This document shows, piece by piece, positions 1 through 64,000 of a stretch of DNA of 64,000 nucleotides. The notes under the pieces were generated by a model that worked only from the letters and a program-made list of their open reading frames with translations, did no database searches and was not told where the DNA came from. This DNA comes from Synechococcus sp. PCC 7336 (GTDB lineage: Bacteria > Cyanobacteriota > Cyanobacteriia > Thermostichales > PCC-7336), in NCBI RefSeq assembly GCF_000332275.1, contig NZ_CM001776.1, positions 4,896,008 to 4,960,007 of the forward strand, written 5' to 3'. Positions within the stretch are counted from its first letter, which is position 1, and each line of letters opens with the position of its first letter. Made by a program: the position numbers and the translations under genes.

Positions 1-3000
1 AGCTTGAGGGATGTAGGCCGTACACAGTGCTTCCAGTTGCGGGCAAGCAGCCAAGTACTGCAGCATCTCTGGTTCGGCCAGCATCGTTGCCCATTGCCGT
101 TGCAGGCGATCGCCAATTTGAGAGGGGGCAGGCATGTAGTCTGTAGGTTGCCTGCCCCCCAATCGCCCCTTCAGTTGCCACTCAATTTCGTAGAACCAAT
201 CTTGCCAAGCATCAGGTTCTAATCCCAAGAGTTTCTCGCGGCTGGCTCGCTTTAACGTCAACCCTACAATTTGGGCGATCGCCGCTCCCGCTCCATCAAA
301 TAACGTGACATCGGCAACAATTTGCTCCCCACGATTTCGAGCATCTCGGTCTAACTGAGCGTGGCTCCACACATCCGTGGCTGCAGAATTGAAACATCGA
401 ACCTGCTCGACAGCAATTGGTAAATAGAGATCCGAACAACTAGCTCCCAAAGCTGCCCCAACCGCCTGGAAGCCTGCGTCTAGCAAAACAGGATGGAGCG
501 AATAGCGATCGCGATCGCCTAGCAGCGACTCGGATAGTTCGATCTGTACCAACGCAGCGCCATCGCAGCGCCACGCCGCTTTGACAGCTCTGAACTCGGG
601 ACCGTATGCGATACCCCGCCCTGCAAATTGGCGATACAAGTCCTCTACCGAGAGAGCGTCCGAGCATTGAGTTCGCAACTCAATTGGGTCGAGTATCGGC
701 CGTTCTGCAGAATGGCTTTCAGCCACAATCTTCCCCGAGGCATGCAGACTCCAGCGAGAGGTTGCCGCAGAACTGCTATTGCGATCGAGTTCGGTTGAAT
801 TAGCGCTCAAACTCAATATTTCAACTAACCAGTCGCGGTCATCTGAGGGAGTGAGAACAACCTGAATTGTTGTTAGGGCCTCGCTCGCTAAAAGCAGCGG
901 TCGAGCAACTCGCAATGCTGCAATCGTCAAGCGATCGCCGAGCTGTTGCCGCCCTGCCGCCAGAACCATTTCTAGCCAGACAGCAAGCGGGACCACAGGG
1001 GTCTCAAACACGCGGTGATGGTTGAAATAGACCGGAGCGTGCGGACCCATTTGAGCTTCAAAATGGATCGAAGGCGAGCCAGCTAGATTGAGCTGCTGTC
1101 CGAGTAACGGATGCCCCGTCTCCCTCCGCTGGTCTCGCATCCCACTCGCCAGCATCCCGTTGGCTTGAATCCCACTGAAATGAGTGCCTGTCAGAGCGGA
1201 CAGCCAATACTGCTGGCGCTGGAATGGATAGGTCGGTAATTGTAGGTGCTGCCGCTGGTAGCCTCGGTCAAAGCCTTGCCAATCGATATCGAGACCTCGA
1301 ACGTATAGTTGAGCCACACTGTTCGAGAGCATCTCCCAATCCTCCCGCTCCTGGCGCAGGCTAGGTAACCACAATGCTGTTGGAAAAGCCGGACTTTCCG
1401 GCTGGTTCGCCCAACACTGGCGTCCCATCGCTATCAGTAAAGGATTGGGGCTGAGATCGATGAGTATTTCGCAGCCACGCTGCTGGATGGCCTCTATGCC
1501 TTTAGCGAACTGAACCGGCTGACGAATGTGGCGGCACCAATAACCGGGCGTGGCAATCTCATCGCCGATCGCCCTTCCCGTGACATTTGAAATCAGCTCG
1601 ATTTGAGCAGGCGCAAACTCAACTTCGCTCGCAACCCTTTCAAATGCCGATAGCATTGGCTCCATCAAGGGCGAATGAAACCCATGCGAGACGTTCAGGT
1701 ACTTCGTCCGAATCTCGCCCTCGGTCAAAATTTTGAGGACTTTCGCAACAGCCCCTTTGGTTCCAGAAACAACGGTATTCGTCGGTCCGTTGAGGGTGGC
1801 GATCGCGATCGTGTCGCCATCATCCTCGAAATGCGCCGATTGCATCGCATCGCGGACTCGATCTGGGGCAGCAGCCACAGCAGCCATAACACCGGCTGAT
1901 GGCAGTGACTGCATCAAACAGGCCCGCTCGGCAATCAACCGCAGCCCAGCTTCTAAACTAAACACCCCCGCCACACAGGCTGCGACATATTCTCCAACGC
2001 TATGCCCCAGCAAGACATCCGGCTGGACCCCCCAAGAGCGCCACAGTTGGGCCAAAGAATATTCCAGTGCAAATAATGCAGGCTGCGCGTTCGCTGTCTT
2101 GTCAATCGCCGAGATCTCGCCTGCAGGAGGATAAAGCACCGACAACAACGGGCGTTCGAGAACGGTCTCTAATATTTCTGCACAGCGATCGAGGGTTTGG
2201 CGAAATACAGGCTGGGTCTCGTACAACTGCCGCCCCATGCCGACATACTGAGATCCCTGACCGCCAAACAGAAAAGCAATCTTGGCAGGATTCGCGTCTC
2301 GCGTACCGTCTAGCCCAATCCATCCCCTAAACTCACCGCCGCGTTCGAAGGCTTGCAATTGTTCGCGCAACTGGCTAGTTGAGTTGACAATCAGCGCCAA
2401 CCTGCACTCGAAGTGCGCTCTGCCAGCATTAGCCGTATGGCAAACATCGGCAATCTGAAGCTTTTTCTGTGCCGCTAAAGTGTCTGCATAATGCCGAGCT
2501 AATTGTTTCAACGCTGCTTCGGACTTCGCCGATAGCGCTAGCAGATGTTGGGGGCGATCGCGTTCGGCTTTGCGGACAGCTCGCTCTGGAGCCTCTGCCA
2601 AGATCGCGTGGCAGTTGGTGCCCCCAAAACCAAAGGAACTCACCCCTGCTAGCCGACATCGACCGTTTTTGCGCCACTGTCGGGCAGTGCTAGCGATCGC
2701 GAGCGATGAAATTCCCGAGGCGATCGCCGGATTGAGCTGTTCGAGGTGCAGACTGGCAGGAATTTCGCTTTGTTGCAACGACAGAGCAACCTTAATCAAA
2801 CCGGCAACCCCAGCAGCAGCTTCGAGATGGCCGATGTTGGTCTTGACCGACCCCACCCAACAGGGGATCGCTTGCTCGCGCCCTGTTCCCAAAACGGCTT
2901 GCAGCGCTTCCATCTCAATTGGATCGCCCAGAGAGGTGCCGGTGCCGTGGGCTTCTACATAGTCAATCAGCTTGGGGTCGATAGCGGCATTGTTGAGAGC

Positions 3001-6000
3001 TTGGCGGATCGTCGCCGCTTGAGAAAGACCGTTCGGTGCGGTCAAACCATTACTGCGTCCGTCTTGCACGATCGCCGAGCCCCGCAGCGTCGCGACAATC
3101 GGATCGCCATCTCGTACGGCATCCTGCAAGCGCTTGAGGATAACCACCCCACAGCCTTCGCCGCGAACGTAGCCATCCGCCTCGGCATCAAACGTTTTAC
3201 AGCGCCCGTCCGCTGCCAGCATTCCGGCTCTCGCAAAGGCAATGGTGAGGTTCGGTGTCAGCATCAGGCTGACGCCCCCCGCGATCGCCAGATCGCTTTC
3301 CCCCGATCGCAAACTTTGAGACGCCTGATGAACGGCCACTAGCGACGAAGAGCAAGCGGTATCGATCGCCAAGCTGGGGCCGCGTAGATCCAAGTGATAG
3401 GACAGGCGGTTTGCCGCAATGCTGAAAGCATTGCCAGTCCCGACATAGGGGCCGCAGTTGCCTGGGTTCAGATGGGCGTAATCGCCATTGCTAATGCCGA
3501 TAAATACGCCGGTTTTGCTGCCCGCCAGCGCAGTTGGCACTCGACCGGCATTTTCTAAAGCCTCCCAAGTCACCTCCATCAACAGGCGTTGCTGGGGGTC
3601 CATTGCCGCCGCCTCGCGGGGGGAGATGCCAAAAAACTGAGGATCGAATTCGTCCACACTATCGAGAAAACCACCCCACTGAATGGCCTCTCGGGTTTTA
3701 GGATCGAGCTCTGCCAAGACGCGATCCCCAATCCTCCAGCGTTCGTTCGCAGCAGAGGCAATGGCCGATCGCCCCTCTTGCAATAGCTGCCAAAATGCTT
3801 CTGGGCTATTGGCACCGGGAAAGCGGCAGCCCAGACCAATAATGGCGATCGCCTTTTGATGCGAGTCCCCCGCCTCGAAACTGAAAGTCTGCTGTACTTG
3901 CTGCTGCGGCGACCCGCCGCAAACGATATCCGCCAAATAGTCTGACAAGCTGGCAATCGTTGGGTAGTTATAGGCCAAGGTGGGAGATAACTCCACATCC
4001 AGCCATTCACTCAGTTCCCCCGACAACATCACCGCGTCTACCGAACTCGAGCCATAGTGAGCTAGAGGGGTATCGACTGAAATGGAGCGAGCTGATTCTC
4101 CCACCTGTCGAGCCACCCGTTCGACGATCCAGGTTTGGATACTCTGTTTCGAGCGAGCCTGACTCGACTGGGAACCATGAGTGTTCGAGAGTTGCTCTAT
4201 ATCGACCGGATGGGCTGCAACTGAGCCATTAACGTCCTCCTTACTGGAGCATTGCCACTGCGCAATCGGTTCTAGTCGATCGCTTAAAAAGTACTCGCGG
4301 CAAAGATGATGCTGAATTTTGCCGCTAGAGGTTTTGGGGATCGAGCCGGGTTTGAGCAGAACGATGGCAGCTAAAGCAAGGTCGAAGGTTTCGGCGATCG
4401 CCTGTCGAGCAGCGGAGATCGCTGTCTCCGCATCGAGCGATCGCAAAGCAGTCCGTTCGACTTCTTGAACGACAACTAACTGTTCCCCATCCGGGCCACT
4501 CGTACCCAATGCGGCCCCGCACCCCAACCGAAATGCTGCATGACTGGCCTGCACCAATGATTCAATATCGTGGGGATAGTAATTCCGACCTCGAATCACA
4601 ATCGTGGTTTTCAGTCGCCCCGTGACAAACAGCTCTCCCCGATGCAAGAACCCCAAATCGCCAGTGCGTAAAAATGGCCCCTCGCCCGTATCCGCTAAAT
4701 GAGCGTCAAAGGTGGCTTGAGTCTGCTCGAACTGTTGCCAATATCCCTCGGCAACATTCGGTCCGGCCACCCAAATCTCGCCGATCCGATCGACTTCGCA
4801 GCAAGTCCTGGTTTCGGGATCGACAATTTTGACGGTCAATCGAAGTGCCGGCCGACCGCAACTCAGCAAGCTTGTTTCGCCAGCTCGCTCCTGCGCAAAA
4901 ACCACTTGCCCCTGCGAGAGCGCTTCGCCCTCGACGACTTGCGTCGCAGGAGACTGCATGCGACGGCTTCCGGTCACAAACAAGGTTGCTTCTGCAAGGC
5001 CATAGCAGGGATAAAAAGCTTCCCTCCGAAAGCCTGCCGGAGCAAACTTGCGAGCGAAGCGATCGATCGTGTCGGAACGAATGGGTTCGGCACCGTTGAA
5101 CGCCACTTCCCAACAGCTCAGATCGAGCTCGGCTGCTTGCTCTGCCGAAATCCGTCGAATGCAATGATCGTAGGCAAAATTAGGGCCGCCGCTCGTGCTA
5201 ACTCGATAATTTGAAATCGCTTTCAGCCACCTCAATGGCTTTTGTAGGAATACTTCTGGAGGCATCAGCACCATTGAGATGCCGAGATAAATGGGTTGCA
5301 AGATCCCGCCAATCAACCCCATATCGTGATAGGGAGGCAGCCACGAGGCTATAACCGCTCGGTCATTGTTTGCAAAGTAGTGCTGAATCGCAGCGGCATT
5401 GTGGAGGAGATTGGCATGGCTGACCATAACGCCTTTAGGCGCTCCGGTCGAACCAGATGTGTATTGCAGAAATGCCAAGCTAGAGGATTCGCATGCAGGG
5501 TCGACCCAACCCTCTTCTGCCCCCAATTGCAGCCCATCCGTTACCATCCACTGCCAGCAATTGGGCCTGGTTTCCGCTCGCAATAATGACTGCACCTGCG
5601 GCAATGTTGCCGAATTCGTCAGTGCCAGCTTGGCTTGAGAATCCTGCAAAATTGCTTGAATTCTGGGATAGTGGCGGCGGTTGCGCGGCGGATAGGCGGG
5701 TACGGCGATCGCCCCAGCGTACAAGCAGCCAAAAAACGCTGCGATGTAGTCCGGGCCGGAGGGATAGAGCAAGAGAACTCGCTCCCCCCGCACGTTCTTA
5801 GCCTGAAGCTGTGCGGCAATTGCTCGGGAGCGGCGATCGAGCTCCCCGTAAGTCACATGCTCGGATTCCGATTCACCATCGAGCAGGAATCGAAAAGCCA
5901 CGATATCGGCTTGATGATTTGCCCTCTCTCGCAGCAACGACGTGACTGTCGAACAATTTAACGCTGTTGCAGGCGGGGGGGTGTTTTGGGGTTCGACCAT
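1..6000 (-). CDS. Fatty acyl-AMP ligase / type I PKS loading and first extension module (partial, runs off left edge)
   Basis: The frame is open from the ATG at 6000 to base 1 (2,000 codons, no stop). Domains in order: fatty acyl-AMP ligase (~1-590) with [23 protein letters not shown] and YGLAEAT; acyl carrier protein (~600-700) with candidate phosphopantetheine Ser653; ketosynthase (~718-1145) with DTACSSS (Cys883), EAHGTGT and NIGHLE; acyltransferase (~1240-1560) with GHSVG (Ser1334) and HGFHS, which fits malonyl-CoA; DH-like region (~1625-1910) with an H near 1661 and a later DAGFQ. The last ~70 residues look like the linker after a DH. Family knowledge: such ligases activate a free fatty acid and load it on the adjacent ACP for extension. 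The gene is divergent from an exporter and a siderophore-binding protein, so I infer a lipidated metabolite, probably a siderophore. A purine-rich GGTGGAAGG precedes the ATG. Remaining domains lie outside the window. Confidence 0.93.
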
Positions 6001-7084
6001 GTGCCTTCCACCTTTGCCTCATAATTGCCATGAGTGCTTGTCAGTATCGATATGATTAACCGACAAAACTTAGCTACATCCGTGTAGAAACATCTCTGCC
6101 TCGATGAACGAACTCAGTCGCCTGAGACCATTGAGCTGATATCGGCCAGTCCGACAAAAGGCATGCCTGCAATTCGAGACAGCACTCCCCCGCGCCAACA
6201 CAGCAATGATTGAGCTGTGCGAGCGTCGAACCGCTAGCTAGCCAACTAAACATGAAGCTGGTGCGCGCCAAGGAAGCTGGTACGCGCTAAAGAGTCGTTC
6301 GTCCCGAAGCAGCAAAGACGTCAGATCCGGCTTGCTACTGTTCGGTCCTTTTAAGCACGAGCAAGCCGCCACAGCTCGCTCGACACTCTCATGTGAGGTC
6401 TTGAGTTCCTAACGTAGGCCATACTAGCACCTAAATAGAAATTAGTTGCAATAGAATCGCAGAATTTTTTGGTCGGATTGGCTGCGGCTTTCAAGCAGAA
6501 AAGAGAGAAAACCCTCAAAGTCAAGCAGGGAAAGGGCTAGACAGGTAGGCAAGCTGTTCGCGCAGGTGCGGCCTTGCGTCACATTGGGGAGACTGTTAGC
6601 AAAAAAGGACAATATTTCCTCCCTTTCTTGACATTGACTTTTATTTAAGGGTTAATTCACAGTATTGGTTATCTGCAAGCTATCCCCTACAAGCATCTTT
6701 ACAACGTCAGTTCGACAGGTGTCTGGCCCCCATCCCCTAACCCCTTCCCCCCCCTCGCGAAGCGTGGCGTCAGCCGTAATTCTGGGGGAAGGGAAACAGA
6801 ACGGTAGATTGCGGGTTTCAGGCTGTTGCTCCCCTCTCCCTAGGGAGAGGGGCCGGGGGTGAGGGGCCGGGCCATACAGAGCCATCGAACTCAGGTTTTA
6901 CAATCCAGCCCCCGAGCGCTGCGCGATGGCAAAGCGGCAGCTAGAGCTACTTTGCACTCCTCCCTGATTGATTTCCCAAAACGTCTCCATCGCGCCAAAG
7001 CCTCAATGGGAGCATTCACCCGCAATCTCTCGGAGCTCGCAGAGCTTTACCCCCTCGCCAATTTCACGTGGAATATTCACCGTC
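6001..7084. other. Divergent intergenic region between the PKS and the exporter
   Basis: About 1.1 kb with no gene I can support. It should hold the promoters of the leftward PKS and the rightward exporter. It contains a 19-bp unit repeated twice in tandem (6254-6291, starting GAAGCTGGT) and a repeat of the GGGGAGAGGGGCCGGGGGTG type (6725-6899). I found no convincing Fur-type operator. Reading frames here give proteins with no recognisable features. Confidence 0.6.
6725..6899. repeat. Short dispersed repeat, CCCTCTCCC...GGGGTGAGGG type
   Basis: The segment ends in a self-complementary CCCTCTCCCTAGGGAGAGGG core followed by GGCCGGGGGTGAGGGG and an AGAGCCATC-AACTCAGG tail. The same core and tail recur at 57478-57535, and the core in reverse orientation at 56892-56931. 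It is therefore a dispersed intergenic repeat of this genome, able to form a strong hairpin. Confidence 0.7.
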
Positions 7085-8710
7085 ATGAAGCTGCTCGGCC
7101 TTCTGTTTAAAAATTCTTGGTGGATGATGGCGCTAGCTGGCATGCTGGGCCTACTCAGTGGAGCCAGTACGGCTGGGCTCATTGCCACCATCAATACAGC
7201 CATCGAACTTGTCGATCGCCCCAGCGCTTCTCTCGCCTGGAGTTTTGCCGGTTTGAGTGTAGCTGCCTTTGTCACGACAGCACTTTCTCAGGTGCTGGTG
7301 GTGCGAATTACCCAGACCACTATTTTCCAGCTACAGGTGGAACTGGTCGAGCAGATCCTCGACTGTCCTCTCCGACAGTTAGAGTCCATTGGCAGATCTC
7401 GCCTCATGGCTGCTCTCACTGAAGACGTCGATGCCGTCTCGAAGGCATCCCCCTGGTTGTCGGGATTACTCGCCAACTCTGCTTTGCTGTTGGGCTGCAT
7501 CGTGTACTTGGCCTGGCTCTCTCCGCTGCTCTTTGCCGGTTTGTTGGTCTTGATGACACTGGCGCTTTATAGCTACCAAGTTTTGGTGAACCGAGGGGTT
7601 TTGGCGCTCAAATTTGCTCGCCAAACTCGCGATCGCCTGTTTGAAGATTTCCGCACAGCAACTGAAGGCACCAAAGAACTCAAGATTCACCGGCAACGGC
7701 GATCGGCCTTCATCTCCGAAGATGTCAGCCGAGATGCCGCTGAGTTCAAGCAGCATCGCACCTATGCCATGTCGGTCTTTGCCGTTTCTGGCAGTTGGGC
7801 TTTGATTCTCTTTTTCATGCCCATTGCCCTGCTACTGTTTCTCCTGCCCCAAGTTGCCACGATCTCCCCAGCCCTGGCAGCCAGCTATGCCCTCACCATT
7901 GTCTTTACCATCAACCCCTTGCGCACCATCCTCAATGCCCGTCCCATGATTGCTCAGGCCAACATTGCCTTGAAAAATATCGAGGCGTTGGGACTCTCTC
8001 TCTCCGCCCTCGGTATTGAAGCCACATCGGTCGAGACAATCCCATCGCCCAATCGTGGCTGGTCTTCTGTGGAATTGGCAGGAGCAGTACACACCTATAA
8101 CGGAGACAACGAGGGCAGTTTTGTCCTCGGCCCCATCGATCTGAAATTTCAACCGGGCGAAGTCGTTTTTGTCATCGGCGGCAACGGCAGTGGCAAATCA
8201 ACCTTAGTCAAGTTAATTACCGGTCTTTACGATCCCGAGCAGGGTAAATTGCTGCTCGATGGTGAACCGATTTCAGACGCGAATCTAGAATCATTCAGAC
8301 AGCTCTTTTCAGTTGTCTTCTCAGATTTCTACCTATTCGATCGCCTGTTGGGACTGGATATTCCCAACCTTGACGGGCGCGCGCGCGAGTACCTGCAGCA
8401 GTTACAGCTCGATCGGGCCGTGCAATTGCAAGATGGCGTCTTTTCCACCCGCAGCCTGTCTCAGGGGCAGCGCAAGCGCTTGGCTCTACTGACAGCCTAT
8501 TTGGAAGATCGTCCCATTTATGTCTTTGACGAATGGGCCTCCGATCAAGATCCCACCTTCAAGCGAGTCTTTTACGAAAGATTACTGCCCGATCTCAAAG
8601 CCAAAGGAAAAACGGCGATCGTCGTGACTCACGACGATCGCTATTTTGAATGTGCCGATCGCTTAGTCAAACTCGATTACGGGCAAGTAATTCATGACAA
8701 GGTTCTATAA
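7085..8710 (+). CDS. Cyclic-peptide/siderophore ABC exporter (PvdE/SyrD type, fused membrane and ATPase domains)
   Basis: A 541-residue half-transporter. The first ~330 residues hold about six membrane segments. The ATPase half has Walker A GGNGSGKST, the altered signature LSQGQRKRLAL and Walker B VFDEWASDQDP followed by VVTHD. The DEWASDQDP stretch is typical of PvdE/SyrD exporters, which move peptide siderophores or lipopeptides or their precursors across the inner membrane. The ATG at 7085 (KLLGLLFKNSWW) is preferred to an upstream in-frame ATG at 6968, because the extra 39 residues look non-coding and precede the first membrane segment. It is divergent from the PKS and overlaps the next gene by 17 bp, so the two are probably co-transcribed. 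I infer export of the PKS-derived product. Confidence 0.9.
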   Translation: MKLLGLLFKNSWWMMALAGMLGLLSGASTAGLIATINTAIELVDRPSASLAWSFAGLSVAAFVTTALSQVLVVRITQTTIFQLQVELVEQILDCPLRQLESIGRSRLMAALTEDVDAVSKASPWLSGLLANSALLLGCIVYLAWLSPLLFAGLLVLMTLALYSYQVLVNRGVLALKFARQTRDRLFEDFRTATEGTKELKIHRQRRSAFISEDVSRDAAEFKQHRTYAMSVFAVSGSWALILFFMPIALLLFLLPQVATISPALAASYALTIVFTINPLRTILNARPMIAQANIALKNIEALGLSLSALGIEATSVETIPSPNRGWSSVELAGAVHTYNGDNEGSFVLGPIDLKFQPGEVVFVIGGNGSGKSTLVKLITGLYDPEQGKLLLDGEPISDANLESFRQLFSVVFSDFYLFDRLLGLDIPNLDGRAREYLQQLQLDRAVQLQDGVFSTRSLSQGQRKRLALLTAYLEDRPIYVFDEWASDQDPTFKRVFYERLLPDLKAKGKTAIVVTHDDRYFECADRLVKLDYGQVIHDKVL

Positions 8711-9746
8711 ATCCAGCCAGACAGTGACTGGATTGCTGATTGCGTTAGCGACAGCGCTGGTATTAGCGGGCTGCAGTCGTTCTGGCATTCAGGTGATTGA
8801 CAGTGGCGAGCCTGACGCAATCTCCCATAGTTCCAGCCCAACCCGCACGATCGAGCATGCTTTCGGGCGCTCGGCCGTTCCTCTCCAGCCCCAGCGGGTG
8901 GTACTGCTGAATCCCGTGGTCGATTTAGACAATCTGCTCGCCCTAGGAATTGTACCTGTGGGCATTGCGGGGTTTACTGCCGATCGAGGTTATTCAGTAC
9001 CGCCCTACCTCAGCGAACAAGTCGCAGAGAGCCAATTGGCGGGCAATTTGGTCCAGCCCGACTTGGAGCAGATCGTTCGGTTAAATCCAGATCTGATTGT
9101 CGCGACCGATGCCCACAGCGAACTGTACCCTCAACTGTCTCAAATTGCTCCGACGGTCGCGTTACCGACTCGGCGTTCGGACAATCTGCGCAGCCGCCTG
9201 CTGGCGCTTGCAGACATCGTCAACCGCCGCGAGCGGGCCAGCGAGGCGATCGCCGCATATGAGGCCAATTTAACCAGCTTTCGCGATACTGTTGGCGATC
9301 GCCTCGACGACATCGAAGTTTCCTTTATTCGCGTTCGCAGCGATGGTATTTTTCTGTACATTAAATCTTCGATTACAGGAGCCATCTTTGAAGAGGCAGG
9401 GGTGAGACGCCCTCCCTCCCAAGATGTTTCGCGATTGCTGCCCCGCATCCCGATTAGTTTAGAAACGCTCGAGCGCGCCGATGGCGACATTATCTTTATG
9501 TGGGGAGATTTCGCCAGCGATGCTGCTGCCCGCGATCGCCTGCAGGCCAATCCTTTGTGGCAACAGCTCAATGCCGTTCGCAATCAGCAAACTCATGTCG
9601 TGTCCGAAGTGTATTGGTTCTTTCCAGGCATTCAAGGGGCCTCGCTATTGCTTGAGGACTTGCAAGAGTATTTGGTTCGAGTCCCCAGTCAACCCTCATT
9701 AGACACAAAACTGCGGCACTCTCAACCGGTTAGAAATCATCTGTAA
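8694..9746 (+). CDS. Iron-siderophore ABC transporter substrate-binding lipoprotein (FecB/FhuD type)
   Basis: A 350-residue protein with a lipoprotein signal (hydrophobic segment, then LVLAGC; the Cys is the lipidation site). A periplasmic-binding fold of the FecB/FhuD class follows, with RVVLLNP near the start of the domain and the LNPDLIVATD segment typical of this class. It should capture ferric siderophore in the periplasm and pass it to an inner-membrane importer. The likely partners, fecCDE homologues, lie about 20 kb away at 29.5-32.4 kb rather than adjacent. The ATG lies inside the 3' end of the exporter gene, giving a 17-bp overlap and suggesting translational coupling. Confidence 0.9.
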   Translation: MTRFYKSSQTVTGLLIALATALVLAGCSRSGIQVIDSGEPDAISHSSSPTRTIEHAFGRSAVPLQPQRVVLLNPVVDLDNLLALGIVPVGIAGFTADRGYSVPPYLSEQVAESQLAGNLVQPDLEQIVRLNPDLIVATDAHSELYPQLSQIAPTVALPTRRSDNLRSRLLALADIVNRRERASEAIAAYEANLTSFRDTVGDRLDDIEVSFIRVRSDGIFLYIKSSITGAIFEEAGVRRPPSQDVSRLLPRIPISLETLERADGDIIFMWGDFASDAAARDRLQANPLWQQLNAVRNQQTHVVSEVYWFFPGIQGASLLLEDLQEYLVRVPSQPSLDTKLRHSQPVRNHL

Positions 9747-10336
9747 TCCTTATCAGTTCTACCTTTCAACCACTCTTTTCCAAACAGTCTCATCTCTTTT
9801 TAAATCTTTCTTGCCAGACGAAAACGGCAGTGGTATATTTACATAGACCCGTTATTGAGAACTATTTCTAACAAAGCTATTGCACTGTCAAGCACTGTAT
9901 ATGTCCCTAAATACCTGTTTTTAAGAGTTTGTGATATCTATCACAAAACTGCAAGCTGCTACTGGCCTCAGAGAAAGCTTACTCTTATTGAGAGTAAAAT
10001 CAATAATGTCTCTGTTGCTTCAGTTGGAAGCTGAATGCCTTTTGGGGCTCAATATCTCGCAGGCTCAACGGTAACAAGAGAAATTTCTAACCTCCAATGC
10101 TCAGTCTTAGGGTGGTGAGTTTGTCCCGCCTTAGACTTCTGTGCTGAGGAATGTCTGTTTCATTTGAGCGTGGCGGAATATTCGTGCACTCCCTGGAGGC
10201 AAAGCGCAGGTGAGAAAGGCAATTTGCTTTGGCGGACACCTCAAATATGTGTCGCTGTTTTGCTGTTCGTGGATATATCTAACACCTAAATCGTACGAAT
10301 GCTCACCGCACAAAGTAAAAAATAAGGAGAAAGACA
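9747..10336. other. Long 5' region upstream of the DUF4347 surface protein
   Basis: About 590 bp, AT-richer than its surroundings, with no supported gene. It holds a CRP-type palindrome (9928-9947), a second short dyad TACTCT-TATTG-AGAGTA at 9984-10000, and a strong ribosome binding site just before the TTG start at 10337. This looks like a regulated promoter and long leader. Confidence 0.6.
9928..9947. promoter_or_regulatory. CRP/SyCRP1-type binding site
   Basis: The palindrome TTTGTGATATCTATCACAAA contains the exact TGTGA-N6-TCACA consensus of cAMP receptor proteins, including cyanobacterial SyCRP1. It lies 390 bp upstream of the surface-protein start, between two rightward genes, so that gene is the likely target. 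Binding is inferred from sequence only. Confidence 0.65.
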
Positions 10337-10339
10337 TTG
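10325..10339 (+). promoter_or_regulatory. Strong ribosome binding site before a TTG start
   Basis: AGGAG at 10325-10329 sits 7 nt before TTG at 10337. No ATG or GTG in the frame is equally well placed, and the DUF4347 domain begins about 14 residues later, so TTG is the likely initiation codon. Confidence 0.65.
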
Positions 10340-13300
10340 TCTTCTGTCTCATCCACTCCGGTGCATGTATCCAGTCGAGATTTTCTGCTCGCGGATCGCC
10401 AACTTGTTGTGATTGATTCTAGTGTCAGTGACATACCCTCTTTGATTGCTGATGTTGAGCCCAACTCTGAAGTACTCCTGCTGGATGGAGAACGCGATGG
10501 CATTACGCAAATCACTGGATTTTTAAAGAAATTTGCTCGCATCTCTAGTCTTCACATTGTTTCCCACGGTACTTCCGGCAACTTACTCCTCGGGAATACA
10601 AGACTTAGCTTCGATACCCTCGATCGCTATTTTGAGCCGCTCAAAAGTTGGGCCAACAGCCTACAAGATGCCGATCTTTTCCTCTATGGCTGCGAAGTTG
10701 CAGCAGGAGGAATGGGACAGCTTTTTATACAACAACTCCACCAGCTCACGGGAGCTAATATTGCAGCATCAACCGGGATCGTCGGTAACACTGCCAATGG
10801 AGCCAACTGGCAACTCGATGCACGGGCAGGCGAAGTCAAGACTTCAATCGCCTTCTCTCAGCAGATACAAAACCAGTATTCAGGTCACTTCGAACTCGAT
10901 ATTGAAATCAGCCTTAGCGACAACACTGATGTACTCATTGAAACTGAAGGGACATCCTATACCCTCTTCTTTGACATCAGCGGACCTCCTCCATCAGATA
11001 CAGGAGTCGCGGTCATCCTTCGCAGCAATATCCCAGGTGCTCTCGGTGAATTTAGCATTCTAGCTGGGGGGGTTACGGGATTCTTTAGTGCGCCAGTTGT
11101 TGTCTCTGCGACCGATATCTTACTCAGATTTGACGCCGAGGTCGGTGGGGAACTGCCTCCAGAAGGTCCATTCGGTGCCACCATCACTCTACCGACCTTG
11201 AATGATTTCATCCCAGAGGGGCCTGAAGAAATCATCTGGGAGATTCTCCCGGTGCCAGACGATCTACTCATCCCAGATCCAGACAACCCAGGTGAGCTTA
11301 TTCCAGTTCCGGGAACTGAAGGCGTCACGGTTAATCCGGCAGCCAATACAGCTTCTGTGACTATTTTTGACGATCCCAGCCAAGTCCCAACGAATACCGA
11401 TCCCATTGCTACAGGAGACAGCTTCAGCGTCAATGAAGACGAGACCCTCACCGTAGATGCTGCATCTGGCGTCCTAGGTAACGACAGCGATATTGATGGG
11501 GACACCTTGTCTGCTGCTTTGGTTAGCGATGTCAGCAACGGTACTCTCACCCTCAACGCCGATGGCTCCTTCGAGTACACTCCCGATGCCGATTTCAATG
11601 GCTCCGATAGCTTTACCTACGCAGTCAGCGACGGTAACGGCGGTACAGATACGGCGACAGTGACTCTTACTGTCGATCCCATCAACGACGACCCCGTGGC
11701 TGCAGGCGATAGCTTCAGCGTTGACGAAGATGCCACGCTGACCGTCGATGCAGCAGCAGATGTGCTTGCCAACGATAGCGATATTGATGGGGATAGCCTG
11801 TCTGCTGCTTTGGTCAGCGATGTCAGCAACGGTACTCTCACCCTCAACGCCGATGGCTCCTTCGAGTACACTCCCGATGCCGATTTCAATGGCTCCGATA
11901 GTTTCACCTACGCAGTCAGCGATGGTAATGGCGGTACAGATACAGCGACAGTGACTCTTACTGTCGATCCCGTCAACGACGACCCCGTGGCTGCAGGCGA
12001 TAGCTTCAGCGTTGACGAAGATGCCACGCTGACCGTCGATGCAGCAGCAGGTGTGCTTGCCAACGATAGCGATATTGATGGGGATAGCCTGTCTGCTGCT
12101 TTGGTTAGCGATGTCAGCAACGGTACTCTCACCCTCAACGCCGATGGCTCCTTCGAGTACACTCCCGATGCCGATTTCAATGGCTCCGATAGTTTCACCT
12201 ACGCAGTCAGCGACGGTAACGGCGGTACAGATACGGCGACAGTGACTCTTACTGTCGATCCCGTCAACGACGACCCCGTTGCAGATGACGATGGCTTCGG
12301 TGTTGCCGCAGGTGAGACTCTGGCTGTAGATGCGGCTTTAGGCGTTCTCAATGGCGATGTCGATGTCGATGGAGACACACTGAGTGCTTCTCTGGTGAGC
12401 GATGTCAGCAACGGCAGCCTTACCCTCAATGCCGATGGTTCCTTCGAGTACATCCCTGACGCTGGCTTCAGCGGTACGGATAGCTTTACCTACGTGGCGA
12501 ACGATGGCACAACTGATTCCAATATCGCTACAGCTACGATTGCAGTTGCGCCTCCAGAAGTACCTGTAGTCAGCTTCGAAGTCGTTCCCGATGCGGTGTC
12601 AGAGGAAGGGTCGCTCGAAGAACGCACCATTACCTTCCAATACACCGTTGATGGTTTTGTTCCCGAGGACGGGCTTTCGGTGCTGGTCTCGCTAGACAAT
12701 TTGGGAGACTTTACCTCTCAAGGTTTAGAGGTTGGACCCAGCAACTTTATCAACCTCGAATTTGGAGATGGTTTCTTCCCCGAGCTCAATGCGTTCGAAC
12801 TGATTCTCACCGACCAGCTTGGTTCCTTCGATGTCGTCCTTGAAGATGACTTGATTCAAGAAGAAGATGTCACGGTCGACTTTTTCGAGTTATTGTCCGA
12901 TACCGATGGCTTGCTCGGTACCCCTTATGCCGTCAATCCCGACTCCAACATCGGCACCATCAGCATCACCGATGGCGTTGACTTCCTCGACGGTCCCGTA
13001 GTTAGCTTCACAGCAGATACCACTGACCTGTTCGAAACTCAGGAAGTTACCCTAACCTTCGATGTCGAGGGCGACATTCCCGAGGGCGGTCTCACGGTGG
13101 TTATTGGCAGCACCACAGGTGAAGCAGCACTGGAGTTCGACCCGGCCATTCTGGGGGTAACTCCCCCTGGCTTTGCCGGACCGCCTGTGGTCACAGCTAG
13201 CAACGTCTTGCTGACACTGCTCGACCCCGATGCCAGCATTACGCTCGAGTTAGCTGAGGATGGCATCCCCGAAGGAACTGAAACTGTCAATCTCTTCCTC

Positions 13301-14590
13301 GAAGATGGCGAGCTTTACGAAGTTGACCCCGCCAATGGCAGTATCGACCTCTCGGTCTCCGATGTGCCTCTGGTCAGCTTCGAAGTCGTTCCCGATGCGG
13401 TTTCGGAGGAAGGGTCGCTCGAAGAACGCACCATTACCTTCCAATACACCGTTGATGGTTTTGTTCCCGAGGACGGGCTTTCGGTGCTGGTCTCGCTAGA
13501 CAATTTGGGAGACTTTACCTCTCAAGGTTTAGAGGTTGGACCCAGCAACTTTATCAACCTCGAATTTGGAGATGGTTTCTTCCCCGAGCTCAATGCGTTC
13601 GAACTGATTCTCACCGACCAGATTGGTTCCTTCGATGTCGTCCTTGAAGATGACTTGATTCAGGAAGAAGATGTCACGGTCGACTTTTTCGAGTTATTGT
13701 CCGATACCGATGGCTTGCTCGACAATCCCTACAATATCGATCCCGACTCCAACATCGGCACCATCAGCATCACCGATGGCGTTGACTTCCCCGACGGTCC
13801 CGTAGTTGGCTTCACAGTCGATCGGGCTGATGTGGTCGAAGGGGAAGAGATTACAGTTTCCTTCAACGTCGAGGGCGAAATTCCTATAGGCGGTCTCACG
13901 GTTGTCGTGGGAAGCGATACACCTGCAGCTGCATTGGAGTTCGATCCGTCTATCTTGCTCGATCCTGGGTCTGTGGATGGAATTATCTTCCCGCCTTCCG
14001 TGACAGCGGACTCTGTCCTGCTCACTCTGACTGAAGCAACTGCCAGCATCTCACTGATAGTTGCCGATGATGGCCTTGTTGAAGGCATTGAGGATATTAC
14101 CTTCAGCCTTCTCGATGGCGAGCTGTACGAGCTAGATCCAGACGCAAGCGAGTTTACGCTTAGTATTGCCGATGCAGACGTTGTGGGGGGTACTGACGGA
14201 CGCGATATCCTCTCTGGCACCACTGATAATGACAACATCATTGGTGGCGACAACCGCGATATCCTCTCTGGTAACGGCGGTAACGACAGGTTTACGTTCA
14301 CATCCTTTGCAGATCGCATCGATCTGATTACAGACTTCACAACCTTCGATAACGCCGCAGAGGCAGATCTCATCGATCTCGGCGGTTTACTCGACAGCAT
14401 CGGCTTCGACGGTGAAGATCCCTTTGCTGACGGCTTTGTGCGAGTTGTTGACGGTCTGGGCAGTCGCGATTCTATTCAAGTCGATTTAGATGGAGCTGAA
14501 GGTCCAGATGTTTTCAGGACCTATCTGCAGGTTGTTAATGACAATGCCAACTTCGACAATCTCAACAACGCTGCCAACTTCGTCTTCTAA
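10337..14590 (+). CDS. DUF4347 / cadherin-like / Calx-beta-like / RTX secreted surface protein
   Basis: A 1,417-residue acidic protein with no classical signal peptide. Residues ~15-190 are a DUF4347 domain (LHIVSHGTSG, DLFLYGCEVAAG). Residues ~190-345 look Calx-beta-like. From ~354 there are three near-identical 97-residue cadherin-like units (291-bp DNA period) and a fourth divergent one. Two near-identical Calx-beta-like blocks follow (from ~745 and ~1013, 804 bp apart). Near 1283-1319 are RTX-like Ca-binding nonapeptides (GGTDGRDIL, GNGGNDRF), then a C-terminal region of type I secretion substrates. I infer export by a type I system and a role in adhesion or the cell surface. The TTG start is supported by AGGAG 7 nt upstream, and a hairpin follows the stop. 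The enzymatic role of DUF4347 is not known to me. Confidence 0.85.
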   Translation: MSSVSSTPVHVSSRDFLLADRQLVVIDSSVSDIPSLIADVEPNSEVLLLDGERDGITQITGFLKKFARISSLHIVSHGTSGNLLLGNTRLSFDTLDRYFEPLKSWANSLQDADLFLYGCEVAAGGMGQLFIQQLHQLTGANIAASTGIVGNTANGANWQLDARAGEVKTSIAFSQQIQNQYSGHFELDIEISLSDNTDVLIETEGTSYTLFFDISGPPPSDTGVAVILRSNIPGALGEFSILAGGVTGFFSAPVVVSATDILLRFDAEVGGELPPEGPFGATITLPTLNDFIPEGPEEIIWEILPVPDDLLIPDPDNPGELIPVPGTEGVTVNPAANTASVTIFDDPSQVPTNTDPIATGDSFSVNEDETLTVDAASGVLGNDSDIDGDTLSAALVSDVSNGTLTLNADGSFEYTPDADFNGSDSFTYAVSDGNGGTDTATVTLTVDPINDDPVAAGDSFSVDEDATLTVDAAADVLANDSDIDGDSLSAALVSDVSNGTLTLNADGSFEYTPDADFNGSDSFTYAVSDGNGGTDTATVTLTVDPVNDDPVAAGDSFSVDEDATLTVDAAAGVLANDSDIDGDSLSAALVSDVSNGTLTLNADGSFEYTPDADFNGSDSFTYAVSDGNGGTDTATVTLTVDPVNDDPVADDDGFGVAAGETLAVDAALGVLNGDVDVDGDTLSASLVSDVSNGSLTLNADGSFEYIPDAGFSGTDSFTYVANDGTTDSNIATATIAVAPPEVPVVSFEVVPDAVSEEGSLEERTITFQYTVDGFVPEDGLSVLVSLDNLGDFTSQGLEVGPSNFINLEFGDGFFPELNAFELILTDQLGSFDVVLEDDLIQEEDVTVDFFELLSDTDGLLGTPYAVNPDSNIGTISITDGVDFLDGPVVSFTADTTDLFETQEVTLTFDVEGDIPEGGLTVVIGSTTGEAALEFDPAILGVTPPGFAGPPVVTASNVLLTLLDPDASITLELAEDGIPEGTETVNLFLEDGELYEVDPANGSIDLSVSDVPLVSFEVVPDAVSEEGSLEERTITFQYTVDGFVPEDGLSVLVSLDNLGDFTSQGLEVGPSNFINLEFGDGFFPELNAFELILTDQIGSFDVVLEDDLIQEEDVTVDFFELLSDTDGLLDNPYNIDPDSNIGTISITDGVDFPDGPVVGFTVDRADVVEGEEITVSFNVEGEIPIGGLTVVVGSDTPAAALEFDPSILLDPGSVDGIIFPPSVTADSVLLTLTEATASISLIVADDGLVEGIEDITFSLLDGELYELDPDASEFTLSIADADVVGGTDGRDILSGTTDNDNIIGGDNRDILSGNGGNDRFTFTSFADRIDLITDFTTFDNAAEADLIDLGGLLDSIGFDGEDPFADGFVRVVDGLGSRDSIQVDLDGAEGPDVFRTYLQVVNDNANFDNLNNAANFVF
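11395..12265 (+). repeat. Three tandem 291-bp coding repeats (cadherin-like units)
   Basis: Inside the surface-protein gene a 291-bp unit occurs three times in register. Each encodes NDDPVAAGDSFSV or a close variant and ends TATVTLTVDP. Copies two and three are almost identical at DNA level, implying recent duplication or homogenisation. A fourth, more divergent unit follows to about 12550. Confidence 0.85.
12569..13845 (+). repeat. Two long direct coding repeats, 804 bp apart
   Basis: The segment from 12569 to about 13040 is repeated from 13373 to about 13840 with very few base changes (both encode VSFEVVPDAVSEEGSLEE and the following ~140 residues). The intervening segment encodes a related but diverged Calx-beta-like unit. 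Confidence 0.8.
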
Positions 14591-14599
14591 GTTACTTAC

Positions 14600-14627
14600 G
14601 GCCCCGGCACACCTTAGTGCTGGGGCC
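14600..14627 (+). terminator. Hairpin after the DUF4347 gene
   Basis: GGCCCCGGCAC and GTGCTGGGGCC pair over 11 bp (one G-U) around a 6-nt loop, 10 bp after the stop codon. There is no clear T tract, so it may stabilise the 3' end rather than act as a strong intrinsic terminator. Confidence 0.6.
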
Positions 14628-14694
14628 ATAAGTCCATCACGTCCGAGGTAAAGGTCACATATTTTGTTTCAAGGTACACATAGGGAGCATAATT

Positions 14695-15279
14695 ATGCAG
14701 CTTCAATACGGTAAAGGTTTGGCGATCGCACTTGCTACAGTCACGTCGACACTTCTGCTCGAGTTGCCTGCCAGTGCGGCAAGTTTTACATTCGAACAAA
14801 CGGGATTCGATTTTGGCGGTACTCTGTCGGGCTCATTTGAGTTTAATGGAGTCGATCCCCTAATTGTAGGAGATGGTTTTATTGAAGGCAGTGAATTAAC
14901 AGCCTTTACCGCAACATTCTCCAGTTCTAGCCTAATTCCCGGTACAACCTTTGGGCTCGGAGATCTCAGCAATTTCGTTTATGATTTTGGCTCCGATCTA
15001 TTTGATGTATCTGATGATATCAGCCTAGAAGTTTTAGCGACAATTATTGGTCCTCCCGAAATTGAACTCCTGTCGTTTACTCTGGGAGATATTACTAGTG
15101 GCCAAGAAACAACTATAGCTAATTTCTCGACTTTCGAGGAGGAAATAGCGACAGGGAACTTTACTATCACTTCTCCCTCTACTGTTATCCCAGAACCAGG
15201 CTCTTCTTTGATAATCTCTTTCCTACTCTCCGCTGGTTTACTTAGCCGAGGCCGCCTAAAGAAGCGTTCTCAATCGTAA
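14695..15279 (+). CDS. PEP-CTERM sorted secreted protein
   Basis: A 194-residue protein with an N-terminal signal peptide (hydrophobic core, cleavage near ASAAS). The body is acidic and probably beta-rich. The C terminus is a PEP-CTERM sorting signal: VIPEPGSS, a hydrophobic helix, then RGRLKKRSQ. In this family the tail is recognised by an exosortase, which anchors or releases the protein at the cell surface. No exosortase gene lies in the window. The function of the body is unknown; similar short proteins are common in cyanobacteria. A GGGAG ribosome binding site precedes the ATG. The gene follows the DUF4347 protein on the same strand, separated by a hairpin. Confidence 0.85.
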   Translation: MQLQYGKGLAIALATVTSTLLLELPASAASFTFEQTGFDFGGTLSGSFEFNGVDPLIVGDGFIEGSELTAFTATFSSSSLIPGTTFGLGDLSNFVYDFGSDLFDVSDDISLEVLATIIGPPEIELLSFTLGDITSGQETTIANFSTFEEEIATGNFTITSPSTVIPEPGSSLIISFLLSAGLLSRGRLKKRSQS

Positions 15280-15298
15280 ACATATAACTATACCTGTA

Positions 15299-15348
15299 AG
15301 GACTCGTACGATAGTTCCGTTAGAAACGATCCTATCTATACGAGTCCT
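15299..15348 (+). terminator. Long hairpin after the PEP-CTERM gene
   Basis: AGGACTCGTA (15299-15308) pairs perfectly with TACGAGTCCT (15339-15348), and inner GATAG/CTATC bases extend the stem. It lies about 20 bp after the stop codon and is a probable transcription terminator. The following ~170 bp up to 15521 are AT-rich and should hold the promoter of the DUF3769 gene. Confidence 0.65.
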
Positions 15349-15521
15349 ATGACATTTAAGCTTTTGTCATATATAAGCCTTGATGACATCTTGAAAGATT
15401 GCTATATGGATAGTGAAATGCTGTTGAAGTCGAGGATTCTTAAATTGTTTTGCTCTTCAAAATTTACATCTTTTTTATATCAGAGATGGCTAGTTCCAGC
15501 TCAAAACTCTTGAGAATCTAG

Positions 15522-18464
15522 ATGATTTATCATGGGCGCAAACCTATCCTCACTCGGCGAGCCAGCGGTCCGGTTATGCATTGGATCGTAATGGGTCGCT
15601 GGGCAACAATCCTGGCGGCTTCGATGGGTGGCCTCCTTTTGCAAGGGAGACAAGCCGAGCTGGCTGCGCTGCCATTGTTAGAGGAGAGTCTTTTAGATCG
15701 TGAAGGCGAGCGTTTGGCCTCCACGTTAGCGCCATCGCCAACTAGCACTCTCGATCCTGCTGCTGCAGAAAATATCGTATCGGCCCTGCCGGAGGTGACT
15801 GCCGCAAGCTTAGCTGTACCTACAGAAGCAGCTCTCCTGATGGAGGCACCGACAGGCTGGGCTGAGGAACGGGTCTTAGAATTTCTCAACCGCAGCAACG
15901 ATCGTCCCGACGATCTAGAGTTCGATCGAGCTGGCACGATATCGATCGCCAACCCAGACGAGTCAAATCTCCCTTCCTCAGAGTTGGATGTAGCCCTTCC
16001 AGCCGACTCCAATGCGGCCACTCTCGGACGGGAACAAGCACAACTTCAGCTCAGATTGGAAACCGAGCTGCCCCTCGATCCCAGTCAAGTGGACATCCAT
16101 GCAGACCAACTCAGCTACGATTCAGACGAGAAAGTCGCGAGCGCCACAGGAAATGCACGCATTCAGTTTGCGGATGGCACGATCGTCGAAGGCGATCGCC
16201 TGCTGTTCTATCGCAGTGAGAATCGACTCGCTAGCGATGGCGCATTTCGCTTGATCCAAGCGATCGATCGAGCTGAAAGAAGTATTCGAGTGGTTCGCGG
16301 TCGAAACCTCAACTATTTTGTGGAGACTCGAACCGCTAGCTTAGAAGACGCCTATGCAGTTGTTCCAGGCGAACAGCCCGGAACCTACGTACATATCCGC
16401 AGCGCTACAGCGATCGCGGAACTCGATGCCCGCATTGTGCTCCACAACGCCACGGTCACCACATCTACGGGCAATCCGATTACCCATTACATCGAGGGAG
16501 ATCGGGTGGAGATCGATCCCGACAATAGTGTCGCTATCAGATGGGCGCGGGTGTTTGTCGGTGGAGATCGGGCTGAAGATGGCTCTCTTCGAGCAGGCAG
16601 ACAGGTAGCCCTATTTCCACTATTTATTTACAGCTTGCGCGCACACCAATGGGTGTTGCCGGGGTTTAGTCCGACAGAAGGAGCTTTTCTCAAATCTAGC
16701 TGGGCTTATCGCTTCAACGAATCTCACTTTGGCGGTTTCAGGCTCGACCTCCTGCAGGAGCAAGGGGTTGGCCTTGGCTTTCTACACGACTACCGTTTAC
16801 CCATTACTGCCGGTAACCACTTTGGCCGAGCCCAATTTTATTGGCTAACGGAAGCTGATGAGAATCGCACCTCCAATCGCTTCCGACTCGCCCACCGCTT
16901 CGAGCTCCCTCAGCATAGTTTCTTAAGCGGCGATCGATGGCGAGGGCAGGTGGACATTAACCTCGACAATACCGTTCGGCCAGCAGGGGGTCGCAACGAC
17001 CGAGCTGATTTCCGCCTCAATTCCTCCTACACGACTCCTCTATCGCTAACAACCCTCGATGTCAGCCGGTTTGGATCTCGCGAGCTTGGCGGCTATACCT
17101 TGCCAGCGACTCTCAACCATTCCCAGCGCTTTTCGGGTATTGATTGGCTCCGCACCAATTCAAGACTCAGCTATGTCCAAAGCGTTAGTCATGCAGCCTC
17201 GACAGAACCAGCGAGCTCCGATTTTCGTTGGAACCTGTCTGCGATCGCCCATCCTGACTGGGGAAATGCGATCGCGATTTATCGTGGCTTAAATCGTTCG
17301 ACTGACGATTTAGAAGCTCGACGCAATTTTGAATTTTCTTTCGCGTCTAACCCAATCCGGCTTGGAGCGGGGGTTTCACTCGCAGGTCGTGTGGGATTGT
17401 ACCGCAATCAAGTCGCCGATCTAGAGACCAGAGATCTTTTGCGCTTTTATACGACAGCTTCTTCAGCCGCAGTTCTGCGATTTTCGCCAATTCATGTTGG
17501 CCGTTGGCTGACATTAAGCCCGAGCTCCATTCAGTACGAACAGATCGTTTACTCGTCTGGAGATGGAGAGTCTGCTGTAACGATCGACCCCAGTTTGCTT
17601 CTCAGTCCAGTATCTGGGTCGGAGCTGGATATTCATTACTTTCGCACCATGCTAGGCGACAACTCTGTACCCTTCGACATCCCCAGAAGTCACAGCGATC
17701 GCCACCGACTAGAAGCCGCTTTAACCCTCAAAACTCCCAGTGCCAGCGTGACTGCGCCTCCTGGCTTTATTGCATTTGAAGACGACTTACCCGGCGAACA
17801 GCCGATACCGCTACTGTTCGAAGACGATACTCTTGAAGACCGAGAGGCGATCGAGCGGCAACAGCAAATCGCCCGGACTTCCGACCTGAACTATGCTCTG
17901 CAATTGCATGCACATTCGGGTTACAACTTTGTCGAAGGCCAATGGGAGCATTTGACCGCCGACCTGTCGCTGGCAACGGCTCCCACCCTGTTGAATCTGA
18001 ACGTATCTGCTAGCTACGATCCAAACGAGCGAGAACTTTTACCAATAGCGCTTCGCTACGGTCAGCTCTCTTCGACGACATTCGATCGCAATCTTCGCTC
18101 GGGACTGGATAGCTACGAACCAGGTTTGAGCTACAGCCTCCAAGCTATCTACGATCCTCGCGATGGCAAGATCCGCTACGGCGTCAATGCCGATCTAACC
18201 ATCGGGACCCGCTGGCAAAACCACTGGCGCATCCGTTTGGGATTAAATCGCGATGGAATTGATTTAGTCGAGGTGCGCCGAGATTTACGGGATTTCGAAC
18301 TGCGATTTGTTGCCGAGCCTCAAAATGAGCTTTTTCGAATTGAGGGCATCCTAGTGGCTTTCCCCAGTCGACCGCTCGGCCTCACCCAACAAAGAGGGGA
18401 GTTTTTTGCCGATACTACGCCTGAGTTGCTTAACGATAATGACTTCAACCGATCGAATCGTTAG
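15522..18464 (+). CDS. DUF3769 outer-membrane LptD-like protein
   Basis: A 980-residue protein. Residues ~18-40 look like a signal or anchor segment, followed by a low-complexity stretch. Around 188-265 is an OstA/LptA-like beta-jellyroll with VDIHADQLSY, ASATGNARIQF and EGDRLLFYR. From ~360 onward it has the alternating aromatic pattern of a beta-barrel. The end (RRDLRDFELRFVAEP, then FPSRPLGLT) matches the DUF3769 C terminus. Family knowledge: DUF3769 proteins are the cyanobacterial counterpart of LptD, which inserts lipopolysaccharide into the outer leaflet. The next gene, a type II thioesterase, starts 66 bp downstream on the same strand, an unexpected partner. Whether this is the sole LptD of the genome or a specialised paralogue cannot be told here. 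Confidence 0.83.
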   Translation: MIYHGRKPILTRRASGPVMHWIVMGRWATILAASMGGLLLQGRQAELAALPLLEESLLDREGERLASTLAPSPTSTLDPAAAENIVSALPEVTAASLAVPTEAALLMEAPTGWAEERVLEFLNRSNDRPDDLEFDRAGTISIANPDESNLPSSELDVALPADSNAATLGREQAQLQLRLETELPLDPSQVDIHADQLSYDSDEKVASATGNARIQFADGTIVEGDRLLFYRSENRLASDGAFRLIQAIDRAERSIRVVRGRNLNYFVETRTASLEDAYAVVPGEQPGTYVHIRSATAIAELDARIVLHNATVTTSTGNPITHYIEGDRVEIDPDNSVAIRWARVFVGGDRAEDGSLRAGRQVALFPLFIYSLRAHQWVLPGFSPTEGAFLKSSWAYRFNESHFGGFRLDLLQEQGVGLGFLHDYRLPITAGNHFGRAQFYWLTEADENRTSNRFRLAHRFELPQHSFLSGDRWRGQVDINLDNTVRPAGGRNDRADFRLNSSYTTPLSLTTLDVSRFGSRELGGYTLPATLNHSQRFSGIDWLRTNSRLSYVQSVSHAASTEPASSDFRWNLSAIAHPDWGNAIAIYRGLNRSTDDLEARRNFEFSFASNPIRLGAGVSLAGRVGLYRNQVADLETRDLLRFYTTASSAAVLRFSPIHVGRWLTLSPSSIQYEQIVYSSGDGESAVTIDPSLLLSPVSGSELDIHYFRTMLGDNSVPFDIPRSHSDRHRLEAALTLKTPSASVTAPPGFIAFEDDLPGEQPIPLLFEDDTLEDREAIERQQQIARTSDLNYALQLHAHSGYNFVEGQWEHLTADLSLATAPTLLNLNVSASYDPNERELLPIALRYGQLSSTTFDRNLRSGLDSYEPGLSYSLQAIYDPRDGKIRYGVNADLTIGTRWQNHWRIRLGLNRDGIDLVEVRRDLRDFELRFVAEPQNELFRIEGILVAFPSRPLGLTQQRGEFFADTTPELLNDNDFNRSNR

Positions 18465-18529
18465 CGATCGCGACTCAATCAGCCTCACGTTCGGAACTTT
18501 TTCAAGTCAAAATTCAACTGAACAAACCC

Positions 18530-19297
18530 GTGATTTCAACCGATCCTTCCCTCTGGATTATCCGCCCTAAACCTAACGAGCGAGCGAGAGTTCGACTGTA
18601 TTGCTTCCCCTTTGCCGGTGGAGCCGCCAGTATTTTCCACACTTGGCCTCACCTCTTTCCAACCGATATCGAACTGTGTGCCATCGAGCTCCCCGGTCGG
18701 GGAAGGCGCATAAAAGAGCCGCTCGTCAAACGCCTCGCTCCACTCGTGGAAGCGACCGCTGCAGCTCTTCAGCCAGACCTCGATCGCCCATTTGCGTTCT
18801 TTGGCCACAGCATGGGTGCTTTGCTCTGCTTCGAACTGACCCGTTGCTTACGTCGCCACAACCAACCCCTGCCTAAGTTATTGGCGGTGTCAGGTCGCAA
18901 ATCTCCTCAACTCTCCACATCTCCCCCGTTCATTCACACTCTGCCAGAACCTGAATTCTGGGCAGCAATAAAGCAGCTCGGCGGAACTGCTCGAGCGGTC
19001 TTTGAAAATGAAGAAATGCGGCAGTTGTTCTTTCCCATTATGCGGGCTGACTTTACAATGATTGAAACTTATGCCTATGTCCCAGAAGCACGCCTAGATT
19101 GTGCGATCGCAGCTTATGCGGGTTGCCGCGATCCCGAAGTTAGCCAAGAGCAGTTAGAGGCATGGAAAATGCAAACTAGTAAGAGTTTTTCTATGGAGTT
19201 ATTTCCAGGCGATCACTTTTATATAGATTCTTCGCTCAAGGTATTAGTCAATAGCTTGGCCAATCAAATCGGAAATGTGCTTTCTTTAGAAAAATAG
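18530..19297 (+). CDS. Type II thioesterase of PKS/NRPS systems
   Basis: A 255-residue alpha/beta hydrolase. It has the opening LYCFPFAGGAAS, the LPGRGRR motif, the nucleophile elbow FFGHSMGA, a GCRDPEVS segment carrying the likely catalytic Asp, and GDHFYI with the catalytic His. This pattern identifies the external editing thioesterases (GrsT/PvdG type) that release misprimed acyl or aminoacyl groups from carrier proteins. I infer that it serves the FAAL-PKS at the left edge, 12 kb away. Start is GTG at 18530, just before the conserved LWIIRPKPNERARVRLYCF region. It lies 66 bp after the DUF3769 gene and is followed by a MITE-like repeat and a convergent gene. Confidence 0.9.
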   Translation: MISTDPSLWIIRPKPNERARVRLYCFPFAGGAASIFHTWPHLFPTDIELCAIELPGRGRRIKEPLVKRLAPLVEATAAALQPDLDRPFAFFGHSMGALLCFELTRCLRRHNQPLPKLLAVSGRKSPQLSTSPPFIHTLPEPEFWAAIKQLGGTARAVFENEEMRQLFFPIMRADFTMIETYAYVPEARLDCAIAAYAGCRDPEVSQEQLEAWKMQTSKSFSMELFPGDHFYIDSSLKVLVNSLANQIGNVLSLEK

Positions 19298-19324
19298 TCA
19301 GCATCAATAAATCGATACGTTCCC

Positions 19325-19606
19325 TAAACCGAGTCTAGTCTGAAACCCGTAGTTTTGATGAGACACCTATGAGTCCCTCTCACTAGCGCTGTCGATCGCT
19401 GCATTCGCCCCCTACATCCCCCATTCTGGGGGACTTGGCGACAGTGCTAGCTGGGGTTTGGAGACAAGGAAGACGAACCGGCGAACAGCGATCATTAAAG
19501 TTGTAGAACGAAGCCAATAGCCTCTCACAAGTCCCCCACTGGTGGGGGATTTAGGGGGCCGAGTGCAACGCCTGAAAACTCCAGGTCTCAACATGGATAC
19601 GGTTTA
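19325..19606. repeat. MITE-like repeat, copy 1
   Basis: A 282-bp element running from TAAACCGAGTC to GGATACGGTTTA. It has imperfect terminal inverted repeats and two inner arms, CCCCCTAAATCCCCC and GGGGGATTTAGGGGG, that are inverted to each other. It fills the space between the convergent thioesterase and hypothetical genes. No transposase is encoded. Confidence 0.88.
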
Positions 19607-19612
19607 TCTTTT

Positions 19613-20410
19613 TTATCTATCTTCTAGCTCCAGCTCGAATGTCACGATGTTAGCGGACAGAATGCTCAATGCCCTGCGCTCTAGGAGTTGACTGGTAAGA
19701 TTTTCTTGCTCCGCAATCAACTCTCGACTGCGCCGAACTGTCTCTTGACGCTGGGGATTATCTACTGTGACTCGACGGCGATCGGCAAGGCTGAGGGCGT
19801 AAGCATTAGGGCTTTCCCCCCGGGTTGCATCAATTGCTAACAGAGTAAACTCGGGATCTAGCTCGAACGGGTTGGGTATTGTGAATAAGCTGACATGAAT
19901 AGCTTGACGATCCGGATCGAGGCGATCGAGCTGAGCTAAGTCTACCTCGATACTCAAGGTATCTAAGGGGCGCTCTCCGCCTAGCACAACCACTTCATTA
20001 AACCCAGTCACGAACTCTCGCTCGACATCACCTTCCACTTGAATCGAACTATCGACTAATCCACTGGTATTGAGGGGCTTGACCCGAATCAAATAGTCCC
20101 AATTATCGACAAAAGACACCTCACCTGGATCGATTTGCAGATTTGGATTGAGCAAATTCACTTGGGGAATGTTGGTGCTGTTTCCCAATGCCACTACGTA
20201 CCAATAATCTGGGTGGAGCGATCGCCCCAAACGCATGTTGACACTCAGGATCGGTCGAGCAGCGACACGAGCTCCCCAGCCACCCCAAGTAGCAATTCCC
20301 AACAGCGCGATCGCACTGCACTGCAAGAAATAGCCGCTAGCTTGCGATGCTTTCAGAAAAAGTCGGGCAAGTGAGGGTTTCACTGGCAAACAAGAATGTC
20401 GATCTTTCAT
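19613..20410 (-). CDS. Conserved-looking secreted/anchored protein of unknown function
   Basis: A 265-residue protein starting at ATG 20410. Residues ~26-47 form a hydrophobic segment (signal or anchor), after which the protein should be periplasmic. It is moderately acidic, contains phrases such as YWYVVALGNS and FTIPNPFELDP, and ends in a helix rich in Q/E/R followed by ELELEDR. I do not recognise the family. It is convergent with the thioesterase and divergent from the LptC-LptA-like gene, flanked on both sides by MITE copies. The length and absence of stops across 265 codons, plus the signal segment, support a real gene. Confidence 0.7.
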   Translation of the reverse strand: MKDRHSCLPVKPSLARLFLKASQASGYFLQCSAIALLGIATWGGWGARVAARPILSVNMRLGRSLHPDYWYVVALGNSTNIPQVNLLNPNLQIDPGEVSFVDNWDYLIRVKPLNTSGLVDSSIQVEGDVEREFVTGFNEVVVLGGERPLDTLSIEVDLAQLDRLDPDRQAIHVSLFTIPNPFELDPEFTLLAIDATRGESPNAYALSLADRRRVTVDNPQRQETVRRSRELIAEQENLTSQLLERRALSILSANIVTFELELEDR

Positions 20411-20530
20411 GCACTACCCCATATCGATAGAATTACGATGCCGAGCGAAGCAGAGTAGGCGTACCGAGACAATTGGCGATCGCCCGCAGTGATGCAACAA
20501 TTGCACAACTGACCGCAGAGTTCCAAACAC

Positions 20531-20812
20531 TAAACCAAGTCTAGTCAGAAACCTGTAGTTTTAATGAGGCACCTTTTAGTCCCCCTCACTAACGCTGTTA
20601 ACCACTGCATTCGCCCCCTAAATCCCCCATTCTGGGGGACTTGACGACAGTGCTAGCTGGGGTTTAGAGACTGGGAAGACGAACCGGCCAATCGCGGTCA
20701 TTCAAGTTGTAGCACGAAGCCAACAGACTCTCACAAGTCCCCCACTGGTGGGGGATTTAGGGGGCCGAGTGCAACGCCTAAAAACTCCAGGTCTCAACAT
20801 GGATGAGGTTTA
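20531..20812. repeat. MITE-like repeat, copy 2
   Basis: A 282-bp element with the same termini and internal inverted arms as copy 1 and most similar to it in sequence. It lies about 100 bp upstream of the LptC-LptA-like gene start. Confidence 0.88.
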
Positions 20813-20910
20813 GCTGACTGAAAACTTGAGATAGGATTACTGGAACTGTACAGGCAGTTACCTTCCAGGTTTGTCTAATATTTTTCACTAGCGATCGATA
20901 GAGCCTCTCC

Positions 20911-22470
20911 ATGAAATTGCTTCTCCCCAAGATTGCGTTGCCACTGTTTGGGTTTACCAGTGTAGCGGGTCTCCTCGCTTGGGGAATCCTCTGGCCAGTC
21001 GAGGAAATGCCGTCAGATATTACACGCGACACGCCCCAAACGATTGAACTCGATGTAGATTTCGTTGGCAGACAAGCAGGGGTTAGGCGGTGGCGGCTGC
21101 TTGCAGACGAAATGCGCTTGCAGGACGAGTTACAGATATTCGATCGCGGTGCGAGTGGCTGGCTTTATGGAGATCCAGCTCAATCTGGAGGGAGTCCTGA
21201 GGATACAGTCTTTTTTGGCGATCGAACAGAGGTTCAGTGGCAAGCAGAAGCTGCCTTTTATCATACCGAGCTCAACCGCCTAGATTTAGAGCGGAATGTC
21301 AGAGTCTTCAGTCCCGATGGCACCCTCTTAGAGACTGAAACGTTGCAGGTGCATTCAGATCGACGCATTGAAGCCACTCAACCCTTTATCCTCGAATCTC
21401 CAGAAGTGGAGCTGAGCGGCCAGTCTGGCTCGTTTGACTTCAGTCTGTCGGAGCTCACAGCCCTGCAGGGAAAAGTGCTTATTGCCGCAACTGAACAAAA
21501 TCAATCCTCGGCAGCAGCAGATCTTCAGCCTGCGCCCACCCCCGATACGCTAACCATAGAGGCCGATCGCGTCGATTACAACCGCGAGACCGAAACGGCT
21601 AGCGCAGAAGGGAACTTAGTGATTCTGCAAGGTGAAACCACCATCCGAGCACCCCGGGGGGTTTACCAGCGCAGGGGGTCGGAGAGTTTATTAATGGATG
21701 GGGTTGTCCTGCAAGAGCCTTCGAGGGTATTGTCTTCCGAGCGGATGATTGGCAACCATCAGGATAAAATCTTTCGATTCGAGCAGAATGTCGTGTTCAC
21801 TCAGCTTGAAAATCCAGATCGCGCAGGCGGAGAGTCTGCTGTGGAAGAAGTGCAGCGATCGCGGACTGAAGTGCGATCGCTGCGAATGATCTACGATTCG
21901 CAGACCAAAACAGCTACCTTTTCGGACTCAGTAGAACTGATTCAGGACGGTCGACAGGCGAGATCGGCAGAGGCCACTATCGAACCGGGAACGATTTTCC
22001 TGAGCGGAAATGTCCAATTGGAGCAGGTGTCTGGAGAATGGCTAGCGCGCAGGACAAACGATGAAGAATTTAGGGAAGCATTGAGTCGCCCAACTCGGAT
22101 TTATGCCGAACGAGTCACGATCGATCGCCAGACAAACGATATCCGCTTCTTCGATCGCGTGGCGATCGTGCAAGCCAATCGCTCGGCAGAAGGAGATGAG
22201 GGCATTTACCGGGAGGCATCGCAGGTGTTGGAGCTAAGCGGTACGACCGAGCCGGCACGTTTGTGCGAGCGCGGTGGCGAGGTCGACTCGGAACCGCAGG
22301 TCGATATTACTGGACTGTCAGGGTCTGAAGCTGCTGCTGCATACTGCCGAAGAGCAGATCGCATCTCGTCGCCCCTCATCGTTTTCGACATGGAGAGCAA
22401 TACACTGTCGACTCAAGGGCCAAGTCAGTTTCAGTTCCGCCTCGAAGGAGACGAATTGCGATCGAACTAA
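20911..22470 (+). CDS. LptC-LptA-like fused periplasmic LPS-transport bridge protein
   Basis: A 519-residue protein with an N-terminal membrane anchor (residues ~5-30). A first jellyroll domain (~45-200) resembles LptC, with TIELDVDFVG early and LNRLDLERNVRVFSPDGT. A second region (~210-500) has the OstA/LptA signature: LTIEADRVDYN, TASAEGNLVIL and ETTIRAPRGVY. In proteobacteria LptC (anchored) and LptA (soluble) are separate and join to form the slide for lipopolysaccharide. Here both appear in one anchored chain. The stop codon TAA (22468-22470) is also the first three bases of a MITE-like repeat. A cysteine pair occurs in the last 90 residues. The neighbouring genes mix LPS-transport and siderophore functions. 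Confidence 0.82.
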   Translation: MKLLLPKIALPLFGFTSVAGLLAWGILWPVEEMPSDITRDTPQTIELDVDFVGRQAGVRRWRLLADEMRLQDELQIFDRGASGWLYGDPAQSGGSPEDTVFFGDRTEVQWQAEAAFYHTELNRLDLERNVRVFSPDGTLLETETLQVHSDRRIEATQPFILESPEVELSGQSGSFDFSLSELTALQGKVLIAATEQNQSSAAADLQPAPTPDTLTIEADRVDYNRETETASAEGNLVILQGETTIRAPRGVYQRRGSESLLMDGVVLQEPSRVLSSERMIGNHQDKIFRFEQNVVFTQLENPDRAGGESAVEEVQRSRTEVRSLRMIYDSQTKTATFSDSVELIQDGRQARSAEATIEPGTIFLSGNVQLEQVSGEWLARRTNDEEFREALSRPTRIYAERVTIDRQTNDIRFFDRVAIVQANRSAEGDEGIYREASQVLELSGTTEPARLCERGGEVDSEPQVDITGLSGSEAAAAYCRRADRISSPLIVFDMESNTLSTQGPSQFQFRLEGDELRSN

Positions 22471-22743
22471 CCCCCTGAGTAGAGACCCGTAGTTTTGAGA
22501 ATGTGTCTGTTAGACCCTCTCACTGGCGCTGTGGTTCGCTGCATCAGCCCCCTAAATCCCCCATTCTGGGGGACTTGATACAGTTCCAGTTGAGGGTTGG
22601 GAGACGGGGAAGGCGATGGAGATCGCGATCGTTAAAGTTGTAGAACGAAGCCAATAGCCTCTCACAAGTCCCCCACTGGTGGGGGATTTAGGGGGCCGAG
22701 TGCAATGCCTGAAAACTCCAGATCTCAATCTGGATGGGGTTTA
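22468..22743. repeat. MITE-like repeat, copy 3
   Basis: A 276-bp element. Its left terminus TAACCCCCTGA overlaps the stop codon of the LptC-LptA-like gene, and it ends GGATGGGGTTTA. Orientation is the same as copies 1, 2, 4, 5 and 8. Confidence 0.88.
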
Positions 22744-23204
22744 GAGCATTTTCCAGGTTGGTGGTATACCTTCTGTACCGAAGGAGATTGGAGATTCTAG
22801 GTTTGAAAATTAGAGCGTACGTTGTCCACCTGAAAATTGCTCTAGCTTGACAGCAGGGCTGCAAAAACTTCTTGACAAAAGCTTGCATCTAAGAGTTAAT
22901 CATTGAGTGGGTTGCTAGCTCTCAACGCAACAAGCACTTCGACACCCTCCTGTCCGCCCAACTGGGCGCTGAGCTTGCTGTAGCTTGTGCAGGGTTTGCA
23001 CTATAAAAATGAGTTCGCAATGTCTTATAGAACTATGTTCGCTCGTAACTGGCTGCATGAATTCAGTAGTCTGCAGTTGAGAGATGCATTTTATTTTTTC
23101 AGCTTAGCTGAGAATAATTATCAGGTAATGATGGCAGCAGCATGTCGTGCAGATGTGGCGAATGAGCCCTCGGGACCGGTGTCACTCGCTTGGGAGAGTC
23201 TCTC
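22744..23204. other. Intergenic region upstream of the TonB receptor
   Basis: About 460 bp between a MITE copy and the receptor start. It contains a Fur-box-like sequence at 23110-23123. A 73-codon frame (22987-23208) crosses it but has no recognisable feature, so I leave it unannotated. The likely receptor promoter lies here. Confidence 0.5.
23110..23123. promoter_or_regulatory. Possible Fur operator upstream of the TonB receptor
   Basis: GAGAATAATTATCA matches 11 of the first 14 positions of the Fur consensus GATAATGATAATCATTATC. It lies about 80 bp upstream of the receptor start, a sensible place for iron-dependent repression. Visual match only. Confidence 0.4.
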
Positions 23205-25715
23205 GTGATCGGCTGGAGATATTCACTGCCAGCAGTCCTGTTGGCTGCATCACTGGTGGTATCGCAACCCGTTAGGGCCCAAGCTATTGCGATCGAACAC
23301 GTTCAGATTGTGCTTTTAGATGGGAGCCTTGAAATTATTTTGCAGGCACCACCCGGTACATCCTTCGAAACATCAGTCTCCAGTGCTGACAATACCGCGA
23401 TTGTCGATATCGCTAATGCCCGACTCCAGTTGGCCGAGGGCGATCGCTGGGTGCGAGAGTCTCCTGCCGAGACTATTGCTTCTGTGTCTGTTGTCGAACT
23501 AGACGACAGCACAATCCGAGTCACTATCCTGGGCGTCGACGAGGCTCCCAATATTCGAGTTATGCAGATCGAGGGGGGAGTCTTCATTGGAGTGCTCAAT
23601 ATGGAGGGGGCTGTTGCTGAGTCGCTTGTAGAAGAATCTTTGGAGGCAGTCACAGAAGACGTACCGGCTTCTCCGCCTGTAAGTGAGGGAGAGTTTCTAG
23701 AAGGAGAGTTTGTCTTCGAAGAGTTTGTCGTCGAAGCCGATCGGGCTCGTTTCCTCGCTCCAGAAGCAAGTACAGGCACTCGTTCGGATACGCCAATTCG
23801 CGATACCCCCCTTTCAATCCAAGTGGTTCCCAGAGCCGTAATCGAAGACCAAGGGGCAACGCGTCTGACAGAAGCACTGAGAAATGTGAGCGGGGTCACC
23901 CCTGGAAATGTGACCGATGGAGCAGATGAATTCAGGATTCGGGGATTCGAAGCTGGCACAGTGGCTCGCAACGGCTTTCGCGAAAGTGTGTTTTTCGATC
24001 GCTCTTCACCGCGCGATACTGCAAACATCGAACAAATAGAAGTTTTAAAGGGGCCGGCAGCCATTTTGTTCGGCTCGCTCGATGCTGGCGGCACGATTAA
24101 CCTAATCACGAAACAGCCCCAGTTCACCCCCTTCTTTGATGTCTCTTTTCTCGGCGGTAGCTTCAGTACGTTCCGCCCAGAGATAGACTTTAACCAACCC
24201 ATTACAGCAGATGGCGATCTGCGTGCTCGCCTGAATGCAGCCTATGAAAACTCAGAAAGTTTTCGAGAGTTCACATCCATCGAACGAATTTTTGTTGCCC
24301 CCACTCTGGCCTGGGATATCGCAGAGCGAACGCGGCTCAATATTAACGGAGAATACCTATTTGACGAGCGTCCCTTCGATCGTGGCTTAGTCGCGATTGG
24401 CGATACAATTGCCGACATTCCGTTTGGCCGTCGGCTGGGCAACCCATTTGACGAACTCACCTCTGAGGAAGTTCGAGTCGGCTACGAGTTCGAGCACGAT
24501 TTCAGCGATCGCTGGCAACTGAGAAATGGTTTTTTCTATACGAGGGTCGATCGCAGCCGCATCAATACAGAGCCCGGTGTGCTCGATGAAGAAACTGGCA
24601 TCCTGACACGCACCTTTTTTGACAGCGATCCAGAGTTATTCGAGACTTTTATCGCGAGAGGGGAGATTGGGGGAGAATTCAACACGGGTAGGAATATCGA
24701 GCATCAGTTGCTGTTGGGTGTCGAATGGAGCCTGCAAACCCGAGATAATGAGATCGTCATCGCACCAGCGGACCCGATCGATATTTTCAACCCCATCTTT
24801 CAGGATGAGAGCGTTTTAGACAGCGCAGTTGGTTTCCAAATTATTGATGTTTTAACCCGAGCTGAAAATCTCGGATTTTATATCCAAGATACGGTTAATA
24901 TTGCCGATACAGTCTTTCTTCTTGTCGGAGGTCGTTTAGAAATCATTGACGATCGAAACACTGATTTTCTGTTTGATGTCGAGCCGGGGTTCGAAACTAC
25001 AGAGTTTATCCCGCAAGCTGGCATTGTTTACAAGCCAATTGAATCAATTTCTCTCTATGGGAGCTTTAGTGAATCATTTCGCTCCAATACCATCGCGCTA
25101 ATCTCGAATACAGAGCTCGTCGATCCAGAGGAGTCGAGACAATTTGAGATTGGCATCAAAACTGACTTCCTCGATGGCAATCTTTCCGCCACACTAGCCG
25201 CCTTTAACATTACTCGGGAGAACGAGCTAGCCCCAGATCCAGATAATCCTACGTTCCAAATTCCAATTGGCGAAACCCGCAGTCGTGGCATAGAACTGGA
25301 TATCTCAGGAGAGCTCTTACCGGGGTGGAATGCGATCGCTTCATATGCATTTACTGATACTGAAGTTATTGAGGATGAAGCAATTACTGAGGGGAACCGA
25401 TTTGAGAATGTTCCACTTCATAGCGGTAGAATTTGGACTACCTACGAAATTCAAACGGGAGCTCTATCCGGTCTGGCATTCGGTATGGGTTTGACTGCTG
25501 TGGCCGAACGCGAGGGAGACATTGAAAATTCGTTCCAACTCGATCCCTATACTGTATTTGATATAGCAGTTTTCTATCGCCGCGATGATTTTAATTTGGC
25601 TTTGAACTTTAATAATATATTTGACACCAATTTTATTTCTTCTGCTGGAACCCGGACAAGTATATCGCCCGGTCCGCCTTTTGAATTTCGAGGCTCATTT
25701 TCTTGGGGCTTCTAG
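23205..25715 (+). CDS. TonB-dependent siderophore receptor with N-terminal AMIN domain
   Basis: About 836 residues. After a signal peptide (SLPAVLLAASLVVSQPVRAQA) comes an AMIN-type domain (~20-135), usual in cyanobacterial siderophore receptors, then an acidic linker. The plug carries RDTPLSIQVVPR, LRNVSGVTPG, FRIRGFEAG, IEVLKGPAAILFG and GGTINLITKQP. A 22-strand barrel pattern continues to the C-terminal FRGSFSWGF, which ends in the aromatic residue needed for outer-membrane assembly. It imports ferric siderophore using TonB energy. The GTG at 23205 is preceded by GGGAGAG and fits the signal peptide; an in-frame TTG at 23190 is the alternative. No AraC-type regulator, often found beside such receptors, is seen. 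A lipoprotein gene follows on the same strand. Confidence 0.93.
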   Translation: MIGWRYSLPAVLLAASLVVSQPVRAQAIAIEHVQIVLLDGSLEIILQAPPGTSFETSVSSADNTAIVDIANARLQLAEGDRWVRESPAETIASVSVVELDDSTIRVTILGVDEAPNIRVMQIEGGVFIGVLNMEGAVAESLVEESLEAVTEDVPASPPVSEGEFLEGEFVFEEFVVEADRARFLAPEASTGTRSDTPIRDTPLSIQVVPRAVIEDQGATRLTEALRNVSGVTPGNVTDGADEFRIRGFEAGTVARNGFRESVFFDRSSPRDTANIEQIEVLKGPAAILFGSLDAGGTINLITKQPQFTPFFDVSFLGGSFSTFRPEIDFNQPITADGDLRARLNAAYENSESFREFTSIERIFVAPTLAWDIAERTRLNINGEYLFDERPFDRGLVAIGDTIADIPFGRRLGNPFDELTSEEVRVGYEFEHDFSDRWQLRNGFFYTRVDRSRINTEPGVLDEETGILTRTFFDSDPELFETFIARGEIGGEFNTGRNIEHQLLLGVEWSLQTRDNEIVIAPADPIDIFNPIFQDESVLDSAVGFQIIDVLTRAENLGFYIQDTVNIADTVFLLVGGRLEIIDDRNTDFLFDVEPGFETTEFIPQAGIVYKPIESISLYGSFSESFRSNTIALISNTELVDPEESRQFEIGIKTDFLDGNLSATLAAFNITRENELAPDPDNPTFQIPIGETRSRGIELDISGELLPGWNAIASYAFTDTEVIEDEAITEGNRFENVPLHSGRIWTTYEIQTGALSGLAFGMGLTAVAEREGDIENSFQLDPYTVFDIAVFYRRDDFNLALNFNNIFDTNFISSAGTRTSISPGPPFEFRGSFSWGF

Positions 25716-25809
25716 GAATTTTCAGGTCTTTTTAGAGTGAAAAGACAGCAAGAAGTTCGAGCTTAATATCTTATGAAAAATAGCGACTTCATGAGTGAGG
25801 GGTTTCCAG

Positions 25810-26439
25810 ATGAACGCACTTAAGAAATACACAACAAACACAGCATTTAGATATTTATTGTTTATGGCAACTCTGTTTGGACTAGCCGCCTGTGGGAATC
25901 AAGACACTGCTTCGATCCCCACAGCCCCACCACCGTCCAGTTCTACCCCACCACCCGGCCCTACGCCGACACCTAGCGCTACACCAACACCCGGCCCTGC
26001 GCCGACGCCATTACCTGCAGGAGAAGTCCCTTCCACGATCGGAGGAGGTGGCTCAGTTACGACGAGTATTGTAGGGGGATCGCTCGATACTGCTGAAGAT
26101 ATCGATGCTATTTTGGATGCGATTCCAGCAACATTAACTATCACTATTACGCCAGGAATAGCGCCTGTGGTCCAGTTTACTGGCCCCATCAGATTACCTA
26201 ACGGTTCAGTTCCTTTAGGCGTAGATTTCTATGTGGCCTCAATATCGCCAGGGGGCCTCGATCTCAACGAACCTGTCGAGGATGTTTGTACGCCAGCTCC
26301 AGTTCCCCCTGGAGGGACTTGCGCATTTGACGATGTTATTCCAGCGTTTCCGGGAACTTTTACGCTCGGCTTCACGTTCACTGATGGTGCAGGAGTCGAC
26401 TATACCTCGACTCGCACGGTCACGATTGTGCTGGTATAG
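25810..26439 (+). CDS. Proline-rich lipoprotein of unknown function
   Basis: About 209 residues. The signal ends in the lipobox LAACG, so the mature N-terminal Cys should be lipidated. A spacer rich in Pro, Thr and Ser (~30-70, repeats such as TPTPGPAPT) follows. The C-terminal ~130 residues form a probable beta-sandwich with a Cys pair (DVCTPAPVPPGGTCAF). No family recognised. It starts ~95 bp after the TonB receptor on the same strand, so it may act with the receptor at the outer membrane; that is inference. The ATG at 25810 is chosen over a GTG at 25795 because GAGGGG lies at good spacing and the signal peptide begins there. A MITE copy starts 14 bp after the stop. Confidence 0.72.
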   Translation: MNALKKYTTNTAFRYLLFMATLFGLAACGNQDTASIPTAPPPSSSTPPPGPTPTPSATPTPGPAPTPLPAGEVPSTIGGGGSVTTSIVGGSLDTAEDIDAILDAIPATLTITITPGIAPVVQFTGPIRLPNGSVPLGVDFYVASISPGGLDLNEPVEDVCTPAPVPPGGTCAFDDVIPAFPGTFTLGFTFTDGAGVDYTSTRTVTIVLV

Positions 26440-26452
26440 ATCGCAGCCATTC

Positions 26453-26732
26453 TAAACCCCGTCTAAGTAGAGATCTGTAGTTTTGAGAATGTGTCTATTA
26501 AAGCCTCTCACTGGCACTGTGGTTCGCTGCATTAGCCCCCTAAATCCCCCATTCTGGGGGACTTGAGTACATTTCCAGTTGAGGGTTGGGAGGCGGAGAA
26601 AGCGATGGAGATCGTGATGATTAAAGTTGTAGAATGAAGCCAATAGCCTCTCGGAAGTCCCCCACTGGTGGGGGATTTAGGGGGCCGAGTGCAATGTCTG
26701 AAAACTCCAGATCTCAATATGGATTGGGTTTA
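26453..26732. repeat. MITE-like repeat, copy 4
   Basis: A 280-bp element from TAAACCCCGTCTAAG to GGATTGGGTTTA, between the lipoprotein gene and the first LptF/G-type permease gene. Confidence 0.88.
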
Positions 26733-26799
26733 TATATAGCTTCACAGAGATCCGTATAGGATCGCCTGGAGCCAGATTGATTCACAAGCTGAAATTGAC

Positions 26800-27963
26800 A
26801 TGGCGCAAACTTACGATCTCCCCACATCATTTAGAGCTCGGTTGAGTGACCGCGCCATACTTGACAAGTATGTGTTTCAAGAATTCATTCAACCTTTCCT
26901 GTTGGGGGTAGGCGGCGGCACGGTTCTATTGTTGGGGCATCAACTGCTGCTTTATACCGATCTCTTGGTTCAGAAGGGAGTCAATGGAATCACAGTTCTC
27001 CAACTTTTAATTCTCAGCCTACCGGCTATTTTTGTCATCACATTTCCCATTGCAGGGCTGTTCGCTACACTGCTGGTTTTGGGGAGAATGGGAGCCGATC
27101 GCGAGTTGGCTGCATTGCAGGCGAGTGGAATATCCCATTTACGAATTTTTCTCCCATTTTTGCTGGTCGGCATGGCGATCGCCTGTCTATCTTTCAGCCT
27201 CAACGACGGCGTTGTTCCCTATACCAACCATAAAGTGAGGCAACTCAACCAGAATCTGCTTCTCAGCCAAGATGCGATTCTACTAGAGCCGCAGCAGTTA
27301 GTATCAATCGGCGATCGCCGTTGGCTTTACATTGCTGACATCGGACAGGAGGCCAAGGAAATGAAAGGGGTTTTGCTGTTCGATTTCGAGTCTGAGAACG
27401 ACGCCGGAAACTACCCAAAGTTGATCTCTGCTAATTCAGCAACTTGGCAAGAGAGCAAGTTGGCGCTAAACAATGCCAACGTTTGGCAATATAACGATGA
27501 TGGCTCTGGTCGCTATACGGGGCGTGTGAGGATATTGCAGTTCCGGCTGGGGCAAGCGCTAGTCAGTTACCTTCTGGGTGAAAAACTGCCGCAGGAACTC
27601 TCCAGTCGAGCATTACGAGAGCAAATTCGCCAGCTAGCTACAGAAGGTTTGCCAGCCGAACAATTCGCTCAATTGGAGAGTGAGTGGCATCTGAAATTTG
27701 CGCTTCCCTTTTCCAGCGTCTTTGCAATTGCGATCGCCGCCCCGTTAGGGGTCAGAACGGTTCGCCAAGCTGGGCGGTATGGGGGAGTTGTCGTGGCGAT
27801 CGCGATCGTTTTTGCCTACTACTGCTTACTGAGCGTGGCTCGCAGTTGGGGCCATATTGGAGCCCTCAGTCCTTGGCTGGCAGCCTGGTTGCCGAATCTT
27901 GCTTTTGCAGCAGCAAGTCTTCTGCTCTTGCGGCCTTATATGAACGAAGTCAGAAAAAGCTAG
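26800..27963 (+). CDS. LptF/LptG (YjgP/YjgQ) family permease, first copy
   Basis: A 387-residue inner-membrane protein. It has membrane segments near residues 30-55, 65-95 and 110-135, a large periplasmic jellyroll (~140-290), then three more segments, the standard LptF/G layout. The LDKYVFQEFIQPFLLG opening and the ELAALQASGIS loop, which contacts the LptB ATPase in characterised systems, are clear. LptF and LptG extract lipopolysaccharide from the inner membrane. A second member lies convergent at 28264-29460, so the two could form a heterodimer. No lptB is in the window. Flanked by MITE copies on both sides. Confidence 0.88.
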   Translation: MAQTYDLPTSFRARLSDRAILDKYVFQEFIQPFLLGVGGGTVLLLGHQLLLYTDLLVQKGVNGITVLQLLILSLPAIFVITFPIAGLFATLLVLGRMGADRELAALQASGISHLRIFLPFLLVGMAIACLSFSLNDGVVPYTNHKVRQLNQNLLLSQDAILLEPQQLVSIGDRRWLYIADIGQEAKEMKGVLLFDFESENDAGNYPKLISANSATWQESKLALNNANVWQYNDDGSGRYTGRVRILQFRLGQALVSYLLGEKLPQELSSRALREQIRQLATEGLPAEQFAQLESEWHLKFALPFSSVFAIAIAAPLGVRTVRQAGRYGGVVVAIAIVFAYYCLLSVARSWGHIGALSPWLAAWLPNLAFAAASLLLLRPYMNEVRKS

Positions 27964-27986
27964 CATACCTCCGTCAATCGAAAAAC

Positions 27987-28266
27987 TAAACCCCGTCTAA
28001 GTAGAGCCCCGTAGTTTTGAGAATGTGTCTATTAGACCCTCTTACTAGCGCTGTGGTTCGCTGCATTCGCCCCCTAAATCCCCCATTCTGGGGGACTTGA
28101 GTACAGTTCCAGTTGAGGGTTGGGAGGCAAGGAAGACGATGGAGATCGGGATGATTAAAGTTGTAGAACGAAGCCAATAGTCTCTCGGAAGTCCCCCACT
28201 GGTGGGGGATTTAGGGGGCCGAGTGCAATGCCTGACAACTCCAGATCTCAGTCTGGATGGGGTTTA
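27987..28266. repeat. MITE-like repeat, copy 5
   Basis: A 280-bp element from TAAACCCCGTCTAAG to GGATGGGGTTTA, lying exactly between the two convergent LptF/G-type genes. Its last three bases, TTA, are the stop codon (TAA on the minus strand) of the second permease gene. Confidence 0.9.
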
Positions 28267-29460
28267 CGCTTTTGAAGTGCGAAGCAGCAGATAGATTGCG
28301 ATCGCACCAAAGGCAAGATTGCTGCTCCAAGCCGCTAACCCCGGTTCGAGTACTCCAGCTTTGCCCAAGCTAACCCCTAAATTCGCGCTAAAGCGATAAA
28401 AAAATAATAGAACAACCGCCAAAGCTAATGTCGCGAAGCGGGCCTTCGATCGCAGGGGGCCAATGGCTAATGGTAGCGAGATCGCAACTGCAAATAGGCT
28501 TGCCCAAGATTGAGCGAAACGATGGTGCCATTCCGTCTCCAGCTCTAGCGTCGATAGATTGGACTCTCGTTGCAAGGCTATCTGTTCTTCCAGTTCTCGA
28601 CGAGTGAGAGCATTAAGCGGTAGCTCGGACTGCAATAATGTCTGCAAGCTAGCCACATCTGATAAAGTGCGGCGATCGAAGTGGGTTTCAGCAATCGCGT
28701 TGCCATTGGGATCGTATTGATGATTGAAGCCATCGACGAGCAGCCAATTCTGACCGTCCCATACCGCTGAAGATGCTAGTGTAATTTGCTGCAAACCGAC
28801 AGGGAGTGGATCTCCACCCGGGTTTGCTTGCAGGACGGAGACATACTGCAAAGTCTTATGTATGGGTTCGGCCGATCGAATAAATAGCCAGGTATAGGGA
28901 GAAGCCTGATAAAAAACATCGTGCAGTCTGGAACTGTTTAAACTATTCGTATGAAGATAACTCTTGACATGACTAATACGCCTTTGGGTTAAAGGGACAA
29001 TCGAGTCGCCGATCCAAGCAGATGAAAGGCTAAGCAGTAGAGCAATTGTTAAAAACGGAATGCATATTTTACGATAGGAAATTCCAGCAGCTCTGAGAGC
29101 CACGAGCTCGCCACTGGAATTGAGCGTCCGCAAAGTCAGTAATGTCGAAAACAGAGCTGCAATTGGCAATGCTTGCACGACGATCGTGGGAAGATCGAGC
29201 AGAAAAATCTGCAAGCTAGCAAACAAGCTGACTCTCTCTACAATCAAGTCATTAGCCAACTCAAGCAGTTTGCCGATGCTTAGAAGGACAGTGCCGCTAA
29301 CGATACCGACGAATATAGGCCGTATAAATAAGGCTATTAGATAGCGCTGCAAGAAAAACTGCCTCGTTTCCACGTCGGTTGATTGAGTCGGAAGTGCTCT
29401 CATATAGCGGAACTCATGCGGTCGTATACGCTGCGAGGTACTCTTGTCCAGTTCTGGCAA
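28264..29460 (-). CDS. LptF/LptG (YjgP/YjgQ) family permease, second copy, behind fecE
   Basis: Up to 398 residues with the same layout as the first copy: membrane segments near 50-75, 85-115 and 130-155, a periplasmic domain, and three C-terminal segments. The GELVALRAAGISYRK loop is the LptB-contact motif. The two copies are only distantly similar outside the motifs. The gene lies 52 bp downstream of fecE on the same strand, so it is probably transcribed with the iron importer genes, an unusual pairing. Start is uncertain: TTG at 29460 gives the longest form, ATG at 29403 (RALPTQST) is also possible. The stop codon lies in a MITE terminus. Confidence 0.86.
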   Translation of the reverse strand: MPELDKSTSQRIRPHEFRYMRALPTQSTDVETRQFFLQRYLIALFIRPIFVGIVSGTVLLSIGKLLELANDLIVERVSLFASLQIFLLDLPTIVVQALPIAALFSTLLTLRTLNSSGELVALRAAGISYRKICIPFLTIALLLSLSSAWIGDSIVPLTQRRISHVKSYLHTNSLNSSRLHDVFYQASPYTWLFIRSAEPIHKTLQYVSVLQANPGGDPLPVGLQQITLASSAVWDGQNWLLVDGFNHQYDPNGNAIAETHFDRRTLSDVASLQTLLQSELPLNALTRRELEEQIALQRESNLSTLELETEWHHRFAQSWASLFAVAISLPLAIGPLRSKARFATLALAVVLLFFYRFSANLGVSLGKAGVLEPGLAAWSSNLAFGAIAIYLLLRTSKA

Positions 29461-29512
29461 GCAACGGAATTGACAATTGATCCAGGGTTGCTGTCGTTCG
29501 AGCGCAGTTCGA

Positions 29513-30355
29513 TTAGATCTCTTTCTGACTTTGACTCGTGCCCGCCAAGGTAAGGGTTTGACTCCGGGGGATACAGAGCGGCATATTCGTCGTTGGGTCG
29601 TTCAAGATTGTGCATTGAATGTCAAAAACTTTCTCGATTGATGTCGCATCAATGATGTCTTTTGGATGACCTTGGGCAAGGATTTTACCATTTTTTAAAG
29701 CAACAATCGTATCGGAATAGCGACAAGCTAAATTTAGATCGTGCAAAACCATAACAATCGTCCGATCGCAATTTCGATTGAGATCGTGAAGTAAGTCCAA
29801 CACCTCAATTTGATGGGCCATATCCAAATAAGTTGTCGGTTCGTCTAGCAGCAGTATTGGAGTATCTTGAGCTAAAGCCATCGCAATCCAAGCCCTTTGT
29901 TTTTGGCCGCCCGACAAGCTATCTAAAGGGCGATCGCCTAAGTCTCGCATACGGGTAATCACTAAAGCGCGATTCACCATCTCTTCGTCTTCTTCCGACC
30001 AAGCTTGCAGCCAATTTTGACGGGGGTAACGTCCCAAAGTCACTAATGACTTGACCGAAATTCCCTCGGGGTGAGGAGGAGACTGCGGTAAGATTCCCAA
30101 TTGTTTGGCAACCGTTCGGGTTGAGAGAGTATGAATTGACGTTCCATCGAGATAGACACTACCTTGTTTCGGAGCAAGCAATCGAGATAAACCGCTGAGT
30201 AAAGTGGATTTTCCACAACCGTTTTGGCCAATCAGTGTTGTGATTTGGCCACTCATGATGGACAGGTCGAGATCTTGGAGGATCGGGAATTTCTGATAAG
30301 CTAGAGTAAGCGATCTAGCTTCTAAAACCGGAAATTGAGAGGAGCTTTGACTCAT
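29513..30355 (-). CDS. fecE: Ferric siderophore ABC transporter ATPase
   Basis: A 280-residue ATPase of the FecE/FepC/FhuC class: Walker A GQNGCGKST, Q-loop GILPQSPPHPEG, signature LSGGQKQRAWIA, Walker B ILLLDEPTTYLD and the switch VLHDLNLA. It powers import of ferric siderophore through the two permeases encoded just upstream. Its start overlaps the fecD stop by 4 bp (ATGA), indicating translational coupling. The LptF/G-type gene follows 52 bp later. The gene name is by family, the siderophore is not known. Confidence 0.94.
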   Translation of the reverse strand: MSQSSSQFPVLEARSLTLAYQKFPILQDLDLSIMSGQITTLIGQNGCGKSTLLSGLSRLLAPKQGSVYLDGTSIHTLSTRTVAKQLGILPQSPPHPEGISVKSLVTLGRYPRQNWLQAWSEEDEEMVNRALVITRMRDLGDRPLDSLSGGQKQRAWIAMALAQDTPILLLDEPTTYLDMAHQIEVLDLLHDLNRNCDRTIVMVLHDLNLACRYSDTIVALKNGKILAQGHPKDIIDATSIEKVFDIQCTILNDPTTNMPLCIPRSQTLTLAGTSQSQKEI

Positions 30356-31401
30356 ACTGTTGGACTCTTCACAAGTAGATAGAGGAAGTATGGAACCCCC
30401 AATCCCACAGTCATAATCCCGCAGGGCATCTCCACAGTGGGAAACAGCACGCGACTCAACCCATCGGCAGTCAGAACCAGCAACCCTCCCGTCAATGCCG
30501 CAGTGGGAATTAACTCTAGATGGGAGGGGCCGACTAGGCGACGGGCCAGGTGGGGGGCGAGTAAGCCGACAAATCCAATGGTGCCAGCGGTCGCAACAGA
30601 TGCCCCCGAGAGCGCGGCCGCTGTCACGAGCAAAAGCGTCCGAGAGCGTTGAATGCGCAAACCCAACCCCTTAGCTACCGGCTCGCTCAAGCTGAGGATA
30701 TTTAATTCTGGGGCAAGCGCCAATGTCAGCGGAATAGAAGCAATCAGCCAGGGCAATAGCGCCAAAATGTGATTCCAATTGCGACCGTAGACACTTCCTA
30801 CCAACCAAACTAATGCCAGACTGACTCGGTTGATTCCGCCTAACGCCAACAGCAACGACGTCAGAGCTCCTGCCGCGAGAGACAAGCCAATGCCCACCAG
30901 AATAAGCCTCACAGGAGAACTGTCGCGGCTATCCCAGGCCAGTAGGTAAATGGCGGCAGACATCAGCAGGCTGCCGACAAAGGCCACAATTGGCAGTCCC
31001 CCGACAGGCAGGGTTGGCAGCAAGACGAGTGACAGCACGATCGCAAGGCTCGCACCTGCATTAATCCCAATAATCCCTGGAGCGGCAAGGGGGTTGCGGG
31101 TCAGTCCCTGCAGAATCGTTCCGGCCGTACCCAAACCAATCCCAACGAGAAAGGCCGCCAGCGATCGCGGCAATCTGAGCGAGCGCACGACAAAGAGGTC
31201 GGCAGGGCTGGCACTTTCTAACCCCAAAAGCGCTTTTGCCGCGTCAAGTGGAGGAATCGTTTCCGTTCCCCAAGCGATGCTGAATAGCATTGCAATTGCC
31301 GCTAGCCCAGCTAGGCCGAGGAGTACTGCTGGAGTCCGACGATCGATACGCAGGGAGATCGGCGGTCGATGCCAGCGAATGCCAATCCACGGAGATGCCA
31401 T
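30352..31401 (-). CDS. fecD: Ferric siderophore ABC transporter permease, second subunit
   Basis: A 349-residue FecCD-family permease with about ten membrane segments. It shows LRLPRSLAAFLVG, GLTRNPLAAPGIIG and GFVGLLAPHLARRLVGPSH, the conserved blocks of BtuC/FecD proteins including the ATPase-contact loop. It should pair with the adjacent FecC homologue. Start ATG at 31401 touches the end of fecC, and its 3' end overlaps fecE by 4 bp, so the three genes form one transcription unit. Confidence 0.93.
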   Translation of the reverse strand: MASPWIGIRWHRPPISLRIDRRTPAVLLGLAGLAAIAMLFSIAWGTETIPPLDAAKALLGLESASPADLFVVRSLRLPRSLAAFLVGIGLGTAGTILQGLTRNPLAAPGIIGINAGASLAIVLSLVLLPTLPVGGLPIVAFVGSLLMSAAIYLLAWDSRDSSPVRLILVGIGLSLAAGALTSLLLALGGINRVSLALVWLVGSVYGRNWNHILALLPWLIASIPLTLALAPELNILSLSEPVAKGLGLRIQRSRTLLLVTAAALSGASVATAGTIGFVGLLAPHLARRLVGPSHLELIPTAALTGGLLVLTADGLSRVLFPTVEMPCGIMTVGLGVPYFLYLLVKSPTV

Positions 31402-32435
31402 TACTCAACCTTCCAGCGCACGAGATAGATAAAAAATGGAGCCCCAACAAGCGCCACAATCGTGCCAACGGGCAATTCTCCCGAAGGAACGAGGGTACGA
31501 GCGCCAAGATCGGCCAGCAACAGCAAACTCGAACCGAACAGAGCCGAGTAAATCAATATCCAGCGATAATCAAACTTGATAAACAACCGCACGGCATTCG
31601 GGACCACTAACCCCACAAACCCAATTGGACCCGCGATCGCGACAGCGCTACCAGCTAACAGAGCAACGGTCGCCACTGCTACCCCTTTGACCCGCCCGGT
31701 CGCTTGCCCCAGACTGCGGGCGATATCTTCCCCCAAATTGAGCACCGTAATCGGTTTTCCGAGGGTCAAAGCGATCGCCAAACCCACAGCAATATAAACC
31801 AGGCCCTGCCAGACAGACTGGAAGTCCCGCCCGATCAACGAACCAGCCAGCCAAAACCGAATTTCTTCAAGCGTACGTTGATTGAGCACTAACATCCCCG
31901 AGACAATCGCAGAGAGTAGCGCTGCTAGCGTTGCTCCCGCCAGGGTGAGCTTGAGGGGAGTCATGCTGCGACTGCCCAGGCTAGCCACAGCGTAGACGAC
32001 CGTTGCAGTCAGTCCTGCCCCTGCAAATGCGAACCACACTGCAGTAGAGGGAGAAAGTGCCCCCAGCCACAATGTCGCCCCCACCACCGCTAAAGATGCT
32101 CCTGCATTGACTCCCAATATCCCCGGCGATGCTAGCGGGTTGCGAGTCAGCCCCTGCATAATCCCCCCCGCAACTGCCAGTGCTGCCCCTACGGCTGCTC
32201 CCACTAGCGAGCGGGGTAACCGCACGGTGCGAATGATGAGATGCTCTCGCACGGCGGGATCGAAATGCAGGAAGGCGTCAAAGATCGTTGCGGGGGAAAT
32301 ATCCGCTGCTCCCCAGCTCAGGCTGGCGATCGCGCACAACAGGAACAGGCCGAGGCTGAGGCCGAGGCCAATGGCAAGCTGCAAATCCAAAACAGATGGT
32401 GGCGCTGCTCGCAGGGATGGCAATCTTTTAGGCAC
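31401..32435 (-). CDS. fecC: Ferric siderophore ABC transporter permease, first subunit
   Basis: A 344-residue FecCD-family permease with RTVRLPRSLVGAAVG, GLTRNPLASPGILGVNAG and GFVGLVVPNAVRLF. It begins with GTG at 32435 behind an AGGAG ribosome binding site and is the first gene of the fecC-fecD-fecE run. The substrate-binding protein that should feed it is encoded at 8694-9746 rather than here. The 180-bp spacer to tonB upstream contains TTGAGAATC on the minus strand, at most a weak Fur-like sequence. Confidence 0.93.
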   Translation of the reverse strand: MPKRLPSLRAAPPSVLDLQLAIGLGLSLGLFLLCAIASLSWGAADISPATIFDAFLHFDPAVREHLIIRTVRLPRSLVGAAVGAALAVAGGIMQGLTRNPLASPGILGVNAGASLAVVGATLWLGALSPSTAVWFAFAGAGLTATVVYAVASLGSRSMTPLKLTLAGATLAALLSAIVSGMLVLNQRTLEEIRFWLAGSLIGRDFQSVWQGLVYIAVGLAIALTLGKPITVLNLGEDIARSLGQATGRVKGVAVATVALLAGSAVAIAGPIGFVGLVVPNAVRLFIKFDYRWILIYSALFGSSLLLLADLGARTLVPSGELPVGTIVALVGAPFFIYLVRWKVE

Positions 32436-32615
32436 TCAACACTCTCCTCAATCGCGATGTAGGACTGCGATGAGCCCCACTCAAAGTCGATCCCGCTGAT
32501 GAAGCCCTTCTGAGTTGGCCCATCCTCGATCGCAACGCCTGGAATTGAACTGTTACTATAGCGACTATATGCAATACTCGCTTTTACAAATCAAAAAGAT
32601 TCTCAAGAACTAGCA

Positions 32616-33533
32616 TCAGTTTAGATTGAAGCGAATGGGTTGGACAACCCAAGATTCGATCGGAGTATCGCCCCGCTTGGCCGGAGCAAAGCGCCAGCGT
32701 CGAACGGCATCGAGAGCCGCCTCATCAAAGGGGCTGTAGCCACTCGATCGTGCAATGAGTACATCTGCAACTTTTCCGTCTGCCGTTACTCTTGCCCTCA
32801 CCAAGACAACCCCCTCCCGTCCCTGGCGTCGGGCCTCGCTGGGATAGTCTGGGGGAACCAACGCACTCCTCAGCGGACGAGCTAAGACTTCGGGTTCGAC
32901 AGGTGGAGGAGGCAGTGCCGCAACGGGAGTTGGAGCTGGTTCTGGGGCAACTGTCGGAGCCGGTGGCGGCTCGGGTGAAGCCACCGGGGCCGATGGCTCG
33001 GCGTCCTGTTGAAATGCATCGGCAAGCGGGGTAAATCGAGGCACCGGAACGGGTGGGGGAGCTTGAGTCACTGGCTCGGGCAATGGCTCGGGAATCGAGC
33101 TTGCTTCGGGAACTGGAGGTGGTGGCCCGGGCGTTGGAGGTGGAGGGGCCTGGGTGGCTGGCTCGGGTGCTGGAGGTGGTGGTTCGGGTGCTGGAGGTGG
33201 TGGTTCGGGCACTGGAGGCGGCTCGGGCTCAGCCTCCTCTGGCTCCGCCGGTCTGGGGACTGGCTCGATCTCGATGAATTCAAAGGAAATCAATTCTTCT
33301 AATTCTGCTGGGGTCGGGGGAGGAGCCTGTTGGATAGCCCAAAGCAGCGTCAGTAACCCGACATGCAGGACGAGCGAGCCCAAAGTGCAAGGCAGTATTA
33401 ATTTCAGCACGCGTTGCTCGGCTTGTTGTCGAGCAGCGATCGTAATTCCAAGGCTATAGGAATCCCGGTCTAACTCAGGAACATCCTCTACCTGCTCGAT
33501 CGTCGTCGTTTTATCAATACTTTGAGATGGCAT
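32616..33533 (-). CDS. tonB: TonB family energy transducer
   Basis: About 305 residues. A cytoplasmic N-terminal stretch of ~50 residues precedes one membrane anchor (~54-75, LVLHVGLLTLLWAI). A long spacer (~80-220) is very rich in Pro, Glu and Val with PEPPPPAPEP repeats. The C-terminal TonB domain (~225-305) has DYPSEARRQGREG and VRRWRFAPAKRGDTPIE. It couples the inner-membrane proton gradient to outer-membrane receptors. ExbB and ExbD are not in the window. The ATG at 33533 has a CAGGG site upstream; an ATG at 33548 is an alternative. It is co-directional with fecCDE, 180 bp upstream, and belongs functionally with the receptor at 23.2 kb. Confidence 0.92.
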   Translation of the reverse strand: MPSQSIDKTTTIEQVEDVPELDRDSYSLGITIAARQQAEQRVLKLILPCTLGSLVLHVGLLTLLWAIQQAPPPTPAELEELISFEFIEIEPVPRPAEPEEAEPEPPPVPEPPPPAPEPPPPAPEPATQAPPPPTPGPPPPVPEASSIPEPLPEPVTQAPPPVPVPRFTPLADAFQQDAEPSAPVASPEPPPAPTVAPEPAPTPVAALPPPPVEPEVLARPLRSALVPPDYPSEARRQGREGVVLVRARVTADGKVADVLIARSSGYSPFDEAALDAVRRWRFAPAKRGDTPIESWVVQPIRFNLN

Positions 33534-33642
33534 GGGAAACCCTGACATCAACGTCGCTAAAAGCCGCCTGCGCCGAAGTATGCGGCAAGCGCTCGGGAAA
33601 AAGCTTCTTAAGAATTATTTTGAATAAGCTCTTTAACAGTAA

Positions 33643-33685
33643 CAGACGGGACCGCGATCGCTCGCATCGATCGCGGTCCCGTCTG
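33643..33685 (-). terminator. Perfect 18-bp hairpin between the ferredoxin-like gene and tonB
   Basis: CAGACGGGACCGCGATCG and its exact reverse complement flank a 7-nt loop. It lies 20 bp past the end of the sucrase/ferredoxin-like gene and ~110 bp before tonB. It is most likely the terminator of that gene, separating it from tonB. Confidence 0.75.
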
Positions 33686-33704
33686 GAAGGATTCGCACGG
33701 TTAA

Positions 33705-34820
33705 CTAAGCCCGGTCTCTAGAATCGCTTCCTGCCAGAGGTTCGGTGTCAGACAAAATACTGACTCGATATTGTGGTAAGACAACGCGTTCGTCTGTATC
33801 GGAGCGCGCCATAGTCGCGACCTGTCCGCAGACCTCTATGCGAGCGCGGCACGATTCAGCTTTCCCATCGGGGCGGTTGTAGTCGAGCCGAACCTCTGCC
33901 TGACGGGCTGCCATCGCCAGTGCATCTCTCCCATTGAGGGCTCGCCGTCCGGGTACAATCCTCAATGCCTGCCAAAGGAATGCCCGCAAACCCGACAAAT
34001 TGGGCTGTACCACCCGCGCCGATCTCCGATAGGACAACCAATCCCAACCCGTTTGCATCCACAATTCGCTTTCCAGCAACTGGCCGAACTTGTGAGTTCC
34101 CGCCCAGCCCCGATAGAACGGCTTGAGGATTTGGCATTCTCCTTGGCGCTCGACCAAAGTCTCTAACACCTCCTCTAACCGATCGGAATTGAGATGCCCC
34201 CAACAGTGCCCTGAGGGAAAATCCATCAAAGTGGGCGCAAAGCGATGGCCGCCGAAATGACTGCTTTGCCAGACGCGCAGGCGATCGAGGTGATTGTACT
34301 TGCGATACAGCAAGCGAAATAGAGGAGTGCCATAGCGACCGCAAGCCAGATCGTGGCGGGTATGAGTACAAACAAATAGGTCGCGCATCCCTTTGCCAGC
34401 CTTCTGACAATAGTGCTGAAAGGGCGATCGCGCCTGAGGATTGCTGAGAATACTGCGAACCAGCGATACTACCTCAGTTTCTGGGAGTAGATATTCCGAG
34501 CGGTTGAATTCTGCAAACGGACCCTCTGGGCGATAGTAGTGCAACACCCGCACGCGATCGGGATTGTAGTCATTCCGATCGGAGGAGATCGCGACCAGGC
34601 GCAGCCGCTGACCCCGACGGATGGCGATCGCTTTGGGCAACTGCTCTAAAGGGGCAAGCAGGGGGCGAGCTGCCCACAGTTGGCGAGGGCGGGGTTGGGG
34701 AAGGGCGATCGCTATCCAATGGTCGAGCGAGCCAGCCGTCCCGATAGGAGTTTCACCGCTTGCTTGGGAAACCGCCGAACAGTAGCGGCAATCGCGGGTC
34801 GATAGACTGTCAGATCTCAC
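33705..34820 (-). CDS. Sucrase/ferredoxin-like family protein (thioredoxin-fold Fe-S type)
   Basis: A 371-residue protein with a GTG start at 34820 behind AGGGAAG. An N-terminal CRYCS, a central FVCTHTRHDLACGRYG and HFGGHRFAPTLMDFPSGH with GHCWGHL match the Suc_Fer-like family, whose members have a thioredoxin-like fold and are thought to bind a [2Fe-2S] cluster. The cysteines at CTH..ACG fit that role. Substrate and partner are unknown. It precedes tonB on the same strand but is isolated from it by a perfect hairpin. Its presence beside iron genes may be chance. Confidence 0.8.
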   Translation of the reverse strand: MRSDSLSTRDCRYCSAVSQASGETPIGTAGSLDHWIAIALPQPRPRQLWAARPLLAPLEQLPKAIAIRRGQRLRLVAISSDRNDYNPDRVRVLHYYRPEGPFAEFNRSEYLLPETEVVSLVRSILSNPQARSPFQHYCQKAGKGMRDLFVCTHTRHDLACGRYGTPLFRLLYRKYNHLDRLRVWQSSHFGGHRFAPTLMDFPSGHCWGHLNSDRLEEVLETLVERQGECQILKPFYRGWAGTHKFGQLLESELWMQTGWDWLSYRRSARVVQPNLSGLRAFLWQALRIVPGRRALNGRDALAMAARQAEVRLDYNRPDGKAESCRARIEVCGQVATMARSDTDERVVLPQYRVSILSDTEPLAGSDSRDRA

Positions 34821-34999
34821 AGCAGGCTTCCCTAGAGAGACTAAAATGACTGAACGCGAAGATGGGTTGTGTTGTCTCTATGATGAGTTGCGGCCAAGAA
34901 CCGCCCACCCCCAAGTGATTGCGGGAGACTGAAGATAGTCACCCTACAGGAGGCTAGTGTAACCAATTACTCATTCTCTTCATCTAAATCCCATGACCG

Positions 35000-35094
35000 G
35001 ATTAGGGGGGGCTAATGCAGCGAACCACAGCGCTAGTGAAAGGGTCTAATAGACACATTCTCAAAACTACGGGTCTCTGCTCAGACGGGGTTTA
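35000..35094. repeat. MITE-like repeat, copy 6 (half element, reverse orientation)
   Basis: About 95 bp. Only the left end of the element is present, inverted, ending in GACGGGGTTTA at 35094. It lies in the 334-bp spacer between the ferredoxin-like and carrier genes. The rest of that spacer (34821-34999) shows nothing recognisable. Confidence 0.78.
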
Positions 35095-35154
35095 ATTGAG
35101 CGATCCGTCTCAATTTCGATTATCGTGCAATAGCATTGCTCCTTCGACTCACCC

Positions 35155-36651
35155 ATGTCCAGCTCGAAATCTCCCGATCTCGAACCCCCTCTGCCCGCCA
35201 GCGAGCCGGAGCGAGGCCCCACCATTACCCTGCCGGTCATGTTCCGGTTGGGCTTGTTTCAAATGGGTTTGGGCACGATGTCCCTGCTGACGCTGGGGGT
35301 GCTCAATCGGATCATGATTGACGAGCTTAAGGTGACCGCCTTCATTGCTGCGGGGGCGATCGCCATGTATCAGTTTGTCTCCCCTGCGCGGTTGTGGTTC
35401 GGCCAACTCTCAGATACCAAACCCATTCTGGGCTACCACCGCACCAGCTACGTCTGGATTGGAGCTGCTATCTTTACCAGCATTTCGTTTGTGGCACTGC
35501 AGGTGATTTGGCGCTTGGGAGAAAGTCTGCAGACCTCGGGCTGGAGCCCAATCAGCTATACCTGGGCTGCAATCTTGGCCGCAGTCTTTGCGGTTTACGG
35601 ACTGGCCCTCAGCGCCAGTTCCACCCCATTTGCGGCTCTACTAGTGGATGTATCGGACGAAGCCAATCGCTCCAAGTTGGTCAGCATTGTCTGGTCGATG
35701 CTGATGGTGGGAATTGTGATTGGGGCTAATATCAGCTCGACCATTCTCAATACCCCCGAGATCTGCGGCAGCGATATTCTCAACTTCAATCCCGCCCTCA
35801 ACGCCCGCGTTGCCGACATCCCACAACTGCAGCAATCCGTCAATCCTTTATTTGTCATCGTGCCTGCCGCAGTCTTCGGGCTCTGCTGTCTGGCCACGGC
35901 GGGCGTAGAGAAAAAGTACTCCCGCTTTCACCAGCGATCGCGCGATTCTGGAGCCAGTCTTCGCGAAGACAAAATTGGCTTCGGCCGAGCCATCAAAATC
36001 CTCACCGCCAGCCGCCAAACGGGCCTGTTTTTCAGCTTTTTGCTGGTCATGACCATCAGCTTATTTATGCAGGATGCCGTGTTGGAACCTTACGGCGGCG
36101 AAGTCTTTGGTCTCTGCCTCGCGGATACCACTCTGCTCAATGCCTTTTTTGGGGTCGGTACCTTGCTCGGAATCGCCGGAACCGGCTTTTTGATTGTGCC
36201 CCGCCTGGGCAAACGGGGTACGACTCGGTTGGGTTGTATTGCCGCCGCCATTTGTTTTGGCCTGTTGATTCTGTCTGGTTTTAGTGGCAGTGCCAACTTT
36301 TTGCGGGGCTCTTTAGTGCTGTTTGGCCTGTCCTCCGGCATTCTCACGGCGGGGGCGATTGGTTTAATGCTGGATTTAACAGCGGCGGCAACAGCGGGCA
36401 CATTTATTGGAGCTTGGGGACTAGCTCAGGCGATGGCAAGGGGGTTGTCCACTGTCTTTGGCGGCGGCATTTTAGATTTGGGCCGACATCTATTTGAAAT
36501 CCCACTTCTGGCCTACAGCAGTGTGTTTGGGGTTCAAGCCCTAGGCATCATCACAGCACTCCTATTGTTGCGTCGAGTCAATATCAAAGAGTTTCAGGAC
36601 AATACCAAACAGGCGATCGCCGCCGTACTCAGCAGCGAAATTGAGGATTGA
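35155..36651 (+). CDS. PucC/BCD-type MFS carrier
   Basis: A 498-residue protein with about 12 membrane segments and the PucC-family pattern: LPVMFRLGLFQMGLG near residue 25, LWFGQLSDTKP between the first helices, and LVDVSDEANRSKLVSIVWSM in the middle. PucC relatives in phototrophs are linked to chlorophyll or bacteriochlorophyll delivery during assembly of light-harvesting complexes, and cyanobacteria carry several. The exact substrate here is unknown. Its stop codon lies within the opening bases of the rodA frame, so the two genes are probably co-transcribed, a pairing of photosynthesis and cell-wall functions. Confidence 0.88.
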   Translation: MSSSKSPDLEPPLPASEPERGPTITLPVMFRLGLFQMGLGTMSLLTLGVLNRIMIDELKVTAFIAAGAIAMYQFVSPARLWFGQLSDTKPILGYHRTSYVWIGAAIFTSISFVALQVIWRLGESLQTSGWSPISYTWAAILAAVFAVYGLALSASSTPFAALLVDVSDEANRSKLVSIVWSMLMVGIVIGANISSTILNTPEICGSDILNFNPALNARVADIPQLQQSVNPLFVIVPAAVFGLCCLATAGVEKKYSRFHQRSRDSGASLREDKIGFGRAIKILTASRQTGLFFSFLLVMTISLFMQDAVLEPYGGEVFGLCLADTTLLNAFFGVGTLLGIAGTGFLIVPRLGKRGTTRLGCIAAAICFGLLILSGFSGSANFLRGSLVLFGLSSGILTAGAIGLMLDLTAAATAGTFIGAWGLAQAMARGLSTVFGGGILDLGRHLFEIPLLAYSSVFGVQALGIITALLLLRRVNIKEFQDNTKQAIAAVLSSEIED

Positions 36652-36656
36652 GCCCC

Positions 36657-37940
36657 ATGATGTCCTTCCTAGGCAGTCGCCATTGGCTGAATTGGAAACA
36701 GTGGCGTAAAGATTGGAAAGACTTTGACGGCATTTTGCTGCTGACGGTAATGGCCCTCAATGCCATCGGCATCTTGGCCATTTACAGCACTCGGCAAGAC
36801 AGTTCCTTTTGGTTGCAGCAGGCCATCATGTCCTGCCTCTGTCTGGTCCTAGCGTTATTTGTGGCGCGGATTGACTATCAGATTTGGCTGAAATGGCATT
36901 GGTTTGTCTACGGGATTTGCGTTGCTCTACTGGTGGCTGTGATTTTTGTCGGCGTAACGGGGGGAGGGGCAGCTCGGTGGATTAATCTTGTCGGTTTTAA
37001 GGTGCAGCCCTCGGAGTTTGCCAAGCTGAGTGTCATTTTGACGGCAGCGGCAGTGCTGCATCGCTGGCCGATTAGGTACTTCAGTCAAATTGGCTTAGTG
37101 GCTTTGGCGATCGCCCCCCCCTGGCTGCTCATCTTCTTGCAGCCGGATTTGGGCACAGCTCTGATCTTTATCGCCATTGCGATCGGGATGTTGTATTGGG
37201 GGGGGGCTCGGTTCAGTTGGCTGCTGCTACTGAGCTCTCCCGCGATCGCCGCTATTTTCTACGGCATCTATGCCAATACCGAGGCGAAGTGGATGCTGTG
37301 GGGGTGGCTGGGTTGGGTCGCACTGGTATGCGTTTTGGCTGCTTGGCACTTGCCTTGGCGTCGATTTGGCGCGTTTGCGTTTACCGTGCTCAATCTTTTG
37401 GCAGGGGTATTGGGCCAAATTGCTTGGGGAATTCTCAAGCCCTATCAGCGGCAGCGCCTACTCATTTTTATGGACCCCAGCCAAGATCCGTTAGGGGCAG
37501 GCTATCACCTGATTCAATCGAGAATTGCCATTGGCGCGGGTGGGCTGTGGGGACGCGGGATCGCGCAAGGCACCCAAACTCAGTTAGATTTTATCCCCGA
37601 ACAGCATACAGACTTTATTTTTGCAGCGATCGGCGAAGAGCTGGGATTTATCGGGGCGATCGCCGTATTGAGCTTGATTTGGATCGTCTGTTTTCGCTTG
37701 ATTTTGATTGCCCAAAACGCTAAAGACGATTTCGGCGCGCTGGTGGCGATCGGTGTTTTTAGCATGATCCTGTTTCAGTCAATGGTCAATATCGGCATGA
37801 CCATCGGCTTGATGCCCATTACCGGCTTGCCGCTGCCGTTTGTCAGTTATGGGCGATCGGCCCTATTGACCAACTACCTGGCGTTAGGCATTGTCGAATC
37901 GATCGCCAAGCACCGACAGCGCTCGTCTTTTTTTACCTAA
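36657..37940 (+). CDS. rodA: Rod shape-determining SEDS protein
   Basis: About 427 residues with ten membrane segments. SEDS-family blocks are present: LQPDLGTALIFIAIAI, YHLIQSRIAIGAGGLWGRG, QHTDFIFAAIGEELGF and LMPITGLPLPFVSYG. RodA polymerises peptidoglycan glycan strands with a class B PBP during elongation. The QTQLDFIPEQHTDFIFA form fits RodA better than FtsW. The ATG at 36657 or 36660 is likely; a TTG at 36648 would overlap the previous stop codon. A truncated MITE copy begins 12 bp after the stop. Confidence 0.92.
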   Translation: MMSFLGSRHWLNWKQWRKDWKDFDGILLLTVMALNAIGILAIYSTRQDSSFWLQQAIMSCLCLVLALFVARIDYQIWLKWHWFVYGICVALLVAVIFVGVTGGGAARWINLVGFKVQPSEFAKLSVILTAAAVLHRWPIRYFSQIGLVALAIAPPWLLIFLQPDLGTALIFIAIAIGMLYWGGARFSWLLLLSSPAIAAIFYGIYANTEAKWMLWGWLGWVALVCVLAAWHLPWRRFGAFAFTVLNLLAGVLGQIAWGILKPYQRQRLLIFMDPSQDPLGAGYHLIQSRIAIGAGGLWGRGIAQGTQTQLDFIPEQHTDFIFAAIGEELGFIGAIAVLSLIWIVCFRLILIAQNAKDDFGALVAIGVFSMILFQSMVNIGMTIGLMPITGLPLPFVSYGRSALLTNYLALGIVESIAKHRQRSSFFT

Positions 37941-37951
37941 AGGTTTTTACC

Positions 37952-38166
37952 TAACCTCATCCATATTGAGATCTGGAGTTTATAGGCATTGCACTCGGCC
38001 CCCTAAATCCCCCACCAGTGGGGGACTTGTGAGAATCTGTTGGCTTCGATCTACAGCTTTAATAGCTGCGATTCGCCGGTTCGTCTTCCCCATCTCCAAA
38101 ACCCAAGCTAGCGCTGTCGCCAAGTCCCCCAGAATGGGGGATTTAGGGGGCGAATGCAGTGGTTAA
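37952..38166. repeat. MITE-like repeat, copy 7 (reverse orientation, truncated)
   Basis: About 215 bp in reverse orientation. The right end (TAACCTCATCCATATTGAG) and both inner arms are present; the left terminus is missing after GAATGCAGTGGTTAA. It separates rodA from the next gene. Confidence 0.83.
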
Positions 38167-38213
38167 CTGTGTCTGTATATATTACATTCAGGTTATTTGG
38201 GTAAGACATTTTG

Positions 38214-38858
38214 ATGCAAGCTAAAACACTGATGGGAGCCGTTGGTGTAACTGTACTCTCAGCTGGTTTGTGGCCGGGGGTAGGGCTTGCCCAGGATTTG
38301 GACGAACACTTGCAAGCTGCTGTTGAAGCCGAAAACTGGCCAGAGGCGATCGAGGTGTTAGATCGATTGATTGCCGAAAACGGGTCTTTGCAATCCCTCA
38401 CTGTCTATCGCAGTCAGCTCGTGCAATTGCAACGGGCTAGCAATCCAAACACCTTAGCCCCCGAAACCGAACCTCCCTCGCCGCCTCCAGAGACGGCAAC
38501 TGCATCGATCGCGATCGCAGAGATTCCCCTAGAACAGATTTCGAGCGCTCTCAACCAATCACTTCCCGTCCAAATTGACCCAAACGCAGAGTTGCTCTCG
38601 ACCTCAGTTGAAGGAGATACGTTCGTTTACGATACGCGGTTGTTGAGAGTTAAAGCTCGGGAAACGAACCCTGCCTTAATTGGTGAAGCGTTTGAAGCTT
38701 TCTTTTCCGCTTACGCTTGTGAAGAGCCCTCGCTGAAATCTCTGCTCGATGCGGGCATTCCGCTGCGCTTTAGCCTCAACGATGTTAACAACACCCCTCT
38801 GTCCGATCTAGACTTGCATCCCGACACTTGCAGTGCCCGAGAACTTGCGTTCGAATAG
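38214..38858 (+). CDS. Secreted protein of unknown function with N-terminal TPR-like helix pair
   Basis: About 214 residues. A signal peptide ends near GVGLAQ. A helix pair rich in Ala, Glu and Leu (~28-75) looks TPR-like. A Pro/Glu linker follows, then a domain (~105-214) with two cysteines (SAYACEEPSLKSLLDAG and PDTCSARE). The domain recalls small secreted cyanobacterial proteins that end shortly after a Cys, but I cannot name the family. The ATG at 38214 directly follows an in-frame TTG at 38211. It is encoded just after a truncated MITE and 311 bp before the giant TPR gene. Confidence 0.7.
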   Translation: MQAKTLMGAVGVTVLSAGLWPGVGLAQDLDEHLQAAVEAENWPEAIEVLDRLIAENGSLQSLTVYRSQLVQLQRASNPNTLAPETEPPSPPPETATASIAIAEIPLEQISSALNQSLPVQIDPNAELLSTSVEGDTFVYDTRLLRVKARETNPALIGEAFEAFFSAYACEEPSLKSLLDAGIPLRFSLNDVNNTPLSDLDLHPDTCSARELAFE

Positions 38859-39169
38859 CCCATCGCTCGGGCAAAGCACCTCTACAGCATTGAGTGGCCC
38901 GATCGGTACAGCCTTAACTTGCCAATCCCCTGACATTTGTTACCAACTCTTGCTGACTGTCACAGTTTGAATAGAACGGCAATGATGGGGGAAATCTTGT
39001 CAGAGGATAGAGGCTGTGCGACAGGGCAACCGGCTAGTCGTTGTTTAGGCCGGTTGACTGCTCTAGCCCTTAGTTTTCCATCGACCGATTGGCGAGACCT
39101 GGGTGGTAAAGGGCGATGGCCCTCTCGGCGATCGCCAGCTCGCGCAATCACTTGAGGCCGACGATCGAT
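38859..39169. other. Intergenic region before the giant TPR gene
   Basis: 311 bp with no hairpin, repeat or small gene that I can support. The alternative ATG of the TPR gene at 39116 lies within it. Confidence 0.5.
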
Positions 39170-42100
39170 ATGGCGGACAGCAACCAAAACCGAGCACTGG
39201 TCTTGTGGGGCACGGCCTTGGGCTTCTCTGCCGGAGTGTTCGCAGCGACGATCTCGATCGCCCCCCAATCGCCACTGCGGGTCCGGGCTCAAAGCAATCG
39301 CCCCAGAACGACATCGATCGCTGACTCAGCCAAGCCGGTCATCGCACAGGCCGATCCCCAACCCACACTGCCCGCCCGAGTCCCCGAACGCGTCGTGGAA
39401 GGTTATACCCTGCTCGAACAGGGATTGGTGGACGATGCCATCTTGACTTTTAGACAGGCGATCGCAGACTTTCCCGCCTCGATTGAGGCCAAGTTGGGCT
39501 TGGCGATCGCGCTGCGCCGCGCCGGTCGCGATCGCCAGAGTTGGGAGGCTTATGGGGCTGTGCTGGCGCAAGAGCCCGATAATGTGTTGGCTCTGGAGAC
39601 GGTAGGGCAGTTGGGCACCTTTCGACCGGAATGGTACGAGGGAGGGCTGGAGGCTCTAGATCGGCTGATCGAGATTGCGCCCAATCGGCTCAGTGCCCGC
39701 CTCAATCGGGCTCGCATTCTTAGCTTTCAACAACGGTTTGAAGCGGCCACCGCCGACTACGAAGTTGCCCTGCGGCTAGACCCCACCCCCGAACTGCAGT
39801 TGGAAGCCGCCAAAGCCTTTGCCTTCTCGGGGCAACACCCTCGGGCGATCGCCCTGTTCGAGCAATACTTCGCGGCTGGTCGCGACCTCGCAGAGAAGGA
39901 TGCAGCGATCGCCTATGCCTTGTCCCTACAGGGGGTCGAGCGGGCGGTAGAAGCGCTGGAGGTGCTGCGTCCCCGTCAGGCGGATACGCAGGTGGCCGCA
40001 GTTTTGGCGTCGATTTTGGTGGGATTGGCCGCACAGCCGGATGCCCCCGAGGAATATCAGTCTGAGGCGATCGCCATTTATACCCGGCTGTTGGCGATCG
40101 AGGATCTCGACGCCGAGATTATTTTGGCGGCGGCCAGTTTTTACAGCACGGTGCCCGAGCGGCAATTGCAGTCGCTGGAACTGTACGACCGACTGACGGC
40201 ACTGTTTCCCGGCGATCGCAGTTTTCCCATCATGCGGCTGGCGGTGGAGAGCGTGGTGCTGAGCGAAGCGCCTACCTCCCATCCACTCGTGCAGCAACTC
40301 AGCCCCAATTGGATGCCGGGATTTGTTTACCAGCTCGATTTGCGGGAGCGGCTGCAGGCATTAGTCCTACCCGACTTAGACATCCCCCCCGAGCGACAGC
40401 AGCCAGTGGGCCAAACCTTAGTGCGAGTCGATCCCCTCGATCCCGAGCTGCTGCCGATTTTCGAGAGCTTGCAGCAGGCAGAGATCGACCTTCCCTTGAT
40501 TGATTTCCGCCTTGCCCAATTGCAAATCGAGTTGGGGGATAGAGAGAGTGCGCGGACGACGATCGCAGCGGCTGTGGCAGAGCAGGGGGATGCCTTTGCC
40601 GATAATGCAGAACTGCTGCTGGCGGAGATCGATCGCCGCGAGGGTCGCCTCGACGCCAGCATCCAGCGTTACGAACGGCTGCTGGCCCGCAGCGCGGACC
40701 CGGCTATTCGTCGGGGCGCTACGTTGAGCTTGGCAGGAGCCAATATCAGTCTCAACAATCTGGAGCGAGCGCGGCGGCTGTACGAACAACTGCTGGCGAT
40801 CGAGCCGCTGGATTTGCAGGCAGAAGTGGGATTGACGACGGTCTTGCTGGCGGAGGAGTCCCTATCCGAGCGCGAGGCTGCAGAAGTCTTGGATCGTTGG
40901 TTGGAGCGCTTCCCCTTTCGAATACCCAGCCCCGAGGTATTTGCCCTCGCGAGCGGTCTCCCCAGCACGAGTGCTCGACTGGGGTTGTATGAAGGGCTGT
41001 TGGCGGTGCGGCCCCAGGATTTTGGGGTACAGGTGCGGCTTGTGGAGGCATTGGCCGCGACGGACCTGCTGGCCGCTCGGGCTCGTCTGGACGAGTTTCG
41101 CGAGCGGGTTGCGCCAGAGTCTGAGGCGGCGCGACAGTTGAGTTTTCTGGCGGCTCGGTTGCTGCAAGAGGCAGGAGATTTAGACGGAGCAGCAGCGGCA
41201 TACGAGACAATTGTGGCTACCGATCCGCAGGATACCGATGCGTTGCTGGCCTTAGCCGAGCTGCGCCAACAGCAGGGGAATGGGGCAGCGGCTCTGGCGC
41301 TGTACGAGCGCATTGTTCGGAGCGATCCCGATCGCCTAGAGGCTTGGCTAGCCTTGGCCGAGCTGCGAAGCGAAGCAGGAGATGAGGCAGGGGAGGCGGA
41401 GGCGCTGGCGGCGATCGCCCAGATTGAAACCAACAACCTAGAGGTGCTGTTTCCCCTAGCAGATTTTCGGCGAGAGCAGGGGGAGTTGGCCGAGGCGCTG
41501 CAGATTTACGAACGCATTGTGGCGATCGAGCCCGAGAATATTGGGGCGCTGCAAGCTCTGGCGGGAACTGCGACGGAATTGGGGCAGATCGAGCGGGCTT
41601 TGTTGGCCTACGAAACGCTGCTGACAGTGGCCCCCAATTCGACAGACGTGCTGCTGGGTTTCGCAGGCTTGCAGTTACAGATCGGAGATTTGGAGGAATC
41701 CCACCAGCTCTACCAGCAGGTCTTAGCCCTCGACCCCACTAATGCAGCGGCCCTCGATGCCATTCTCAATATTCTGCCCGCCCAACCGGACGCCCCAGAA
41801 CGGTTCTTGCGGGAGGCGATCGCTCTCTACGACGAGCAGTTGAGTCAGCCCGACCCCGACCCCGCCATCGTCCGGGATGCCGCCCTCCTCTTTGCCACCG
41901 TGCCCGATCGCTATTCGCAAGCACTGCAACTGTTCGACCGGTTAATTGTGCGCTTTCCCACCAACCGCAGCTATACCATCCAGCAACTCGCCCTCGAAAG
42001 CATCGTGCTGGCCGATGCCGCTCGGGCCAACCCCGTCGTGCAGCCCCTAGCCGAACAGTGGCCCGTGGGATTTTTGTATCACCTCAACCTACGCGATCGC

Positions 42101-45100
42101 CTGCAAGCGGCCCTAGCTCTGCCGGAAACCGAGCCCGAGCGACAACAGCAAATTGCAGAAGTCTTGGCCCGAATCGATCCCCCCGATCCAGACCTATTAG
42201 AGGTTTATCAACAATTGTTGGATGCACAGGTAGACGTTCCTTTGTTGGACTTTCGGGTAGCCCAGATGTGGGTGGAACGGGAGAAGGCAGTGGCGGCGAA
42301 GGCAGCTTTGGAGATAGTCCTGGCGCGGGGAGGCATTGGGGCAGCAGGAGCGGAATTGCTGCTGGCGGAACTGGACCGTCAGGCGGGCTCGATTGAGGAG
42401 AGTATGCAGCGGTACGAAACGCTGCTCAACCATCCCGATGGAGGGGTACGGCGAGGGGCGATCCTGGGTTTGGCGGGATTGCAGGTGGCCCGGGAGGATT
42501 TCGAGCGGGCGCGGCAACTGTACAACTTGGCACTGCGGGACAATCCTGAAGACCTACAGGCGATCGCGGGCTTGGCTGCCGCCAATTATTTAGACGACGC
42601 CCTCTCTCAGCCAGAAGCCGAAGCCGTTCTGGCGCAGTGGCTCGATCGCTTTCCCTTCCGCATGCCCACAGCCGAATTCACTCGCCTCGCCACTGCCCTA
42701 CCCGCCGATTTAGATCGCTTGGACCTATACGAGGGTCTATTGGCCTTCACCCCTGCCAATCGGGACCTCCAGATTCACATTGTGGCTGCCCTCTCCCAGC
42801 TCGAACCAGTGGCTGCCCGCACCCGCTTGGAAGAGTTTCGCCGTCAGATGGGGACTGGCGATGGGCACTTGGCCCAGGCGTTGCATTTTATCAGTGCCCA
42901 ACTGCATGTGGATCGTGGGAATTTGTCAGCAGCGGCGGCAGATTACAACGCCATCTTGGCCGACGACCCCGATGCCGTGGCTGCCCTCTTGGGCTTGGCA
43001 GCCCTGAGACGGGAGCAGGGGGACGAGTCGGCAGCACTGGAGCTTTACGAGCGGGTGCGGGCGATCGCCCCCGGCAATCTAGAAGTGTGGTTCGCTCTGG
43101 CGGATTTGCGCCAGCAGCGGGGGGATGAGGCTGGGGCGCTACAAGCTTATGCCGAGGTCTTGCAGCTCGATCCCGAGAATGTGCAGGTGCGGTTTGCGCG
43201 GGCAGATTTGCGCCGACGGCAGGGGAATCTGGCGGCGGCACTGGAGGATTACGAACAGATTTTGGCGATCGCTCCTGCCAATCTTCCCGCCCTACAATCG
43301 CTGGCGGGCACTGCCACAGAACTGGAGCAGTTCGATCGCGCTTTACTGGCCTACGAAACCCTGCAAACCTTAGCTCCCGATTCTGCTGACGTGCTGTTGG
43401 GCTTGGCGGGGTTGCGACTGCGGCAGGGGGCTTTGTTAGAGGCGCAGGTGCTCTACGAACAGGTGCTGGCGATCGCCCCCGATAACGAAACCGCCCTCGA
43501 CGCCCTTCTGAATGTCTTGCCGCTTCAGCCCAATGCCCCCGAGAGCCTGCGCCAAGATGCCTTTGCCCGCTACGAGGCGCTGCTGGCAGAATCCAATGTA
43601 TCGGTCGAAACCCTCCGCAAGACCGCCAAATTCTTCAGTCAATTTCCCGAAAAACAACTGGACGCCCTAGCCGTCTTCGATCGCCTCATCGCCCTTTCCC
43701 CCAGCGATCGCAATTTACCCGCCTTGCGGCTGGTGACGGAAAGTGTGCTGCTGAGTCGGGCGAATGCCTCGAACGAGCGGGTGCAAGAACTTGCCCTCGA
43801 CTGGAATCCGGGCTTTCTCTATCAACTGGAGTTGCGCGATCGCCTGCGGCTGGCCCTGCGTCCTCCTCTGCCGACCGAACGGGAACAGCAGCAGGAATTG
43901 GCAGAATTCCTAGTCCGTCTCGATCCCCCTAACCCGCAGCTCTTGGCGATTTATCAGAGCTTCGAGCGGGCGGGGCTGGAACTGCCGCTGCTGCCCTTCC
44001 GCATTGCCCAAATGCAGTTGGAACGAGGACTGACGGATGCTGCTCGGCAGACGCTGACCGCACTGGTGGCCGACGAGGGCGATTTCGCCGAGAGTGCTCA
44101 ATTGTTGTTGCTCGATCTAGAGTTGCAGGAGGGGGCCAATGTGCTGAGTCGGCAGCGCTACGAAACCCTGATTGCCAATAGCTCTAACCCCGAAGTGGTG
44201 CGGGGGGCGCGGCTCAGCTTAGCTGGGTTGCTGGCGCAGCAAGGCGATCGTCCCGCAGCCATCGCACAGTACGATGCTTTGCTGGATGCGAACCCCACCG
44301 ACTTGCAGGCAGAAGTGGGGCTGGCAGCACTGTCTCTCCAAGAAGAGACGATCGAGCTCGAAGCTGCAGAAGCCATCTTGGAGCGCTGGTTCGATCGCTT
44401 CCCGTTCCGCATCCCGCCCGCCGAGGCGATCGCTTTACTCAATGCTCTCCCCGGCAGTGGGGAGCGCTTGCCCCTGTATGAAGGATTATTGGCCTTACGG
44501 CCAGAGAATGCCGGTTTGCGGGTGCGCTTTATCGAGGCTTTGGCAGCAATCGATCCAGTGGCCGCCCGCACGCGCCTAGAAGACTTCCGCCGTCGCCTGT
44601 CTCCAGGGGATGTAGAGATGGCGCGGGCCCTCAATTTCGCCAGCGCTCAGTTGAGTGTGGCGGAAGGGGATCTGGAGGGGGCGGCGGCGATCTATGACAG
44701 TCTATTGACGGGCGAGCCCGACGATATCGAGCTGCTGTTGGCGCTGGCAGACGTGCGGCAGCAGCAGGGGAACGGGGATGCTGCCCTGCAGATTTACGAG
44801 CGCATCCGCCGCCTCGAACCCGAGAATATCGATGCCTTGTTCGTGCTGGCGGATTTAAAACGACAGCAGAATGACTTGGCAGGAGCAGCGCAGGTGTATG
44901 GGGAGTTGTTGGCGATCGCCCCCGACAACCTCCCGGCCCTGTTTGCACTCGCCAGTTTCCGGCAAGAGCAAGGGGAGTTCGATCGCGCTCTAGCCGCTTA
45001 CGAGCGCATTGTGGCGATCGAGCCGGAAAATATCGGCGCGCTCCAGGGGCTAGCAGGCAGCTTGGCCGAATTGGGGCAAGTCGATCGCGCCCTGGTCACC

Positions 45101-48100
45101 TACGACACCCTGCTGCTACTCGCCCCCGACTCCACCGACGTGCTGCTGGGTCTGGCAGGATTGCAACTGCAACGGGGGGATTTGCTAGAGTCGCGACGGC
45201 TTTACAATCGCGTGCTGGCAAAAGATCCCGACAATCCTGTCGCCCTCGACGCCGTCCTCAACATCCTGCCCGCCCAACCGGATGCCCCCGCCAGCTTCGT
45301 GCAAGACGCGATCGCCCTCTACGACGACCTGTTGAGCGCCCCCAATCCCGACCCAGCTTTAGTCCGATCGGCCGCGGCGTTCTTCGGCACCCTACCCGGG
45401 CAGCGGCAAACCGCTCTGGATTTGTATCGCGATCTGGCCGATCGCTTTCCAGAAGATGACAGTTTGCCGGTACAGCAATTAGCTCTAGAAGCCATTCTGC
45501 TGCGGGATGCCGACAGCAGCGAGCCCCTTGTTACAGAACGGTCCCGCCAGTGGCCGATTGGTTTCCTCTACCAGCCCGAATTGCAAGACCGCCTGCAGGC
45601 AGCATTGGCGGCAGCGGCGATCGCCGATCCGGCCCGCCAGCGGGATGTAGCCCAACTCTTGGTCCGTCTCGATCCCCCCGATCCAGCCCTCCTCGCCACC
45701 TACCAGGAGTTCGACAGCCCCGCAGTGGACGTGCCGTTCTTGGCCTTCCGCATTGCCCAAATGCAACTGGAGTTGGGCCAAAACGAAGCCGCCCGCCAAA
45801 CCCTCACCAGTGCCGCTGCCACCCGAGGGCCGGATTTTGCCGCCAGTGCGGAATTGCTGATCGCCTCTCTAGAACGGCAGGTGGGGCGAGCAGACCGCAG
45901 CATTCGCCGCTATGAAGACATCATTGCCAGCGAAGACCTGGAGAGTGAGGAGATTCGGCGGGCAGCGATTCTGAATTTGGCTGGCTTGAGAGCCGCTCAG
46001 AACGAGCGGGAGGCAGCTCGCGAGCTCTACGAGCGCCTCCTATCCGACAATCCCGACGACCTGCAGGCCCAGCTGGGCTTGGCTTCCCTCGACGTGGTGG
46101 ACGATCGCATTGCCGATGTGGAGGGGGAAGCCCTACTCGATAGCTGGTTCGATCGGTTCCCTTTCCGGGAGCCCCCACCAGAGGTCTATCGACTGGTGTC
46201 CGAGCTATCCCCCAGAGTGGAGCGGTTGGATTTGTACAGCGCCATGCTCGAGCTCGAACCAGAAGCCTTTGGCGTTCAGATTCGCCGAATTGAAGCTCTC
46301 GCCTTACTCGATCCGGTGGCGGCGCAAGCGGAGTTGACGGCATTGAAGCGTCAATTCCCTGCCGACTCTTCTGAAGGGGTGGCGCTGAATTTTCTCGCCG
46401 CCCGCCTGCGCTTGGAGCGAGAGGACTTTGACGGCGCACTGGCGGCCTATCGAGAGATTGTCGATGCCGATGCGCGCAACGTTGGTGCTTGGCTGGCGCT
46501 GGCAGATTTGCTGCGGCAATTGGACGATCCCGCCGCCGCTCGCGAGGCTTACCAGCGCATCGTCCGCCTGGAACCGGATAATGTCTCTGCCCTGTTTGCT
46601 CTAGCGGAGTTGGAGCGGCAAGAGGGGCAACTCAACGCCGCCGCTCGTCTACTGACCGGGGTTGTAGCAGCCCAGCCCGAGAATATCGCAGCATGGCAAG
46701 CCTTGGGAGGCGTGCGCGCCGAACAGGGACAAGTCGATCGCGCTGCCGCCGCCTACGAAACCATCTTGGAGCTCGATCCCGATAACCTCGACGCGATCCA
46801 GGGGCTCGCCAGCAAGCGCTTCGAGCAAGGGCAATTGGAAGACGCCTTCCAACTGTTCGAGCAGGTGTTGGCTGCCGATCCCGATAATGAAGTGGCGCTG
46901 GAGGCGTTACTCGACAGCCTGCCCAGCCAACCCGGGGCCTCCGATGCCATCCGAGCAAAAGCGATCGCCCTCTACGACGACATTTTGGCGGACCCCACCA
47001 CCGAGGCCGATACCCTGCGGGAGGCGGCCAATTTCTTCAGTCGCCTGCCCGCACAGCGCGATCGCGCCTTAGAGCTTTACGACCGGCTCGTACAGGACTT
47101 CCCCGCCGACGACACACTGCGGGTACAGCGACTGGCGATCGAAAGCGTCTTGCTGCGGGAGGCCGATAGTGACGATCCGCTGGTGCAGGAGCTGTCCGAG
47201 GATTGGGAAATCGGCTTCCTCTATCAGGTGGACCTGAAGGAGCGGCTGCAACAGGTGCTCTTGCCCATTGCCCTGATTCCCCCCGAACAACAGCTAGATG
47301 CCGCTCAGTCTGTGGTCCGCCTCGATCCCCCCAACTCCGAACTGATGGCCTTCTACGAAATCCTGCGGGAGGCTGAGGCGGTGGATGTGCCCTTCATCGA
47401 CTTCCGCATTGCTCAAATGCAGTTGGAAGAGGACGACACGATCGCCGCTCGCAGAACCCTAGCCCGAGGAAAAGCCGCCTTTGGAGAAGACTTCGATGCC
47501 AACGCCGAGCTGTTACTGGCGGATATCGATCTGAAGGAGGACCGCGAAGAGCGGGCCATCCGCCGCTACGAAGCTCTACTGGACGATCGGGATCTGGAGT
47601 TACCCTCGGTGGCGCGCGGGGCCGCCCTCAGTCTGGCCGGACTGCGCATCAAACGGGGCGAGCGCGACGAAGCCCGCCGCCTCTACCGCGAGCTATTGCG
47701 CAACGATGCCGACGACCTGCAGGCCGAAGTGGGCCTCGTCGCGGTGTCCCTAATTGACCAACTGGCCTCGCGCGCCGAGGGAGAAGAGATGCTCGATCGC
47801 TGGTTCGAGCGCTTCCCCTTTCGCGAGCCCCCCCCCGAGGTGTATACCTTGGTGGCCGTGCTGCCCACCGATTTCTCCCGCTTGGAACTGTACGAGGCCA
47901 TGCTGGTCATCGAGCCGGACGATGTGAATGTGCGGCTGCGCTACATCGAAGCCCTTGCCCGAGTGGACCCGGCAGAGGCTCGCGCGCAACTAACCCGATT
48001 GCGTCGAACAGTTCCACCCGAGACTGATGAAGGTCGTGCGGTCAACACCCTTAACAATCGTCTCCAACTCGCGACAGACGACGCGATCGCCTCAGCAGCA

Positions 48101-49207
48101 GACTCCACTCCAGAAGCATCTGGGACCCCTGGCCGCACTCGCCCCCCTCTACGTCCCGCTGTTGGCCCCTCGGCTCCGCGTGCGATCGCCTCTTTTGGCT
48201 CGCGATCTCCCGCTGTCGTGCGAACGCCGCCGCCACCGAGGCTGGTTGCCGCCGCGCCTCCTCCCCGAGGAGTGGTGGATGCTCCGCCGCAGGCCGCTCC
48301 CGCGCCGCCATCTCCGCCTTCCCAACCCTTACCCCCCGGCTCTTCTCCGGCTCAAGCCCCGCCTGCTAGGGCCACAGTTGGAGAGTTATTCGCGTTTGCC
48401 GAAGCCCGCAAGCAAGTGGGAGATTTTGTGGGAGCTGCTGCTGCCTACGAACGAATTGTCAGTCTCGATCCCAATAACGCTGGGGCTTGGTTTGCCTTGG
48501 CCGATGCCCGTCGCCAGCTTGGCGATGTGGTGGGGGCAAAGCAGGCATTTGAAGTGACTCGCTCCCTCGACCCCACCAATCCAGATGTGTACTTTGCGCT
48601 GGGGGATTTTCTCCAGTCTTTGGGGGATTTTGATGGGGCGTTGGCGGTCTACGGACAACTGCTGGCGATCGATCCGAGCAATATTGATGCGCGGTTTGTG
48701 ACGGCGAATGCCTATCGGAGGCAGGGACGACTGGATTTGGCGGCTCGCACCTACGAGGAGATTATCGAGCTCGACCCCAATAATGTGAATGCTTTGCAAG
48801 CGCTGGCGGGGGTGAGGGCCGAGCTAGGGCAGACGGAGTTGGCGGTACGAGCCTACGAACGATTAATTGTCCTCCAGCCTAGTGCGGTCGATCCTTTGCT
48901 GGCTTTGGGGGGAATTCGCTTCTCGCAGGGGCGATTGGAGGAGGCGAGAGATTTGTACGAGCGGGCGTTGGCTCTCGACCCCACGAATGACATTGCTCTT
49001 TCTGCGGCCCAGAGTCTGTTTTGGGCGCAATTCGATCGCGAGGGCGCAGAACAACCGGTTTCGGCCTACCGACAACTGCGGGAGTTCGAGGCGGAGGATG
49101 AAGTGCTGGGCGATCCCCCCGACACCGAGGTGCTGTCGCGCTTGCGCCGCATTGAGTTGAATTTTCTGCGGCGGCGGGGGTTCCAGCCCCGCTGGGAGCG
49201 GTTTTAA
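39170..49207 (+). CDS. Giant tetratricopeptide-repeat protein with five long super-repeats
   Basis: About 3,345 residues. The ATG at 39170 begins a good signal peptide (ALVLWGTALGFSAGVFAATIS); an in-frame ATG at 39116 would add 18 residues before it. Almost the whole chain is TPR helices with the pattern ALxxYExxLxxxPxN. These are organised into five super-repeats of about 583 residues, each with a RFPFR motif (near 40907, 42647, 44396, 46152 and 47808) and a GFLYQLxLRDRLQ motif. A Pro/Ala-rich linker (~2,995-3,085) precedes six final TPRs and a basic C terminus. TPR arrays bind proteins, so a periplasmic or surface scaffold is likely; no enzymatic domain is seen. The gene converges with the pentapeptide gene, 17 bp between stops. 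Function is not known. Confidence 0.88.
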   Translation: MADSNQNRALVLWGTALGFSAGVFAATISIAPQSPLRVRAQSNRPRTTSIADSAKPVIAQADPQPTLPARVPERVVEGYTLLEQGLVDDAILTFRQAIADFPASIEAKLGLAIALRRAGRDRQSWEAYGAVLAQEPDNVLALETVGQLGTFRPEWYEGGLEALDRLIEIAPNRLSARLNRARILSFQQRFEAATADYEVALRLDPTPELQLEAAKAFAFSGQHPRAIALFEQYFAAGRDLAEKDAAIAYALSLQGVERAVEALEVLRPRQADTQVAAVLASILVGLAAQPDAPEEYQSEAIAIYTRLLAIEDLDAEIILAAASFYSTVPERQLQSLELYDRLTALFPGDRSFPIMRLAVESVVLSEAPTSHPLVQQLSPNWMPGFVYQLDLRERLQALVLPDLDIPPERQQPVGQTLVRVDPLDPELLPIFESLQQAEIDLPLIDFRLAQLQIELGDRESARTTIAAAVAEQGDAFADNAELLLAEIDRREGRLDASIQRYERLLARSADPAIRRGATLSLAGANISLNNLERARRLYEQLLAIEPLDLQAEVGLTTVLLAEESLSEREAAEVLDRWLERFPFRIPSPEVFALASGLPSTSARLGLYEGLLAVRPQDFGVQVRLVEALAATDLLAARARLDEFRERVAPESEAARQLSFLAARLLQEAGDLDGAAAAYETIVATDPQDTDALLALAELRQQQGNGAAALALYERIVRSDPDRLEAWLALAELRSEAGDEAGEAEALAAIAQIETNNLEVLFPLADFRREQGELAEALQIYERIVAIEPENIGALQALAGTATELGQIERALLAYETLLTVAPNSTDVLLGFAGLQLQIGDLEESHQLYQQVLALDPTNAAALDAILNILPAQPDAPERFLREAIALYDEQLSQPDPDPAIVRDAALLFATVPDRYSQALQLFDRLIVRFPTNRSYTIQQLALESIVLADAARANPVVQPLAEQWPVGFLYHLNLRDRLQAALALPETEPERQQQIAEVLARIDPPDPDLLEVYQQLLDAQVDVPLLDFRVAQMWVEREKAVAAKAALEIVLARGGIGAAGAELLLAELDRQAGSIEESMQRYETLLNHPDGGVRRGAILGLAGLQVAREDFERARQLYNLALRDNPEDLQAIAGLAAANYLDDALSQPEAEAVLAQWLDRFPFRMPTAEFTRLATALPADLDRLDLYEGLLAFTPANRDLQIHIVAALSQLEPVAARTRLEEFRRQMGTGDGHLAQALHFISAQLHVDRGNLSAAAADYNAILADDPDAVAALLGLAALRREQGDESAALELYERVRAIAPGNLEVWFALADLRQQRGDEAGALQAYAEVLQLDPENVQVRFARADLRRRQGNLAAALEDYEQILAIAPANLPALQSLAGTATELEQFDRALLAYETLQTLAPDSADVLLGLAGLRLRQGALLEAQVLYEQVLAIAPDNETALDALLNVLPLQPNAPESLRQDAFARYEALLAESNVSVETLRKTAKFFSQFPEKQLDALAVFDRLIALSPSDRNLPALRLVTESVLLSRANASNERVQELALDWNPGFLYQLELRDRLRLALRPPLPTEREQQQELAEFLVRLDPPNPQLLAIYQSFERAGLELPLLPFRIAQMQLERGLTDAARQTLTALVADEGDFAESAQLLLLDLELQEGANVLSRQRYETLIANSSNPEVVRGARLSLAGLLAQQGDRPAAIAQYDALLDANPTDLQAEVGLAALSLQEETIELEAAEAILERWFDRFPFRIPPAEAIALLNALPGSGERLPLYEGLLALRPENAGLRVRFIEALAAIDPVAARTRLEDFRRRLSPGDVEMARALNFASAQLSVAEGDLEGAAAIYDSLLTGEPDDIELLLALADVRQQQGNGDAALQIYERIRRLEPENIDALFVLADLKRQQNDLAGAAQVYGELLAIAPDNLPALFALASFRQEQGEFDRALAAYERIVAIEPENIGALQGLAGSLAELGQVDRALVTYDTLLLLAPDSTDVLLGLAGLQLQRGDLLESRRLYNRVLAKDPDNPVALDAVLNILPAQPDAPASFVQDAIALYDDLLSAPNPDPALVRSAAAFFGTLPGQRQTALDLYRDLADRFPEDDSLPVQQLALEAILLRDADSSEPLVTERSRQWPIGFLYQPELQDRLQAALAAAAIADPARQRDVAQLLVRLDPPDPALLATYQEFDSPAVDVPFLAFRIAQMQLELGQNEAARQTLTSAAATRGPDFAASAELLIASLERQVGRADRSIRRYEDIIASEDLESEEIRRAAILNLAGLRAAQNEREAARELYERLLSDNPDDLQAQLGLASLDVVDDRIADVEGEALLDSWFDRFPFREPPPEVYRLVSELSPRVERLDLYSAMLELEPEAFGVQIRRIEALALLDPVAAQAELTALKRQFPADSSEGVALNFLAARLRLEREDFDGALAAYREIVDADARNVGAWLALADLLRQLDDPAAAREAYQRIVRLEPDNVSALFALAELERQEGQLNAAARLLTGVVAAQPENIAAWQALGGVRAEQGQVDRAAAAYETILELDPDNLDAIQGLASKRFEQGQLEDAFQLFEQVLAADPDNEVALEALLDSLPSQPGASDAIRAKAIALYDDILADPTTEADTLREAANFFSRLPAQRDRALELYDRLVQDFPADDTLRVQRLAIESVLLREADSDDPLVQELSEDWEIGFLYQVDLKERLQQVLLPIALIPPEQQLDAAQSVVRLDPPNSELMAFYEILREAEAVDVPFIDFRIAQMQLEEDDTIAARRTLARGKAAFGEDFDANAELLLADIDLKEDREERAIRRYEALLDDRDLELPSVARGAALSLAGLRIKRGERDEARRLYRELLRNDADDLQAEVGLVAVSLIDQLASRAEGEEMLDRWFERFPFREPPPEVYTLVAVLPTDFSRLELYEAMLVIEPDDVNVRLRYIEALARVDPAEARAQLTRLRRTVPPETDEGRAVNTLNNRLQLATDDAIASAADSTPEASGTPGRTRPPLRPAVGPSAPRAIASFGSRSPAVVRTPPPPRLVAAAPPPRGVVDAPPQAAPAPPSPPSQPLPPGSSPAQAPPARATVGELFAFAEARKQVGDFVGAAAAYERIVSLDPNNAGAWFALADARRQLGDVVGAKQAFEVTRSLDPTNPDVYFALGDFLQSLGDFDGALAVYGQLLAIDPSNIDARFVTANAYRRQGRLDLAARTYEEIIELDPNNVNALQALAGVRAELGQTELAVRAYERLIVLQPSAVDPLLALGGIRFSQGRLEEARDLYERALALDPTNDIALSAAQSLFWAQFDREGAEQPVSAYRQLREFEAEDEVLGDPPDTEVLSRLRRIELNFLRRRGFQPRWERF
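39900..47990 (+). repeat. Five ~1.75-kb coding super-repeats in the TPR gene
   Basis: The RFPFR motif recurs at intervals of about 1740, 1749, 1756 and 1656 bp. Surrounding motifs (ILPAQPDAPE, LVRLDPPDP, FRIAQMQLE) recur in the same order. Protein-level similarity is high and DNA-level similarity moderate, so the duplications are not very recent. Confidence 0.8.
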
Positions 49208-49224
49208 TCGAGGTGCATCATTTG

Positions 49225-50334
49225 CTAAGGGGCGTCGAGTCTCACCATCCCAGCCGCTTCGGGCGCAAAATCGCCATCGAAACGGGTCTGTTCGCTATAG
49301 CAGGACCCCTGCAACTGAGCTTCTTGCAGATTAGCGCCTAACAGATTGGCTCCTCTGAGATTGACCTGCTGCAATAGCGCTCCCTGCAGATTAGCGCGGC
49401 ACAAGTTGACTGCACTCAAATTGGCTTGGCTCAGATCGGCCTCTATCAACGTTGCTCTGCTCAAATCAGCCTGTCTGAGATTGGCAAACACCAAAACCGC
49501 GCCACTCAAATTGGCTTCACTCAAATTGACATTATATAAATTCGCTTCGCTCAAATTGGCCTCGATCGCGTTGACACCCTGCAGATCGGCAGCACTTAAA
49601 TTAGCCGCACTCAAACTAGATTCTTGCAGGTTGGCTGCTGTTAAAACTACATCGCAGAGATTGGCTTCAGCCAGGTCGGCGTTAGCTAGATTTGCATCGC
49701 GAAATATGCGCTCTCCAGCAGAGTATTCCTGCAAGAGTTCAACCGCGCTGCCAACTGCTTGTGTCTCTGCAGGTTCTTCGTCAGCCAAAACTTCAACCGT
49801 TGATTGTGCCTCTTCAACATTCTCATCAGTCAAGAGTTCAACCGCACGATCGACCGATTGTGTTTCCTCGGGTTCTTCGTTAGTCAAGAATTTAGCCACA
49901 TGACCAATCGATTGTATTTCCTCAGGTTCCTCATCAGCCAAGAGTTCAGTTATACTGCCAACCGATTGTGTTTCTTCAGGTTCCTCGTCAGCCAAAAGTT
50001 CAACTGTCGATTGTGCCTCTGCGGGTTCCTCGTCAGAGGTGCTGGCGAATTCGATGCTGCGAGCCCAAACTGGAGCCATCGAGCCCGGTTGCAAGCCATA
50101 GAAGGTGACGCCACGCAGCGATCGGGGGGCGAGCCCGACAAATGCCTGTTCTAGGGGGGGCACAAAGTTTTGTGGCCGGGGAGGCGGATCGGATTCTAGC
50201 TCGACTTGGAGAACATCTCGATCGACCGAAACCCTTGCCGTAACACCCCGATCGCCTAAAGCGCGATTGAGGATCGAGGCAATAGCATCTGGATCTCCTT
50301 GTTTGGCCAGTTCGATTACTTGTTGCGCAGCCAT
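49225..50334 (-). CDS. Pentapeptide-repeat protein with acidic repeat spacer
   Basis: A 369-residue protein in three parts. Residues 1-95 (AAQQVIELAKQGDPDAIASI, then a VTFYGLQPGS segment) form a small domain often seen at the start of cyanobacterial multidomain proteins. Residues ~100-210 are an acidic spacer built from about six imperfect copies of LLADEEPEETQSVG. Residues ~215-345 are pentapeptide repeats (A-N/D-L-x-x), which fold into a right-handed quadrilateral helix, ending with a short unique tail. Pentapeptide proteins in cyanobacteria have varied, mostly unknown roles. No membrane segment or signal peptide is visible, so it is probably cytoplasmic. Converges with the TPR gene. Confidence 0.88.
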   Translation of the reverse strand: MAAQQVIELAKQGDPDAIASILNRALGDRGVTARVSVDRDVLQVELESDPPPRPQNFVPPLEQAFVGLAPRSLRGVTFYGLQPGSMAPVWARSIEFASTSDEEPAEAQSTVELLADEEPEETQSVGSITELLADEEPEEIQSIGHVAKFLTNEEPEETQSVDRAVELLTDENVEEAQSTVEVLADEEPAETQAVGSAVELLQEYSAGERIFRDANLANADLAEANLCDVVLTAANLQESSLSAANLSAADLQGVNAIEANLSEANLYNVNLSEANLSGAVLVFANLRQADLSRATLIEADLSQANLSAVNLCRANLQGALLQQVNLRGANLLGANLQEAQLQGSCYSEQTRFDGDFAPEAAGMVRLDAP

Positions 50335-50558
50335 AGCATTCCAACCCTACGAGAGGCTAAAAAAGAGGCCAAGCTTGAAAATCGTCGACCTCCGAATAAA
50401 CTGAGCTTGCCCATCTCTTGTGGGCCAAACAACAAGTTCGGAGGCTCGGCAGTCAGATGAGTTTCCCCGGGCACAATAGGTTTGCGGCTGCCGCTCGCGA
50501 GCGATCGCGATCGGGCAAACCGCACAAACATTGACCGTCGTTTCTGGGTTTCTAGACA

Positions 50559-50786
50559 ATGACCGACACTGTCGATCTCGCTCCTCCCGACTTGAGCAAT
50601 TTTAAACAATGGGTGGATAAGGAAATCGAACAACTGAGCGTCTCGACCCTGAAGTCGAATGCCGTCACCTGCACCGCCTGCGGCAAGATCGAAGGAACCT
50701 ACATTATTGATTATCAGGAAAAAACCTTTCGGTTACCTGCGGCTGAGGCTTACGCCTTTCTCAAGTTTGTAGATGAAAATTCCTAA
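50559..50786 (+). CDS. Small CxxC protein of unknown function
   Basis: A 75-residue acidic protein (TDTVDLAPPDLSNFKQWVD at the start) with one CTAC motif near residue 38, which could bind metal or be redox-active, and a tidy C-terminal helix (AAEAYAFLKFVDENS). I do not recognise it, but the composition and uninterrupted frame look genuine. It is divergent from the pentapeptide gene, with about 225 bp between them, and a MITE copy follows the stop by 64 bp. Confidence 0.6.
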   Translation: MTDTVDLAPPDLSNFKQWVDKEIEQLSVSTLKSNAVTCTACGKIEGTYIIDYQEKTFRLPAAEAYAFLKFVDENS

Positions 50787-50850
50787 AATCTCGGGCGTCG
50801 ATCTCGATGGAATGCGATCGCTACTGCCGGAACAGAATTCACTTTTATGC

Positions 50851-51120
50851 TCAAGCCCCGTCTAAGTAGAGACCCGTAGTTTTGAGAATGTGTCTTCACT
50901 AGCGCTGTGGTTCGCTGCATTAGCCCCCTAAATCCCCCATTCTGGGGGACTTGAATACAGTTCCAGTTGAGGGTTGAGAGGCGGGGAAGGCGATGGAGAT
51001 CGGGATGATTAAAGTTGTAGAACGAAGCCAATAGCCTCTCGGAAGTCCCCCACCAGTGGGGGATTTAGGGGGCCGAGTGCAATGCCTGAAAACTCCAGAT
51101 CTCCATCTGGATGGGGTTTA
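50851..51120. repeat. MITE-like repeat, copy 8
   Basis: A 270-bp element from TCAAGCCCCGTC to GGATGGGGTTTA, in the same orientation as copies 1-5, with a ~12-bp deletion near the left end. The remaining spacer to 51254 shows nothing recognisable. Confidence 0.88.
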
Positions 51121-51254
51121 CTGCTCAGAATGCCTGAATAAATTTATCAGATCGCCATGCTCGCTAATAATTTACAGGATTTCTACCCTGAATTCAGTCG
51201 TGGTTCGCTTGTGATGTTTAACGCTGTGGACTGGAAGCGTTAAACACACTCAGT

Positions 51255-52970
51255 TCACCAAAATGCTTTCCCCAACTGCTGAAGCAGTTTCCAGCCGTTC
51301 GTCGCACTCCAGCGGGCGCTCGCCCCCCCCCTCTTTAACAGTAGGGGCAGACCCTCAATCCACAGCCATTGCAGCAGTTTCCTGGTGAGTTCTTTGCTCC
51401 AGCGCACCAGTAGCAGGGCAGATTGCCACAACACTGGCATCAATTCTTGCAAAATAGCGATCGCCAGTTGAGCGCTCGCACTGCCAATTGCTTGGAGCTT
51501 GCGAGTCCAGGCTCGAACGTAGTCGCGACTATCGGCGGCGGCGGCAGCAAAGTTAGCTGGCTTGGGTTGTTCGGGCTCTTGTATGAAGTCACACCACCAC
51601 TGCCATCCCTTGAGGGCAGTCTCTTCGGCCACAAACACACCTCGGTCGAGCCAACTGAGCCCCTCTTGGAGGGGGGAGCGCTCGTTGCCGAGGGGGGTAG
51701 CTTCCACTTCAATGTAGGTTGGCGAATAGCTGGCAGACGAGGCTCTCCTTTGCTTTGAAATGGGCGACGTCTTGCGAGATGGCGATCGCGCAGCCGATTT
51801 TGGGGAGCGGCGGCTGGCAGATTGTTCTGGGTTCGGCGTCAGACGGCTGGCCGTTGCTGGCGATCGCCGTTCGAGCGCGCGTTTGACAGCGGGCCGCAGG
51901 AAGCCGACAGTGGGGGGATTGAGGAGGGGGAGGGGCGCAGGCTCGGGGCCGGGGGGCAGGAGGGGGCGATCGCCCGCAGGATTGAGAAGAGCGTTGGAAG
52001 TTGAGGCCGAAGGAACGAACGAGGCGAATCGAGTCGCAGCAGAGACGGGGTATCTCGTCGGAAGGGTTTCGAGTTCGGGGGAAGAGCTGGCGGGATTAGG
52101 CTGCAACGGCTGCGGCAGATTCTGTCTGACTCGCTCTCCGGTCAATAGGGGTTGACCTGGATCGGACTCGGCGGGCTGTAGGCGGAGTGACTGAAGGGTT
52201 TGACGGGCGATCGCCAGTGGATTGACCGATTGGGGCACCGAGAGCTTTTTCCAGAGCTGTGGCAGCGACGGTAAGGGCTGTTCGGCGGCATTGGGGAGCG
52301 AGAGGCGCTGGCGCAAGGGTCGCGACAGGCGAGCGAGGGTTTGTCGCCAGGTAGGCGCTGGCGGGGCGATCGCAATGGACGAGATCGGCGGGGCTTGCAG
52401 TTGGGCGAGAGCGTTTTCAATTCGCTGGGCGAGCAGAGCTTGCCGATCGCCAGACAGGCAGTTTAGAACGTCGTTGCGAGGAGTGACGAGAACGAGGGCT
52501 CGGCTGTCGATCTGACTGGCGATCGCCTGAATTTGCAGTGGCTGCGATCGGGCTAGAGGGGAATTGCTTTCCAGGTACTCGATACGGCTCGCCAAACTGG
52601 GGGTATGGGAAGAACGAGGGCGTTTAGGCCGAGTCGCGAGTTGGGGAGCAGTTAAAACCTCCGACGCAGAGTCGGCAATGAAGGGAATCGTTTGGGCCAC
52701 CTGCACGAGCTGCTCGATCGCCTCACTGGCGGTTTCGCCAGAACTAGCTGCCGATGTCAGGCGAGATTGAGACTGGGCTGGCGAGAACTGGCGATCGGAT
52801 TGCTCTACTGCCCGAAACAGCTTGTAAAAAGGAAGCAACAGGACTTGGGTTTCCCTCCAAACAGCAGCCTGAAAGTGTCGCCAAGTGCGCTTGCCACCCG
52901 AAATCGTGCGGCGATATTGACGGACTGCGTGCCGAAAGAGGCGGCTGCGGTAGGGACCCGAAGAAGACAT
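51255..52970 (-). CDS. Conserved cyanobacterial hypothetical protein, Pro/Ser/Arg-rich
   Basis: About 571 residues from ATG 52970 (SSSGPYRSRLFRHAVRQYRR). A longer frame to 53120 would run into the histidine-kinase gene, so the inner start is preferred. The N-terminal ~50 residues are basic and include an amphipathic segment (VLLLPFYKLFRAVEQSD). The middle is low-complexity, rich in Pro, Ser, Arg and Gln. The last ~110 residues are helix-rich with Trp clusters (LKGWQWWCDFIQEP, LLQWLWIEGLPLLLKRGG) and look like a membrane-associated domain. I recall similar N termini in cyanobacterial hypothetical proteins but no function. Downstream of and co-directional with the histidine kinase. Confidence 0.75.
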   Translation of the reverse strand: MSSSGPYRSRLFRHAVRQYRRTISGGKRTWRHFQAAVWRETQVLLLPFYKLFRAVEQSDRQFSPAQSQSRLTSAASSGETASEAIEQLVQVAQTIPFIADSASEVLTAPQLATRPKRPRSSHTPSLASRIEYLESNSPLARSQPLQIQAIASQIDSRALVLVTPRNDVLNCLSGDRQALLAQRIENALAQLQAPPISSIAIAPPAPTWRQTLARLSRPLRQRLSLPNAAEQPLPSLPQLWKKLSVPQSVNPLAIARQTLQSLRLQPAESDPGQPLLTGERVRQNLPQPLQPNPASSSPELETLPTRYPVSAATRFASFVPSASTSNALLNPAGDRPLLPPGPEPAPLPLLNPPTVGFLRPAVKRALERRSPATASRLTPNPEQSASRRSPKSAARSPSRKTSPISKQRRASSASYSPTYIEVEATPLGNERSPLQEGLSWLDRGVFVAEETALKGWQWWCDFIQEPEQPKPANFAAAAADSRDYVRAWTRKLQAIGSASAQLAIAILQELMPVLWQSALLLVRWSKELTRKLLQWLWIEGLPLLLKRGGASARWSATNGWKLLQQLGKAFW

Positions 52971-53095
52971 GATGCTGTTAGGGGGTTGTCGGGGAGGGTA
53001 CATTACTATCCCCGAGAATACTCCCACTATAGAGAGAATTGGAGCGATAAGCTGTTGTTTCGAGCCCAGTTTGTCGACAAGCCCCGAATCACGCT

Positions 53096-54496
53096 TCAGG
53101 CGAGCTCCGCTGACTCGCAAGACTCGGCATTTTTAACGGGCAAGAAGACCGTAAAGCAACTCCCTTCCCCCTCTACACTCTCCACCCGAATCTGACCGCG
53201 ATAGCGATCCACAATGGTTTTGACGATCGCCAATCCCAACCCCGAACCTGCCGAACTGCTCCGAGTTCGCTCGCTATTCCCACTGGCAGAACGGCTGCGG
53301 GCGAGATCGATCCGATAGAAGCGATCGAACAGATGGGGAATGGCATCCGATGGAATGCCGATGCCAGTATCTTTCACCTGCAACTGAATCGAGGGCTGGC
53401 CCGATTTCACCCACTGGCGCAGATCGACGGCAACCCGACCCCCCCGAGGGGTGTAGCGGAGGGCATTCTCAATCAAATTGGTCAGCAGCCGCACCAGCTC
53501 GTCCTCATTCCCCATCAAGCTATAAAGAGGAATTGCTGCCCCTTCCCCATCGGGCGGATCGCCAATCGCTAGCGTCAAGCGAATCCCCTGCTCTGCCGCC
53601 CGCGATCGCTGCTCTTCCACCGCCTCCAGCACCAACATATCCAGCGCGCAACATTGCGGGGTTGCTGCCACTCCCCCATCCTGTCGGGCTAAAAAGAGCA
53701 AATCGTCCACCAACCGTCCCAGCCGTTGGGTCAGGCGTTCCACCACCTGCCAGTTGTGGCGATCGCCTGCCTCCAGTGCGGGATCGGAGAGGGCCACTTG
53801 CACGTTGGTCTGAATGCTGGCAATCGGGCTGCGCAATTCGTGGGAGGCATCTGCTGTAAACCGTTTGAGCTGTTGGTAAGACTCCCGCACGGGGGCGATC
53901 GCCAGTCCCGACAAAAACCAGCCCACAATTCCCACGACCCCCAAAGTGCCGGTAACGCCCACTGCTAAATCAAACACCAGCTGTCGCGTCGGTTTCGTCA
54001 CCTCAAACCAGGGATGGCTGACCCGCAAATAGCCCAACAGTTCGTCGTTGTAACGCAAGGGCTGTGTCAGTTGTCGCAACGTATAGTTTGCTGCCACCGT
54101 AACAGTCTGTTCTGGCTGCTTGGAGAGCCCCGGCAGATGCAAACCAGCAGGAAAGGTCGATCGCAGGGGTTCCCCTTTGGGGCTAAACCATTCCAAGTCA
54201 ATCCGATCGTCCTCCACGGCAACATCGCGATCCCGCAAACTTGCATCGAGATCGACGCGAAATTCCGGGCGGGAGCCTGCGAGGCTTGTCGGTTCAATTG
54301 CTGGACTGGCAAATCCTGTCGGCTCGATAACGAGCGATCGCTCTACCACTTCCACCACGTGGTGAAGGGTGTCGTCCACCCGCTCGATAAGGGTGTTGCG
54401 CACGTAAACATAAAAGCAACTGGCAAACAGGAGGAGGAGAATAGCCGTGCAGGCAGCGTACCAGAGGGCAAGGCGGCGGCGTGTGGCTTGAAACAT
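53096..54496 (-). CDS. Membrane sensor histidine kinase
   Basis: About 466 residues from ATG 54496 (FQATRRRLALWYAACTAI); an upstream start at 54583 is less likely because it puts ~29 polar residues before the first membrane helix. Two membrane segments (~8-31 and ~170-195) bracket a periplasmic sensor region. No clear HAMP domain is seen before the H box DASHELRSP (His219). The catalytic domain has NLIENALRYTPRGG, DTGIGIPSDAIPHLFDRFYR and GSGLGLAIVKTIV. The layout is like RppB/NrsS-type cyanobacterial kinases. No response-regulator gene is adjacent, so the partner is unknown. Confidence 0.9.
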   Translation of the reverse strand: MFQATRRRLALWYAACTAILLLLFASCFYVYVRNTLIERVDDTLHHVVEVVERSLVIEPTGFASPAIEPTSLAGSRPEFRVDLDASLRDRDVAVEDDRIDLEWFSPKGEPLRSTFPAGLHLPGLSKQPEQTVTVAANYTLRQLTQPLRYNDELLGYLRVSHPWFEVTKPTRQLVFDLAVGVTGTLGVVGIVGWFLSGLAIAPVRESYQQLKRFTADASHELRSPIASIQTNVQVALSDPALEAGDRHNWQVVERLTQRLGRLVDDLLFLARQDGGVAATPQCCALDMLVLEAVEEQRSRAAEQGIRLTLAIGDPPDGEGAAIPLYSLMGNEDELVRLLTNLIENALRYTPRGGRVAVDLRQWVKSGQPSIQLQVKDTGIGIPSDAIPHLFDRFYRIDLARSRSASGNSERTRSSSAGSGLGLAIVKTIVDRYRGQIRVESVEGEGSCFTVFLPVKNAESCESAELA

Positions 54497-54662
54497 GGCG
54501 CAAGAGCAGTGAAACGATCCCAGTCTAGCGATCGGTCGGGATTCTGTTGAATAGCTTTGTGACGGTGGTTGAAAGAAATTCAAAACAGGCTAATCTTATA
54601 CAGAACATGTTCATTTGTTCTCAAGGGCACAAACGACATTTCTGTACTGGAAATAACTCAAT

Positions 54663-55031
54663 ATGGCTGCTAAAAAGAAATCTCAACCTCTCACCGGTCA
54701 GGCGCTTCAAGACAAAGTTAAAGAAATGCAAGGGGCAGACAAAAAAGATATCGCCAAAGCTTGCGGTTACATCAGCCAAACGAAAGGCGATCGAGAACGG
54801 ATCAATTTGATGGCCTTTTACAGTGCCCTGCTGGAAGCTGAAGGTGTGGAGTTCGAGGCTGCTCCTGACAAAGGCAGTCGAGGCCGCGAGGCTAGCTATA
54901 AAGCCTCGGTTCACAAGAATGGGAATTTATTGATTGGTGCCACCTACACCAAAGAAATGGGTTTAGAGCCTGGGGATGAGTTCACCCTCAAACTGAGCAA
55001 GCGGAGCATTACGTTAACGCGGGTAGATTAG
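54663..55031 (+). CDS. Cyanobacterial AbrB-family regulator (cyAbrB)
   Basis: A 122-residue basic protein. Residues ~1-60 form a conserved helical region (PLTGQALQDKVKEMQGADKK, YISQTKGDRERINLMAFYSA). Residues ~75-122 form the AbrB-like domain (GNLLIGATYTKEMGLEPGD, FTLKLSKRSITL), which in this clade lies at the C terminus. cyAbrB proteins bind DNA rather non-specifically and link carbon/nitrogen status to transcription, including hydrogenase and nitrogen genes in model strains. The gene is divergent from the histidine kinase. Confidence 0.9.
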   Translation: MAAKKKSQPLTGQALQDKVKEMQGADKKDIAKACGYISQTKGDRERINLMAFYSALLEAEGVEFEAAPDKGSRGREASYKASVHKNGNLLIGATYTKEMGLEPGDEFTLKLSKRSITLTRVD

Positions 55032-55077
55032 GCGAACGGGTTTGTTCGAGCGCTAGAGCGCAAACCAGCAAAACGAT

Positions 55078-55458
55078 CTATCCCGATTTTTCAGTCGATT
55101 GCCAGCGCTCTAACCGCACGGGCAGCATTTTCATGCGACTGAGCCGTTTCCACAGGTCGAACGCTTGATGCTCGTACAAATCCAACTGCAGCTTCCCCGG
55201 CAAATGCCCCAAAAACTCCCGCGCCACCTGCAGCTCGCAACCGGTGATGTAGGCAACAAATGTATCTCGGGAGAGGGCGACTTGAATGCGATAAGCCTGC
55301 AGTTGAGTGTCGAGAATTGGGCGATCGCTCGAATGGCATCGGGATTGGCAGGTGGATGGGGCAAAGGTTGCATTCCACAACCAGGCAAAACTGCATTGGG
55401 ATTCGCCCAATTCACCCACCTCGCCTGACAGCTCGGGAAGCAGTTGTGGAACAGTCAT
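55078..55458 (-). CDS. Small conserved-looking protein downstream of the arsenite pump
   Basis: A 126-residue protein with ATG at 55458, 13 bp after the arsenite-pump stop on the same strand. The C-terminal two thirds look like a genuine helical protein (QAYRIQVALSRDTFVAYI, FLGHLPGKLQLDLYEHQAF, DLWKRLSRMKMLPVRLE). The first ~35 residues are less convincing. No family recognised. Spacing suggests co-transcription with the pump. Confidence 0.5.
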   Translation of the reverse strand: MTVPQLLPELSGEVGELGESQCSFAWLWNATFAPSTCQSRCHSSDRPILDTQLQAYRIQVALSRDTFVAYITGCELQVAREFLGHLPGKLQLDLYEHQAFDLWKRLSRMKMLPVRLERWQSTEKSG

Positions 55459-55471
55459 GTTTGAAAAGGGT

Positions 55472-56632
55472 TTAACCGAGGGTTCGAGCGCAGCGCGGAT
55501 CGAGCAGTGTGGCCTTATCGGGTTCGCGAGGAAACCAGCCAGCCGTGCGCTTGCAAATTTCCACCAGCATTAACATCAACGGAACTTCAATCAGGACTCC
55601 AACCACCGTCGCTAAGGCTGCCCCCGAGTTGAGGCCAAACAACGTAACCGCTGTGGCGATCGCCACCTCGAAATGATTGCTCGCCCCAATTAACGCAGCA
55701 GGAGCGGCATCTTCATAGGAAAGCTTCAGTCTCAGGGCTGCAGCATAGGTCATCCAAAAAATAAAATTGGTTTGGAGAAAAAGCGGTACCGCAATTAGAA
55801 GAATGTGCAGCGGATTGTTAACGATGAGTTCCCCTTTGAAGGCAAACAGAAGCACCAAGGTGATGAGGAGTGCTGAAATAGCCACCGGATCGAGATACTT
55901 GAGAAACCGTTGCTCGAACCACTCTCGTCCCTTATATTTGATAATCCAATAGCGGCTTAACGTTCCTGCAATCAAAGGTAGCCCGACATAAATTAAGACT
56001 GACAGCACAATCGTTTGCCAGGGTACTGTTAAATCGTTGGCTGCCAATAGCCACCGACCCAGAGGAGCGTAAAGCGCCAGCATGGCCAGCGAGTTGAGCG
56101 CCACCATCACCAGGGTGTGCCCCTGATTGCCGTAAGAAAGATAGCCCCACATCAGAACCATTGCCGTGCAAGGAGCAATCCCCAGCAGAATAGCCCCAGC
56201 AATGTAAGAATTCGCCAGAGCGATTTCAGTACCGCCGATCGTCTCTGTTCCGGTAATGAAGGCACGAAATAGCCAGCCCAGAAAAAACTGAGCCAGCACC
56301 AACATGGTAAATGGTTTGATGACCCAATTCACCACCAGAGTGAGCGTAACGGGTTTAGGGGTACGAACGGCTTTGTCGACCTGGGTAAAGTCGATCTTCA
56401 CCATGATGGGATACATCATAAAGAACAAGCAGATGGCAATGGGGATCGACACTTGGCTGACGCTCATGGCATCGAGGGCGATCGCCACGTTGGGGAACAG
56501 TCTTCCCAATGCAATTCCAGCCAAAATGCACAGCACAACCCAAAGGGTGAGATACCGCTGGAAAACGTTCAATCGTTGGGGAGCTGGTTCTGCGATCGGG
56601 ACAACAGCTTCTTGGAGATTTTCAATACTCAT
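55472..56632 (-). CDS. arsB: ACR3-type arsenite efflux permease
   Basis: About 386 residues with ten membrane segments. The ACR3 family blocks [33 protein letters not shown] and [14 protein letters not shown] are present; the Cys in GIAPC is the conserved residue required in characterised ACR3 proteins. It exports arsenite from the cytoplasm. ATG at 56632 ([10 protein letters not shown]) is preferred to TTG at 56638. An ArsR repressor, common beside such genes, is not seen in the adjacent ~1 kb. A small unidentified gene follows. Confidence 0.93.
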
Positions 56633-56891
56633 CGGCAATCACGACTTATCCGTTGAAATGGCTTTGGGACAGCTAGTTGAGGGATTCCTGTCGGCGCAAT
56701 CGTTCGTCAAACGCGATCGGACTGGGCGGCCCTTGCCAATACTGTGCCAACAAACATTAAATCAAATAGAATTGATTGGTCAAGCCTAGAAAACTTAATT
56801 TAACCTGGCGATCGCGCACCCGCTGGTCTTCCCTGAGGTGTCTTTGAGGCAGGGTCGGCAAGTTTGCCAAACTGCGTTTGATGGTGCTGCT

Positions 56892-56931
56892 GCCCTCACC
56901 CCCGGCCCCTCTCCCTGGGGAGAGGGGAGAA
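56892..56931 (-). repeat. Short dispersed repeat, left inverted copy
   Basis: CCCTCACCCCCGGCCCCTCT followed by a CCCTGGGGAG core. It is the near-exact reverse complement of the copy at 57478-57535 and shares its core with the repeat at 6725-6899. Confidence 0.7.
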
Positions 56932-57119
56932 ACTTTTGCATTCTCTAAGATCTCCAGTCAATCAAATTTGGTTGATTTATTGGCAAGAGATTGGGGATGG
57001 CCGGTCTGGGAGTTGTGTTACTGACTCAGACCTCTGGCTCAACTGCTTCCTGCAACCTCATGACTCCCGTCCTACCCTTTTTTCTGCTGTACCCATTGCT
57101 CTCGGAATATTCAGCTCAA

Positions 57120-57335
57120 TGGGGTGGGCATGTAGAAAAATCTCGTGCAGATCTGCATGTCAATCAGCCTAGAACGGGTTGGGATGCGGCACGGGTCGTG
57201 GGAACGCTGCGGGCTGACCTGAAGAGGATGCAGGAAACGCAGGGATTGCGGCCCGATCCGATCTTTTTTACGGGCGATGCGGCTTACGGACATATCAGCA
57301 ACGAACGCGGCAAGGCGATCGCCTTGCTTTCCTGA
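57120..57335 (+). pseudogene. Metallophosphoesterase fragment
   Basis: The plus-strand frame reads GWDAARVVGTLRADLKRMQ, GLRPDPIFFTGDAAYGHISN and then stops at 57333-57335. A GLRPDxxFFTGDxAxG segment is the second metal-binding block (GD) of calcineurin-like phosphoesterases. The expected DLH...D motif before it and the GNH...H blocks after it are absent, so only an internal remnant of about 70 codons remains, without a proper start. Confidence 0.55.
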
Positions 57336-57477
57336 CCTCCCTGCCCAACCATCTCAATCGCCTCCTCCACCAGCTTTTCCAAATAAAGCTTGGCATCATC
57401 GCCATCCTCGCCGGGGATAGTAACCCTGCCCGGATAAAGGGGACAGCGAAAGACCAGCAAGGATTTGCGGTTATTTC

Positions 57478-57535
57478 TCCCCTCTCCCTGGGGAGAGGGG
57501 CCGGGGGTGAGGGCAATGCAGAGCCATCCAACTCA
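57478..57535 (+). repeat. Short dispersed repeat, right inverted copy
   Basis: CCCCTCTCCCTGGGGAGAGG followed by a GGCCGGGGGTGAGGGC tail and an AGAGCCATCCAACTCAGG end, matching the tail of the repeat at 6725-6899. Together with 56892-56931 it brackets the phosphoesterase fragment. Confidence 0.7.
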
Positions 57536-57619
57536 GGTTGAATAAGTTATTAAACCCTCATTCCCAAGCATTCAGACAAACAGTCTACCGTCTCCCGATC
57601 GGAGACTCTTCCCAACCCC

Positions 57620-58186
57620 TCAAACAAACAACTTCCCCACTAAATACCGATAGTCAGGCAACAGCGAAGACGTAAGCTCATCATCAGCCAAAAGAGTCGC
57701 CTGCAAAACCAAAACCGCCTGCTCCCGACGATAAACCTCCACCTGCTGCCCCCGCCAATCCACCAGCCAATATTCCCGCACCCCCCGCTTGGAATAGAGC
57801 TTGAGCTTAACCTCGCGATCGCGCTGCTCGTTAGCAACCCCCGCCGACAAAACCTCAACCACCAAATCCGGCGCACCCGCGAAATGCCCCGACCCATCCT
57901 CCAACTGTTCAAATCGCCCCCGATCGATCCAAACCACATCGGGAATCACACTATCCCAAGACCCAAAAATCACCCCAGGCCCAACCACCACACGCCCAGC
58001 CCCCGTTGACTGAGACCACAGATCCAAAGAACTCGCCACCCGCAGACAAGCAGTCTGATGTCGCCAATGAGGTGCGCGCGTCACATACAACTCCCCCTCA
58101 ATAATTTCGTAGCGATCGCCGTTATCCGGCATCACCTCTAAATCCGCCGTCGTCCAGCGCAAATCCCGTCCCGCCGTCTGAGCCAT
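57620..58186 (-). CDS. Uma2 family (DUF820) nuclease-like protein
   Basis: A 188-residue protein with the cyanobacterial Uma2/DUF820 pattern: RWTTADLEVMPDNGDRYEII, ELYVTRAPHWRHQ, PDVVWIDRGR, PDLVVEVLS and KLKLYSKRGVREYWLVDW. These have a PD-(D/E)XK nuclease-type fold with Asp (PDLVVEV) and Glu/Lys positions of the active site visible. They are very numerous in cyanobacterial genomes, and their role is unsettled. It lies downstream of recJ on the same strand. Confidence 0.9.
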   Translation of the reverse strand: MAQTAGRDLRWTTADLEVMPDNGDRYEIIEGELYVTRAPHWRHQTACLRVASSLDLWSQSTGAGRVVVGPGVIFGSWDSVIPDVVWIDRGRFEQLEDGSGHFAGAPDLVVEVLSAGVANEQRDREVKLKLYSKRGVREYWLVDWRGQQVEVYRREQAVLVLQATLLADDELTSSLLPDYRYLVGKLFV

Positions 58187-58295
58187 CAGGCAAGCCCCCG
58201 CAGAATGCTACCAGTCTATCCAACCTCCGAGGCGTCCTCGATCGATTCGCCAGCAGCCCAAAAGCAGAAACAACTCTGGGGGTTCGATTGCCGAC

Positions 58296-60599
58296 TCAAG
58301 CCGATAGCTCGACCGCTTCCTCCAGCCCAGATCGCCCCGCCGGATGATTCAGCACCGCCGCGATCGCCTCCACATCCGTCTCGTAAAAATATCGCCGCTG
58401 AAACCCCTCCTCCGCCACCGCCGCCTGAAACCGCTCGATCGCCTCCACATCCCCCACCAACCCGCCATTCGCAGACAGCGAAAAGCGATCGCCCTCAACC
58501 TCGACCCCAAACCCCGCCGACTCTAACGCCACCAACCCCAACCCAAACGTCCGAGCAGACACCTGTAGCGCCTCGATCCACCGCTGGCGAGAAGCCGCCG
58601 TTCCAGATGCCGCTAGAGACTTCGCCCAACCCACCAAAGTGCTCCAGGCTTGTTGGGGCGATCGCTGCAGAGGCTCGCGGTAGGCCAGCACGAGGGGCCG
58701 TTGGGGCAGGGCTCGACTGAACACTTCCGTCCAATTGGTCGGACAGGTGCCTAGAATGACGGGCTCGGAGATTTCTGCAAGCTGCGCTTGAATATCGGGT
58801 TCGGGTTTGCCTCGCAAATCGATCGGATGGAACTGATGGAGAGGTCGGTCACTGGAAGAAACCGCTGCCCGAACGTCGATCGGACGGACTTGATAGTCGA
58901 ACGAAGAAGCGCGATCGCGTTGGGTGCCCATATAGTCCAATTCCACCACCGCATCGCAAAGCCCCTGAGGCAATTCGTAGCTGTAATGGCCCCACCAAAT
59001 CCCGCGAATGCTGCCGGTGCGATCGCTCAACCGAAACGTCGTGTAGATATAGCGCACCGTTTGCCCCTTGGCATCGCGGCTGTTGCGATTGCGCCCCGCA
59101 TCAAAACGCACCCCCCGCAGCAGTAACTTCGGCACGGGATTCCCCATGCCAAACGGCTCCAATTGGTGCAGCTCGCGAAACAACTCCCGCCCCAATTCCG
59201 CCACCGTCACCTCCAGGTCGATCGCCAATTGCGGTACTGGAAAGCCCGTGGGAAACCATTGGCGTAGGGTGTGATTGAGCCGCTGTTGCAACAGGGGAAG
59301 ATTCTCGGCAGGCAGTCGCAACCCTGCTGCGAGAGGGTGACCGCCAAAATTATCGATAACCGTTTCGTGCTGTTGCAGCAGTTGGTACAGGTCGATGCCT
59401 GCCACCGAGCGAGCAGAGCCGGAAGCGCGATCGCCCTCAACCCGAAACACAAACGCCGGTCGTTGATAATCTCGGGCCAACTGTCCCGCCACAATGCCCA
59501 ACACCCCGGCAGGCCAATCGGCAGAGGCCAGCACGATCGCCGCATCCGTCGAAAAATCCGCTTGCTGCAACCGCTCGCGCGCCTGACGCAACACCTCTGC
59601 TTGCATGCCTTTGCGCCGGGTGTTCGCCAGCTCCGTCTGAGCCACGTAGGTTTTGGCAAGCTCGCGATCGCCCTCCGTCAGCATCTCGACGCAAAAGGAG
59701 GCATCTCCATGCACGCGACTGACCGCATTAATGCGCGGCCCCAGCCCAAAGGCAATATCCATCGCGCGATCGCCCGCCCGCTTGCATTGCTCTAACAACA
59801 ACTGAACGGCAGGTCGAGCCTGTTGCTTCAATTGCTCGATCCCCTGCTGCGCCAAATAGCGCACATCCCCCCGCAGCTCCACTAAGTCCGCCACCAAACC
59901 GATCGCCACCAAATCCAACAACAGCTCCAGCGGTTGCTCGGGAATATCGGGCTCGGATAGATACAGGGCTTCAACCAATTTGTAGGCGACGGCAACCCCC
60001 GACAGTGTGGCGAGGGGATGGTCGTTAGGAAAGTCACGCGGATTGAGCATCGCTACCACGGGCGGTCGTTCGGGAGGCAGGGTGTGGTGGTCGGTAATGA
60101 TGACATCGATCCCCAGCTCATGCGCACGAGCGATCGCCGCCAAACTCGTGCTGCCCGTATCGCAGGTGACAATCAGGGCAATCCCCTCTGCTTGCAACCG
60201 CTCGATCCCGATCGCCGAAACCCCGTGAGATTCGGTCAAGCGATTGGGAATGTAGAAAGAGAGGCGATCGCGATCGAAAAACTGACCTAACCCTTCCCAC
60301 AACACTGCGGTAGCCGTCACCCCATCCGCATCGAAATCCCCCCAAATGGCAACCCGTTCCTGCTGCTGTCTGGCTTCTAGCAGCCGCTGCACGGCCAGAT
60401 TCATCTCCCCAAAGGCCCAGGGTGACGTTGGACTATATTGCTGGGGATCGCAAAAGGCGGTGACGGCTTGAGGCGATCGCAATCCCCGCTGCCACAAGAG
60501 TTGCGCCGCTCGTCGGCCCACCTGCTGCACCAGCCAGTCAGGGGGCGCTTCGGTTGCGAGGATCTGCCAATATCGTTGAGGGGGGGTTACCGCAATCAT
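58296..60599 (-). CDS. recJ: Single-stranded-DNA-specific exonuclease RecJ
   Basis: A 767-residue protein of the DHH/DHHA1 family. Motif I is DFDADG (88-93), the DHH motif is at 170-172 (IITDHHTL), and the later GLGPRINAVSRVHG and GGHPLAAGL blocks are present. RecJ degrades single-stranded DNA 5' to 3' in recombination and mismatch or base-excision repair. The last ~200 residues form an extension beyond the Escherichia coli enzyme, as in other cyanobacterial RecJ proteins. The start ATG at 60599 fits. The Ycf51-like gene lies ~85 bp upstream on the same strand. Confidence 0.95.
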   Translation of the reverse strand: MIAVTPPQRYWQILATEAPPDWLVQQVGRRAAQLLWQRGLRSPQAVTAFCDPQQYSPTSPWAFGEMNLAVQRLLEARQQQERVAIWGDFDADGVTATAVLWEGLGQFFDRDRLSFYIPNRLTESHGVSAIGIERLQAEGIALIVTCDTGSTSLAAIARAHELGIDVIITDHHTLPPERPPVVAMLNPRDFPNDHPLATLSGVAVAYKLVEALYLSEPDIPEQPLELLLDLVAIGLVADLVELRGDVRYLAQQGIEQLKQQARPAVQLLLEQCKRAGDRAMDIAFGLGPRINAVSRVHGDASFCVEMLTEGDRELAKTYVAQTELANTRRKGMQAEVLRQARERLQQADFSTDAAIVLASADWPAGVLGIVAGQLARDYQRPAFVFRVEGDRASGSARSVAGIDLYQLLQQHETVIDNFGGHPLAAGLRLPAENLPLLQQRLNHTLRQWFPTGFPVPQLAIDLEVTVAELGRELFRELHQLEPFGMGNPVPKLLLRGVRFDAGRNRNSRDAKGQTVRYIYTTFRLSDRTGSIRGIWWGHYSYELPQGLCDAVVELDYMGTQRDRASSFDYQVRPIDVRAAVSSSDRPLHQFHPIDLRGKPEPDIQAQLAEISEPVILGTCPTNWTEVFSRALPQRPLVLAYREPLQRSPQQAWSTLVGWAKSLAASGTAASRQRWIEALQVSARTFGLGLVALESAGFGVEVEGDRFSLSANGGLVGDVEAIERFQAAVAEEGFQRRYFYETDVEAIAAVLNHPAGRSGLEEAVELSA

Positions 60600-60683
60600 G
60601 TCGGTTCAGTTTCAGCCAGCGAATGCTTCCCAAACTTAGCCGCAGTCATGCTCTCCAGCAAGCGTAGGTGCCTGTCAGGCCAA

Positions 60684-61211
60684 CTAACCCGCCTCAACGG
60701 AAGTATATTCGTTCAACTCTTCAAAGCCTTCCGAAAAAATTTCTATGTCGATGTTCGGATCGCTGCGCACAGCCATTGATTGCCGCACCTGCCCCAAATA
60801 AATCGGCAGAGAGACACCCGGCTCGGGATGAACGATGGTGCGGGCTCGAATGGTCAGCGTGGAGGTGTTGGCAGAGTAACGACCCGAAGAGAACAGATTT
60901 TTGGCTGCCTGCAGGAGCGTGAGTTCCAGTTGTTCGGGGGAAATGTCTGCTCCAACGGCGATCGCCGCTCGTGCGGAGCCGTTGTCATACACCGTAGTGA
61001 AGGGAGCAGCTCCCGGAACGGTAGTGCGGATAATGGGGCCAAAGCTGAGGGCTGCCAGACCGACCGACAGCACGATCGTGAAGGCTGTGTAGCCGAAAAA
61101 GGCAAAGCGATACTTCGTCTGGCGAATCCACAGCACAACGGTGGCAACAGCCAGAATGCCAGCCAGGATGAGACAGTAGCGAGAAGCAGTAGCAAACAGG
61201 GATGGGTCCAT
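60684..61211 (-). CDS. ycf51: Ycf51-like protein (DUF2518)
   Basis: About 175 residues from ATG 61211 (DPSLFATASRYCLILAGI); a longer frame begins at 61259 but its first 16 residues look extraneous. Two membrane helices (~8-28 and ~40-62) precede a soluble domain ending FEELNEYTSVEAG. This resembles Ycf51, a protein also encoded in some red-lineage plastid genomes. Its function is not established. It sits between recJ and aroC, all on the minus strand. Confidence 0.8.
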   Translation of the reverse strand: MDPSLFATASRYCLILAGILAVATVVLWIRQTKYRFAFFGYTAFTIVLSVGLAALSFGPIIRTTVPGAAPFTTVYDNGSARAAIAVGADISPEQLELTLLQAAKNLFSSGRYSANTSTLTIRARTIVHPEPGVSLPIYLGQVRQSMAVRSDPNIDIEIFSEGFEELNEYTSVEAG

Positions 61212-61434
61212 ATCGCAGTTTGAAGGGCCTAAAACAGCTCGAACAATTATGTGGCGCAATGCTACATCAGTCTAATGCCATCTGCGCAATTCGACATACG
61301 CCAAAAAGTGTCGGTTTTGAGTCATAGAACGGGGCTGGCTAAGGGCGATCGTTGGGGTGGGGGTCGTCCTCGTCTGGCGTACGGCAGGTCTCGAACAGCT
61401 CGAACTAAAGCAAGACATCGCGATCGCGCAATCC

Positions 61435-62556
61435 CTATTTCACGGAAGCTTCCAAGGGAGACAAGGACAGAGACTGGCATTGAGCCTGCTGGCGCAAATA
61501 ATGATCGCACAATACCAGCGCCACCATCGCCTCCACCATCGGCACCGCACGGGGCAACACGCAGGGATCGTGGCGACCGCGAGCAGCCAAAACTGTTTCT
61601 CTACCGTCTCGGGTCACAGTATTTTGGGCTTTGCGAATCGTTGCAGTGGGCTTGAACGCCACTCGAATGACGATATTCTCGCCGTTGGAGATGCCCCCTT
61701 GAATGCCGCCAGAACGATTGGTCGCCGTTCTAAAGCGATCGCCTGCCATATAAAACTCGTCATTATGTTGCTTGCCCGTCAGATACGTTCCGGCAAACCC
61801 CGACCCAATCTCGAAGCCCTTACTGGCAGGCAGCGACATTGCCCCTTTTGCCAAATCCGCCTCTAATTTGTCAAACACGGGTGCCCCCAATCCCACAGGC
61901 ACATTGCGAGCCACGCATTCCACCACACCACCAATCGAATCCCCCTGCTTGCCCGTTGCTTGAATCAAGTCGATCGCCTGTTCGGCTACAGCCGTATCCG
62001 GGCAGCGGACAATATTCGATTCCACATCTGCCAGCGTGACCCTGTCGGGATCGATCGTCCCCTCTAAGTCTTTAATCCGCTTGACGTAACCAATCACCTC
62101 AACACCCGCTGCCAGTTTCAGAATTTTCTTGGCGATCGCCCCTGCTGCCACGCGCCCAATGGTCTCTCGCGCCGAGGCTCGACCGCCCCCCTGCCAATTG
62201 CGAATGCCATACTTTGCCTGATAGGTGGCATCCGCATGGGAGGGACGAAAGGTGGTTTCCATCTCGCTATAGTCCTGCGATCGCGCATCTTTGTTGCGCA
62301 CGATGATGTGGATGGGGGTGCCAATGGTCATTCCCTGAAACACGCCCGAGGTGATTTCGCAAATGTCAGATTCTTTGCGGGGAGTGACAATCTTGCTTTG
62401 ACCGGGACGACGGCGATCGAGATCCACTTGAATCTCTTCCGCCGAGATCGGCACCCGAGGCGGGCAGCCATCCACGATCGCCCCCACTGCCCCACCGTGG
62501 GACTCGCCGTAGGTGGTGATACTGAACATCTGTCCGAAGGAGTTACCGTTTGCCAT
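61435..62556 (-). CDS. aroC: Chorismate synthase
   Basis: About 373 residues from ATG 62556 ([20 protein letters not shown]). A longer frame to 62667 exists but does not match the family start. Signature blocks: [56 protein letters not shown] and [17 protein letters not shown]. It converts 5-enolpyruvylshikimate-3-phosphate to chorismate using reduced FMN, the last shared step of aromatic amino-acid synthesis. Not linked to the neighbouring genes by function. Confidence 0.96.
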
Positions 62557-62586
62557 AAGAGCCTTGTGAGAATGACTGGCTGAGAT

Positions 62587-62643
62587 TGGCCCCGAGAGGG
62601 ACTGTGAGAATCTTAACGCAGTCGTGCAGCGCTCCCGATCGAG
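62587..62643. repeat. Direct repeat flanking the sulfotransferase gene, left copy
   Basis: The segment around ACTGTGAGAATCTTAACGCA recurs at 63703-63758 with about eight differences over ~56 bp, in the same orientation. It lies in the upstream region of aroC. Confidence 0.75.
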
Positions 62644-62742
62644 GCCATTAGGCCAGCAAGCATGCAAGTTAGAAATTCAGGCTAGAGCGTTTGCCTCCCA
62701 CCCATGAGGTCGACCCATCGGTCTTACAAGCAGAGGAGGACG

Positions 62743-63663
62743 CTAGCGATCGATTAATTGGGCTTTAAGCCATTTCTTCATGCGTACCTGTAGCTTTTTG
62801 GGGTTGAGACGCTCTATAACATGCAAGCCCGATACTAGCGGAGTCGGTAACCATCCACCTATTTCAGCCTCTAATGGGTATCCAAACTGCTTCAATTCAT
62901 CTCGGCAGTAAAAATCTGCATATGCCTGCTTCCACTTTGGCCAAGCCTTAAACCGACCGATAGGATTGAAGTCTTGAGTTCGTTTAACCTTCTTCCAATC
63001 GATCTGCTGATTTGCCGCTCTGAGATCGGAGCTTCCTCGCACCTCTAACGCTTCAATTTCAGAGAAGTTACACTCGTCGGGATCCAAGCACAGAAATCTA
63101 AAAATATCGCTGAGCTGAGCCTGCGAATCTAGAAATATGTCCTCGTACTTGACCAGAAAACACTGTTGCCGAAAAAATGCCTCATGACTCTCCATAAATT
63201 CGATTAGCTTGCGGGCACTCTCTCGCCAACGCTCTAAGGCATCAAAATAATTGACATTAAATGATTTCTCTAAGGAATAGGCAACCGATCTGCCGTCTCG
63301 GATGAGAAGTAAAAATTTAGAATTGGGAAAAAATTCTGGAGCCTTTTCTATCCCAACAAAAGAAGGAGTCTTTGTCACCAAATAGGAAAACTCCTGTTTC
63401 TCGGTGCTCTGACATTTGAGCAAATCAATGAGGACACCTCCAAATGCCTCTTTCGACTTATCGATATTTTTTCGATCGAACGGGAATTTCTGCCAAAAAG
63501 TCTCTAAAACTGAGAAGTATTTAGAAACATACTGTAGATCCGCCAGCACAAAATCTTCCCATATTCCTCTAGCCCCACTACACTGAGGGTGCTTGACGAT
63601 GAGATCGTGGAGATAATTCGTCCCCGAACGCATTTCAATGCCTAAAATGGTGACAACACTCAT
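62743..63663 (-). CDS. Sulfotransferase family protein
   Basis: A 306-residue protein. The opening VVTILGIEMRSGTNYLHDLI carries the 5'-phosphosulfate loop (RSGTNYL), and FLLLIRDGRSVAYSLEKSF carries the 3'-phosphate-binding Arg/Ser of PAPS-dependent sulfotransferases. YEDIFLDSQAQLSDIFRFLC is also typical. The acceptor is unknown; related genes often sit with polysaccharide or natural-product genes. The gene is AT-richer than aroC and recJ and is bracketed by a duplicated ~56-bp spacer, consistent with recent insertion. Confidence 0.85.
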   Translation of the reverse strand: MSVVTILGIEMRSGTNYLHDLIVKHPQCSGARGIWEDFVLADLQYVSKYFSVLETFWQKFPFDRKNIDKSKEAFGGVLIDLLKCQSTEKQEFSYLVTKTPSFVGIEKAPEFFPNSKFLLLIRDGRSVAYSLEKSFNVNYFDALERWRESARKLIEFMESHEAFFRQQCFLVKYEDIFLDSQAQLSDIFRFLCLDPDECNFSEIEALEVRGSSDLRAANQQIDWKKVKRTQDFNPIGRFKAWPKWKQAYADFYCRDELKQFGYPLEAEIGGWLPTPLVSGLHVIERLNPKKLQVRMKKWLKAQLIDR

Positions 63664-63702
63664 AAGGATTTAAGACTTGGTAGGAGCTAGACTTCTTGAG
63701 CA

Positions 63703-63758
63703 TTGCCCCGAGCGAGACTGTGTGAATCTTAACGCAATCGTGCCGCGCTCCCCATCAA
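63703..63758. repeat. Direct repeat flanking the sulfotransferase gene, right copy
   Basis: The segment around ACTGTGTGAATCTTAACGCA corresponds to 62587-62643. It lies between the sulfotransferase start and the end of the gene at the right edge. Confidence 0.75.
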
Positions 63759-63832
63759 AAGCAATGGATATCGCTCGCCGATCGCCAGGAGCACAAATAT
63801 TTCGATCGCCGCTCTAGGCAGAACCCGGACAA

Positions 63833-64000
63833 TCAGTGGGTAAACAGGTGCTCGAATTCGTGACGCAGGCTGTTGAAATCGCCAATTCGAGCGACAACCA
63901 AGCAAGAGGAACCGGCGTCTGCCAGTCGCTGCGTCCAAAATTGAATGGTGGGGGCGCGACCGATCCAGTAGTCGATCGCCACCTGAGCCAAAGCCTCGGG
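63833..64000 (-). CDS. C-terminal end of an unidentified protein (partial)
   Basis: The last 55 codons of a gene that enters from the right edge, ending with TGA. The translation (VAIDYWIGRAPTIQFWTQ, then IGDFNSLRHEFEHLFTH) has the balanced composition of a real protein, but I cannot identify it. Its stop lies ~75 bp from the duplicated spacer next to the sulfotransferase gene. Confidence 0.6.
   Translation of the reverse strand, partial: PEALAQVAIDYWIGRAPTIQFWTQRLADAGSSCLVVARIGDFNSLRHEFEHLFTH

Follow-up and report, generated by a model that had tools for sequence, protein, structure and literature searches.

A giant five-unit TPR protein in Synechococcus sp. PCC 7336 and its kinship with the TPR proteins of cyanobacterial cellulose clusters

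The giant gene and its repeated layout

The window analysed here is a stretch of 64,000 nucleotides from the cyanobacterium Synechococcus sp. PCC 7336, whose genome of 5.07 Mb is assembled in one contig. At 4.94 Mb lies the gene for a giant protein made largely of tetratricopeptide repeats (TPRs), which has genes for a PUCC transporter, RodA, a small protein and a pentapeptide-repeat protein as neighbours. The RodA gene (36648-37940) is upstream and co-directional, with about 1.2 kb between the two. A MITE-like inverted repeat with perfect 16-base ends (37999-38150) separates RodA from the small gene (38211-38858), which encodes an apparently exported protein of 215 aa without a Pfam or NCBIfam match. 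The gene for the pentapeptide-repeat protein (49225-50334) is convergent with the giant gene, and 54-bp direct repeats in it encode an acidic segment.

The features of the giant gene are collected in Table 1. An open frame of 3363 codons has a chance of about 1e-44 given the base composition. Judged by eye, the in-frame ATG at 39170, which places a hydrophobic segment near the N-terminus, is the likelier start. This segment and the Pfam TPR matches (TPR_19 at E 1.1e-114) agree with the initial annotation, which had described an exported and almost pure TPR chain. The chain does not run unbroken to the end, since a proline-rich linker stands between unit 5 and the last TPRs. The protein contains no cysteine.

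Table 1. Features of the giant TPR gene, in window coordinates.
Feature	Position	Strand	Details
Giant TPR protein gene	39116..49207	+	ORF of 3363 aa; likely start ATG 39170
Putative N-terminal export signal region	39170..39290	+	hydrophobic segment, then VRAQS; no lipobox cysteine; by eye
N-cap TPR domain, single copy	39377..40033	+	about aa 88-306
Unit 1	40034..41782	+	aa 307-889, 583 aa; GFVYQ aa 402, RFPFR aa 598
Unit 2	41783..43525	+	aa 890-1470, 581 aa; GFLYH aa 985, RFPFR aa 1178
Unit 3 (structure modelled)	43526..45274	+	aa 1471-2053, 583 aa; GFLYQ aa 1566, RFPFR aa 1761
Unit 4, about one TPR shorter	45275..46927	+	aa 2054-2604, 551 aa; GFLYQ aa 2149, RFPFR aa 2347
Unit 5, core alone	46928..48085	+	aa 2605-2990; GFLYQ aa 2700, RFPFR aa 2899; spacer TPRs absent directly behind
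Pro/Ala-rich linker	48086..48364	+	about aa 2991-3083
C-terminal canonical TPR block	48365..49165	+	from sequence and Pfam
Family C-terminal signature LRRRGFQPRWERF	49166..49204	+	extreme end of the giant, RGFQPRWERF
Weak terminator-like hairpin and T run	49189..49201	+	3' end; such sites in the region no commoner than in shuffles

Behind the conserved core of about 390 aa that every unit contains, units 1 to 3 have about five to six canonical TPRs and unit 4 has about one fewer. The core thus occurs five times, between an N-cap and a C-terminal signature that are each present once. Five units had been described, each carrying two landmark motifs in a fixed order, and this is what is found: there are five RFPFR and five GF[LV]Y[QH] motifs, where composition predicts 0.0018 and 0.0015 per protein. 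Successive RFPFR motifs are 580, 583, 586 and 552 residues apart, and successive GF[LV]Y[QH] motifs 583, 581, 583 and 551.

A BLOSUM62 autocorrelation of the protein over lags of 20 to 1499 has its peaks at 1164, 583 and 34. When blocks of 34 aa were shuffled, which keeps the TPR period, none of 500 shuffles attained the observed signal at 583 or at 1164. The period of 583 residues proposed earlier is thus borne out by the shuffles, but it is not strict, as unit 4 has 551 aa and unit 5 consists of the core only.

The five units align along their length; between cores, protein identity is 38-50% and DNA identity 52-58%. Identity at this level points to an old duplication rather than an assembly repeat. 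An assembly artefact is ruled out, because the cores differ at 42-48% of DNA positions.

Fold of one unit

A structure prediction of one unit had been suggested together with the initial annotation. AlphaFold2 was run on unit 3 with 19 relatives, and the resulting model is an all-helical TPR superhelix (mean pLDDT 93.3, pTM 0.76) with 33 helices in 583 residues and zero strands. GFLYQ forms the opening of helix 96-110, right behind a short helix (84-90), and RFPFR forms the end of helix 278-291 plus the next loop. In comparisons with known structures (Foldseek, VIA-align 2), the model matches TPR superhelices, for instance OGT (1w3b; Z 19.6, rmsd 9.2, 378 residues aligned, model residues 153-583) and a consensus TPR (8chy; Z 20.8). 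Residues 1-120 are spanned by few structural matches and are barely tested against known folds.

The match to TPR superhelices means that the landmarks are conserved parts of the TPR solenoid. They had been taken for separate non-TPR modules; the modelled unit is instead one continuous helical superhelix, which rules out a new domain. In fold the landmarks are ordinary TPR helices, a possibility that the initial annotation itself had raised, but the core that carries them is kept across a wider family.

GFLYQ falls in an insertion of about 20 residues relative to the single-core members of this family, and part of the insertion is present in the PCC 7336 paralogue. RFPFR is a local variant of a conserved stretch. 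A search for it in other cyanobacteria had been proposed: the core stretch is indeed present in the single-core family, but with other letters at that place.

A single-core family in cyanobacterial cellulose clusters

Homologues with a single core are mostly 700-830 aa long, have the same N-cap and a RGFQPxWER-like end, and are encoded in cyanobacterial cellulose clusters. The cluster order is OprB-type porin, TPR protein, BcsZ (a GH8 cellulase), BcsB and BcsA. A profile of the core matches the five giant units at E 6.5e-112 to 2.9e-121, from model position 1 or 2 to 336 or 337 of 337, and the single-core proteins at E as low as 3.4e-142. In the first search, which covered 58 genomes besides PCC 7336, 12 genomes had full-core matches (E<1e-30), and three of these had two each.

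Sixteen neighbourhoods of these genes, including that of PCC 7336, were clustered, and their gene families were named by scanning members from two of them (L039 and L054). BcsB-like proteins are encoded in 15 of the 16, BcsA in 13, the porin in 13 (14 if L043 is counted, where a porin profile search finds one) and GH8 in 10. Some of the absences are contig ends, and L048 has a BcsA fragment at its end. The BcsA of L039 scores 687.2 bits, below the CelA cut-off of 699.1. The RGFQPxWER end is exact in 13 of the 16 operon TPR proteins, with one change in each of the other three.

In Allocoleopsis franciscana PCC 7113, the TPR protein is WP_015211488.1, annotated 'tetratricopeptide repeat protein' and encoded on plasmid pMIC7113.02. 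Its gene overlaps by 4 bases with the end of the upstream gene, which matches the porin profile (E 1.4e-155) and is annotated 'hypothetical protein' in the one named record examined. BcsB is encoded nearby on the opposite strand.

An invariant stretch, DLTSYFDRNSFAKD, is common to all 12 porins that were aligned. Pfam OprB (PF04966) is listed at E<=1 for seven of these 12 family porins, with a best value of 4.8e-12; the PCC 7336 porin scores 18.1 bits, under the cut-off of 22.9. A model of the PCC 7336 barrel has 16 strands (pLDDT 80.7), and its best match is OprB of P. putida (4gey; Z 27.5, rmsd 2.7, 296 aligned), the next entry having a Z of 22.3. A sequence search of solved chains at E<=1 found none that resembles the porin.

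The distribution was surveyed in 388 genomes of the class, which gene content and named matches show to be Cyanobacteria, with limits of E<=1e-30 for the TPR core and the porin and E<=1e-20 for BcsB; for the core, five candidates were scored per genome. The TPR core is present in 109 genomes (PCC 7336 included), the porin in 109 and BcsB in 105. Core and porin occur together in 108 genomes, core and BcsB in 104, all three in 103 and none of the three in 277. The matches listed include 146 single-core places (145 of the survey and the one of PCC 7336, with the giant's five units excluded), and 130 of them have a porin gene on the same strand at most 3 kb upstream. At least eight of the other 16 sit too near a contig edge to show it. 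The TPR protein and the porin co-occur almost perfectly with BcsB, which makes them a concrete pair of candidate export proteins that can be put to the test. In the eight further genomes from the order of PCC 7336, neither TPR core, porin nor BcsB is present at the survey limits.

In PCC 7336 itself there is one full-core protein besides the giant, of 718-721 aa, encoded at genome positions 3928974-3931130 (L054:8785-10941). This paralogue is short and divergent and lies inside the cellulose cluster, where the porin, TPR, BcsZ and BcsB genes occupy positions 3925222-3932892 without BcsA. A matching BcsA-like gene is found about 2.65 Mb away, at 1273824-1276466. Its product carries TED, QQVRW and PilZ, shares 49-58% identity with 13 BcsAs from operons (a contig end cuts one of these), and scores 656.5 bits over part of the CelA model, below the cut-off of 699.1.

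The BcsA-like gene is preceded by an accessory gene (L062:6744-7841) for a protein of 365 aa, with hydrophobic segments near the N-terminus by eye. Relatives of the gene occur in six of the cellulose neighbourhoods; the protein has no Pfam match above cut-off and is possibly a further component. By the cellulose locus there is also a CRISPR-like array of short direct repeats, PLFPTNPFQRMGKG (L054:14896-19606), which adjoins proteins that by eye resemble type III CRISPR RAMP proteins.

Descent and possible function of the giant

The giant has the full-length core of the cellulose-cluster TPR family in five of five units, together with the N-cap and the RGFQPxWER end. Its N-cap is 44-51% identical to that of the four operon TPR proteins compared and 39% identical to that of the PCC 7336 paralogue. 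Its C-terminal end is 33-41% identical to the same four proteins over 108-110 aa and 39% identical to the paralogue over 56 aa. Giant and single-core proteins thus share the N-cap, the conserved core, the TPR tail and the terminal signature; the single-core proteins differ in having one core instead of five, a gene beside the porin gene, and no counterpart to the roughly 20 residues of the GFLYQ insert. As judged from sequence, descent of the giant from this family can be regarded as firm. The giant is unusual in form and ordinary in fold, and is explained by its descent.

The initial annotation knew of no protein with such a layout. No other five-unit protein was found in the searches made here, but single-core relatives occur in 109 of 388 genomes. 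Among the matches listed in these genomes, no frame besides the giant exceeds 957 aa, and multiple core matches in three genomes (G246, G260 and G296) were ruled out as multi-unit proteins, as they are on separate contigs or in pieces. A narrow pattern scan of 84,980 named species, PCC 7336 possibly outside them, gave two loci in one MAG, both single-core pieces. Because one genome of the family of PCC 7336 was sampled, the fivefold form may occur in unsampled relatives. PCC 7336 has two more very long TPR frames, of 2119 and 2603 aa, which are matched outside the conserved core (genome positions 4304005-4307031 and 2686636-2687478).

A tree was built from 46 cores. It unites the five units of the giant in a single clade (100/100), in which units 4 and 5 are sisters (96/81), and does not fix the branching order of units 1-3. 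The five units and the PCC 7336 paralogue stand apart from the rest (95/93), with long branches and four rows flagged for unlike composition. These relationships are read here as suggesting that the gene was duplicated in the PCC 7336 lineage and that one copy was then enlarged by internal duplication.

Positions kept in at least 12 of 14 operon proteins were taken as conserved, which gives 81 in the N-cap, 71 in the core and 31 in the C-terminal end. The giant keeps 57 of the 81, 45-52 of the 71 in each core and 21-24 of the 31, the last spread stemming from the alignment; the same N-cap and C-terminal end were present in each test chain. None of its five cores stands out as decayed. The operon copy of PCC 7336 keeps 51, 53 and 13 respectively, so that it is worn at the C-terminal end and not in the core.

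A selectively neutral repeat expansion without specific function can be given hardly any weight in view of these counts. Repeat genes readily expand, and a single genome yielded the five-unit form; yet every core keeps 45-52 of the 71 conserved positions, and the frame is fully open (chance about 1e-44) although the cores have diverged to 38-50% identity. It is also quite improbable that the giant is an envelope scaffold tied to its present neighbours, such as RodA in cell-wall elongation. The RodA gene is upstream and co-directional, but the small gene and the inverted repeat intervene in about 1.2 kb, the adjacency is known from one genome, and no ORF groups with the window's RodA in an all-against-all comparison of 16 family loci.

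The giant is probably an enlarged scaffold for cellulose export, since its module occurs once, beside a porin, in the cellulose clusters of other cyanobacteria. The reading preferred here takes it for a lineage-specific paralogue of the TPR half of a 'split BcsC', standing alone and amplified five-fold internally, that would act as a multivalent scaffold in cellulose export. Its gene is solitary in the window, adjoining neither OprB-type porin nor BcsZ/BcsB genes.

The name 'split BcsC' reflects an analogy. According to passages of two papers (PMC9384988, PMC9734138), BcsC, PelB and PgaA fuse their TPRs to a barrel, and the TPR-like scaffold AlgK is separate from the porin AlgE in alginate export; by analogy, the cyanobacterial clusters would encode a BcsC in two parts, the porin and the TPR protein. 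AlgK is described there as a lipoprotein with about 9.5 Sel1-like repeats, whereas the giant has no cysteine, has canonical TPRs and is far larger. Sel1 is absent among the best 25 of the 36 Pfam matches of the giant. The TPR domains of PgaA and PelB are reported to bind polymer and/or its processing enzyme, both in the case of PgaA (passages of PMC9384988), and are fused to a barrel, unlike the giant; that of PgaA has about 13 hairpins and is about 110 A long.

Proteobacterial BcsC shares with the giant a long TPR superhelix, and it belongs to a cellulose system. Among the profile-search matches listed is a BcsC chain (9b8a; E 1.4e-17), whose best stretch covers the TPR tail (profile 327-462). 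A C-terminal barrel is part of BcsC but not of the giant, whose family has its porin as a protein apart, of the OprB type. The giant was therefore ruled out as a BcsC: it ends in TPRs and RGFQPRWERF, without an outer-membrane barrel. Against NCBIfam BcsC (NF008520), it collects 155.8 bits from six partial stretches, where the cut-off is 858 bits.

Other assignments were rejected as well. The giant scores 498.2 bits against the PEP-CTERM TPR lipoprotein PrsT (TIGR02917, cut-off 312.2), but this is the sum of 12 partial generic-TPR stretches, and there is no lipobox cysteine; single-core relatives score 42.6 and 109.3 bits. Several NCBIfam cut-offs for SycD/LcrH, MamA, YbgF, PA2778 and SctY-type families are also exceeded by summed generic TPR score.

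If the preferred reading is right, BcsA and BcsB would synthesise glucan at the plasma membrane, a periplasmic TPR superhelix would bind the enzymes and/or the glucan chain, and the OprB-type porin, a 16-strand barrel, would give the glucan its way out. Porin and TPR protein would jointly fill the role of BcsC, as AlgE plus AlgK do for alginate. Because the N-cap and the C-terminal signature are kept once, the giant would have the same partners and offer them five sites over a span several times longer. Since the core is multiplied and the ends are single, the ends may provide the contacts with the porin and the inner-membrane side, and polymer or enzyme may be held by the cores. Each unit has about 16 hairpins and the whole giant roughly 90; if straight, it would measure some tens of nanometres (estimated at the 110 A per 13 hairpins of PgaA). 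Its periplasmic location, partners and polymer binding are presumed, and its descent and kept ends suggest service to cellulose rather than to another glycan.

Several points speak against this best reading. The giant gene lies outside the cellulose locus, in a genome with a single porin of the OprB-type family, and the operon TPR protein is already present with a core (53 of 71) slightly above any of the giant's. A single genome was found to have the five-unit form, and the grouping with the PCC 7336 paralogue (95/93) rests on long branches and unlike composition. The BcsAs of PCC 7336 and L039 are both under the CelA cut-off of 699.1 bits, and cellulose is the presumed product of the clusters. 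Finally, a published model for other cyanobacteria has HlyD and TolC instead (in passages of PMC12430437).

Alternatively, a paralogue of cellulose-TPR descent may have been neofunctionalised and now support a different process in the envelope as a scaffold. An example would be the export of a second beta-glycan, with one of the two further strong BcsA-like synthases in PCC 7336 as its maker. These two proteins, at 464.5 and 442.4 bits to the CelA model, would suit such a role, as would the detachment of the giant gene from the cellulose locus and the RFPFR variant and GFLYQ insert that separate its cores from the single-core family. This alternative is considered rather unlikely, because in neither the N-cap nor the C-terminal end does the giant keep fewer family-conserved positions than the operon copy, and because PCC 7336 has no second OprB-type family porin and no second BcsB at E<=1e-20.

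The wider interest lies in how cyanobacteria export cellulose. In the portions of a phylum-wide survey drawn on here (PMC4594306), the BcsC_C domain is missing from all cyanobacteria analysed, and BcsB and GH8 are found in a very restricted number of them. Passages of a further paper call cyanobacterial cellulose secretion poorly defined, put forward a XcsA-HlyD-TolC model and describe type IV operons as being without bcsB (PMC12430437). Some alpha-proteobacterial cellulose operons are without BcsC, which is read in the corresponding passages as a hint of another export route (PMC7112194). Literature searches, judged by title and the start of the abstract, returned nothing on point for giant cyanobacterial TPR proteins or for Synechococcus sp. 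PCC 7336 with cellulose. For the porin-TPR arrangement, titles, abstract openings and some passages held no description, and one may exist elsewhere.

As a tentative possibility, more than a quarter of the sampled cyanobacteria might export cellulose through a split BcsC of OprB-type porin and TPR scaffold, the scaffold of PCC 7336 being a chain of five binding modules. If this is true, the split BcsC is the outer-membrane exit left open by the phylum-wide survey that found no BcsC barrel. The five-module chain (about 90 hairpins, tens of nanometres extended) could then lead several glucan chains through a thick envelope or gather them into a bundle. As a candidate cellulose exit in cyanobacteria reported without a BcsC barrel, the split BcsC outweighs the giant in value. 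The giant can serve as a natural experiment: the core can be multiplied and the N-cap and C-terminal signature stay single, which marks the latter as possible docking places for partners.

Other proteins are also encoded in the window. A surface protein of 1417 aa (10337-14590) has DUF4347, 291-bp tandem repeats and bacterial Ig/cadherin-like domains, with a single RTX repeat match towards its end. One protein with both LptC and LptA/LptD_N matches is encoded near a convergent LptF/LptG permease pair (20911-22470, 26800-27963 and 28264-29460).
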